37,722 nucleotides of DNA from a virus, in the IMG/VR virus record IMGVR_UViG_3300005613_000193, positions 1 through 37,722 of that record, one strand, 5' to 3'. The notes beneath the pieces were generated by a model, which saw nothing but the letters and a program-made list of their open reading frames with translations, searched no databases and was not told where the DNA came from. Within the stretch, counting starts at the first letter, position 1. Every line of letters starts with the position of its first letter. The translations under genes were made by a program, and so were the position numbers. This document shows, in pieces, positions 1-37,722 of the stretch.

Positions 1-123
1 ATTCTTAGGGTTAAAAAATTCACTTCCTGATTTACTGTTAAATTTATCCATATTCTATCTTTTGTTGAATCTGTAACAGTTGGATCTAACAATACTGTCT
101 TAAATGGTTCATCCTCTTCGTCC
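1..123. repeat. Terminal direct repeat (copy 1) marking circular contig
   Basis: Bases 1-123 match 37600-37722 exactly. The reading frame of the gp10-like tail gene passes through the join in frame, so the repeat is best read as the overlap left when a circular or circularly permuted genome is assembled. A genuine short terminal repeat inside a coding gene is less likely but not excluded. Circular permutation fits a headful-packaging phage with a P22-like terminase. Confidence 0.9.
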
Positions 124-1820
124 ATATAAACATCTACGTAAACAGGTGATGAATTTCCATCTAATAGGAACTCAATATGAGATATATAACATTTTCTACC
201 TTCTGATCTAAATGGATTAAAAGGGCTCATTGTAGCTTTGAAAGGTATAGATTTTGCTAATACACCACCACTTGTGTAGGCTGTATAAGCTGTAGTATCA
301 AGATCTAACGTTACTGATGTTGTTGTAGAAGCCAAAACTTCAACTGCTTGATCATTAATTTCTGTCATCCCAACGACTTCGGTTATTGAAACGAAATCCC
401 CAGCACTAAAACTTGAAGCTGCAACAGTGACCACTCCAGGATCTGCTTGTGTTATGCCTGTAATCGATTCAAAATAATCATCATAATCAAGATTTAATTG
501 ATAAATAATACTATTTTCATCGCCTGCTAGAGTCTTTTGCGTTGCTTTAGCTACACCTATTTTAGACCAAACCTCTTCTGTTGTACCCCATTCTCCCCAG
601 GATGGATGTGCATCTGATTTTAGAATCTCACTCCATGCTAATTCTTCGCCATCAAAAGTTTGTCCTAAAACACTGAAATTATAATCATAAGTTGCCCATG
701 TCTTTTCTTCATAATTATAGACTAAGGCTTTATCTTGAACGTCTACTGTTGTATCTCCACCAGATTTCTTATATAAAAATAAAAACTGTCCTATTTCTCT
801 ATCAAAACCGCCATAAGTTAGTTCAATATTTTCTTCATCTATCTTATCTGAAGTAAAGTAAGGTATCTTATTATCTATTCTTAAACTTTGTCTACCATCT
901 GTAGTTATTAGTGCCGTGCGTCCTAAGGAATTCAATTTATCTGCCCAAACAACCCCTGAAAAGGTTGCGTCTGTTCCTAAAACTGATGGAATCTTTCTAA
1001 CCAAATATGGATTAAAGACGTCTCTGGTTTTTTCTAATGTCCAAGTAGAACGTTGGAAAGTCATAACAATAATGTTTCCAAGAATATGAGCGCCCTTCAT
1101 CAATTCATATGTGTCTGCTGATAGTAATCCAGCTCCTGAAACATTAAAATTATCTCCGTTTCCAGCTGTATTTCTTATGCCAGAATATAAAACACCTTGA
1201 ACATAATGAACCCCACCAATCAAAGGACTGAAAAAGTTGATTCTTTCTCCAAACCAGATGACTTTAGTGGCTCTTGTTAAAGCTCCTAATGCAGGTGCTA
1301 TATATGCTGGATTGTCATCTACCCCTGTATTTGTATACTCTCCAACAACAGTGCCATTATAGACATATATAGATGACATTCCTTTACCAGTTAATACAAA
1401 ACGTTCATTTCCATCTTTGTCTAAATATGTTGTTCCAGATACGTAACTTTCATTACTAGTAATATTAAAATTATAATTTGGATCAATGGCTAATAATCTT
1501 GCATTAAAAGGAATTTGATAAAATTTATTATCAACATTAGAGTATCTATATAGATATTTCTGTGTAACAACAAGTAATTGGTTTGTAGAAGTTGCTGGTA
1601 ATATATTTTCAAATATCCCCATAACTCTTGTTCCATCTGTTTTATCACCAGCGTTAGAACCTAATCTATTACCGAATCTTGCAAATCCTTTTCTAGATTG
1701 AAGTTCTTGACGATAAATATAACCATTTTCTATTTCTTCAAATGCATCTGATGGATCAAGAAAGTTAACACCTTCTCTATCAATACCGCTTTTAAAACCT
1801 GTTATTTCATAGATTTCCAT
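1..1820 (-). CDS. P22 gp10-like tail/DNA-stabilisation protein (N-terminal and central part)
   Basis: The gene starts at ATG 1818-1820, directly after the stop of the upstream gene, whose last glycine codons supply the Shine-Dalgarno (GGGGGA). It runs off base 1 and finishes across the circular join at 37518, giving 633 aa in total. The protein starts MEIYEITGFKSGIDREG and holds many short beta-rich blocks of the type seen in propeller-like tail hub proteins. Near residues 480-545 it carries an FCCH-like module (ITGITQADPG, then TAYTAYTSGG), also present in two capsid-region proteins here. P22 gp10 is 472 aa, so this one is longer, partly because of the insert. Position after the gp4-like adaptor supports a tail-tube or plug role. 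I am fairly sure it is a tail structural protein, less sure of strict gp10 homology. Confidence 0.7.
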   Translation of the reverse strand, partial: MEIYEITGFKSGIDREGVNFLDPSDAFEEIENGYIYRQELQSRKGFARFGNRLGSNAGDKTDGTRVMGIFENILPATSTNQLLVVTQKYLYRYSNVDNKFYQIPFNARLLAIDPNYNFNITSNESYVSGTTYLDKDGNERFVLTGKGMSSIYVYNGTVVGEYTNTGVDDNPAYIAPALGALTRATKVIWFGERINFFSPLIGGVHYVQGVLYSGIRNTAGNGDNFNVSGAGLLSADTYELMKGAHILGNIIVMTFQRSTWTLEKTRDVFNPYLVRKIPSVLGTDATFSGVVWADKLNSLGRTALITTDGRQSLRIDNKIPYFTSDKIDEENIELTYGGFDREIGQFLFLYKKSGGDTTVDVQDKALVYNYEEKTWATYDYNFSVLGQTFDGEELAWSEILKSDAHPSWGEWGTTEEVWSKIGVAKATQKTLAGDENSIIYQLNLDYDDYFESITGITQADPGVVTVAASSFSAGDFVSITEVVGMTEINDQAVEVLASTTTSVTLDLDTTAYTAYTSGGVLAKSIPFKATMSPFNPFRSEGRKCYISHIEFLLDGNSSPVYVDVYMDEEDEPFKTVLLDPTVTDSTKDRIWINLTVNQEVNFLTLR

Positions 1821-2417
1821 TTATCCCCCAAAGAATACTACCCATACTTGTGTTGGATCAACTAAATTACCGTTTTGTGTATATGAATTTATTAAACATT
1901 TATCGACTTTTTTTACATTTCCAATTGTTGCATTACCTTGAATCGATACCAGTATACCACCATCACTTCCTCGAACTCCGTTGCCTAAAACTAAATAATT
2001 AACTGTAGGCAGGTTGGTTGTAAAATTAACCGTATATTTGCCTGTTGAAGCTCTCGTTACACTGGTAACATTATGTGAATAAACTAATGTAACAACACCT
2101 CCTGCTACATTAAATAATGCCAAAGCTCTTATACCCAATAACTGCATTACTGCAGTGTTTTTAACAAATGGTTGTATATCAAAACCAGCTATTTCTTTAG
2201 CATAATATACTAAATCCATGTTAGCGCCTAAAACAGGGCCGCCTACAGTTTCATCTTTAGGCATCTGTGCAAATTGATGTCTTCCTTCTTTTCCTCCTGT
2301 ATTCCAAAAATGATCGTTTTCCATTGAGCTTTTTATAAAGGCTGTATTAGCTAGCATTGGTGCTGCATTTTGAGCCACTGATTTAGTCTCATCTGGTGAA
2401 TTTTCTGTCCAAGCCAT
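1821..2417 (-). CDS. Minor virion protein, neck/tail type
   Basis: 198 aa with a clear AAGGAG site before the ATG. The first 70 residues are polar and contain DHFWNTGGKEGRHQFAQMP, a pattern common in small phage virion proteins. The C-terminal half is beta-rich, glycine-rich and ends in VWVVFFGG, like small fibre-knob or decoration domains. It sits between the gp4-like and gp10-like tail genes with no gap to the latter, so it is probably a tail or neck component translated with it. No enzymatic motif is visible. Exact role unknown. Confidence 0.6.
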   Translation of the reverse strand: MAWTENSPDETKSVAQNAAPMLANTAFIKSSMENDHFWNTGGKEGRHQFAQMPKDETVGGPVLGANMDLVYYAKEIAGFDIQPFVKNTAVMQLLGIRALALFNVAGGVVTLVYSHNVTSVTRASTGKYTVNFTTNLPTVNYLVLGNGVRGSDGGILVSIQGNATIGNVKKVDKCLINSYTQNGNLVDPTQVWVVFFGG

Positions 2418-2419
2418 AT

Positions 2420-2647
2420 CTATTCTCCTTCTTGTTCTAGTGTTTCTGGTGAAAAGTCTACTGTTATTCCTGTTGTATCTTCTATCACATCTTCAATAAA
2501 TTCTTCTACAACTGAATCTTGAGGAATTGCTTCATTAATATTCTTTATCGTTTTGTCAATCGATTTGCTTTTATGTCCTTTTATCATTCCACATGATGAC
2601 AAAATAAAAATTGAACTTAACAAAGTTAAAATTTTAATTATATTCAT
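2420..2647 (-). CDS. Small acidic lipoprotein (possible spanin-like)
   Basis: 75 aa. The N-terminus has lysine, a hydrophobic stretch (ILTLLSSIFILSS) and a lipobox-like LSSC, so Cys19 is the probable lipidation site. The mature part is short and strongly acidic, ending QEGE. It is preceded by a good AAGGAG site. Outer-membrane lipoproteins of this size are typical of phage o-spanins, and no other lysis gene is obvious. However, no paired inner-membrane spanin overlaps it. A virion-assembly or exclusion lipoprotein is equally possible. Confidence 0.6.
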   Translation of the reverse strand: MNIIKILTLLSSIFILSSCGMIKGHKSKSIDKTIKNINEAIPQDSVVEEFIEDVIEDTTGITVDFSPETLEQEGE

Positions 2648-2668
2648 TCTTCTCCTTATGTGGGAAAC

Positions 2669-2688
2669 GGGGGATCTAGAAAGCCCCC
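2669..2688. other. GC-rich hairpin between small late genes
   Basis: GGGGG (2669-2673) and CCCCC (2684-2688) enclose a 10-nt loop, in the gap between two minus-strand genes and just upstream of the lipoprotein Shine-Dalgarno. There is no clear U-run, so it is more likely a processing or attenuation element than a strong terminator. Confidence 0.4.
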
Positions 2689-2699
2689 TACAATCGCGC

Positions 2700-2909
2700 C
2701 TATTTGGCTTGACCTTTCATCCCTTTTTTCTTAGCTTTTTTATCTTTTTTTACTACTTTTATACATTCTTTTATTTCTGCCTTAAGTATTCGTTCCTTTA
2801 ACTTTTCTCTATCTTTAGGTTTCTCTAAATTTGCATGAAATTCATATATACCATTGCAGACTTTAGTAATAAATTTAGAGATCTTTTGTATTATTTTAGT
2901 TAATTTCAT
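2700..2909 (-). CDS. Small lysine-rich basic protein
   Basis: 69 aa from the ATG at 2909, chosen because AGGG lies 4 nt upstream; a longer in-frame start at 2945 lacks such a site. It overlaps the 3' end of the upstream gene by 14 bp, suggesting coupled translation. The sequence is helical, and the C-terminal third is nearly all Lys/Ala/Gly (KKDKKAKKKGMKGQAK). This could bind nucleic acid or acidic protein partners; the adjacent upstream gene is acidic. No family recognised. Confidence 0.6.
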   Translation of the reverse strand: MKLTKIIQKISKFITKVCNGIYEFHANLEKPKDREKLKERILKAEIKECIKVVKKDKKAKKKGMKGQAK

Positions 2910-3165
2910 AGTACCCTGACTCTGATAAAATTTCACATAAATCATCTAATAATGTATTAACGTCAATTCGTTGATATTTATTATCTTCATCTTCATTCAT
3001 CTCCTCTTTAGGATCATAATAAGCATAACCCTTATATAACTTTCTTTTTATATCGTCTAATTCAGATAATGCTAAATACATGTTAGATGCATTTTGAAAC
3101 AACTTTAGTTTGTTCAAGTCGTCTGAATCTTCGTTATCTAAATCAAACTTATAAAATACTTTCAT
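2896..3165 (-). CDS. Small acidic hypothetical protein
   Basis: 89 aa, rich in Asp/Glu and Tyr, starting MKVFYKFDLDNEDSDDLNKL. It is likely helical in residues 20-45 (NASNMYLALSELDDIKRKLY) and again at the C-terminus (LLDDLCEILSESGYYEIN). Short proteins of this layout, with a predicted all-helical fold, recur in phage structural clusters, but I do not recognise the family. The gene abuts the zinc-ribbon gene upstream and overlaps the basic protein downstream, so the three are translated as a unit. Confidence 0.6.
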   Translation of the reverse strand: MKVFYKFDLDNEDSDDLNKLKLFQNASNMYLALSELDDIKRKLYKGYAYYDPKEEMNEDEDNKYQRIDVNTLLDDLCEILSESGYYEIN

Positions 3166-3350
3166 TAAAATTCTCTATTTTTTTCTAAATACTTTTTCTT
3201 TTTTGGCCAATTATAGTCACTTGTGTGAGATAAACTAGCTCTTTTATTACAAAAATTACACTTGTTTGAATGAAAAGTTGCTACATGATTTTCTGGCCAA
3301 ACTGCATCATTTTTATAAGCACACTCTGAACATATATAGCCTTCTTTCAT
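3165..3350 (-). CDS. Small zinc-ribbon protein
   Basis: 61 aa with two cysteine pairs, CSEC (residues 7-10) and CNFC (31-34), plus the intervening WPENHVATFH segment. This layout (CxxC, WPxxHxAT, CxxC, then a terminal DYxW) resembles a small zinc-binding protein found in many phages near head-tail genes. Function is not established. Its position between adaptor and tail genes suggests a late role, perhaps in assembly. Confidence 0.65.
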   Translation of the reverse strand: MKEGYICSECAYKNDAVWPENHVATFHSNKCNFCNKRASLSHTSDYNWPKKKKYLEKNREF

Positions 3351-3357
3351 TTAAACC

Positions 3358-4041
3358 TCAAAATCTGGGCATAGGTCGACTATGCTTTACTTGATTATAT
3401 GTCTTAGTCATCAATAACTTTCTCTCATGAGCAAAATCTGCTGCTAACATTTGCCTAGCATTTGCCTCAAATCTATAGTCACGAGCATAATCCATTGCTG
3501 CACCATAGGCAATATATCTCATCCAATAATCAAAGGGCAGTTCATCTGTTGTATTTGTAAATTCAGAATTAATCTTATATCCATAAATATAAACAGTATA
3601 ATCATCATTAGGGACTGTTCTAAATGTCAGCTCATTACCATAATAAAGCATCTCTGTAGGATAACCTTCAACTAGTATATCTGTGTTGTTTACGCCCCAT
3701 CTAGAGAAGAAAACACCAGGGTCTTGATAGATCATTAGTCTATTCCAAGATATTGATTCATCCGCAGGGTCTTTTAATGTTATAAAGGCTTCTTGAGAGA
3801 TGTTTATAAAATCTGAGCTGGCTCCAACATCATTAAATGTATATACACTTGTTCCGTCTGTTATATCAAAAGATAATGTTCCATATTGCTCAAATAACTT
3901 TACGTCATTAGACATTGATAAAGTTATGAAATTATTAATATATTCAAACAAAGTAGCATCGCTAGAATCTGGATCATTTTCATTTCTACGACCTATTGCT
4001 AATCTCATTGTTCTTAAACAATCTGAAACATATTGTGCCAT
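3358..4041 (-). CDS. P22 gp4-like head-tail adaptor
   Basis: 227 aa. The N-terminal half has helix-forming segments (YVSDCLRTMRLAIG, LFEYINNFITLSM). The central part is beta-rich, and the end is helical with a basic, proline-containing tail (HSRPMPRF). This fits portal-binding adaptors of the P22 gp4 family (166 aa), which attach to the portal ring after DNA packaging. Order portal, scaffold, capsid, decoration, adaptor, tail hub also matches. The start lies 1 bp after the stop of the upstream gene. Confident in adaptor role, moderate on family. Confidence 0.7.
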   Translation of the reverse strand: MAQYVSDCLRTMRLAIGRRNENDPDSSDATLFEYINNFITLSMSNDVKLFEQYGTLSFDITDGTSVYTFNDVGASSDFINISQEAFITLKDPADESISWNRLMIYQDPGVFFSRWGVNNTDILVEGYPTEMLYYGNELTFRTVPNDDYTVYIYGYKINSEFTNTTDELPFDYWMRYIAYGAAMDYARDYRFEANARQMLAADFAHERKLLMTKTYNQVKHSRPMPRF

Positions 4042-4042
4042 A

Positions 4043-4492
4043 TTAATTCTCTCTTACTGTTCTTATAGAAAATCTAGGTACTTTATGCGATACTCTGCTC
4101 TCTTGGCTTCCATCTGCATTATCGTACATTTTCCATTGATTTGTTCCTTTATTCATTAAATAGTCAACGATATATCTTGGCAACTCATATGTTTTGCCAG
4201 GATATAAATCCATCTTAAAATCTATCATATGATCTGAAACATATACTGGTAACATGTTTTCTGGTTGATCATTTCTTCCAAATACAATCTTTTCTTTCGG
4301 ATGTAATTCAATTGGACATGGTTTGATTGGATATCTATTTATTTTAAGCTTTTTATTCGCTTCTCTCGCGGCTTTATTATATCTGATGTATTCAGTTAGT
4401 GTAGTTAATGGCATAGCATTAATTTCATTAACTTCTGGTTTAGCTTTCTCTAAAACCTTATCTATTTTAGTCTCTTCTTTTTGTTTACTCAT
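4043..4492 (-). CDS. Capsid-cluster hypothetical protein
   Basis: 149 aa with an AGAGGA site before ATG. A lysine/glutamate-rich N-terminus (1-25) is followed by a helical basic segment (EYIRYNKAAREANKKLKINRYP). A compact C-terminal domain follows with LYPGKTYELPRYIVDYLMNKG, a pattern common in minor phage head proteins next to the coat gene. No catalytic motif. It is likely a minor head or connector protein because of its place between decoration and adaptor genes. Confidence 0.55.
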   Translation of the reverse strand: MSKQKEETKIDKVLEKAKPEVNEINAMPLTTLTEYIRYNKAAREANKKLKINRYPIKPCPIELHPKEKIVFGRNDQPENMLPVYVSDHMIDFKMDLYPGKTYELPRYIVDYLMNKGTNQWKMYDNADGSQESRVSHKVPRFSIRTVREN

Positions 4493-4500
4493 ATTTCCTC

Positions 4501-4818
4501 TTATTGATTATAATAGAACTCTTGTTCTATTAAATTTACGTTCCCACCACTAACATAAGCTGTATAATCTGTTGAATCTATGTACTCTGATGTTAAGGGG
4601 TCTTTTAATTTAAAATTTTGTGTGTCAACGACTTCTATTAGATATCTGTTTTCATTGATTTGATCACTTCCTCTATGTACAGGCATTTGTCCATCTAAAT
4701 CCATTATGCGAACATAATCACCAGTCGCAAAATCATTCGCTAATGTTGTTGTAACTACGCATGGATCAGCGTTAGTTATATTTGATATTGCGTATCTATG
4801 TTCTGTTTGACCGGTCAT
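4501..4818 (-). CDS. FCCH-like domain small capsid-region protein
   Basis: 105 aa, almost entirely one beta-rich module: ISNITNADPCVVTTT near residue 12, then DFATGDYVRIMDLDGQMP, a QINENRYLIEVV strand and a closing TAYVSGG. The same module occurs in the 239-aa protein just upstream and in the gp10-like protein. It resembles the E1 FCCH-like folds annotated in phage structural proteins. It is probably a stand-alone decoration or connector domain produced by duplication. Ribosome site is weak (TTAGGT). Confidence 0.6.
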   Translation of the reverse strand: MTGQTEHRYAISNITNADPCVVTTTLANDFATGDYVRIMDLDGQMPVHRGSDQINENRYLIEVVDTQNFKLKDPLTSEYIDSTDYTAYVSGGNVNLIEQEFYYNQ

Positions 4819-4834
4819 TTTTTTACCTAACTTA

Positions 4835-4863
4835 ATGCTGGATACTTTTTACATACCCAGCAT
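4835..4863 (-). other. Intercistronic hairpin downstream of decoration gene
   Basis: On the minus-strand RNA, AUGCUGGGUAU and GUAUCCAGCAU form an 11-bp stem with two G-U pairs and a 7-nt loop. No U-run follows, so it is probably not a simple terminator. It may protect the 3' end of abundant capsid and decoration mRNA or reduce read-through into downstream genes. A second weaker inverted repeat lies at 4873-4895. Confidence 0.55.
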
Positions 4864-4893
4864 GATTTCTTTAAGCTACTTATATTAAGTAGT

Positions 4894-5613
4894 TTATCCT
4901 ATATCACCTAGGTTGGTGATTTGTCCCAACTTGGTTGCCTTTATGAAGAGTACGTCTCCGTCTCCACCTACGCAATCAGTCCCAATGGTCATCTTGTATG
5001 TAATAGGATCGTACTCAAACGCTGAACTTAACGCTTGTGTTCTTGAGATTCCTATTACGCTACCATCTGATACATATGCTGTATAAGCTGATGAATCAAT
5101 ATCTTCACCAGTGATTGGATCTTGTAATGAAAACGTATCAGCAGTAAGAACTGTGATGCTATAACGATTGTTATTTAGTTGGTCCATACCACGAGCTGTT
5201 GGCATATCTGGGCCAAGATCAGTAATACGAACTTCCCAACCTGTTGCCATACCGTGAGCAACCGCAGTAACTACACAAGGATCTGCTTGTGTTATGCCTG
5301 TGATAGCTGTTCTATACTCTGTTACTCCACCACTTGTATTAGCTGGTGTAAAGCCATTAGTAGTTCCTTGAATAAAGTTATATGCGTTTCCGCCGTCACT
5401 TTTAAGAACTGCTTGCTTATATGAATAAGCTGCTGTTGTTTGATCTTTAAACCATACAGCATATGGAATTCCAGCTGCTGTGCTAGTCCAATCAGTTAAG
5501 TTATAAACTTCTAACATGTCTGCATCAAAGTTTAATGTTAATGTATAAGCTGCGCCTCCAGAGATTAACTGAAATCCTTCAGTCATTGTTCTGCCTTCAA
5601 ATAAATCTGCCAT
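4894..5613 (-). CDS. Decoration/head fibre-like protein with FCCH-like domain
   Basis: 239 aa, starting 11 bp after the major capsid stop with a good ribosome site. The N-terminal 90 residues are beta-rich (GGAAYTLTLNFDADMLEVYNL, shortened here to its key LNFDADM core). Residues 105-180 form the FCCH-like module (ITGITQADPCVV to TAYVSDGSV). The last 50 residues contain GTDCVGGDGDVLFIKATKL. The gene directly follows the coat gene, where phages often encode abundant capsid decoration proteins. The role is inferred from position and composition. Confidence 0.55.
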   Translation of the reverse strand: MADLFEGRTMTEGFQLISGGAAYTLTLNFDADMLEVYNLTDWTSTAAGIPYAVWFKDQTTAAYSYKQAVLKSDGGNAYNFIQGTTNGFTPANTSGGVTEYRTAITGITQADPCVVTAVAHGMATGWEVRITDLGPDMPTARGMDQLNNNRYSITVLTADTFSLQDPITGEDIDSSAYTAYVSDGSVIGISRTQALSSAFEYDPITYKMTIGTDCVGGDGDVLFIKATKLGQITNLGDIG

Positions 5614-5624
5614 AATATTTCTCC

Positions 5625-6557
5625 CTAAGCTTTAGTTGATAGTAATGTAACAATATGTGAATCGTCTAATATCGCTGCATTAAACCAAGCTGTGAATCCC
5701 ATTGACTGAGATCTGTTTAAATAATCATTGAATCCAAGTGGCTTCATGATCATTTCTGTAGCTACTTCATCAATAGATACGTATCCATAAGCATTCGCTC
5801 CAATGAATGTATTGTTATACACTGCTGGGTCTGCACTACTTACTTCTACTAATGTTGATGTTACCCATCTAGCTTCATCTGTAGAACCATATTCAGCTTG
5901 AAGAACAGACTCTTGTGAACCATACTGTGAAGTAGGTATAAAAGCGTCTAATGCTCTAATATCTGATTTTAGTTTTACGTGAGCCGCAACCCAATATGCT
6001 GCTTCTACAGGACCTGTTCCAAATCTTGAAGAACCATCTACAGTTGGTGTCATTTTTTCTGTGTTGTTTTCGTCTAAGTATGCAATCGCACGGTCGACAT
6101 CTGTTTGAGTTAACTCTGTGATAGCGTTTCCGTTAACACCGTTAAGACAAGAAATTTGTGGAACTGAAGAATCCCAAACATCTCTTGTTACTTTGTCTAA
6201 CATTGTGTGCATACATTGTGAAAGATTGTCAGCAGTTTCATTTGCTGTGTCATCTTCAACAACTAGTAAAACTTTTCTAGAAAGCAACACTAATTTACCG
6301 AACTCTTGAACAGTAACATTAATGTCAAACTTTTGAACTGTTTCTGGTGCTGGATCTATACCTTCAGATAATACAACAGGATCTGAATTTAGATTTTCTT
6401 GTCTTCTAAATGCGATAGTGTCTGTATTTTTTGATGGTAATGAAAATGATCTACCAAATAAATTATGAATATTATGTGGCTTTGATCTTTGCAATAAAGC
6501 TCTATGTGCCCATCTGTCGGCCATAGAACCATATTCTGTGGTAGTTGTTACTGCCAT
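5625..6557 (-). CDS. Major capsid protein, N4-gp56 type
   Basis: 310 aa with a strong AAGGAG site. Near residue 45 the motif KNTDTIAFRRQENL, followed by a glycine/proline-rich loop and NVTVQEFGKLVLLSRK, is typical of the N4-gp56 family of HK97-fold coat proteins. The C-terminus (DYLNRSQSMGFTAWFNAAIL and ending VTLLSTKA) also fits. The gene sits directly downstream of the scaffold gene, as expected. P22 coat protein is 430 aa; this one lacks an obvious large insertion domain. Confidence 0.88.
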   Translation of the reverse strand: MAVTTTTEYGSMADRWAHRALLQRSKPHNIHNLFGRSFSLPSKNTDTIAFRRQENLNSDPVVLSEGIDPAPETVQKFDINVTVQEFGKLVLLSRKVLLVVEDDTANETADNLSQCMHTMLDKVTRDVWDSSVPQISCLNGVNGNAITELTQTDVDRAIAYLDENNTEKMTPTVDGSSRFGTGPVEAAYWVAAHVKLKSDIRALDAFIPTSQYGSQESVLQAEYGSTDEARWVTSTLVEVSSADPAVYNNTFIGANAYGYVSIDEVATEMIMKPLGFNDYLNRSQSMGFTAWFNAAILDDSHIVTLLSTKA

Positions 6558-6578
6558 ATTATCTCCTTATAGTCCAAC

Positions 6579-7220
6579 CTACCGTTTCCGCTTGCTTTGT
6601 CTCCATGCTGCAAATTCTGAATCTGACATGTTCATCAAGTCAATTGCTTCATTCATCCCTGCTGACTTTGGGATACTACCAGGTGAACCAGGTGCATCCT
6701 TTTTAACAACAGGAGGTTTGTTTAAAGCAATCTTTTGCTTAGGTGTTAACTTATCCATTAACTCCCATGCCTCTTCATATCTATTTGTTGCAGCATTTAT
6801 TGCTGAAACTAGGTTGGGTTTTTGTTTTAAAAAATCACTTAATTTTTCGTTTATTAATTCTGCTTTTTCTGGATTCTGTTTCATCCAGAGCTTCTCTTCA
6901 ATTTCCCTCATATACTGAGTTTTCATTGAAGCTTCTCTTTTGAGATATTCGCCTTTTGTCATTGCCTCATATTGACTTTCGTCTTCTTCTGGCTCTGGTT
7001 GCTTTTGCTTCTGTCCGTATTCTCTTAAAATACGATTCTCAGCTTCAGCTTCTTGGCGTTTTCTTCTCTCTTTTTGTAGTGCTGATAAAGGAACATTTTG
7101 TTCTTTCACCTCTTCAACTACGCTTTCAGCTTCATTTGATTCAGGTTGTTGCGGTTGTTCTGCAACTTCTTGAGTCTCTTGAACTTCTTGTTCTACAGCT
7201 ACGGTTTCTGTATCGGACAT
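6579..7220 (-). CDS. Scaffolding protein
   Basis: 213 aa. The first 55 residues are acidic and Glu/Gln/Val-rich. Residues 48-120 form a charged helical or coiled-coil region (QKERRKRQEAEAENRILREY). The C-terminus is short and basic (AAWRQSKRKR), as needed for electrostatic coat binding. Layout and position immediately upstream of the coat gene are those of phage scaffolds that guide procapsid assembly and then exit. P22 gp8 is 303 aa. Confidence 0.8.
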   Translation of the reverse strand: MSDTETVAVEQEVQETQEVAEQPQQPESNEAESVVEEVKEQNVPLSALQKERRKRQEAEAENRILREYGQKQKQPEPEEDESQYEAMTKGEYLKREASMKTQYMREIEEKLWMKQNPEKAELINEKLSDFLKQKPNLVSAINAATNRYEEAWELMDKLTPKQKIALNKPPVVKKDAPGSPGSIPKSAGMNEAIDLMNMSDSEFAAWRQSKRKR

Positions 7221-7252
7221 TGGGATCTCCCGTTATAACGTGAAACAGCCTT

Positions 7253-7642
7253 TCACGATGGCATTGCGCCCTTTGCTTGTAGGTAGGCGACACCTTCTTT
7301 GTTAAACTCGACTTTGAGCTTTTCACCTGGTTTCTTAGGTGCTACCATCCATAGTAGTTCGCATATACTTCTTGTATTATTTACATAATACACAAGTGAA
7401 TTGCTTACAAATTTAGGTAGATTTTTTGTTAATTTAGGTTCACTAACCTTAAATTGTGAAGGATCTAATTTGTCAAACTTCGCATGGAAGGTTAAAAAAT
7501 ATGTTCCTTTGATATGACCATGTGATCTAACGATTTTCTCAATAAATTCATTTATAATTTTTTTAAGCGATGTTTTTTCATCGATAAACTTACTGGGTAA
7601 TATTAGATTACTAACAGGATCGCGACTCATTCTCATCGACAT
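7253..7642 (-). CDS. Capsid-cluster protein of unknown function
   Basis: 129 aa, between the scaffold gene and the first HNH gene. Three in-frame ATG codons lie within 15 bp (7642, 7636, 7630); the middle one overlaps a TGA in another frame as ATGA, so the exact start is uncertain. The sequence has a beta-rich core (GTYFLTFHAKFDKL) and KPGEKLKVEFNKEGVAYLQAKG near the end. No recognised motif. Co-transcription with scaffold suggests a minor head or assembly role. Confidence 0.55.
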   Translation of the reverse strand: MSMRMSRDPVSNLILPSKFIDEKTSLKKIINEFIEKIVRSHGHIKGTYFLTFHAKFDKLDPSQFKVSEPKLTKNLPKFVSNSLVYYVNNTRSICELLWMVAPKKPGEKLKVEFNKEGVAYLQAKGAMPS

Positions 7643-7695
7643 AAATTCACCATTGGTTTAAACTTATTATTATGAAAAAGAATGGAGATCCAATT

Positions 7696-8163
7696 ATGAA
7701 ACGGAACAGCAAAGTACTTATAGTTTGTCCAATTTGTAACAAAGAATTTTTTACACATTTTTATAGACTTAAGAACACTAAACTTGTTTGTTGTTCTAAT
7801 GACTGTAAATATAAATTGATTAAACTTAATTCTACTATTACTAGAAAATGTATTCTTTGTAATAAAGAATTTGATTTTGTTAAATCGAAAAATAGAGGCA
7901 AAAGACCTAACATCTATTGTTCTCTTGAATGTGCTTATAAAGGAAAAATTTCTACTGGAGATTCTCTTTATAGAAAAACAGCTTACGAAAATTTTCCTAG
8001 ATCTTGTCATTTTTGCAATAAAGATGACAATACTCTTCAAGTTCATCATATTGATCATGATAGATTTAATAATGAAATTTCTAATCTTATTATTCTTTGT
8101 CGTAAATGTCATGTCAAACTACATTCCCTTATGCGTAAATTACATTCCGCTTTTGCCACGTAA
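7696..8163 (+). CDS. HNH homing-type endonuclease 1
   Basis: 155 aa from ATG 7696, chosen because GGAG lies 8 nt upstream; an earlier ATG at 7672 lacks a site. Two treble-clef-like cysteine pairs (CPICNKEF ... CCSNDC; CILCNKEF ... YCSLEC) precede a C-terminal HNH domain (CHFC, LQVHHIDHDRFNNEISNL, CRKCH). It is on the opposite strand to all surrounding late genes, which is typical of a free-standing mobile endonuclease. Its last 24 nt overlap the 3' end of the convergent 62-aa gene, and each gene supplies the other's stop region. The domain looks intact. Confidence 0.85.
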   Translation: MKRNSKVLIVCPICNKEFFTHFYRLKNTKLVCCSNDCKYKLIKLNSTITRKCILCNKEFDFVKSKNRGKRPNIYCSLECAYKGKISTGDSLYRKTAYENFPRSCHFCNKDDNTLQVHHIDHDRFNNEISNLIILCRKCHVKLHSLMRKLHSAFAT

Positions 8164-8328
8164 TGAATCTTTTTCAGCATGAGCTTTCTTTAGCAATCCT
8201 TGAGCCTTTCTAGCGTCAGGGTTGCTATTTGGCCCAATTGATGCCACTGGTACACTCTTAGCTGGTCCCATTGGATTACTCTTAGATGAGTACATTCCTT
8301 TCGGTGAGCTTAAAGAACTTTTTTTCAT
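8140..8328 (-). CDS. Small late protein, 3' end overlapping HNH gene
   Basis: 62 aa with an AAGGAGG site lying in the coding remnant upstream. It is Ser/Lys/Pro-rich at the N-terminus and ends in a basic helix (ARKAQGLLKKAHAEKDSLRGKSGM). The TAA stop lies in the antisense of the HNH 1 gene, so the native C-terminus may have been longer. It sits between portal and scaffold, where P22-like phages encode small assembly proteins, but I do not recognise it. Confidence 0.55.
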   Translation of the reverse strand: MKKSSLSSPKGMYSSKSNPMGPAKSVPVASIGPNSNPDARKAQGLLKKAHAEKDSLRGKSGM

Positions 8329-8331
8329 GTT

Positions 8332-8421
8332 TTAGCCTCCTTGGCTTTGACCGCTTAATTGCGGATTTAAATCTTGTTGTTTCAGTTGACCATTATTGTC
8401 AAAGAACGCATAATCATTCTT
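8332..8421 (-). pseudogene. Displaced C-terminal fragment, probably of the portal gene
   Basis: This frame reads NDYAFFDNNGQLKQQDLNP then QLSGQSQGG and stops at 8332. Its upstream part runs into the antisense of HNH 2, where it has no sensible start or ribosome site. Its Gln-rich style matches the end of the portal protein (MPSQENVQ). The simplest reading is that the HNH 2 insertion cut the last 30 or so codons off the portal gene or a small gene after it. The fragment still supplies the Shine-Dalgarno of the next gene. Confidence 0.45.
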
Positions 8422-9129
8422 ATGATTAAAATTTGTAAATCTTGTAATTCTTCTTTTAATACCAGTAAAAAATCTGCTCAATTCTGTTGTAGAAAATGTG
8501 TTAAAGATTTTAAATATCCACCGAAATTTGGAAATTGCAAATACTGTTCTAAGATCTTTAGAATTAGGCCATTTGATCATGGAAGAAAGCTCTTTTGTTC
8601 CCTTAACTGTTTTCATAAATGGAATACAAAAGATAAAATTAAATTGATCTGCGATAACTGTGGAGTAGACTTTTATGTTCCCCCATATGCTGCTAAAAAT
8701 AGACGAAATTGTAGTAAAAAATGTAAGTATGAACTTCTTGGAAAAGAAAACTCTAAAAGAATTACAGGAGTTCCAGTTAAAAATATTTCTGAGAGAAGGC
8801 AACTTGATGTTTACAGACAAATAGCTTTTGAGAATCTTCCAAATAAATGTTGTGTTTGCTCTGAAATTAAGAAGAGACTTTTTACTCATCATATAGATGG
8901 AATCAGAGACAATAACTCTATCGAAAACTTGTGTATTCTCTGTGTTAGCTGTCATAAACATGTTCATAATCTTTCTGCTAAATTTAATTTGTCATTACAA
9001 CAAAGTTTAAAAGTTAAAAAAATCATTGGACGTTCTCCTGTGAAGGCATATTTGTCAAAGGAGTGGAAGACTCTTGTTGATCAGTCAGTCCTTGAGGTTG
9101 TGAATCATCAATCTCTTCATCAGCCTTAG
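8422..9129 (+). CDS. HNH homing-type endonuclease 2
   Basis: 235 aa from ATG 8422; no convincing Shine-Dalgarno precedes it, and an upstream TTG is possible. The protein has three or more cysteine-pair ribbons (CKSCNSSF, CKYCSKIF, CDNCGVDF) and a C-terminal HNH (CCVC, LFTHHIDGIRDNNSIENL, CVSCHKHVH). It is clearly related to HNH 1 but with one more ribbon. After about residue 200 the frame reads antisense to the portal gene, so the last 35 or so residues are acquired sequence, not an HNH tail. It overlaps the portal 3' end by 107 bp. Confidence 0.82.
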   Translation: MIKICKSCNSSFNTSKKSAQFCCRKCVKDFKYPPKFGNCKYCSKIFRIRPFDHGRKLFCSLNCFHKWNTKDKIKLICDNCGVDFYVPPYAAKNRRNCSKKCKYELLGKENSKRITGVPVKNISERRQLDVYRQIAFENLPNKCCVCSEIKKRLFTHHIDGIRDNNSIENLCILCVSCHKHVHNLSAKFNLSLQQSLKVKKIIGRSPVKAYLSKEWKTLVDQSVLEVVNHQSLHQP

Positions 9130-11158
9130 CTTCTAACACTGTAGATTGCTCAACCTCTTGTTGATGAATTTGATTAACAAGTCCGATAGCTTTAATTAAT
9201 CGATCTTCATGCATAGCTGACAATTCAACAATTGCTTTTGCTTTGTCTAATTCAGCAGCAGCCAAATCTTTTACCGCTTCTGCTCTCCTTTCAATTGATA
9301 ATCCGATGTTACTTTGGGTGCGTGAAGCACGTTCTGACGCAAGGCCTAATCTTTCTTTAATTGTCGCTTGAACCAACTCTGTTTCAGCTTGCTTCGCTAC
9401 AGCTTGTTGTTCTTGCATTTGTTGCTGCTGAACTTCGATTGCTTCCTTGAGATCTGTAATGCCCGCCATTTGCAACGCATCAACAATTGCAGCTTGTGGC
9501 ACATCAACAATGCCTTCACGCTTAAGGTTAACCAGTTCATAATAGTAAGCGTCTTTTTGTGAGCTTGAGCGTACACCTTCTTTAACGACTGCGTCATATT
9601 GCTCAAATTGTTTTTCATAAAACTGCTCCGTTGGCTCTTCGCCTAGAATACGCTTGACTTTTCCAACTGGATAATGATCTTGAATAGCTTTTAAGACTAA
9701 ACCACCTAATAGCTTTTGGCTCTGTTCTATATTATCGAAAATCTTTCTGTTTGATCTTAATCCTTGTGCTATTCTAACTTGTGCTAATCTTCCAGATACT
9801 TGTGTATTGCCTTTTTCATCTACGCCTAAAACAGATTCATTTACGTTTGCAAGAGTTAGTGTTAATTGATCTAGAATTCCTTGATATTCAATCAAGGCTG
9901 GATTAGCCGAACCACCTGCAAGTTCTTGTACGGAATTCATTCCCTCTGGTGCATTCTCTGCATCAATTCCTATTATTTTACCTTGGCCACTTTGTTGTAA
10001 ATCTTCTGGATCAACGGAACCAACTAGATATTTAAAGCCTGTTGAAATTGTTGTGTCCATCATATCAACGATTTTCATGTGACGTTTGTTAAACTGTCTC
10101 TGTGCTGAGAACAGTGTTGAGGCAATACCTTGTAGTCTTAAAGATGGATTCCAGATACTAGGTTCCATATAACAAATAAGAGGAACAAACGGATATGTTT
10201 GGTTGATTCCTGTTTTATCATCACCGTTATAAACTTGTTGACCATTAAGCATGATGTTAAGTTCAACAAAATCCCTTTGAACAGATTTGATCTCTAAAAC
10301 TGGTGGCAATCCTTGTTGTTCAATCCCCATTGAATCAGCATCTTCACGTAACTTTCTTAAACGATAGATTCCAACTTTCAATTTCTCTACTTCTTCTTTA
10401 CTTAGGTCTGTGATGTCTTTGTAATATGAGGCTTCTTCATCAACTAAAAACTTTCTTGTTTTTGTGACTCTACGATAATATTGATCGTAAGCCATGATAT
10501 TTCTATTTCGTTTTAGATAATTGAAATTAGGATGGTAAGATAAAAATTTGTCATCTCTATAAGAGCCTTGTATTTCATCTATTATTTTAGGATCGATAAA
10601 TGGTAATAACTGTTTCACTACATTTCTATCTACTAAGTCTCGTGTGATTGCAAAACCACAATCTTTAAGATCTGTTCGTTCAAATGTTGGATCTAAATAG
10701 AAAGAATTATAAGTTCTTTTATAAAAGCTAATATCACCATTGATGAAATCTTTTGAATAATCCATTTGTAAACCACAAAGAGAAATTCCAGATTTAAAGG
10801 ATTCATCTGCTGCATCCAAGAAGATGTTATAGCCTTCTCCTTTGTCCCAGATATAATAAGATAACTCTGTGAACTGATCTGCTGTCTTTTCATCACTCCC
10901 TTCAACAGGGGAATAAACAATTGAATTAAGATTATCTCTCAAATAGCCTGAAAAGAATTGAAGAGGTCTACGCATTATATTTAGTTCTAATGGTTCCCTT
11001 CCCTCTTTTGCTAATTCTCTTTTTTCAGCTACAGTCCAAGCATTTCCAGCAGCAGCACCTGTATATATCTGTGCATTTTGTACAAAAGGTCCCCAGTAAT
11101 CATGTGAATATCTATAATTTTCTTGGAATTCGCTTAATACTTCTTGTTCACTTAGCAT
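9023..11158 (-). CDS. Portal protein, P22 gp1 type
   Basis: 711 aa, very close to the 725 aa of P22 gp1. It starts MLSEQEVLSEFQENYRYSH, followed by the portal-like RREPL/MRRPLQFFSGYLRDN region. The middle has QRQFNKRHMKIVDMMDTTISTG and VLGVDEKGNTQVSGRLAQ, as in P22-type portals. The C-terminal 150 residues form a long, Ala/Glu/Gln-rich helix corresponding to the barrel, then a disordered Gln-rich tail. The dodecameric ring would be the DNA gate and the docking point for terminase and the gp4-like adaptor. The last codons overlap the HNH 2 gene, and the stop may have been supplied by that insertion. Confidence 0.9.
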   Translation of the reverse strand: MLSEQEVLSEFQENYRYSHDYWGPFVQNAQIYTGAAAGNAWTVAEKRELAKEGREPLELNIMRRPLQFFSGYLRDNLNSIVYSPVEGSDEKTADQFTELSYYIWDKGEGYNIFLDAADESFKSGISLCGLQMDYSKDFINGDISFYKRTYNSFYLDPTFERTDLKDCGFAITRDLVDRNVVKQLLPFIDPKIIDEIQGSYRDDKFLSYHPNFNYLKRNRNIMAYDQYYRRVTKTRKFLVDEEASYYKDITDLSKEEVEKLKVGIYRLRKLREDADSMGIEQQGLPPVLEIKSVQRDFVELNIMLNGQQVYNGDDKTGINQTYPFVPLICYMEPSIWNPSLRLQGIASTLFSAQRQFNKRHMKIVDMMDTTISTGFKYLVGSVDPEDLQQSGQGKIIGIDAENAPEGMNSVQELAGGSANPALIEYQGILDQLTLTLANVNESVLGVDEKGNTQVSGRLAQVRIAQGLRSNRKIFDNIEQSQKLLGGLVLKAIQDHYPVGKVKRILGEEPTEQFYEKQFEQYDAVVKEGVRSSSQKDAYYYELVNLKREGIVDVPQAAIVDALQMAGITDLKEAIEVQQQQMQEQQAVAKQAETELVQATIKERLGLASERASRTQSNIGLSIERRAEAVKDLAAAELDKAKAIVELSAMHEDRLIKAIGLVNQIHQQEVEQSTVLEAKADEEIDDSQPQGLTDQQESSTPLTNMPSQENVQ

Positions 11159-11310
11159 TTTTCCTTCCTATTTTTAATTCTATACAACCAATTTAAAAAT
11201 TGAATTGACATATACTTTAAATTTTAGTTTATATCTTAAATCACTAATATTAAATAGTATTTTTCAAGAAAAGATTTGATTTATTTTAAAATATTTTTAT
11301 AATTGTTAAC
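11159..11310 (-). promoter_or_regulatory. AT-rich region probably carrying the portal-operon promoter
   Basis: This gap is very AT-rich and separates the fibre-block terminator from the portal gene. It contains a short dyad (CAATTT-AA-AAATTG, 11191-11205 approximately) and a TATAGAAT-like element close to the portal Shine-Dalgarno (GGAAGGAA). A promoter is expected here, but I cannot single out one -35/-10 pair with confidence. Confidence 0.35.
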
Positions 11311-11317
11311 GTAGAAA

Positions 11318-11352
11318 CGGCTAGATGAAGATTTATAATCAACATCTAACCG
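11318..11352 (-). terminator. Probable terminator after tail-fibre operon
   Basis: In minus-strand RNA, CGGUUAGAUG and CAUCUAGCCG make a 10-bp stem with one U-G pair and a 15-nt loop, then UUUCU. It lies just after the stop of the last gene of the fibre block (11389). The U-run is short, so efficiency is uncertain. Confidence 0.55.
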
Positions 11353-11388
11353 ATTAGGAATACAAAGAAGAGGAAAAAGAAATAAAGT

Positions 11389-11961
11389 TTATTTGCTTAA
11401 TAGTTCAGCTTCAATCTGTGATCTGTTTTTGTAATCAACTTTAGAACAGACTAAACTAATAAAATCATCTTGTTTTGATGGAATACTTGTTACTTCTGGA
11501 TCTTTCAGTAGTTTTTGTTCGTTTTCTTTGATGAAAGCTTTTCTTCTTTGATAAATTTTATTTTCCATAAAATATTCAAGCATAGCTTCCGGATCAGCAT
11601 AATAAGCCTGTAGAGCTTGGAGCTCATAGTCTTCAACATCAAAGCCTCCTTCCCATATCTCTATTGATGGTATTTCTTTTCTTTGAACGATTGGTGTTTC
11701 TGGAACATCATAATTATATGCCGTAAACTCTTTCATTGCGATTATGCCAGGAATTATTACTGCTATATCAGCCGATACTGAATCTGTTTGTTTTGCTTTA
11801 TAAGTTTCAAACCAATCTCTAAGAATAGTTTTGATAGCCTTATTTTTCATTCCATTCAACGCGCCTTGAAGCCATTCCCCAGGGGTTGTCAAAAGGTAGT
11901 GCTCAAGAGCTTTGTTATCGCTACTTGATATTTTGAGTCCTTGCGAACATAGTTTTTTCAT
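11389..11961 (-). CDS. Fibre-block protein, possible tail-fibre assembly factor
   Basis: 190 aa, preceded by AAGGAGA. The N-terminal third has TTPGEWLQGALNGMKNKAIK, a pattern found in short phage proteins that follow tail-fibre genes. The rest is mostly helical and charged, with a Tyr-rich segment (DYELQALQAYYADPEAMLEY). It is the last gene of the fibre operon before a terminator-like hairpin, where fibre chaperones are often located. That role is an inference; no chaperone motif is certain. Confidence 0.5.
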   Translation of the reverse strand: MKKLCSQGLKISSSDNKALEHYLLTTPGEWLQGALNGMKNKAIKTILRDWFETYKAKQTDSVSADIAVIIPGIIAMKEFTAYNYDVPETPIVQRKEIPSIEIWEGGFDVEDYELQALQAYYADPEAMLEYFMENKIYQRRKAFIKENEQKLLKDPEVTSIPSKQDDFISLVCSKVDYKNRSQIEAELLSK

Positions 11962-12205
11962 ATTGTCTCCTTAAGATTTTTAAACGACTATTTCTGTTAT
12001 TGTAATCGAAGAAATTAATCTTGATCCATAAATTGTATTTACATGTCTGTTTCCACCAGTCAGTAGAAGAGGTGTCGAGCCATAAATCTGAGATCTTAAA
12101 GTTTTTAAAATCAGCAGATGTTGGCGCTCTATCTTTAGCAAAACGTCTTATCGAATCAGCGTCGTTGATTTGATAATTTAAAGGACTTCTTTGTATGAAT
12201 GTCAT
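11921..12205 (-). CDS. Short tail protein with abnormal C-terminus
   Basis: 94 aa. The Shine-Dalgarno (GGAGG) lies in the end of the upstream fibre gene. Residues 30-60 (SADFKNFKISDLWLDTSST then DWWKQ) match the N-terminal style of small phage fibre proteins. After about residue 62 the sequence turns basic and unlike anything structural (NFFDYNNRNSRLKILRRQYEK), and it runs 41 bp into the next gene. In the +1 frame the same DNA encodes GSRLISSITITEIVV and a stop, homologous to the end of the 254-aa fibre protein. The C-terminus thus looks like read-through over an out-of-frame fragment. Confidence 0.5.
   Translation of the reverse strand: MTFIQRSPLNYQINDADSIRRFAKDRAPTSADFKNFKISDLWLDTSSTDWWKQTCKYNLWIKINFFDYNNRNSRLKILRRQYEKTMFARTQNIK
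11980..12043 (-). pseudogene. Out-of-frame remnant of a fibre-gene 3' end
   Basis: The frame offset by +1 from the 94-aa gene reads YGSRLISSITITEIVV and then TAA. The 254-aa fibre protein ends YGARLITSIKITEIAV. The DNA is similar too: CTATTTCTGTTATT at 11988 and 14736, continuing through AATTAATCTTG in both. This marks a past recombination or duplication that joined a foreign 5' end to an existing 3' end without keeping the frame. Confidence 0.65.
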
Positions 12206-12207
12206 TC

Positions 12208-14688
12208 TTAAACCTCCAGTTGAACACTTATGTAGGTTTCATGAGGGGAGGCAGAACCATTAATTGTATTATTATCTGCTCCTGCACCTGTATTTTGCAA
12301 AGTTATTGTACAAGTATCTGTTGCATCCATATCTGCTAATACAGATCCATTTAAGGTATATTCTCCCGATGCATTTGCCCCTGCCGTTGGGTTTACACTT
12401 TGTAATATATAAGTTCTATTGCTTGTAACTGCAGATAATATTGTTGTTGTTGAGCCATTTAACGCACTACACATTACTTGTGTTTGTATTCGATATTTTC
12501 CATTCGTAATGGCCGTAAAAGTATCTGCCGTAAAATCATTATTCTGATCAAAAACTTCAGTATCAAAGTCGACTGTTGCCACCGCTCCATTACCTGTCTG
12601 GTTAACATCATCTGCGGAATTATATGCCAAAACAGCTGGATGAGAGGGTAACGATCTAACACCAGCTACTGACATAGCCCATCTTTCAACAGTTGCAGTA
12701 GATGGACCAGTTGAGCCATTGTTTATCTTTAGAGTATCTGCATCTGAATTATCTATCCCTATGCTTGTTCTTGCAGCTGTTACCCCGCTTACGCCGAGAA
12801 AAAAATATGGATCTCCTGCAGATGAGCCACCGGAATGTACTGTAAAGACAGTTTTAGAATTTGCATTTGTATTGTCTAAATTATTTATTGATGCATGAAC
12901 AAGTCCTCCCACTGCAGTGTGAGCTACTTTTAAGTATTCTCCAAAAGTAGGAGTATCTCCTCCAATGTGCACTTTGACAGGAAATTCAACTTGCCCTGAA
13001 GAATTAACAACTACTCCTTCAGTACCAGCTGATGGGGTTGCTCCTGTAGTTAACTTCCAATTATCTGAATCACTATTATCAATTCCAGCACTAAATGTGC
13101 CAGCCCCCGTAACTGACCAGTTAACTGATGGATCACCTGTTGAGGTTGTACCGCCTACAGATAGATTCAAGGCTGCGTTAGACGCTGTTGCTGTATTGTC
13201 ATAGTTAGCTATTGTTAATAATTCTGTGCCTGCCGCCTTAGCTGAGCGTAATGTTAAATTGCCGTCTATTTCGGAGCTTACTTCTGTAAAGATTCCAGTA
13301 GCCGAAATGTTTGCTCCATCTGCTGCTAAAATATCATCAAAATGTGACACAACGGTTGCTGTAGCTCCAACAAAATACGAATAACTACTCCCGCCTGCAT
13401 CTGTTACATTGATGTGATTATAGTAAAATCTAGAGGTTGTTGCTGTATCTCCTGCATAATATCCATACCCTGTATTAGCTGCTCCTACGACTACAACTAT
13501 ATTATTTCGATAATATTCATGCGTTAAACCTGTTCCCCCTAAATATCCAAGACCAACTACAACTGTAGCGTCAGGGTCGGTTACGGAGACATTAGATGTA
13601 TTTAAATTTAGTGTTCCTGTTGAAGCTTGATCAATTATTAATGATGTTACTAAAGCTGTTCCGCTACAACTTATATCTATAAAAGAGTTTCTAATGATGT
13701 CAATTAGGGCTCCATCACCAACAATAAACGCTGATTTTATTGCTGTTCCGCCACAAGCTCCAGTGTGGTAATAGTCTATTTTACCAAGAGTTACTTGAAG
13801 CGTTCCGGCTCCTGTTACTGCCGCTACTGCCGGTTGATTCGCTGCTACTATAGCTGTTGAAGAGACCATTTTAAGATAACAATCTTTAAAAATAGCTGAT
13901 CCGGTAGTACCTTGAATTGTATTTATTGCTGTTGTTGCTGCTGTGCACTCAATTCGAAAGAATTTGTAAAGAATATCTGTTCTTGAATTGAAATCGATTA
14001 CATTTGCGTCTGCTTGTCTAATAATGCAATTATTTGAATCACCTTGACCAAATATTGATATGCCATTAGCAGCGTGAGTAATAGTTTCGGTATAGATTCC
14101 CGGATAAACAATAATTGTGTCACCTACACTTGCTGCGGTAACCGCTGCTTGAATTGTTAGCTTAGCTAAACTAGGTGTTTTACCACTGTTTGCGTCACTT
14201 CCATGCTTTCCAACATATAACATATTGTCTTGATCTAAACCATATGCTGATAAGTCTCTATTATCTCCTACAGATGTTATGCCTACTGACCCATCTGCTG
14301 AAGAAAAGGTTAATGTTGATCCTGGAATAACTGACAAGTCAATACTTCCTGCACCATTAGTTATTACAACTGTTCCGTCTGAACTAGTTAATTCTGCTGC
14401 TGTTGGCGCGTTTCCTGTTGAGCCTATTAATAGCTGTCCATCTGTCATAGCATCAAAATTATCAATCGATCCTGTTGCGTTACCGATTAGCAGTCTATTT
14501 TCAAGAGTGCCAGTTACATCAAAAGTTATAGTACTTGTTCCTGCAACTCCTGTTCCTGTTAGATTATTTCCACCTAATAAATTAATATTGTATGCTGAAT
14601 CAGCAGGAATCGCTCCGCCTGCATCTGATGTCAAAGTCTCCACCTCAGCAAGTAATGTTCCTGTTTTTAATTTTCCGCCCTGGCTCAA
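12208..14688 (-). CDS. Tail fibre with pectin-lyase-like helix and C1q-like tip
   Basis: 826 aa with a TTG start: AGGAGG lies 5 nt upstream and no ATG fits. The N-terminus (MSQGGKLKTG) is followed by glycine/threonine-rich shaft repeats. Residues about 155-480 hold a right-handed beta-helix region of pectin-lyase style (YVGKHGSDANSGKTP, then DTIIVYPGIYTE, YFRIEC-like rungs). Two copies of a module with SVGGTTSTGDP and GIDNSDSD follow. The last 130 residues are C1q/TNF-like (TEVFDQNNDFTADTFTAITN). The layout fits a trimeric fibre or spike: virion-binding base, helix, and receptor-binding tip. The helix could also act on surface glycans, but no catalytic residues can be assigned. Confidence 0.8.
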   Translation of the reverse strand: MSQGGKLKTGTLLAEVETLTSDAGGAIPADSAYNINLLGGNNLTGTGVAGTSTITFDVTGTLENRLLIGNATGSIDNFDAMTDGQLLIGSTGNAPTAAELTSSDGTVVITNGAGSIDLSVIPGSTLTFSSADGSVGITSVGDNRDLSAYGLDQDNMLYVGKHGSDANSGKTPSLAKLTIQAAVTAASVGDTIIVYPGIYTETITHAANGISIFGQGDSNNCIIRQADANVIDFNSRTDILYKFFRIECTAATTAINTIQGTTGSAIFKDCYLKMVSSTAIVAANQPAVAAVTGAGTLQVTLGKIDYYHTGACGGTAIKSAFIVGDGALIDIIRNSFIDISCSGTALVTSLIIDQASTGTLNLNTSNVSVTDPDATVVVGLGYLGGTGLTHEYYRNNIVVVVGAANTGYGYYAGDTATTSRFYYNHINVTDAGGSSYSYFVGATATVVSHFDDILAADGANISATGIFTEVSSEIDGNLTLRSAKAAGTELLTIANYDNTATASNAALNLSVGGTTSTGDPSVNWSVTGAGTFSAGIDNSDSDNWKLTTGATPSAGTEGVVVNSSGQVEFPVKVHIGGDTPTFGEYLKVAHTAVGGLVHASINNLDNTNANSKTVFTVHSGGSSAGDPYFFLGVSGVTAARTSIGIDNSDADTLKINNGSTGPSTATVERWAMSVAGVRSLPSHPAVLAYNSADDVNQTGNGAVATVDFDTEVFDQNNDFTADTFTAITNGKYRIQTQVMCSALNGSTTTILSAVTSNRTYILQSVNPTAGANASGEYTLNGSVLADMDATDTCTITLQNTGAGADNNTINGSASPHETYISVQLEV

Positions 14689-14696
14689 ATTGTCCT

Positions 14697-14712
14697 CCTA
14701 AACCTGTTTAGG
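14697..14712 (-). promoter_or_regulatory. Hairpin overlapping the fibre gene Shine-Dalgarno
   Basis: CCTAAA and TTTAGG form a perfect 6-bp stem around a 4-nt loop. The 3' arm shares its AGG with the AGGAGG that precedes the TTG start of the 826-aa fibre gene. Together with the weak start codon, this should lower or tune initiation for that gene. There is no U-run. Confidence 0.5.
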
Positions 14713-14727
14713 TTTGTTTTCTCTTGT

Positions 14728-15492
14728 TTATACAGCTATTTCTGTTATTTTTATTGATGTAATTAATCTTGCACCATATAGCCTGCTTCCTGCTACTCTA
14801 TTAATATATGAAGTTCCAGCAGCATCATTTTGATTTTGACCATGTCTTAATCTAAATGTTGTTGAAGAAGTTGTTCCTGCCACCATTCTATATTGTAAAG
14901 AAATTGAACCACCAACTGATTGTGCAGTATTTGTATTGTTCCATGCACAAGCTAATGCATTTGTTGTTGCATCTTGAAAAAGAGCTATACATTGTAGAAC
15001 CTGACTAGTATTTACTGCATGTGCATGTACTGAAGCCTCAATTAATAGATAATTAGTAGCACTTGTTGGAGTTATTGCTAATGTTAAAAATTCTTCTCCT
15101 TCAGTTATTGCTGGAATAGTATCATCACCTGGTATTGTACCAATATTTCCAGCTAACGCAAATGTTGTTGCTGTATCTCCGTATTGAACCTGAACAACTT
15201 CACCAGCACTTGATCCAACCGCCTCCCACGTTACACCTCCAGACCCATCTGTAGTTAATACATCTGAGGCGTTACCGTCTGCTGTAGGAAAGGTGTAAAC
15301 ACTATTAACACTTAAGGCACTAGGATTAACAGTTCCAGTACCTTTTGGTGTCATTGTTATATCTATATTTGCATCTGTTCCATCTGTTGCAATTGTTGTT
15401 CCTGATAAGGTCATCCCAGCTGCTGCAACTGAGCTATCATAATCACCTTTCCAAGTATCATCTGTTCCGTTTATTGAATTTAATTCCGCCAT
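14728..15492 (-). CDS. Short fibre protein
   Basis: 254 aa with an AAGGAG site. Residues 1-75 form a shaft-like region (AAGMTLSGTTIATDGTDANI, TMTPKGTGTVNPS) common at the base of phage fibres. Residues 100-254 form a beta-rich globular domain ending SRLYGARLITSIKITEIAV. Part of its 3' end is duplicated, out of frame, at 11980-12043. It is probably a separate fibre subunit or tip carrying one receptor-binding head, expressed in the same operon as the larger fibres. Confidence 0.65.
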   Translation of the reverse strand: MAELNSINGTDDTWKGDYDSSVAAAGMTLSGTTIATDGTDANIDITMTPKGTGTVNPSALSVNSVYTFPTADGNASDVLTTDGSGGVTWEAVGSSAGEVVQVQYGDTATTFALAGNIGTIPGDDTIPAITEGEEFLTLAITPTSATNYLLIEASVHAHAVNTSQVLQCIALFQDATTNALACAWNNTNTAQSVGGSISLQYRMVAGTTSSTTFRLRHGQNQNDAAGTSYINRVAGSRLYGARLITSIKITEIAV

Positions 15493-15511
15493 TTTTTTGC
15501 TCCTTTAATAT

Positions 15512-17186
15512 TTAACACACTAAATATCCACTAAATCCACAGAATATTCTGGCATTGTCTCCAAATATATCTACCGTTTTAGTACCATTAGATACTTCTA
15601 CTCTGACATAAGCTGTATCGGCTGCATCCATATCCATTAAAAAACTTTCCATAATATGTAAATAATTAGAACTAGATCGCATAGCCGCATAATTCCCCCA
15701 ACCTACTTGTAAGTCATTATTAGACGTTTTTATAATCACTTCACCTAATGTATGGGCAGCACCTAATTCTTTAAACATTACAATTGTAGATAAATAATAT
15801 CTTCCATTTACAGGGGCTGTAAAAGAAGGCGTAGCATAATCTGCACCCTGATCAAATAATTCATCCGTAAAAGAAATATTATATGCAGTTCCATCACCTG
15901 TTACGTTATTTACCCCTGCTGTTAACCTAGCACAAAACGCTGGTTGCAATGGCATTGTTCTTTCACCAGCTGTGGTCATCGACCACAATGTTGAAGCCGC
16001 GCTTGGATTAGCTCCGCTGGTTATTTTTAGCTCATCTGATGCTGAGTTGTCTATTCCCATAGAATAAGTATTTGAGCCTGTCACAAGCCAATTAACATAC
16101 GGATCGCCTGTGCTGGTTATTCCGCCAACACTTAAATTTAACGCTGCATTACTAGCAGCTGCCGTATTATCAGAATTAGCTATTGTTGCAGATACTGTGC
16201 CAGCTCCTGACGTATCTCTAGTTACATCTAGATTTCCGGCTAACATTGATATAGCACCAGCATTTGTTGCTTGAATTAGCGCACTTCCTGCACTTGGATA
16301 CGATGAATTGCTTAGTTTCCACGGATCACCAGCCACCTGGTTGTCAACCCCAGCTGCAAAAAAATGCGACCCTTGTACTTCCCATGATATTGTTGAATCC
16401 CCTCCCAACGGTGGAGTAGACAACCTTAGGTCTGCATGTGACGCCGCATTTACATCTGTATTTGCTACAGATAATAATCTAGGTGTTCCTACTCCTGTAA
16501 CGTTTGTAAAGCTAAAATCACCATATGACGTTGTAGACCAAGACGGGTCTGCCCCAGTTGTTGAGACTAGAAGCTCTCCCGTTGATCCTGGTGCTAATGC
16601 ACTTAAGGCAGTTGTGTTTCCTGTTCCAAGTATTAAACCATGATCTGTTTGAACGCCAAGTTTGGCTTTCAGTGAGCTGGGATTAACTACTACATTTGAG
16701 GTTATAGATCCATCAATTACCTCTGCATTTGTCGCTAATGTTGATATACCTTTAATTGCCGTGGTAGCATCTAATCCGCTTACAGTTACTGTTGTTCCAG
16801 GTCCTTGCCCTGATGTCTCAATCCCTGTGCCGCCTAATATGCTTACAACTCCAGACCCGTCAGGCTCAACTGCTGGCGCTCCATCATCAGTAAGAAAGTT
16901 TTCCGCTCCAACTCCGCCTGATAGAGTTACAAACCCTGATGCTACTGTAAAATGTGCTGAATCAAAAGAGGCGACACCCTTTGTCGCTAATAGAGCTGTA
17001 GCCCCTGCTGTTGTGTCTATTCCTGAAACTGTTACTGTCTTACCAGCCCCTGATGTTTCAATGCCATTATCACCATTAATAGCCAATGTATTGGAGATGG
17101 GGATTGCGTCGCCTGCATCCGTCTCAAACTTTGTTGGTACTTGAGGATTTACAATCTCAAAATCTACGATTCCTGCTTGTGAAATA
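15512..17186 (-). CDS. C1q-tipped tail fibre with AUU start and frame break
   Basis: The open frame from 17086 (TTG) to 15512 encodes 524 aa, but TTG 17086 has no ribosome site and the homologous sequence extends upstream. A near-perfect AGGAGGTG at 17191-17198 points to ATT at 17184-17186, giving ISQAGIVDF, parallel to MSQGG of the next fibre. That frame meets TGA at 17157-17159 in a T5 run. Skipping one T joins EIVNPQVPTKFETDAGDAIP, a typical fibre shaft motif. The rest is shaft repeats, two GIDNS-type modules and a C1q-like tip (ELFDQGADYATPSFTAPVNG, ending FSGYLVC). Full product would be about 557 aa. Confidence 0.7.
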
Positions 17187-17208
17187 ACCCACCTCCTATA
17201 GCTTTACA

Positions 17209-17880
17209 CTATTTTTTCTTTTTCTTTTTTAGTTTATCTAATTCCATATAGATATCTTCAATCTGCTTATCATTTATATATAAACCTTTCTTGAAAATCT
17301 CTAGTTCTCGTTGAATTCCTTCTTTATCAACGCTAACTTCATCAATTCTTTTTAAAACAGAAACTTCTTTATCTGAGACTAGCTTTTTAAGAAGCTTTAG
17401 ATCTTCTTCTTGTGATTTAAAACGTTTAACGATGCTCTTTTCAACTTCTCTAAATTGACCTTGAATAGATCCATTTAATAGCTGTAGACCATTTTTAATG
17501 TCTTTTATCATGCTCGTAAACGTTTCTCTCATCACTTTGACAACATCAAATGTAACAAAAGTATCAGTTGTTTCAACTAATCTAAAATTAAACTCTCTTA
17601 AATTTTCTACAAATGTTTGCTTATAATTCTCTATCTTAGAAAAAGTCTCTATTGACAACTTGTCGAATTTTTCTGTTATTTTCGACATTTCTATATTATG
17701 AGTACTATCTTTACTTGTGTTCTTGGCTGTCTCTTTTAATAAAGATTTCTTTAAATCGTCAATAGATTTTTTTAATGCGTTTATATCCAAGTTTGTTGCT
17801 AAGATAGAATCATTATGGTTCTTTATTTCTTGCTTTACTACTAACTCAAACTCTTTAACTATATCATTTCTATTTAACAT
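17209..17880 (-). CDS. Long coiled-coil protein in fibre operon
   Basis: 223 aa from ATG 17880, preferred over an upstream ATG at 17901 because AAGGAA lies just before it. Nearly the whole chain is charged heptad-like helix (LKKSIDDLKKSLLKETAKN, FREVEKSIVKRF), ending in a run of six or more lysines. No enzymatic motif. It may be a fibre stalk, a trimerisation or attachment rod, or an assembly factor. It lies between a small virion protein and the C1q-tipped fibre. Confidence 0.6.
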   Translation of the reverse strand: MLNRNDIVKEFELVVKQEIKNHNDSILATNLDINALKKSIDDLKKSLLKETAKNTSKDSTHNIEMSKITEKFDKLSIETFSKIENYKQTFVENLREFNFRLVETTDTFVTFDVVKVMRETFTSMIKDIKNGLQLLNGSIQGQFREVEKSIVKRFKSQEEDLKLLKKLVSDKEVSVLKRIDEVSVDKEGIQRELEIFKKGLYINDKQIEDIYMELDKLKKKKKK

Positions 17881-17888
17881 GTTATTCC

Positions 17889-18212
17889 TTAAATTATACA
17901 CTCAATATATACGCTTCCACTAACTGGCGCGGTTATTTGTTTTACTGAGAATTGCGTACCTACAGGCAACACCATTTTATCATCTTTTTTGTTAATGTTT
18001 GCTTGTAAGTCATATAGTCTAAAACTCCCTGCAGCCAAATACATTTCATCTTGGCTATCGTCTGTAGTAAAATACAAATCACCTTCTGTATCATTAGAAA
18101 TACAAAACGCTCTAACTGGATTAGTGGTTGCTACTCCAACATTGGCATAAGCTGCACCTATAGATGCAAATCCCAAAGTTTTTATAGGTTCGAAAAAGGC
18201 TCTCGATGACAT
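17889..18212 (-). CDS. Small beta-rich virion protein
   Basis: 107 aa. The pattern NPVRAFCISNDTEGDLYFTTD followed by FRLYDLQANIN (only short cores quoted) and LPVGTQFSVKQI, ending GSVYIEC, is typical of small beta-sandwich proteins found at phage tail bases or capsid surfaces. It lies in the fibre operon with short gaps on both sides. It is probably structural; the precise place in the virion is unknown. Confidence 0.6.
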   Translation of the reverse strand: MSSRAFFEPIKTLGFASIGAAYANVGVATTNPVRAFCISNDTEGDLYFTTDDSQDEMYLAAGSFRLYDLQANINKKDDKMVLPVGTQFSVKQITAPVSGSVYIECII

Positions 18213-18235
18213 AATTCCTCCTTGTTTTGATTATG

Positions 18236-18460
18236 TTATTCTACTGGTACTTCAACTACTGGCTTTTTAGGCTCTTCTTTCTTTTCTTGCTCTTTTGAAG
18301 ATTCTTCTTCTTCTTTTTGAGCTTTTACCATTCTTTCTACAATATTACCTTTGAGTAATAGCAAAAAGTCGTGAAGCATTCCTAATGACACATTCATATC
18401 ACAATAAAGTGAGATCTTCTTATCTTCACTCATTATTTTTATTGAAGTTTCTTGTTTCAT
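18236..18460 (-). CDS. Small protein with charged Glu/Lys-rich tail
   Basis: 74 aa with a strong AAGGAG site. Residues 1-45 could form a small ordered domain (ISLYCDMNVSLGMLHDFLLL). Residues 46-74 are a low-complexity Glu/Lys/Pro tail (EEEESSKEQEKKEEPKKPV). It resembles small chaperone or tether proteins in phage fibre clusters, but no family is recognised. Confidence 0.6.
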   Translation of the reverse strand: MKQETSIKIMSEDKKISLYCDMNVSLGMLHDFLLLLKGNIVERMVKAQKEEEESSKEQEKKEEPKKPVVEVPVE

Positions 18461-18485
18461 ATTTTCTCCTTTATGACCTCGATTA

Positions 18486-18540
18486 AAATGATACGCCAGG
18501 CACCGAGGAGTGCTTTTCGGGCTATAGTCCCTAGGCGTTC
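18486..18540 (-). other. GC-rich foldable RNA island next to HNH 3
   Basis: In an AT-rich genome this stretch is clearly GC-rich. Minus-strand RNA can pair ACGCC with GGCGU (outer stem), GGG with CCC, and GCAC with GUGC, giving a three-way junction. It contains GACUAUAG, which resembles part of the conserved core of group I introns, but no full intron core was found. It lies between the HNH 3 stop and the next gene's ribosome site and may be a leader, processing element or remnant of a mobile element. Confidence 0.4.
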
Positions 18541-18550
18541 ATTGTTTTAA

Positions 18551-19180
18551 TTATGTTACGTGTTTCCACGTTTTGTTTAACTTAATATGTCTAATGCATT
18601 GTTCACACACATTATATAATTTGCAAATTTCTTTTTCGTGTCTACCTTCTTGTAACATCTTTTTTATTTCTTTTACTTTTTCTTCATTAAGTTTTGAGTT
18701 TGTACATTGGCTTCCTTTAGCCTGTCTATTTTTATAAACCATATCTCTAACATTTTCATAGTTTGTTCCTAAAAACAAGTGATCTGGATTGGTACAACTC
18801 CTATTATCACATTTGTGTAAAACACACATACCTTTTGGTATTTTCCCCCTATAAATCATCCATGAAGCAACATGTGCAGGAATAGTTTTATCTTTTGATT
18901 GATAGTTTAATCGACCATATCCTTTTCTTAATGAGGCTTTCCAATCCCAACAACCTATGTTGTTTCTTGTGACTAATTTATTAAAGGAATCTTTCAATCT
19001 TTTAAACTTTTCCTCTTCTGTTGCGGTTTTCCATTTAAAACCTAATGGATTTCCTTTTACCCAGGTTCCAACCCTTTGGTTTTTACATATATTACTGCAA
19101 AACCTAGAGTTTTGTCTATTTTTACTAACTCTAAAATTATAAGTTTTTTTACATACTTCACATTTAAATTCTTTTAACAT
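18551..19180 (-). CDS. HNH homing endonuclease 3 with HTH tail
   Basis: 209 aa. The N-terminus carries a zinc ribbon (CEVCKKTY ... FCSNIC). The HNH core follows: GCWDWKASLRKGYGRL, AHVASWMIYRG, MCVLHKCDNRSCTNPDHLFLG (quoted in parts), then NVRDM. The C-terminal 50 residues form an HTH-like DNA-binding module (LNEEKVKEIKKMLQEGR, EICKLYNVCEQCIRHI). It is co-directional with the late genes, unlike HNH 1 and 2. Its SD (GGAG) and ATG are both inside an 11-bp hairpin (19177-19216), so translation is likely repressed unless transcription starts within the hairpin or the structure opens. All key residues look present. Confidence 0.88.
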   Translation of the reverse strand: MLKEFKCEVCKKTYNFRVSKNRQNSRFCSNICKNQRVGTWVKGNPLGFKWKTATEEEKFKRLKDSFNKLVTRNNIGCWDWKASLRKGYGRLNYQSKDKTIPAHVASWMIYRGKIPKGMCVLHKCDNRSCTNPDHLFLGTNYENVRDMVYKNRQAKGSQCTNSKLNEEKVKEIKKMLQEGRHEKEICKLYNVCEQCIRHIKLNKTWKHVT

Positions 19181-19216
19181 ATACTCCTCGCGTATTACGA
19201 CACAGGGAGTATATGT
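19177..19216 (-). promoter_or_regulatory. Hairpin hiding SD and AUG of HNH 3
   Basis: ACATATACTCC (plus strand 19177-19187) and GGAGTATATGT (19206-19216) are perfect inverted repeats. On minus-strand RNA the 3' arm contains both the GGAG and the AUG of the endonuclease gene. The 11-bp stem with an 18-nt loop should block ribosomes. Such hairpins are established for T4 homing endonuclease genes, where transcripts started inside the stem escape the block. Confidence 0.75.
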
Positions 19217-19239
19217 CCATTATATTATTTCGTCAAATA

Positions 19240-21699
19240 CTAACCAATTACCCAGCCAGTTATTACAACGTTTCCATTAAGCGCGGCTGCACCCACATTC
19301 TTTACCGTCACGTCCATAGTTCCAGCGCCCTGTTTTACACGAGTTAACTGCATCTGAGCATCATTAGCTCCAAGATTAGAAACAGTCAAGATTACTTGAG
19401 ATGTTGCTGATATCTTAGAGTTAGTGATTACAAAGACTTGACTTGCTGCTGCTGCTGTTGTAAAGCCTGTATAAGTACAAGCAAACACGTTAGTATTCGT
19501 TGTACAAGTTGCTCCTGCTTGTGAATCAGTTCCAGCAACCATTGTTACAAAACCAGCTGAGCTTAAATCAATTGATCCGCCACCTGTGGTTAAATCAATT
19601 CCGCCAGCTGCATTAGAAGAGGTAATAACAATCGCATCTGCTGCCGCTTCTGAAGAAGCAATATTTACCTGTAAAGCTCCATCAATGTCAACGCCTCCAG
19701 CACTTGCTGTTATATTAATAGCGTCATCACTAGCTAAACCTGACAGAAGTGTTAAACCTCCAACATCTGATTCTAACTGGATTGAACCTACTGCAGTACC
19801 TTGATCAGCATGTAATCTTATTTGTTCTGATGTGCCTCCGTTAGCATGTAAATAAATACTATCTGTAGCATCTTCTGTTGATGTAACAACAATATCTAAT
19901 GCTGCATCAATATCTAAGCCTCCGCTTGTACTTACTAAGTTGATAGCGTCTGCACTTGCAAGACCTGATGTTAAAGTAATTCCGCCAACATCTGATTCTA
20001 AACCAATTGAAGCCGCTCCTGTTCCTTGATCAGCATGTAATCTGATTGTTTCACTAGTTCCTGCATTAGCATGCAAATAAATTGCATCTGCTGCATCTTC
20101 ACCAGATGTTACTGTTACTCTACCTGCTGTTGAAGCTATATCTACATCTAAACCAGCTCCATCACAAGAAATATCCATGCCACCAGCTGAAGCATTAATA
20201 ACTACAGCGTCTGCCGCTGCTTCTGAAGAAGCAATATTTACTTGCAATGCTCCATCCACGTCCAAGCCTCCAGCCGCGCATTGGATTGTAACTGCATCGT
20301 CTACTGCTTCGCCGCCTGCAATATCTACTCTTCCAGCTACTGATGATAATGTTAAATCAATACCTGCTCCAGTTACTGTAAAGTTTGAAGCCGCTGCTGC
20401 ATCAAGAGAAATCGCTCCTGTAGAATCCAAGATTGTTCCGTTAGTACCAGAGTCAATGTCAATTCCTCCTGCCGCATTACCACAAGCAATATTTACAGCG
20501 TCTGCACTAGCAACACCACCAGAAATAGTTACGCCACCAACGTCAGAAAGTAAACTAATGCTAGCAACTCCTGTACCTTGGTCAGCATGAACTTCAATAG
20601 TTTCTGATGTTCCACCGTTTGCATGCACATAAATTGCTTTTGCTGCATCTTCTGTAGCGGTTACATTAATAGAAGCACCAGTGTTTGTAATGTCAATATC
20701 TTCGCCTGCTGTTCCAACTGCTGAGATATCAATACCTCCAGCACTTGCAGTAAGTGTTATTGCATCTGAAGCACTTTCACTTGATGAAATATTTACAGAA
20801 CTTCCAGTTGAAGCTATATCAATATCTTCGCCTGCTGCTGCTCCTGCACAGGTAATGTCTATTCCACCAATTGTAGAACTAATAACGATAGAATCTGCTG
20901 CGCTTTCACCCGCTGTTATGTTTACTGATCCAGCTGTACAAGTAATATCAACATCTTCGCCAGCCGCTCCCGCTGCTAAAAGATCAATGCCTCCAGCACT
21001 TGCGTTGATCACAATTGCATCCGCTGAGTTTTCAGATGAACTAATTGTTGTTGAAAGAGCTGAGTCCATATCAATTCCTCCAGCCGCTGAAACTAAGGTA
21101 ATTGCGTTGTCTGCTGCTTCTTCTGCATTAACTATTACTCTACCTGCTGCCGACGCTAATGTTAGATCTATGCCAGCTCCAGCTACACTAAAATTTGAAG
21201 CTGCATCTGCGTCAAGAGAAATCGTTCCTGTTCCGTCCGCATCTAAATCAGTAAAATTACCAGCCGCTGGTGTTGCGCTACCTATTTCCGCTGGTGCCGC
21301 TAATGCTTGTCCTAATTTTAAAGGCGTTACTATTCTATTATCATCTGTGAAAGCAATCGTTTCTGCTTGTGTTGCTAGTTCTGCTATACCTTTTGTGATT
21401 TCTGATGCATCAGTACATCCTGCTATTGCTACAGCAGCAAGTCCTGCTGGTGTATTTGCTATTGCTTCAGATGTCCCAGTTGCAGTTTCAGCTAATGTAG
21501 CCAGTCTAACAATACCTTTTGTTGTTGTTGTGCCGTCTGCTATTAGAGATTCAACCGCACTATCTAAGGTTGAGGGACTTATAGCTAAATCTGTTCTTGT
21601 TCCTGCTGCCGCCTCTGTAGAGTCCGCAAATTTTATTTCACCTGTTCTTTTTTGGTTGGCTTTAGGACCAACGTAAGAATTTGGTCTCGCAAATTTCAT
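19240..21699 (-). CDS. Large repetitive beta-solenoid tail fibre
   Basis: 819 aa with AAGGAG upstream. Residues 1-130 form the base with fibre motifs (TTTKGIVRLATLAETATG, EITKGIAELATQAET). From about 145 to 740 the chain is built of many imperfect rungs of roughly 20 residues, using AGGIDI, GEDVDI, SVNI, ADAIYLHANGG and SETIRLHADQGTG. This fits a beta-solenoid or triple-helix shaft. The last 90 residues form a small domain (QLTRVKQGAGTMDVTVKNVG) that probably closes the fibre. DNA copies of the rungs are nearly identical in places, so unequal recombination could change fibre length. It is the first gene of the late fibre block. Confidence 0.75.
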   Translation of the reverse strand: MKFARPNSYVGPKANQKRTGEIKFADSTEAAAGTRTDLAISPSTLDSAVESLIADGTTTTKGIVRLATLAETATGTSEAIANTPAGLAAVAIAGCTDASEITKGIAELATQAETIAFTDDNRIVTPLKLGQALAAPAEIGSATPAAGNFTDLDADGTGTISLDADAASNFSVAGAGIDLTLASAAGRVIVNAEEAADNAITLVSAAGGIDMDSALSTTISSSENSADAIVINASAGGIDLLAAGAAGEDVDITCTAGSVNITAGESAADSIVISSTIGGIDITCAGAAAGEDIDIASTGSSVNISSSESASDAITLTASAGGIDISAVGTAGEDIDITNTGASINVTATEDAAKAIYVHANGGTSETIEVHADQGTGVASISLLSDVGGVTISGGVASADAVNIACGNAAGGIDIDSGTNGTILDSTGAISLDAAAASNFTVTGAGIDLTLSSVAGRVDIAGGEAVDDAVTIQCAAGGLDVDGALQVNIASSEAAADAVVINASAGGMDISCDGAGLDVDIASTAGRVTVTSGEDAADAIYLHANAGTSETIRLHADQGTGAASIGLESDVGGITLTSGLASADAINLVSTSGGLDIDAALDIVVTSTEDATDSIYLHANGGTSEQIRLHADQGTAVGSIQLESDVGGLTLLSGLASDDAINITASAGGVDIDGALQVNIASSEAAADAIVITSSNAAGGIDLTTGGGSIDLSSAGFVTMVAGTDSQAGATCTTNTNVFACTYTGFTTAAAASQVFVITNSKISATSQVILTVSNLGANDAQMQLTRVKQGAGTMDVTVKNVGAAALNGNVVITGWVIG

Positions 21700-21768
21700 A
21701 GGTTTAACTCCTTGTTTAACCTTTTTAATTAAAAATATGTTTGTGTTGAATTAAATTAAAGTCTTTGC

Positions 21769-21796
21769 TTTACTTAAATTTTTAAACGTACATAAT
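21769..21796 (+). promoter_or_regulatory. Sigma70-like promoter of plus-strand island
   Basis: TTTACT (21769-21774), a 16-bp spacer and CATAAT (21791-21796) precede the ATG at 21806 by 9 nt. No Shine-Dalgarno is visible, so the first gene may be translated from a leaderless or near-leaderless mRNA. The site lies in the divergent gap opposite the large fibre gene. Confidence 0.5.
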
Positions 21797-21805
21797 TATT
21801 TAAAT

Positions 21806-21988
21806 ATGCATAAACAAGATGATAAACAGATACATAGACGTACTACACTGTGGTTGCCAAGGCAACTACATGACAAAGCAAAGATAATGGCTATATTAAC
21901 TAACTCTACGTTATCTGGATTAATCATAAGTGCATTAAATCAGAAACTCAAAGAACTTGATAAACAAATAAAGGGTGAAAATGAATAA
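21806..21988 (+). CDS. Ribbon-helix-helix DNA-binding protein
   Basis: 60 aa. The pattern RRTTLWLPRQLHDKAKIMAI then a turn and STLSGLIISALNQKLKEL matches the beta-strand plus two helices of CopG/Arc-type RHH proteins, which bind operators as dimers. It heads a plus-strand island of four small genes and could regulate its own promoter. The 3' end overlaps the next start by 8 bp. Confidence 0.6.
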   Translation: MHKQDDKQIHRRTTLWLPRQLHDKAKIMAILTNSTLSGLIISALNQKLKELDKQIKGENE

Positions 21989-22298
21989 ATATTTGTTAAC
22001 GTTATTTAGTTTAGCTTCTATTATATCTGGGTCAGAGGAAACAGACCAAATGGCAAAAGAAGCAGCCAACGAAGCTAAAAAAGGTGGGGTTGAAGCTGGT
22101 AAGTGTGTCGTTGAAGGCACGCTAGCTTATAAAGCTTTTATGCATGGAAAAGTAAGAGAGGGCGTCGTTGTCTCTGGAATGGCTGTGCATGCAGGCTATG
22201 AGGCTGGAAAGCACCTTTATAGAGCAAATAAGATTGAAGGGAAGAAGTGCGAGAAGTTCGCCGATGAATACAAAGCTAAAAAGAAGGGAGCTAAATAA
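21981..22298 (+). CDS. Exported small basic protein
   Basis: 105 aa from ATG 21981; a GTG two codons earlier is possible but AAAGGGTG fits the ATG better. The N-terminus MNKYLLTLFSLASIISGS looks like a signal peptide or membrane anchor. The rest is Ala/Gly/Lys-rich and helical, with a single central VREGVVVSGMAVHAGYEAG segment and a basic tail (KAKKKGAK). It could be a periplasmic or envelope factor. It overlaps the neighbouring genes on both sides, so it is co-translated with the two-TM protein. Confidence 0.55.
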   Translation: MNKYLLTLFSLASIISGSEETDQMAKEAANEAKKGGVEAGKCVVEGTLAYKAFMHGKVREGVVVSGMAVHAGYEAGKHLYRANKIEGKKCEKFADEYKAKKKGAK

Positions 22299-22459
22299 TG
22301 GACATGATCAAACTATTAGTGTTTCTAGTTAAATTTGTTATAGCATTTTCTTTTGCTATGTCTTACGTACAAACAAAGAAAAAAGATTATTTATTTATGA
22401 CTTCAACCATGATATTATTAATGATCATAGACGCATTACAACATTTATTAAATATATAG
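22298..22459 (+). CDS. 53-aa two-TM protein, holin-like
   Basis: This small gene starts in the stop of the upstream gene (TAATG). The protein has two hydrophobic helices (IKLLVFLVKFVIAFSFAMSY and LFMTSTMILLMIIDALQHLL) separated by a charged turn QTKKKD. A two-helix hairpin with a positive loop is the usual shape of small phage holins, and no other holin stands out. Function is unproven; it may instead be a membrane-exclusion or accessory peptide. Confidence 0.6.
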   Translation: MDMIKLLVFLVKFVIAFSFAMSYVQTKKKDYLFMTSTMILLMIIDALQHLLNI

Positions 22460-22469
22460 GAGCATATAA

Positions 22470-22793
22470 ATGAAAAAAAAAGAAAAAGAATTTACTAGCG
22501 AAGAGAAAATAGAGCTTTTAGTTGGCTATATAAAAGAAAAAAGTGGCTTAACTAGAGATGAGTTTCTTAATGACTTTGATGAGTTTAGTAAAGAGGTAAT
22601 CAAAGAAAAAGAAAAGGCAACAAACCCGTCTTTTAAAGATGAATTGCTTTCGGCTTTTGGTGAGCTTAATAGCAATCTAACTTACATTGGTGAGACTCTT
22701 TACGATTTATCAGCTTTTATTGAAAATTATTGTAATGATGAAGAAGATGATAGTGAAGATGAAGAAGAAGAAGATAACGTTGAAAATGATTAA
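22470..22793 (+). CDS. Acidic helical protein
   Basis: 107 aa with AGGAG upstream. The sequence is highly charged (KKKEKEFTSEEKIELLVGY) with a predicted amphipathic helix in the middle and a C-terminal acidic tail (DEEDDSEDEEEEDNVEND). Acidic tails of this type are seen in DNA-mimic and protein-binding phage factors, but no family is recognised. Its last 4 bp overlap the convergent zinc-finger gene. Confidence 0.55.
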   Translation: MKKKEKEFTSEEKIELLVGYIKEKSGLTRDEFLNDFDEFSKEVIKEKEKATNPSFKDELLSAFGELNSNLTYIGETLYDLSAFIENYCNDEEDDSEDEEEEDNVEND

Positions 22794-23065
22794 CCGTTTT
22801 CTATTGAGTCTAAATACCTATCTATTCCTTCTCGTGTAGATAGGTCAAACTTAGCCTTAAATGAAGTTATTTTATAGCCATTATATCTATTATTTCTATT
22901 CCTCTTAACATGCTCATGTAATTTAACCTTATTCTTTTCATAGTACTTCTTATTTAACTTTTTATTACATTCATAACATTTAGGACGAATAATCCCTCGG
23001 TTTTTTGTCATTTCGTTATGCGGCTTTTCTTTACCGCAATAATTGCATTTAGTCAATATGATCAT
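22790..23065 (-). CDS. Small zinc-finger protein after terminase
   Basis: 91 aa, starting within the stop of the large terminase (ATGA overlap). CNYCGKEK and a second pair in KCYEC mark a zinc-binding knuckle, followed by a basic helical stretch (NKKLNKKYYEKNKVKLHEH) and a C-terminal FDLSTREGIDRYLDS segment. It resembles the zinc-ribbon ends of small HNH-type proteins but lacks a visible HNH core. Position suggests a packaging-associated or late regulatory role. Confidence 0.6.
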   Translation of the reverse strand: MIILTKCNYCGKEKPHNEMTKNRGIIRPKCYECNKKLNKKYYEKNKVKLHEHVKRNRNNRYNGYKITSFKAKFDLSTREGIDRYLDSIENG

Positions 23066-24564
23066 ATTACTCTAAACCTCCGATTGTCTACTACTTGTCT
23101 GTGCTTAGCAAAAGAGCCTTTCATGTTAGAAACTGTTTCTATGTGATTGACTGCCTGGCACATATAGATAAAAGAGTCTGAAAAATCAGAATTAATATCG
23201 TGGAGGGGGGAATCAAGAAATTTACCAAATTGCTCACTCCACTTCTTACGGTATTTGTTCAAATGGTTTATCAGGTCTTTTGTCTTAAGCTCTGAAAACA
23301 CACATCTGCTAAACTTTTGTTTGGCATTACCTATGCTTATGTTCTTGTCTGAGCGTTTCAATATAATAAACTTTGTATCTGTATGGCTAAACAACTTTCG
23401 CATCTCTTTTTCATATGAGTTTGTTACAACAATACCATCTCTATGAGCTGCGTCATGTGGCAAAAAGATAGTGTGATATATATATGGTTTATCTTTAAGC
23501 AAGTGGGTAGCGTAATGATCAACTCCTTTGTTCTTATCAGAATAGCAATCAATTACTAGTATTTCACCGTGAATAACCTGAAAGAAAACAAGCACTGTCA
23601 TATCATTAATGCCAATATCTGCACTAACATAAACTGGGTGCAAGGCATCATAAACGTTGGTTTTTAAGATGCGTCTCTCGTTATAGGCTTGTTCTATATG
23701 CTCTTGAAAATAATAAGCTTCATTTGAGGAAAGGAAAGCCTCTGAAATAGTAGATGGAAATTCCTGTTTGACCTTATCGCCAAGGATTGATCGTTGGTGT
23801 GTGTACCATTTCTTTTGTTCAAGAGACAGTTCTATACCATGCTTTTCTTTTAACATGTCAAAATATTCTTCTTGCACCTTTACGATAGTTATATGTCGGT
23901 CATTAGACGTGTAGTTTTTGTCTAAAAACCAAGGGAAAAAAAAGAGTCGATATTCCATTGGAGAAAGATTTTCATTGCCTCTAATATGTGCTTGATTGCA
24001 CATATCTGCATAAAAACCCTCATTACCTTCCCCTGTACTTTCGATAATAACCTTTCCGCCAATAGGGATAGTTTGTAGCGTTCCAGTTACGACCTCTTCC
24101 GCTTTTATAGGGTTTCTAGCGCAGGTTTTACCAAACTCAGAGATAAGCACAACTTGATACGCTCCTCCCCTCAAGGTTGTATCAACTCTAAGATAAGAGC
24201 CATTAGCAAAACTTATTTCCCTAGCGCTTCGCTGTGTGATTTCCACACTGCTTTTGATCACTGGGGCTAATGTATCCAATGCGTGTCCAATAATTCGTTT
24301 AAAGATATGCTGTGCGTGTTCTAGACTGTATGAGACGATACCGCAAGAGGTGTTTTTATTAAAAATAGCTTCATCTAGCAGATATAGTACGGAGAAAGAT
24401 GACATCCCGAGCTGTCGGGCTTTCAAAATTAAATTACGATTATGCATACCATCAAACACCGCCTCTTGAACTGGATTCAGCCTAAAAGGTATTGAATCGC
24501 CGTTCTTGTCGACAATGCGATAGAGGTTGTTAAGCCTCCATTTCTTTGAGTCGAGGTTAATCAT
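23062..24564 (-). CDS. Terminase large subunit, P22 gp2-like size
   Basis: 500 aa, against 499 aa for P22 gp2. The packaging ATPase has Walker A KARQLGMSS at about 48-56 and Walker B VVLISE at 138-143, with the catalytic Glu143. The headful nuclease has Asp in SADIG (residue 316) and a later acidic cluster (HDINSDFSDSF). The motor docks on the portal, drives DNA into the procapsid and cuts at a full head, which agrees with a circularly permuted map. All key residues appear present. Start lies after a small GTG gene with a weak AAGAG site. Confidence 0.9.
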   Translation of the reverse strand: MINLDSKKWRLNNLYRIVDKNGDSIPFRLNPVQEAVFDGMHNRNLILKARQLGMSSFSVLYLLDEAIFNKNTSCGIVSYSLEHAQHIFKRIIGHALDTLAPVIKSSVEITQRSAREISFANGSYLRVDTTLRGGAYQVVLISEFGKTCARNPIKAEEVVTGTLQTIPIGGKVIIESTGEGNEGFYADMCNQAHIRGNENLSPMEYRLFFFPWFLDKNYTSNDRHITIVKVQEEYFDMLKEKHGIELSLEQKKWYTHQRSILGDKVKQEFPSTISEAFLSSNEAYYFQEHIEQAYNERRILKTNVYDALHPVYVSADIGINDMTVLVFFQVIHGEILVIDCYSDKNKGVDHYATHLLKDKPYIYHTIFLPHDAAHRDGIVVTNSYEKEMRKLFSHTDTKFIILKRSDKNISIGNAKQKFSRCVFSELKTKDLINHLNKYRKKWSEQFGKFLDSPLHDINSDFSDSFIYMCQAVNHIETVSNMKGSFAKHRQVVDNRRFRVI

Positions 24565-24612
24565 CTCTTTTTTCTCTTCTTGTGCCGATATTGCGTCAAT
24601 AAAAACATGTGC

Positions 24613-24786
24613 TTATATTGTGTCAACATTAACAAACTCTCTCTTCATAAAATCATACTCCATCTTAGGATCTAGATAATCTTTAATATCATGGCTTTCA
24701 ATACGCTCTATTACTATATCAAGCGCAGGACAAGAAGCCGTTAACTTAAAAATGCCCTTGATTGGCTCTTTAAATTCTTTATCCAC
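24613..24786 (-). CDS. 57-aa GTG-started gene between terminase subunits
   Basis: GTG at 24786 follows GGAG by 7 nt. The protein starts MDKEFKEPIKGIFKL and has a Cys-Pro step (TASCPALDIVIERIESHD) and an acidic, aromatic C-terminus (PKMEYDFMKREFVNVDTI). It is mixed alpha/beta and soluble. It lies between the small and large terminase genes, where short accessory genes sometimes occur. Its function is not recognised. Confidence 0.6.
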   Translation of the reverse strand: MDKEFKEPIKGIFKLTASCPALDIVIERIESHDIKDYLDPKMEYDFMKREFVNVDTI

Positions 24787-24850
24787 GCGGTGGCTCCTTT
24801 AGACTAAATGTTTATCTGACTATAGTAAAAGGGATGTTTAATGAAAAGGA

Positions 24851-25285
24851 TTAATCTTTCTGAACAATCGAATCTTTTGGATTATCTTTTAGAAGCTTTT
24901 TAACGCTATCGATAGATAGCTTTTCTTCCGATGAGTCTTTACCCCATTGAGCTTTCTTTTCTTGATGAGCAAGCCATTCGTCATCATAGCGAAAAAGATT
25001 CTCCTTTCCGAAGGTTGCATTCACGCCAGATTCCTTGTCATAAAAGCTAAGGTCAGATATCTTAGCTGACATTAGTTCCCTTGCTAACTGGTAAGATTCT
25101 TTAAATTCTGGGTGCAATTTACATATGTCTAAAAGCCATTGTCTGGTCTTTTTATACTTTCTACAAAACTTAGCAAAATGGATAGATTTATTGTTTTCTG
25201 CAAAGTCTATTAACTCATCACCTAACTTTTCTAATACATCAGGTGTAAACTTCATGGCATACTTGTTGCCCTTAGCTGCAGCCAT
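24851..25285 (-). CDS. Terminase small subunit
   Basis: 144 aa, near the 162 aa of P22 gp3. It starts AAAKGNKYAMKF, a typical opening of small terminases. An HTH-like segment follows at about 35-60 (SIHFAKFCRKYKKTRQWLL), then central helices (KESYQLARELMSAKISDL) for ring assembly and a charged tail that could bind the large subunit. It is the first gene of the late minus-strand cluster. In P22-like phages the pac site lies inside this gene; I cannot locate it here. Confidence 0.8.
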   Translation of the reverse strand: MAAAKGNKYAMKFTPDVLEKLGDELIDFAENNKSIHFAKFCRKYKKTRQWLLDICKLHPEFKESYQLARELMSAKISDLSFYDKESGVNATFGKENLFRYDDEWLAHQEKKAQWGKDSSEEKLSIDSVKKLLKDNPKDSIVQKD

Positions 25286-25362
25286 CTATCAACTCTTTAT
25301 TTTAATTAAAACCTCATCTTAGTAAAGATCAGCTAAATAAACAAGAATAAAGTTAAAAACAT

Positions 25363-25416
25363 TGTAGTGCAAAAGTGTTTTAGTGTATGATAATGTATAT
25401 CTCAAATAGTTGAGGT
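25363..25416 (+). promoter_or_regulatory. Early promoter A with start-site hairpin
   Basis: TTGTAG, a 17-bp spacer and TATGAT (25386-25391) form a sigma70-like promoter. The predicted start falls on ATCTCA-AATAGT-TGAGGT (25399-25416), a 6-bp RNA hairpin with one U-G pair. The core AGTGTATGATAATG then TATATCTCA is 22/23 identical to promoter C. It drives the cluster from 25439. Confidence 0.7.
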
Positions 25417-25438
25417 TAACAAAAAGAGGGTATGAAAA

Positions 25439-25669
25439 ATGGAAAACTACCAACTAATAATTCTTGTAGGTACAAACATTGCTATTTTTATGGGGATGCT
25501 ATCAACAATAGTAACGTTTCATATTTATTCCAATAAACAAATAGCAGAGTCAAGAAGAGATTTGGCAGCTTCAAATAAAGAATTTAATGAAAAAATTTAT
25601 GCATTGAATGAGAAAAGCCGTAGTTATAAAAATGTGGGACGACCAAAAGGAGCGAAGAACAAAAAATGA
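25439..25669 (+). CDS. Membrane-anchored protein with basic AT-hook-like end
   Basis: 76 aa. Residues 5-28 form a transmembrane helix (LIILVGTNIAIFMGMLSTIV). A helical charged stalk follows (ESRRDLAASNKEFNEKIYAL). The C-terminus is VGRPKGAKNKK, a GRPKG core similar to AT-hooks that bind the minor groove of AT-rich DNA. This suggests a protein that could tether DNA to the membrane. It is the first gene after promoter A and overlaps the RHH gene by 4 bp (ATGA). Confidence 0.6.
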   Translation: MENYQLIILVGTNIAIFMGMLSTIVTFHIYSNKQIAESRRDLAASNKEFNEKIYALNEKSRSYKNVGRPKGAKNKK

Positions 25670-25830
25670 AAGATAAAAAGACCAAGCGAGTATCTGTATA
25701 CCTAACCGATATAGAACATAGCAAAGTAAAGGCTGAATGCGCCAAGAAGCGCATAACCATAACGAAAGCTATAAGGTTTTCGTTGATAGAATATATTGAT
25801 AAGATAGCTAAGGAGAATAAAAATGGATGA
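25666..25830 (+). CDS. Small ribbon-helix-helix-like regulator
   Basis: 54 aa, starting in the stop of the upstream gene (ATGA). KRVSVYLTDIEHSKVKAECA then KRITITKAIRFSLIEYI shows the strand-helix-helix layout of RHH repressors. It is a second RHH protein in the genome, besides 21806-21988. As it lies early in an operon with repeated promoters, it is a candidate regulator of them. Confidence 0.6.
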   Translation: MKDKKTKRVSVYLTDIEHSKVKAECAKKRITITKAIRFSLIEYIDKIAKENKNG

Positions 25831-25912
25831 GTTCGAGTTCCTAAAGCCCGTCTTTGTGATGGTGCTAGGTATTTTAATAGGCAGATTCTTAACTATAAGA
25901 AAGGAGAAATAA
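25823..25912 (+). CDS. 29-aa single-TM microprotein
   Basis: It overlaps the RHH gene by 8 bp. MDEFEFLKPVFVMVLGILIG then RFLTIRKEK gives an acidic N-terminus, one hydrophobic helix and a basic end, consistent with a small inner-membrane peptide. A ribosome site is weak (AAGGAG is 18 nt back), so it is probably coupled to the upstream gene. The next gene's Shine-Dalgarno lies inside its last codons. Confidence 0.45.
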   Translation: MDEFEFLKPVFVMVLGILIGRFLTIRKEK

Positions 25913-25914
25913 AA

Positions 25915-26361
25915 TTGGAATGTGAATATTGTAACAATGAAATGAATAAAATGTTTAAAAGGTCATCATTAATGTTTTGCATATTCTGTTATTTAGACAA
26001 CAGAAATATATTAACAGATAGATATCGATATATTTGCAATTCAATAATATATGATAAAAAGACAACCCAAGATTTGGCTTTAGAATTGAATATATCTCGT
26101 GAAAGAGTAAGCCAAATTATACGTAAGTCTTTGAGAATTATTAATCATAGAAATAAATTACACAAAGAAGGTGAATTAAGAAATATAGATTTTGGCAAAA
26201 ATAATACAAGAATCCAAAAGGCTTTAGATAGATTAAAAATAAACACCATAGATGAACTAATGAAGTATCCCGCAAATGAATTTTTAAAATGTAGAAATCT
26301 AGGTGTTGAATCAATAAAAGATATTTTAAATTTTAAATGGGAGACAGAAAATGAACTATGA
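25915..26361 (+). CDS. Zinc-ribbon, sigma-4 and alpha-CTD-like transcription factor
   Basis: 148 aa with a TTG start; AAGGAG lies 8 nt upstream. C3, C6, C22 and C25 form a zinc-ribbon-like pair. Residues 50-77 (TTQDLALELNISRERVSQII) match region 4 of sigma factors, including the RERV turn. Residues 103-141 (LKINTIDELMKYPANEFLKC then RNLGVESIKDILN) match the helix-hairpin-helix domain of RNA polymerase alpha-CTD, with the NLG/S core kept. Each part is known to bind promoter DNA or the polymerase. Together they suggest a phage factor that redirects host transcription, perhaps from early to late genes. Its target is unknown. Confidence 0.75.
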   Translation: MECEYCNNEMNKMFKRSSLMFCIFCYLDNRNILTDRYRYICNSIIYDKKTTQDLALELNISRERVSQIIRKSLRIINHRNKLHKEGELRNIDFGKNNTRIQKALDRLKINTIDELMKYPANEFLKCRNLGVESIKDILNFKWETENEL

Positions 26362-26629
26362 TTTTGCAATGACCGTGATTGTTGAGAATCTGTATAACTC
26401 TGAGAATGATATAAATAGAGAGCTGTTGCATGAGGCAGTCAAATATTTAGTTGAAAACACAGATTGTAAAGATACCGCCTTAGAATATCTTGAAGAGGGC
26501 GACTTTACATACTATGAAAGTGATTTAAATATTAGTCACACAAAGCAAGCAAAAGAAAAGGCAATGAATGCTTTTTTAGATGCTCAAGATAAAGCAAATC
26601 AATACTTTATAAAAGGATTAGAAGAATGA
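26351..26629 (+). CDS. Hypothetical acidic protein
   Basis: 92 aa, overlapping the upstream gene by 11 bp. Helical, acidic, with LYNSENDINRELLHEAVKYL and a C-terminal EKAMNAFLDAQDKANQYF. No membrane or zinc motif. Its context is an early operon between a transcription-factor-like gene and an envelope protein. Function not recognised. Confidence 0.55.
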   Translation: MNYDFAMTVIVENLYNSENDINRELLHEAVKYLVENTDCKDTALEYLEEGDFTYYESDLNISHTKQAKEKAMNAFLDAQDKANQYFIKGLEE

Positions 26630-27087
26630 AAAAGATAATATTTTTAGTGTTAGCAAGTTGTGCTTGTTTTTGTTACGAGAAAGAAGAAAAACTACCATTA
26701 GCACAAAGCTATAGATATGTTGGATTAGATGTACCGTTATACTTTATACCTGGCGTTTGTGTCGGTGAAAAAATAAAGCTAAGCGATACAGATTCTGGTG
26801 ACTATTCCATTGGAGCACATATTAATCCATGGTTAGTACAAGTCTATGGATCAGTTAAGAGAGACTATTATTATAAGAAAAACATGTATGTTGGATCAGG
26901 CATATTTGCTGGATTCGTGAAATATAATGCTTATGATAAAGTCATATTTGCTTTTGCCCCTGTCATTTGTCACGGCTGGGAACATGGAGACAGCTTTTCT
27001 GAGATAAATGTTTACTGTCCAAGCTTTTCGACTGCTGGGGCTGTGTACAAGCCTAACGTAACATATAAATTAGGGTTTAAATTTTAG
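26626..27087 (+). CDS. Exported outer-membrane-like protein
   Basis: 153 aa, starting in the upstream stop (ATGA). MKKIIFLVLASCACFCYEKE has a basic start, hydrophobic core and cysteines, consistent with a signal peptide or lipobox. The mature part alternates short beta strands (YSIGAHINPWLVQVYGSV, YVGSGIFAGFVKYN) with aromatic residues and ends KLGFKF. A terminal Phe is a common outer-membrane targeting signal. It resembles short surface proteins of intracellular bacteria by eye, which I could not test. It is likely a non-essential host-interaction gene such as superinfection exclusion or surface modification. Confidence 0.55.
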   Translation: MKKIIFLVLASCACFCYEKEEKLPLAQSYRYVGLDVPLYFIPGVCVGEKIKLSDTDSGDYSIGAHINPWLVQVYGSVKRDYYYKKNMYVGSGIFAGFVKYNAYDKVIFAFAPVICHGWEHGDSFSEINVYCPSFSTAGAVYKPNVTYKLGFKF

Positions 27088-27140
27088 TTGTTAAAAATAG
27101 TGTAAAAGTGTAAAATAAGTGTATCTCAAGCAATTGGGAT
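27088..27140 (+). promoter_or_regulatory. Early promoter B with start-site hairpin
   Basis: TTGTTA (27088-27093), a 17-bp spacer and TAAAAT (27111-27116). The expected start lies at ATCTCA-AGCAAT-TGGGAT (27123-27140), again a 6-bp hairpin with one U-G pair, at a different position from copy A. It shares AGTGTAAAATAA and TATCTCA with copies A and C. It drives the ERF and YqaJ recombination genes. Confidence 0.7.
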
Positions 27141-27162
27141 GCACATAACAAATGGAGAAAAA

Positions 27163-27723
27163 ATGAAAAGTTTTAAGAAAAAGTTAATAGACGCAAGAAA
27201 AGAAATGAATAATCCTGCAAGAGGCGGGGTTGATGCATTTAAGAAACGTAAGTACGTAACGCTTCAAGATTTATATGACGCTGTACTGCCTGCGTTGCTT
27301 GATGAAGGTTTAATCTTAACTAATACTAAAGAAATTAGAGATGAAAAGCTAACGTTAGTAACTAAGATAGAAGATTGTGACAGCGCGGAGTTTATTGAAA
27401 CAATAGCTGTGCTAAATAGCGATCTTAAGATTCAAGAGCAAGGTTCCGAGTTAACCTACCATTCAAGATATAATCTAGGCTGCTTATTATCGATTAGAAC
27501 AGATTTCGATGATGACGGTGCTAGCGCTAATAAGCCAAAAGATCTTTCAAAGAAGATTCTGCAGGTAAGAACATTGTTAGCTAAGCTAGACCCAGAAAAG
27601 AGAGAGTATATTGAAGCTAAGATAGGCAACATTCAACTTGCTGATGAAAAGAAGCTTGATGAAATTATAAAGTATTTAGAATCTGAAATACGCAAATCAA
27701 TAGGGGTATCAAATGGCAATTAG
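27163..27723 (+). CDS. erf: ERF-family single-strand annealing protein
   Basis: 186 aa from ATG 27163 with GGAG 5 nt upstream. It shows the family signature: KYVTLQDLYDAVLPALLDEG near the N-terminus, then GSELTYHSRYNLGCLLSI and a DFDDDGA acidic turn (about residues 95-130). ERF proteins anneal complementary single strands and, with a nuclease, drive recombination of linear phage DNA. P22 Erf is 204 aa. It overlaps the YqaJ gene by 11 bp, which fits a coupled annealase and exonuclease pair. Confidence 0.85.
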   Translation: MKSFKKKLIDARKEMNNPARGGVDAFKKRKYVTLQDLYDAVLPALLDEGLILTNTKEIRDEKLTLVTKIEDCDSAEFIETIAVLNSDLKIQEQGSELTYHSRYNLGCLLSIRTDFDDDGASANKPKDLSKKILQVRTLLAKLDPEKREYIEAKIGNIQLADEKKLDEIIKYLESEIRKSIGVSNGN

Positions 27724-28594
27724 ATTAGATTTATCTCAGTCGACTTCTGAATGGCGTTCATGGAGAAAAACTCGTCTTGGTGGAACAGACACGGCTAAAA
27801 TACTCGAGCAATCACCATATGGAACACCTTATAGTTGTTACATGGAAAAGACTACAGACGTAGAGATTCCAGATAACAAATGGATGAAAAGAGGTCGAGA
27901 GCTTGAGCCAGTTGCAAGAAGCTGTTTGATGGGCTTACACAAAGTTTTATTAGAGCCAGCTTGTTTTGACTCAAGCGAGTATCCATTTATGAGTGCCTCG
28001 CTTGATGCGGTTACTAGAAACAATAAGATGGCTTTTGAAATTAAGTGCTTAAGCTTAAAGAATACTCAAGAAGTTATCTCTTCTGGAATAGTCCCACAAC
28101 ATTATTACATCCAGGTACAAAAGCAAATGTTAGTGCTTGGCTTAGATAAGATGGGCATATTCTTTTACTATGATGAAGATACCAATATTTTGATCAATGT
28201 TGACAAAGATAAAGAGCTTCACAAAGAGATAATTGAGAAAGAGACTTTGTTTTGGAATAATTTAGTTAGTGAGATTCCACCTAAAAAGTCAAAGAAAGAT
28301 GAGGTTAAAGTCTATAATGACATTGAAGATTTTGAATTTATTAAAGAGGCTCAGATGTATAAAGAGCTATGCGACCAAATAAAGGAGCTAGAATCGATTA
28401 AGAAAGAAAGCCATGATAGATTGCTTGCCTTAGCTGATAAGAAGGAATATAAAGGCTATGGAATAACAATCAGCAAGACTGTTTCAAACGTTGTCAATTA
28501 CAAAGATCTATTTAAAAAATTAAACTTAGACGAAAAGACGTTGAATAAATATACTAATGAACGAGTAAGTTGGAAAATTAACGTTTCTAATTAA
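27713..28594 (+). CDS. YqaJ/lambda-type exonuclease
   Basis: 293 aa. It shows the usual order of catalytic parts: RLGGTD (21-26), GRELEP (61-66), SASLDA with Asp98, and FEIKC with Glu109 and Lys111, followed by a QVQKQM helix with its Gln. This is a PD-(D/E)xK nuclease of the YqaJ family that degrades one strand from DNA ends so that the upstream ERF protein can anneal. C-terminal helices are long and charged. It is followed by a strong terminator. Confidence 0.88.
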   Translation: MAIRLDLSQSTSEWRSWRKTRLGGTDTAKILEQSPYGTPYSCYMEKTTDVEIPDNKWMKRGRELEPVARSCLMGLHKVLLEPACFDSSEYPFMSASLDAVTRNNKMAFEIKCLSLKNTQEVISSGIVPQHYYIQVQKQMLVLGLDKMGIFFYYDEDTNILINVDKDKELHKEIIEKETLFWNNLVSEIPPKKSKKDEVKVYNDIEDFEFIKEAQMYKELCDQIKELESIKKESHDRLLALADKKEYKGYGITISKTVSNVVNYKDLFKKLNLDEKTLNKYTNERVSWKINVSN

Positions 28595-28614
28595 TTTTCA
28601 TTTTTTCACTCCAT

Positions 28615-28646
28615 AAGGGTTGCCTGAAATGGTAGCCCTTTTTTTT
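28615..28646 (+). terminator. Strong Rho-independent terminator
   Basis: AAGGGTTGC and GTAGCCCTT form a 9-bp stem with two G-U pairs and an 8-nt loop, followed by six more T after the stem. It ends the ERF-YqaJ operon. Confidence 0.85.
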
Positions 28647-28727
28647 GCTTAATCATTCAAATAATCTTTTGTATAAAATCCAAATTTTAATTACAATGGT
28701 ATGCAAATACCTTACCACAGGATTTGT

Positions 28728-29519
28728 ATGAAAAATTCAGTTGTAGAAGTCATTGATAACGATCTTTATATGGGATCATGGCAGTTAAGCCAAGTTTTTG
28801 AAGTTGAACATAGAAGTTTTAGAAGAATTATTGATAAATACATGAAACAGATCGTTGAAGTTGGAGAAATAGAGCTAAAAGAACGAACTTCTTATTGCAA
28901 TTCAATGGTAATAAGAAATGGAAAAAAGAAACAAAAAAAGAGTCCTCCAATTAAAGAATATTTGCTAAACGAACCGCAAGCAACGTTTGTTGTTCTTTTG
29001 TTAAAAGGAAAATATAAAACTGATAAAGTTTCTTTGGTCGTTAAATTTAAACAACACATTGCTTCTCAATTTTTCAAGCAAAGAAAATTACTAACAAAAC
29101 TTTTAGCTCAAAAACAAAACGCTGAGTGGTTACAAGCTAGAGAACAAGGCAAGATAGACAGATGCTATTGTACTGATGAGATTAAGGCTTTTGTTGAATA
29201 TGCAATAAAGCAAGGATCTAAAAACGCAAGAAAATATTATATAATCATATCGAAGATGGAAAATAAGACATTGTTTAATTTTGACTTTCTATCTCAAAAG
29301 TTTCCCAATATTAGAGACATTGCAACAAGGCAACAACTCTCAACGCTTGAAGCTGCTGATAGAATCATTGCTAAAGCTATCAAAGATGGCATGGAACAGG
29401 GATTACATTATAAAGAGATATATAAGAAGGCTAAAGATAATTTAGATCAGTTCTCGCAAATTATTGGCAAAACTCCATTACAAGTGATATATCAGAAAAG
29501 CCCTCTAATGCTAAATTAA
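28728..29519 (+). CDS. Rha-type phage regulatory protein
   Basis: 263 aa from ATG 28728, chosen for AGGA 5 nt upstream over an ATG at 28701. The N-terminal domain holds DNDLYMGSWQLSQVFEVEHR, FRRIIDKY, NEPQATFVVLLLKGKY and VVKFKQHIASQFF, the order found in Rha regulators. The C-terminal half is helical and basic and may be a second DNA-binding or oligomerisation domain. Rha proteins alter phage growth in certain hosts. The gene stands alone between two terminators. Confidence 0.75.
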   Translation: MKNSVVEVIDNDLYMGSWQLSQVFEVEHRSFRRIIDKYMKQIVEVGEIELKERTSYCNSMVIRNGKKKQKKSPPIKEYLLNEPQATFVVLLLKGKYKTDKVSLVVKFKQHIASQFFKQRKLLTKLLAQKQNAEWLQAREQGKIDRCYCTDEIKAFVEYAIKQGSKNARKYYIIISKMENKTLFNFDFLSQKFPNIRDIATRQQLSTLEAADRIIAKAIKDGMEQGLHYKEIYKKAKDNLDQFSQIIGKTPLQVIYQKSPLMLN

Positions 29520-29548
29520 AAAAAGAGCCATCCGAAGACAGCTCTCTC
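29520..29548. terminator. Bidirectional terminator after Rha gene
   Basis: AGAGC (29524-29528) and GCTCT (29541-29545) enclose a 12-nt loop. The seven-A run before it becomes a U-run on the minus strand, and a weaker T-rich run follows on the plus strand. Confidence 0.6.
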
Positions 29549-29677
29549 ATTTTAAACAAAACTTCTTTCTATGAGCACTCATGTGCTAACCTAACCTTAC
29601 TAGATCTGTAGATTTATTAAAATAAAATAAAGATATATCTAAGCCTTTTCAAATAAACAATTGATGCTAAAAAAGAT

Positions 29678-29706
29678 AAGAGCCTCTTTTTTACGGAGGC
29701 TCTTTT
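29678..29706. terminator. Strong bidirectional terminator
   Basis: AAGAGCCTC and GAGGCTCTT form a perfect 9-bp stem with a 9-nt loop and T/A tracts on both sides. It insulates the replication gene from the Rha gene. Confidence 0.8.
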
Positions 29707-29733
29707 AATTTGAAATAATTTCTTTGATTAAAA

Positions 29734-29819
29734 TAATACTTAGTATTAAATTAAACTTTACTTTCTATTTGTGGTTACTTAGAAAGTAAAAAAATTACTC
29801 ATATTCCCAATAATATGAG
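29734..29819. promoter_or_regulatory. Three stacked dyads upstream of replication gene
   Basis: TAATACT-T-AGTATTA (29734-29748), TTACTTTCT and AGAAAGTAA around a 14-nt gap (29758-29789), and CTCATATT-CCCAAT-AATATGAG (29798-29819) are perfect inverted repeats. They fall between a terminator and the replication initiator, where promoters, operators or an antisense control RNA are expected. No other gene lies in 29520-29929. Confidence 0.6.
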
Positions 29820-29929
29820 CAAAAGAATAATGTAAATCGTTCTTTATTTAAAGTACAAACATTATTTTAATTTTGCACTTAGGGCATATGAGGTTAATAA
29901 ACAAGTTAACACATAGCCACGGAGGCAAT

Positions 29930-30886
29930 ATGTCAGAATCAAAAAAATATAATTTAAGTTCAATACATCATTCTTTTGATATATCACTAGCAGAAGAGTA
30001 CGGAATAGAAGAAGCTATTTTAATACATCATTTACAGCATTGGATCTCATTAAATAATAGAAAAGGTAAGAATATAATAAATGGTAAGACATGGTCTTAT
30101 CAGACTACTCAAAGTATTGCAGATCATTTCCCATATTTAAGTTCTGATAAGATTAGAGACATTTTACATAAACTAGAGAATGGACAAGCTAGAAGAGGGA
30201 AACACAAGGCCTTTGAACCTGTAATAATAAAAGGAAACTTTAATAAGCTAAAGATTGACAAAACTATTTGGTTTGCATTTATTGATGAAGATAGATTTTT
30301 ACCAAATATTTCAAAAAAAGATTACGAAAGGGTTAAAACCCATACGTCTGGGTATAAACCCAATCGAGATGGGTATAAACCCAAAGCAATACCAGATCCT
30401 AAAACGTCAGATACTAAAAATACAGATATAAAAGGAACGTTAAAAGGAGAGGAATCGCCCTTACCTAAATCGGTAAGTGAAGAAAAGAAAGAGGAAGTAG
30501 CCGGGATAATGGACTTTGCTAAAGATAATTCTTTAAACGTCTCAAGAGACGATATAAAGAAATGGCTGAGAAAATATGGGGGCGAGATGGTTTTAAGCTC
30601 TTTAAGGCTAGCTCTAAAGTCAAAGAGACCTATTGACAATCATGCTGGATGGTTAGAAACTGCTTTGAAGAATGATTGGGCTAAATTAGCAAGTAACATT
30701 CCAACAAACAGAGACTACATCAAAGGCTTAGTAAAAAAACACAATCTTAACGAGATAAGAGTTTTAAAAAACTACCTAACAATAGATGCTTTAGGTTATG
30801 AAGTATACTTTAATGCTTCACCTGAAACTTTTAAACGCACAATATTGAAAAAGTTTGAAATAATCTACCCAAACAAAGGTTTTTAG
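29930..30886 (+). CDS. Replication initiator with winged-helix-like N-terminus
   Basis: 318 aa from ATG 29930 with GGAGG 4 nt upstream; an in-frame upstream start lacks a site. Residues 8-110 (IHHSFDISLAEEYGIEEAIL, WSYQTTQSIADHFPYLSSDK) are typical of phage replication initiators. The linker at about 130-175 is polar and is encoded by iterons. The C-terminal part is helical (YIKGLVKKHNLNEIRVLKNY). As in lambda O, the protein probably binds the repeats in its own gene and recruits the host helicase. No helicase or polymerase gene is present. Confidence 0.75.
   Translation: MSESKKYNLSSIHHSFDISLAEEYGIEEAILIHHLQHWISLNNRKGKNIINGKTWSYQTTQSIADHFPYLSSDKIRDILHKLENGQARRGKHKAFEPVIIKGNFNKLKIDKTIWFAFIDEDRFLPNISKKDYERVKTHTSGYKPNRDGYKPKAIPDPKTSDTKNTDIKGTLKGEESPLPKSVSEEKKEEVAGIMDFAKDNSLNVSRDDIKKWLRKYGGEMVLSSLRLALKSKRPIDNHAGWLETALKNDWAKLASNIPTNRDYIKGLVKKHNLNEIRVLKNYLTIDALGYEVYFNASPETFKRTILKKFEIIYPNKGF
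30329..30383 (+). repeat. Iterons inside replication gene (probable origin)
   Basis: Three palindromic units, GGGTTAAAACCC (30330-30341), TGGGTATAAACCCA (30349-30362) and the same again (30370-30383), recur every 20-21 bp, so all face the same side of the helix. An AT-rich stretch follows. The arrangement parallels the lambda origin inside gene O. Confidence 0.75.
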
Positions 30887-30888
30887 CC

Positions 30889-31014
30889 ATGAATAAAAAA
30901 GACCAAACAGACGAACAAAGAGAGCTTGTGTGGCAGAAACTGCAAGAGGAACAACGCAAACAAACATGTGCTTATATCTTAGCGCTATCTAAGCAAGAAC
31001 TACCAGAGTTTTAA
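30889..31014 (+). CDS. 41-aa small charged protein
   Basis: It starts 2 bp after the replication gene stop. MNKKDQTDEQRELVWQKLQE then EQRKQTCAYILALSKQELPEF is helical and charged. No ribosome site of note, so expression probably depends on the upstream gene. It could be a helicase-loader-like helper only by position; no motif supports this. Confidence 0.4.
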   Translation: MNKKDQTDEQRELVWQKLQEEQRKQTCAYILALSKQELPEF

Positions 31015-31085
31015 AAAAATAACTTTTATGTTTTAAAATATTTGTTACATCTGTTATATCTGAACTTTAACAAAAGAGGTATAAA

Positions 31086-31274
31086 ATGGATCAATCTTTG
31101 AGACAAGAAAAGTTAATCGATAATATTTGCAAGTCAATGACTGAGATGATCAAGGAATTTCCTAAATGCTTAAAGTATACTAAACCAGCTAGAAGAAACC
31201 GGGTAAAATCTGTTGAACTTGAGAAAATGATGAAAGAGTGGCGCAAGTTAAGTACAGCATTAGGCTTTAAATAG
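31086..31274 (+). CDS. Small basic protein, histone-like style
   Basis: 62 aa with GAGG upstream. The C-terminal part, KPARRNRVKSVELEKMMKEW then RKLSTALGF, is basic and helical, similar in style to short phage proteins annotated as histone-like. It could bind nucleic acid. No fold can be assigned with certainty. Confidence 0.5.
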   Translation: MDQSLRQEKLIDNICKSMTEMIKEFPKCLKYTKPARRNRVKSVELEKMMKEWRKLSTALGFK

Positions 31275-31324
31275 GTTTTAAATAGGCTTAAAGGCTTTAA
31301 AATAAAAAATACGGGGAATTTGTC

Positions 31325-31510
31325 ATGATTAAGTTAAAAGTGCGTATAAAGGCAGAAAACAAAGGTTATTCACAAGAAGAGACGTTGGAAGATAATTTCA
31401 ATGTTTCAAAGACGAACCCTAAGCTTGAAGCTCTGGTTCAGAAAATAGTTGACGACTCAAAGCTTCAAAACATTGAAGATGTTATTGTTACAGCTAAATT
31501 TGAGTGGTAA
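31325..31510 (+). CDS. Small hypothetical protein
   Basis: 61 aa. A beta-hairpin-like start (MIKLKVRIKAENKGYSQEE) is followed by a helix (PKLEALVQKIVDDSK) and a final strand (VIVTAKFEW). The alternating pattern suggests a small alpha/beta fold. It abuts the next start with no gap, so both are co-translated. Function unknown. Confidence 0.5.
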   Translation: MIKLKVRIKAENKGYSQEETLEDNFNVSKTNPKLEALVQKIVDDSKLQNIEDVIVTAKFEW

Positions 31511-31771
31511 ATGGAAATAAAAATTATAGAATTCTTTCCAGATGACAGAGGCTTGAAGAAAGGTACTGTTGATTTCATGATTTCTCATACTCATGAAAAG
31601 TCTGAGACTTTTAGAAATATCGGCTTTTTTCAAAAAGAAAACAGATCATGGCTTAATATACCAGCCTTCAAAAGAAATGAAGAGTGGTTTCCAGTTTATG
31701 ATCGGCCTGGATTAAAAGAGTTATTAAAAGATGTTTTGAGCGAAGTGCATAAATATTTAGAGCAATATTAA
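31511..31771 (+). CDS. SpoVG-like small phage protein
   Basis: 86 aa, starting immediately after the upstream stop. KKGTVDFMIS, FRNIGFFQKENRSWLNIPAF and EWFPVYDRPGLKELLKDVL match the order of a small phage family related to the SpoVG fold, which binds nucleic acid. The match is by eye. The 3' end overlaps the convergent minus-strand gene by 4 bp. Confidence 0.5.
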   Translation: MEIKIIEFFPDDRGLKKGTVDFMISHTHEKSETFRNIGFFQKENRSWLNIPAFKRNEEWFPVYDRPGLKELLKDVLSEVHKYLEQY

Positions 31772-32016
31772 TTTATAACTCCGTCTAGATTTTCGTTTAT
31801 TAGCCTGATTAATTGTCTTTTATGCCGCCAAGCTTCAAAGACTATATACGGATATGTGATAGAGCTAAACTCTTTCTCATACAATCTCTGAAAGCCAAAA
31901 TAGTATTTATCTTGAGTAGAATTGTATTCAAAAGACATATCTTGGTTGTTAAAATGCTTTTTGATGCTACGTAGTTTTCTTCTTCTAAAGTATCTGGTGA
32001 TAAAGTTCTTTTTCAT
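31768..32016 (-). CDS. Basic hypothetical protein on opposite strand
   Basis: 82 aa with AAGGAG before ATG. The N-terminus is very basic (KKNFITRYFRRRKLRSIKKH). The rest has aromatic residues (DKYYFGFQRLYEKEFSSITY) and no membrane helix. It is the only minus-strand gene in the middle of the early block. It is divergent from the ncRNA candidate and rusA. Function unknown; a regulator is possible because of location and charge. Confidence 0.55.
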   Translation of the reverse strand: MKKNFITRYFRRRKLRSIKKHFNNQDMSFEYNSTQDKYYFGFQRLYEKEFSSITYPYIVFEAWRHKRQLIRLINENLDGVIN

Positions 32017-32035
32017 TAAAACTCCTTTTATTTTA

Positions 32036-32065
32036 TTGTACTAAAATATAAGATAATAGTATATT
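32036..32065 (+). promoter_or_regulatory. Promoter for ncRNA/attenuator candidate
   Basis: TTGTAC (32036-32041), an 18-bp spacer and TATATT (32060-32065) form a good sigma70-like site. The predicted start at about 32072 leads into the structured region before rusA. Confidence 0.55.
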
Positions 32066-32071
32066 AAAAAT

Positions 32072-32160
32072 CAACATAGTAACCCCTAGGTTTAACTTAG
32101 GCAGTGGCGTACCCTTCCTTATGTTATGTTATATAGATCCTTTGCTGCTGCCTATTTTTT
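32072..32160 (+). ncRNA. Candidate small RNA or attenuator before rusA
   Basis: The predicted transcript carries a near-palindrome (CCTAGGTTTAACTTAGG, 32085-32101) and then a terminator: TAGGCAGTGGCG pairs with TGCTGCTGCCTA, 12 bp with three G-U pairs, followed by six T (32155-32160). There is no ORF inside. Because rusA starts 8 nt after the T-run, the element could be a free sRNA or an attenuator that controls rusA. The two stems share bases 32098-32101, so they may be mutually exclusive. Confidence 0.5.
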
Positions 32161-32168
32161 GAGAGCTT

Positions 32169-32564
32169 ATGAATGAGAAAAAGATTGTCATAGATCAGAC
32201 CCCAATTCCACAAGGAAGGCCTCGAGTTACACGTTGGGGAACTTTTGATCCGAACAAAGATTCTAAGAACTGGATTCGCCTACAGATTAGAGAACAATTT
32301 AACGAAAAGCTTGAGTGTCCGATTGAAGTAGAGATTATGTTCTTTATGCCAATTCCGAAATCTACCTCTAAGAAAAAGCAAATAATGATGATGGCTAATG
32401 AGATTAAGCATGTGAAACGTTCTGATCTTGATAATTTATATAAATTGTACACTGATTGTATGACAGAAATAGTCTATAAAGATGATAGTCAAATCCATAA
32501 ATGCTACATTGAAAAAATGTATTCAGACCATCCAAGAGTTGAAATACTTATTAAGTGGGAATAA
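32169..32564 (+). CDS. rusA: RusA-like Holliday junction resolvase
   Basis: 131 aa. The N-terminus has TPIPQGRPRVTRWG, the usual RusA opening. The catalytic region is KRSDLDNLYKLYTDCM with Asp86 and Asp88, followed by VYKDDSQI with Asp105; these match the acidic residues of RusA. E. coli RusA is 120 aa. The dimer cuts four-way junctions made by recombination and replication, which fits the ERF/YqaJ pair. A weak ribosome site and the upstream terminator suggest low or controlled expression. Confidence 0.88.
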   Translation: MNEKKIVIDQTPIPQGRPRVTRWGTFDPNKDSKNWIRLQIREQFNEKLECPIEVEIMFFMPIPKSTSKKKQIMMMANEIKHVKRSDLDNLYKLYTDCMTEIVYKDDSQIHKCYIEKMYSDHPRVEILIKWE

Positions 32565-32605
32565 GTTGGGGAAATGCGTTCCCCAATAAATATTGTTTAT
32601 TCCCA
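32556..32605. other. Nested hairpins between convergent genes
   Basis: Outer arms TGGGAATAA and TTATTCCCA (9 bp) enclose inner arms TTGGGGAA and TTCCCCAA (8 bp, 5-nt loop). The rusA stop codon lies in the outer arm. There is no U-run. It likely marks the 3' end of both convergent transcripts. Confidence 0.55.
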
Positions 32606-32620
32606 ATCCATTCCTAAAGT

Positions 32621-32771
32621 CTATTCAATTAAGCCGTTTAAAGGTTTGCTCCAGATTTGACCAAGCTTATTAAATGCAAATTTTTTCAATTCTTGCTCTT
32701 CGTAATCTGTATCAGCAATAGCAGCTATAATACGATCAATCTTAGCTTTTGCTTTCCAGATATTTTGATCT
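32621..32771 (-). pseudogene. Second part of antirepressor-like gene (+1 frame)
   Basis: After the stop of the 100-aa frame, the +1 frame continues with EDQNIWKAKAKIDRIIAAIA then DTDYEEQELKKFAFNK and ends at 32621. It has no good start of its own apart from a possible TTG. It is best seen as the C-terminal part of the same protein, separated by a single-base frame change, probably in the T6 run at 32784-32789 or at AAA-TGA. Confidence 0.55.
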
Positions 32772-33074
32772 TCATTTTGAAACAAAAAACCAAAGTCCTG
32801 GACGGTTATAACATCTAATTGGAATTGTTCTTTTATGCTTCACAACGGTATCCACATTGGATACCCCTGCGATCTCTCTTTTTAACTCCAAGACACACGA
32901 AGTATGTTCAAAATATTCTTTAAATTTATTATAAATCTTTTTTGATTGTTGGTGCGGATTTTTATATCCAAGATGTCTACAGATATCGACTCCAGTAATA
33001 TACCACTTATCAGTATAAGGTTTTCTAAAAAGAGCTAAACCATCTTGTTCTCTAAATTGAATCTTATTTTTCAT
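32772..33074 (-). CDS. BRO/antirepressor-like protein, N-terminal frame
   Basis: 100 aa with a strong AGGAGGG site. The core DKWYITGVDICRHLGYKNPH then QQSKKIYNKFKEYF and the later CYNRPGLWFFVSK follow the order of the N-terminal DNA-binding domain of phage antirepressors (BRO-N or ORF6N style). The frame ends soon after the domain, but the +1 frame continues for about 50 more residues. Its leader can form a pseudoknot over the ribosome site, and a 24-bp palindrome lies upstream. It probably acts in a regulatory switch; the target is unknown. Confidence 0.6.
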   Translation of the reverse strand: MKNKIQFREQDGLALFRKPYTDKWYITGVDICRHLGYKNPHQQSKKIYNKFKEYFEHTSCVLELKREIAGVSNVDTVVKHKRTIPIRCYNRPGLWFFVSK

Positions 33075-33077
33075 AGA

Positions 33078-33122
33078 CCCTCCTCGAAAGGTTAAAAGCG
33101 GGGCTAGTTCGAGGCTAGCCCC
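33078..33122 (-). promoter_or_regulatory. Candidate pseudoknot over antirepressor ribosome site
   Basis: Minus-strand RNA: GGGGCUAG and CUAGCCCC (33115-33122 and 33100-33107) form a perfect 8-bp stem. Its 7-nt loop CCUCGAA (33108-33114) is fully complementary to UUCGAGG (33082-33088), which overlaps the AGGAGGG Shine-Dalgarno (33078-33084). The second helix would hide the ribosome site. Confidence 0.65.
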
Positions 33123-33124
33123 AA

Positions 33125-33196
33125 TGATTTCGAAATCAAATAATGTTTTATTATAAATTAAATTTGATTTAAATACGATTAAAATTTTAATCGTAT
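33125..33196. promoter_or_regulatory. Two perfect palindromes, probable operators
   Basis: TGATTTCGAAATCA (33125-33138) and a 24-bp perfect palindrome at 33173-33196 with half-site ATACGATTAAAA lie between the divergent antirepressor-like gene and promoter C. The longer one is a strong candidate binding site for a dimeric repressor; its AT-rich centre also suits strand opening. Confidence 0.65.
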
Positions 33197-33223
33197 ATTG
33201 ATTGATTAAAAAAATCTCTGTAA

Positions 33224-33278
33224 TTTACTAATTTGGTGTAAAAGTGTAAGATAATGTATATCTCAGAAGGTTGAGATA
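33224..33278 (+). promoter_or_regulatory. Early promoter C with start-site hairpin
   Basis: TTTACT (33224-33229), a 17-bp spacer and TAAGAT (33247-33252). TATCTCA-GAAGGT-TGAGATA (33259-33278) is a perfect 7-bp hairpin at the predicted start. It drives two small membrane-protein genes. Confidence 0.7.
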
Positions 33279-33293
33279 AACATGGGAGTGAAT

Positions 33294-33371
33294 ATGAAGT
33301 TCTATATGATGATGTTTATTCTAGCATATGTTTTTACAAGAAATAAAAATGAGGATGATGATGAATATTGA
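33294..33371 (+). CDS. 25-aa membrane microprotein
   Basis: ATG 33294 follows GGGAG by about 6 nt. MKFYMMMFILAYVFT is a hydrophobic helix, and the tail RNKNEDDDEY is acidic. It overlaps the next gene by 11 bp. It is the first gene after promoter C. Very small, so coding status rests on the ribosome site and the overlap; possible roles include a membrane toxin or lysis helper. Confidence 0.45.
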   Translation: MKFYMMMFILAYVFTRNKNEDDDEY

Positions 33372-33639
33372 TTTAATTGTTTTTTACTTTGTTTTACCAG
33401 TTGGTTCTTTTTGTGTTTTAAAATATTTAACAAGAGACAATCTTTTTTTTAAAATATTTTTACAATATAAATTGATTGTAATTTTTTACTTAATTTTATT
33501 ATTAATAGATGGTCATGAAGATAAAATAGATTTTTATTTATCATGGTTCGCGTTTATTAGTTGTATAATACACTATTTCTACAGAGTTTATGCATTCGAT
33601 AAAGAAATTTGCGAATATTTAGGTATGAAGCAGGATTAA
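33361..33639 (+). CDS. Three-TM membrane protein
   Basis: 92 aa from ATG 33361 with GAGG 6 nt upstream. Hydrophobic helices lie at about 3-21 (IDLIVFYFVLPVGSFCVL), 34-51 (YKLIVIFYLILLLI) and 59-78 (IDFYLSWFAFISCIIHYFYR), with charged loops. Size and topology fit a class I holin, but an early-type promoter and no nearby endolysin argue for caution. The stop overlaps the convergent ejection-protein stop. Confidence 0.6.
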   Translation: MNIDLIVFYFVLPVGSFCVLKYLTRDNLFFKIFLQYKLIVIFYLILLLIDGHEDKIDFYLSWFAFISCIIHYFYRVYAFDKEICEYLGMKQD

Positions 33640-36557
33640 GTTAATCCCGCTTCCCTTCTAATTTTTCTTACTGCGGCTTTACTCATACCATTCCGCTCTA
33701 ATTCTTGAGAGTATTTTATTATTCCACTTTGATTGCCTTTTAAAGTTTTGAATTTTTTTACTCTAAACTTTTTTTGAGCATATCTAAAAATAGCTGGTGC
33801 TTTTATAATTAAGGCGCTAGCACTTGTTGATACTGGCAAAGCTAATCCTGTCCAGGATTTAAAAGCTACTCTAAGCAAACCATAAAGTAAGTCTTTTAAT
33901 CTCTTTTTATTTTTTTCTTTTTTAAGTTTTTCTTTTATACTTTCTTTAGCTTTAGGTTCTTCTTTAGCTTTAGATTGCTGTTTTTGATTTTGATCGATTT
34001 TCTTTTCTAAATCTTCTAGTTTTTTCTTGATCTTCTCATTTGTTAGGTCTTCTTCTGTTATTTCTTTAACTGTTTTCTCTACATCTTTTTCAAGTTTATC
34101 ATAATTTACATCAAGCTCTTCAGCTATTTTCTTGCCTGTTTCTCTAGTTGGTTTTGCTGTATAATTTTTAAATAATTTTGTTAATTCACCATCTCGCTTT
34201 ATTTCTGATGCCTTTAATCTTTCAGCAACCTCTTTTCTAGCCTTAATCTCTCTTAGCTTTTGATTTCTTTCATGAAGGTATCTTTCTGTATCTGTTCTCT
34301 TAATAAGCTTCTTAAGAGCCTCTTCTTCACGTCTAAGAGCAAATAAAGATTCTATCACACGGCTATCTCGAGCTTGTTTGATTTCATCCCCAATTTCTTT
34401 TAATCTTCTTTCATATGTATCTTTATATGTTCTCATAACCTTTTGATGAAAATCATCTCTTGGTTTGCCGGGAGGTTGCTTTTTCTTTAACAACTCATTA
34501 GCCATTTTTGTTCTTTCTGGATTATAGTCAGATTTAGATAAAGTTATTGGTTTTTTTAGTCGAGCAGCTTCTTCACTAAGTGTGTCTAGTCTCTTTTCTG
34601 CAGCTTTCTGCAAGTCTTTAATAGTTCCTCTCTCGTCACCGGTATAAGAAATTTTTAAAGCTCTTTCAAATAAATCTTCTGAATTGACTAAATCTTGTTT
34701 TTCATAATCTAGCAATGATTTAATTCTTTCCTTTTCCTTTCCTTTTGCCTCAAACTCAGCATCTTCCAATGCTCGAATTCTTGCAGATTGCTCTTGAACA
34801 GTCTTTCTAATTGGTTCTATCTCTTTCCTTGCAGCTTCTTTTCTAAGAGATTCTTTTTCTAAAGTAGCGGCTCTTTTGATTCTATTTTTTATCTTATCTC
34901 TTTTCGCTTGATCAATTTGTATTTCTGTCGCATATTTGGGATAGTTTTTAACTTGTTCTTTAAAAACTTCAGCTTCTTTTTTTTCGTCAATTATTCTAGG
35001 TGGTGCTACTTTTTCGGCTCTTGCAGCAACCTTTTGCACTGGCAAATCTGTTTCTTTAAGTTGAGTTACAATATTATTGAATTGACTAACGGCTTCTGGC
35101 TGTCCTGCTTCTACAGCTGCCATATCTAAACCAGATTTTGCAGCAACTGATCTAGCTCCTAATGCTACATCTTCAGCAGCGGCTTTGAAATCTTTTGCTT
35201 TTGAAGAGATATTTTCTTGAACTAAGTTAGGTAATGATTTAACAGAAACAAACTCTTCTCCAATTTCTTTAATTCTATTTGGCGTAACAGTCTCACCGGG
35301 TGAACCGCCTTTGAAAAAAGAAAAGCCTTTATTTTTTACGGCTTCTGCATATCTCTTATACATATCCCATTTAGAAGTACCAGCTCTTGCAGCCATGTTA
35401 TCTAAGGATCTCTTTAATGGTAATACTGCATCACCTAAGATATCAAAACCTGCACCAATTCCAGCAACGACGGCACCATGTTTAATTATATCTTTGTAGT
35501 TTATTGGTTCTTCATTTTTAATAAATTCATTTAAAAACTTAACACCTGCTGATGATGTTCCTCGTAGAGCTGATTTAGTTGCTATTTGAGAAGCCAATCC
35601 TTTTAGCAAGCTTCCTGATTTAGAAGCAACTGCTTTACCAACAGCATTTCCTGCAAGTTGAAAACCATATTTTTCAAGAGCTGCTCCTGTAAAAAGAGAG
35701 CCTCCGATTTTTGCAAATGTATTTGTTATTTTTCCAGCCACTGAACGTGGTTCTTCTGGCTTCATACCTGGAATATTTTCAGATAAACCAAAAGTCAGAC
35801 CGGATAAGGCGCTTTTGCTTGCGTTTTCTTGTTCTTTTAACTTTTCAGCATTTTTAGTTATAAAATCTTTTATTATATCTGGTAATGGTAGTTTTGATAT
35901 TTTGTCTAATGACTGACCAAACACTTCTTTTATAGGTTCTTTTGGTTCTGGTACCGTTAGATAAGATTTTAATTGCTCTCCAATATCAGCAATATTAGGT
36001 CCTGTTCCAGGTGCTGGCATCCCAGGCTTTTGAGCTTGTTGCTCTTCGGTTCTGCCAAATGCTGGACCTCTTTCTCCAAATGGTACTGTGGCTGCTTCTT
36101 GAGCTTGTTGATCTGCAGCTATTTCTTGAGCAAATTGTGAAACCACATCTGAGGCAGCGTTTTCATCACCTGTTGATAAATAAGCGTTTAAGGCAGCCTG
36201 TTTTATCTTTTCTTTATTTTCTTGTGTGACAGATTCAGGACCAATATTTTGAAACTTTAAGGAATTAGTTATATTTTTTTCTAAATTATTAACAAACTTT
36301 TGCTGATCTTTTCTTGTTTGAGCTATATTCTTAAGTTTAGTTTGAAGAAATTGGGTAGCACCCTCTCGATTCTCAGGCGAAACATTAGCTAAGATTTGTC
36401 CCATTGCATTATTAATCTCTTGTGGATCATTGCTTTGTGATACTTGGCTTAAAATCTGATCTATCCCAGACATTTCAAAGCCTCGACCTATACCTTTTGA
36501 AAGGTTTGTTCCAGCTTGTGCGCCTGCTTGAAATGCTTGTTCATATGGTGCTGTCAT
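33636..36557 (-). CDS. Large DNA-ejection (internal virion) protein
   Basis: 973 aa with AAGGAG upstream. The first 200 residues are Gln/Ala/Asn-rich (EQAFQAGAQAGTNLSKGIGR, then repeated Gln-rich helices). Around 260-385 lie small-residue, weakly hydrophobic segments (IGGSLFTGAALEKYGFQLAG, IKHGAVVAGIGAGFDILGDA). Residues 520-900 are a long Lys/Glu-rich coiled coil, ending with a basic tail. This is the typical style of P22 gp16/gp20-type ejection proteins that leave the capsid to open a channel in the host envelope. No lysozyme motif is visible. Confidence 0.72.
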   Translation of the reverse strand: MTAPYEQAFQAGAQAGTNLSKGIGRGFEMSGIDQILSQVSQSNDPQEINNAMGQILANVSPENREGATQFLQTKLKNIAQTRKDQQKFVNNLEKNITNSLKFQNIGPESVTQENKEKIKQAALNAYLSTGDENAASDVVSQFAQEIAADQQAQEAATVPFGERGPAFGRTEEQQAQKPGMPAPGTGPNIADIGEQLKSYLTVPEPKEPIKEVFGQSLDKISKLPLPDIIKDFITKNAEKLKEQENASKSALSGLTFGLSENIPGMKPEEPRSVAGKITNTFAKIGGSLFTGAALEKYGFQLAGNAVGKAVASKSGSLLKGLASQIATKSALRGTSSAGVKFLNEFIKNEEPINYKDIIKHGAVVAGIGAGFDILGDAVLPLKRSLDNMAARAGTSKWDMYKRYAEAVKNKGFSFFKGGSPGETVTPNRIKEIGEEFVSVKSLPNLVQENISSKAKDFKAAAEDVALGARSVAAKSGLDMAAVEAGQPEAVSQFNNIVTQLKETDLPVQKVAARAEKVAPPRIIDEKKEAEVFKEQVKNYPKYATEIQIDQAKRDKIKNRIKRAATLEKESLRKEAARKEIEPIRKTVQEQSARIRALEDAEFEAKGKEKERIKSLLDYEKQDLVNSEDLFERALKISYTGDERGTIKDLQKAAEKRLDTLSEEAARLKKPITLSKSDYNPERTKMANELLKKKQPPGKPRDDFHQKVMRTYKDTYERRLKEIGDEIKQARDSRVIESLFALRREEEALKKLIKRTDTERYLHERNQKLREIKARKEVAERLKASEIKRDGELTKLFKNYTAKPTRETGKKIAEELDVNYDKLEKDVEKTVKEITEEDLTNEKIKKKLEDLEKKIDQNQKQQSKAKEEPKAKESIKEKLKKEKNKKRLKDLLYGLLRVAFKSWTGLALPVSTSASALIIKAPAIFRYAQKKFRVKKFKTLKGNQSGIIKYSQELERNGMSKAAVRKIRREAGLT

Positions 36558-36566
36558 AATTTCTCC

Positions 36567-37238
36567 TTAATATAAAAATCCAGCTCTTTTTACTGGCGGT
36601 GGGGTTTTTGCTTGTGGTTGTGCAGTATCAGCAGTTGGTTGACTAAAAGCTCTTATTATATTTCCTATGTCTTGACCACCTCGCTCAGATGTCAAATAAC
36701 CTGCTCCACCTTCTAAAGCTCCTTGAAATGGTGAAATCTGTTCTGCTGGACCTGCTCCTTGTTTTAATATACCTCCGATGCCTTGAAGCTGTCTATTTTT
36801 AGCAGCTTCTTGCATGCTAGCATATTGCTGGTTAAGCATTTGATCCATATCAACGCCTGCTCTTGCCAAGGAATCTTCCAAGCCTGTTCCTCTTTGTTGA
36901 CCAGATGCAATATATTGTTGCTGGATTTGAGGCGCTGTTTGCATTCTAAAACGTGACATTGCAGGGTCTCTAAATGATTTGTTGAAGGCTTCTTCATCCA
37001 TGTTAAATAAATCAGAATATGGACCGCCTTCTCCTTGAAGAGATGACATCAATTGATCAATTAATTGCTTTTGTTGATCTTGAATAGGTGTTGATTGTTT
37101 TCTTTTGCTAGATAGATAACCAGCTAATCCTCCACCTAATAAACCTATTCCACCACCTACTAAAGAACCCATAGGTCCAAAGGCACTTCCAATAGTAGCC
37201 CCTGTTCCAGCTCCAGACATTGCACTTTGTGCTGCCAT
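36567..37238 (-). CDS. Small DNA-ejection protein, gp7-like size
   Basis: 223 aa from ATG 37238 (AAGGAG 9 nt upstream; an earlier in-frame ATG at 37274 overlaps the upstream gene and lacks a site). Residues 8-50 form a glycine-rich membrane-active stretch (GTGATIGSAFGPMGSLVGGG, then LLGGGLAGYL). The middle is Gln/Met-rich, with a QQQYIASGQQRGTGLEDSLA helix, followed by a proline-rich tail. P22 gp7 is 229 aa. It precedes the large ejection gene and is probably part of the same complex. Confidence 0.7.
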   Translation of the reverse strand: MAAQSAMSGAGTGATIGSAFGPMGSLVGGGIGLLGGGLAGYLSSKRKQSTPIQDQQKQLIDQLMSSLQGEGGPYSDLFNMDEEAFNKSFRDPAMSRFRMQTAPQIQQQYIASGQQRGTGLEDSLARAGVDMDQMLNQQYASMQEAAKNRQLQGIGGILKQGAGPAEQISPFQGALEGGAGYLTSERGGQDIGNIIRAFSQPTADTAQPQAKTPPPVKRAGFLY

Positions 37239-37251
37239 AATATTTTTCTCC

Positions 37252-37518
37252 TTAAGATAATGTTGTCCACACAACTGTCGTTGGATCAGTGTGTTCGACT
37301 AACATCTCTACCTTGTTTGTTAATGTGTTAATATTAAAATCACCTTCAGCTAATGCAACATCGCTTACCAGTCCATCTGTCTCTCTTTTGTATATATCTG
37401 GCTTCTTATTTAATGCAACTGCTAGTTCTCGATATAAATCCTGAATTATATTTAGCAACTCTTCGTTTGTTAAGTTTACAGTTGATCCAATATTTAGACT
37501 TTCTGGTATCTTTGCCAT
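37252..37518 (-). CDS. Small virion-cluster protein
   Basis: 88 aa, with its ATG overlapping the gp10-like stop by 1 bp (TAATG). NLTNEELLNIIQDLYRELAV forms an N-terminal helix, and the C-terminal half is beta-like (DFNINTLTNKVEMLVEHTDP). Small proteins of this form are found next to phage tail genes, where some act as fibre or needle adaptors. Function unproven. Confidence 0.6.
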   Translation of the reverse strand: MAKIPESLNIGSTVNLTNEELLNIIQDLYRELAVALNKKPDIYKRETDGLVSDVALAEGDFNINTLTNKVEMLVEHTDPTTVVWTTLS

Positions 37519-37722
37519 TAATAACTATCTAACCCCGCTCGATCTGCATGTATTCTTATTGATGTTATCTTAACTCTATTACTTACACTATCACTTCTCA
37601 TTCTTAGGGTTAAAAAATTCACTTCCTGATTTACTGTTAAATTTATCCATATTCTATCTTTTGTTGAATCTGTAACAGTTGGATCTAACAATACTGTCTT
37701 AAATGGTTCATCCTCTTCGTCC
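37518..37722 (-). CDS. P22 gp10-like tail protein (C-terminal part across the join)
   Basis: This is the 3' end of the gene at 1-1820. Bases 37600-37722 repeat 1-123, and 37518-37599 add the unique C-terminus: RSDSVSNRVKITSIRIHADR then AGLDSY and a stop. The frame is open throughout, confirming circular continuity. The stop overlaps the next ATG by one base. Confidence 0.8.
   Translation of the reverse strand, partial: DEEDEPFKTVLLDPTVTDSTKDRIWINLTVNQEVNFLTLRMRSDSVSNRVKITSIRIHADRAGLDSY
37600..37722. repeat. Terminal direct repeat (copy 2)
   Basis: Identical to bases 1-123; see copy 1. Only one copy should be counted when the genome is treated as a circle of about 37.6 kb. Confidence 0.9.

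Follow-up and report, generated by a model that had tools for sequence, protein, structure and literature searches.

A 148-residue phage protein that joins sigma region 4 to an alpha-CTD-like domain and carries a putative zinc ribbon

The window, meaning the whole stretch of DNA analysed here, is a viral sequence of 37,722 nucleotides (IMG/VR record IMGVR_UViG_3300005613_000193) whose two ends, 1-123 and 37600-37722, form a perfect 123-bp direct terminal repeat. Because of this end repeat, the genome is probably complete and circular (or terminally redundant), with a length of 37,599 bp. Recognised genes encode a P22-like portal, ERF, YqaJ, Rha, RusA, and a DnaD-like replication protein. No Pfam or PHROG RNA polymerase occurs among the ORFs scanned, and to that extent the statement of the sequence-only reading that there is no phage RNA polymerase holds. 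The gene of interest here (Table 1) encodes a 148-aa protein, starts with TTG, has an AAGGAG ribosome site 8-9 nt upstream, and lies near the start of a rightward early operon, before the ERF, YqaJ and replication genes. The divergent intergenic region that precedes this operon is likely a regulatory region. A promoter scan of 21600-33700 gave no excess of sigma70-type sites, no target motif or late-promoter motif was found for the 148-aa protein, and Rfam gave no match.

Table 1. Features of the early-operon locus and of proteins that carry both domains. Coordinates are positions in the window; accessions and contig labels are given for relatives.
Feature	Location or record	Strand	Evidence or remark
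148-aa protein: sigma70 region 4, alpha-CTD-like domain, putative zinc ribbon	25915..26361	+	ORF, Pfam, AlphaFold model, Foldseek
Putative zinc ribbon, C3-x2-C6-x15-C22-x2-C25	25921..25989	+	Motif, sub-threshold A2L_zn_ribbon
Sigma region 4 (4.1 and 4.2), residues 30-74	26002..26136	+	PF04545, Foldseek 1ku3, alignment
Alpha-CTD-like domain (Pfam core, residues 98-138)	26176..26355	+	PF03118, Foldseek 1lb2, alignment
Divergent intergenic region, small-terminase-like gene (-) / early operon (+)	25286..25438	.	Gene layout
First early-operon ORF	25439..25669	+	No Pfam or PHROG match
ParG-like ribbon-helix-helix protein, directly upstream	25666..25830	+	PF09274 1.1e-4, above cut-off; phrog_876 0.0017
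Downstream overlapping ORF, same operon	26351..26629	+	
Compact fusion group, 121-190 aa	L004, L005, L009, L012, L201, L220-L226, L228-L236		Motif-core scan
Compact fusion pair, 127 aa	L007, L013		Motif-core scan
Fusions with longer core spacing	L274, L275		Motif-core scan, longer spacing
Gut-phage fusions with extra N-terminal HTH (HTH_17)	MT835636, MT837876		tblastn
Chryseobacterium plasmid fusion	WP_124785686		tblastn; both domains, annotated as alpha domain only

Both domains of the 148-aa protein are recognised by Pfam above their gathering scores: Sigma70_r4 at 1.3e-8 (34.7 bits against 24.1) and RNA_pol_A_CTD at 6.3e-9 (35.9 bits against 23.8). Pairwise alignment agrees, with a score of 59 for E. 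coli sigma70 region 4 (shuffles 24 +/- 4.4) and 53 for the E. coli alpha-CTD (shuffles 23 +/- 4.2), each above all 500 shuffles. RpoA and sigma-70 models of NCBIfam also match, with scores well under their whole-protein cut-offs, as expected because the domains are isolated. The occurrence of sigma region 4 and an alpha-CTD in one 148-aa chain is thus a real observation and is confirmed. The sequence-only reading had placed a region 4 helix-turn-helix (HTH) at residues 50-77 and an alpha-CTD at 103-141; both assignments hold and both ranges are close to those of Pfam, in which the earlier start of region 4 reflects the presence of region 4.1 as well. The KorA/TrfB repressor family (KORA, PF16509) scores 0.015, at 16 bits below its cut-off of 26.7. 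Sigma regions 2 and 3 serve in core binding and -10 recognition. Pfam gave no region 2 match at E values up to 10, and since regions 2 and 3 are absent, the protein cannot be a sigma factor.

An AlphaFold2 model built from a five-row alignment has pLDDT of about 80-90 in the region 4 core and in the alpha-CTD part, and a long helix (residues 62-85) links the recognition helix to the linker. Its pTM is 0.46, and the mutual placement of the two domains is not fixed by the model. In a Foldseek comparison with the PDB, the first domain matches the sigma region 4 structures 1ku3 (54 columns superposed at an rmsd of 2.0 A), 8jzt and 3hug, and the second matches the alpha-CTD structures 1lb2 (47 columns superposed at an rmsd of 1.2-1.4 A), 3gfk and 1z3e; the probabilities for 1ku3, 8jzt, 1lb2, 3gfk and 1z3e are 0.98-1.0, and KorA/ArdK structures are further HTH matches. 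None of the Foldseek E-values is better than 0.13, as is often the case for domains this short (about 50 residues), so the fold match backs the domain assignment without proving it. Profile search and structure prediction of the protein alone had been proposed as a check in which the predicted fold might lack a domain; both domains were recognised and neither is missing.

Contact residues were compared with E. coli sigma70 and alpha reference sequences that had been checked against PDB entries. Among the sigma70 residues that read the -35 element (R584, E585, R588 and Q589), three have kept equivalents (R62, E63 and Q67), and R588 corresponds to S66. The HTH looks competent to bind DNA because these three of four residues are kept. 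Half of the six positions that form the UP-element DNA face of the alpha-CTD are also kept, with R265, G296 and S299 corresponding to R99, G130 and S133; the others are changed, N268 to K102, C269 to A103 and K298 to E132, the last being a charge reversal. With these three changes, the alpha domain may have another mode of DNA binding, or its role may be that of a protein contact. Other fusion proteins that were aligned keep both R265 and N268. No sigma H5-like segment follows the recognition helix. Sigma H5 helps to contact the beta-flap (PMC2988021), so that a beta-flap contact by the 148-aa protein is doubtful.

The zinc ribbon is putative and unproven, and rests on a four-cysteine motif and a sub-threshold profile match. 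When the protein is shuffled, 0.19% of the resulting sequences contain a motif of the CxxC-x15-CxxC type. A2L_zn_ribbon scores 0.043 (14 bits), below its cut-off of 22.9, and pLDDT over residues 1-30 is below or near 50. The cysteine motif is present in none of the relatives found, and a search of viral contigs for one exact cysteine spacing together with region 4 gave no second example. Similar cysteine motifs occur in two other proteins of the same genome (3165-3350 and 22790-23065).

Proteins with both domains recur beyond this genome. A further 25 viral contigs from metagenomes encode them, as do two gut-phage records and one Chryseobacterium plasmid, and they fall into at least six divergent forms. 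Compact fusions were found in 23 viral contigs by scanning for the two motif cores at set spacing; cores lie 63-66 residues apart in these forms, a range that is itself bounded by the search pattern. All representatives tested exceed the Pfam cut-offs for Sigma70_r4 and RNA_pol_A_CTD, each divergent relative tested has a clearly recognisable alpha-CTD, and one relative reaches the KORA cut-off. Mean pN/pS in the largest group, that of L220, is 0.24 over 66 pairs, and by this comparison of sequences the group is under purifying selection. Two longer members of the compact group (L201 2774-3328, minus strand; L004 2734-3336, plus strand) have a second C-terminal HTH, which in L201 matches the Mor activator (3.9e-6). 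In two contigs (L233 6173-8048, plus strand; L228 11140-13024, minus strand) the fusion gene lies directly before a P-loop (GPPGTGKTT) gene and overlaps it by a few bases.

Close relatives of the whole 148-aa protein were not found in viral contigs by peptide patterns, and named phages and plasmids gave weak matches only. Several candidates were set aside. Pattern scanning of genome contigs gave in-frame matches that were other proteins, among the matches listed, and is no measure of rarity. Profile searches of about 350 genomes from the phylum of a Lachnospiraceae genome and 395 from the phylum of a Muricauda genome gave proteins that are RpoA-like by length and coverage, among the matches listed. 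Candidate G032:C12 lacks the alpha-CTD motif, Mazun gp26 and Goe8 have an alpha-CTD and no region 4, and the matches in Vibrio phage 207E48.1 and VAP7 seem to be larger proteins of the sigma type.

Phages that share the terminase provide a second comparison. Among 62 terminase-sharing loci, the portal (56 fetched loci) and the product of 5625-6557 (38), a probable capsid protein by position and conservation, are widely kept. With phmmer at E values up to 1e-4, the sole match to the 148-aa protein outside its own genome was the Chryseobacterium plasmid protein. Of 29 larger records from these relatives, a single one encodes an alpha-CTD protein above the cut-off, which lacks region 4, and a single one encodes a region-4 protein on its own; some records are fragments, which makes the absence of the fusion gene approximate. 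That phages which share the terminase, portal and capsid genes lack this gene speaks against a conserved early-late switch and for an accessory regulator. In one terminase relative the alpha-CTD is found in a protein of 140 aa that has a C-terminal tail and lacks region 4 (L077 5224-5646, minus strand; L078 1465-1885, plus strand), and in another a 115-aa protein gives an alpha-CTD-like match that is weak and below threshold (L079 1372-1717, plus strand). Pseudomonadota terminase relatives are only about 35% identical and do not identify the host.

Three HNH-type endonuclease genes lie within the late region of the genome (7672-8163, plus; 8374-9129, plus; 18551-19180, minus), matching PF01844 and PF13392, with the 8374-9129 match below cut-off. 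Two of the three are opposite in strand to the late genes, and long antisense ORFs (7633-8112 and 8332-8967) overlap them there. The product of 14728-15492 (minus), likely a fibre-type protein, shows similarity in its C-terminal part to the C-terminal domain of Pgp3 (PF05475; 3.6e-4, under the cut-off). Large repeat-rich Gly/Ala/Ser/Thr proteins (19240-21699, 12208-14688 and 15512-17086, all minus), probably fibre or appendage components, are present in few terminase-sharing relatives.

Sigma region 4 and the alpha-CTD are neighbours on promoter DNA in the host enzyme. The alpha-CTD reads UP elements, and region 4 reads the -35 element and contacts the beta-flap; in phage T4, MotA takes the -35 position in place of region 4 and host sigma keeps the -10 element (PMC2988021). 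We give an even chance to the reading that the 148-aa protein is an accessory, probably early-expressed DNA-binding regulator that acts on host polymerase at promoters. Its region-4 HTH would recognise, through the major groove, an operator or a sequence like the -35 element, and its alpha-CTD-like domain, on a short helical linker, would touch the neighbouring minor groove or, alternatively, dock on host polymerase through sigma region 4 or alpha. Once bound at a promoter, the protein would raise or lower host-polymerase activity there in a MotA-like manner. We infer both DNA binding and polymerase binding by analogy with these systems, and an action on host polymerase is plausible. This regulator reading is supported by the presence of both domains in sequence and predicted fold, kept contact residues, the recurrent pairing, the pN/pS value and the early-operon position beside a ribbon-helix-helix gene; it is weakened by the high Foldseek E-values, the changed alpha DNA-face residues, the missing H5-like segment and the lack of a target motif.

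Other explanations fit parts of the same evidence. The sequence-only reading proposed that the factor could redirect host polymerase and may run the early-late switch. Taken as an essential switch to late promoters, this idea gains from a genome that looks complete and in which no phage polymerase was recognised, and from the closeness of the gene to the divergent early/late region. It is not supported: phages with the same late genes lack this gene, whose neighbours in the early operon are variable genes, the search gave no late-promoter motif and the protein cannot act as sigma, so we consider such a switch very improbable. Early-operon position and the presence of both upstream-promoter-binding modules would also suit a host-takeover inhibitor, a mimic of region 4 and the alpha-CTD that competes for activators, UP elements or the beta-flap. 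Phages are known to encode proteins that act on region 4 or push sigma aside, such as P7 of Xp10 and AsiA. Such an inhibitor would lower host transcription, and we rate it as unlikely: there is no H5-like segment for a beta-flap hook, the kept DNA-binding residues of the HTH would be unneeded by a pure decoy, and the gene is accessory, being missing from relatives that share the late genes.

A simpler function is that of a plain KorA-like DNA-binding repressor or activator, in which the alpha-CTD fold only oligomerises or binds DNA non-specifically and makes no polymerase contact. The weak KORA score, KorA/ArdK structures among the Foldseek matches, the relative that reaches the KORA cut-off and the degenerate DNA residues of the alpha domain are all consistent with it. 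Yet the profile match to sigma region 4 is much the stronger one (1.3e-8 against 0.015) and the alpha-CTD is clear in every divergent relative tested, so that this function also has a low probability, similar to that of the inhibitor. Changed alpha-CTD positions at the DNA face and the lack of a close relative might instead mark a decaying acquisition with no current function, but this is the least credible reading given an intact ORF with a good ribosome site, a four-cysteine motif, a preserved recognition helix, and purifying selection in divergent relatives.

Both domains are familiar ones, and databases already contain phage proteins labelled as alpha-CTD; no description of the combination with sigma region 4 was found in the open-access literature. 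It is possible, although we incline against it, that these fusions form a scattered, unnamed class of phage and mobile-element factors that copy the -35/UP unit and retarget or block host polymerase, here with an added, putative zinc ribbon. The 148-aa protein would be a minimal natural mimic of the host unit that reads these elements. If it binds the -35/UP junction, it would offer a tractable test of whether the unit works without core polymerase, and would give a name to a phage-factor class whose present database labels mention the 'alpha C-terminal domain' alone. Otherwise, it would be a modest DNA-binding regulator.

Among database entries, the nearest in kind are UniProt/BFVD proteins named 'RNA polymerase, alpha subunit, C-terminal [uncultured Caudovirales phage]' (128-135 aa). 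A0A6J7WD60 and A0A6J5MNY7 are like the 148-aa protein in size and align by Foldseek over most of the model; A0A6J5M7I6 and A0A6J5L490 are of similar size and also match it. TM-scores are low, region 4 in these proteins is our inference, and no zinc motif is known in them. Fusion proteins found here share the order Sigma70_r4 then RNA_pol_A_CTD in one chain, with 22-28% identity to the 148-aa protein for the phage members aligned; several differ by longer linkers or an extra HTH, none has the N-terminal cysteine motif, and those aligned keep N268, which is lost in the 148-aa protein. T4 MotA/AsiA offers an analogy only, that of a small phage factor at the -35 position (PMC2988021); Pfam gave no match to the MotA or AsiA families, and no homology is claimed. 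Compared with host sigma70, the protein lacks regions 2 and 3 and an H5-like segment and has serine for R588, but it shares the region 4 fold and the recognition helix RER(V/I)xQI. Compared with host alpha, it lacks the N-terminal domain, carries N268K, C269A and K298E and has a shortened domain end, but it shares the alpha-CTD fold together with R265, G296 and S299.
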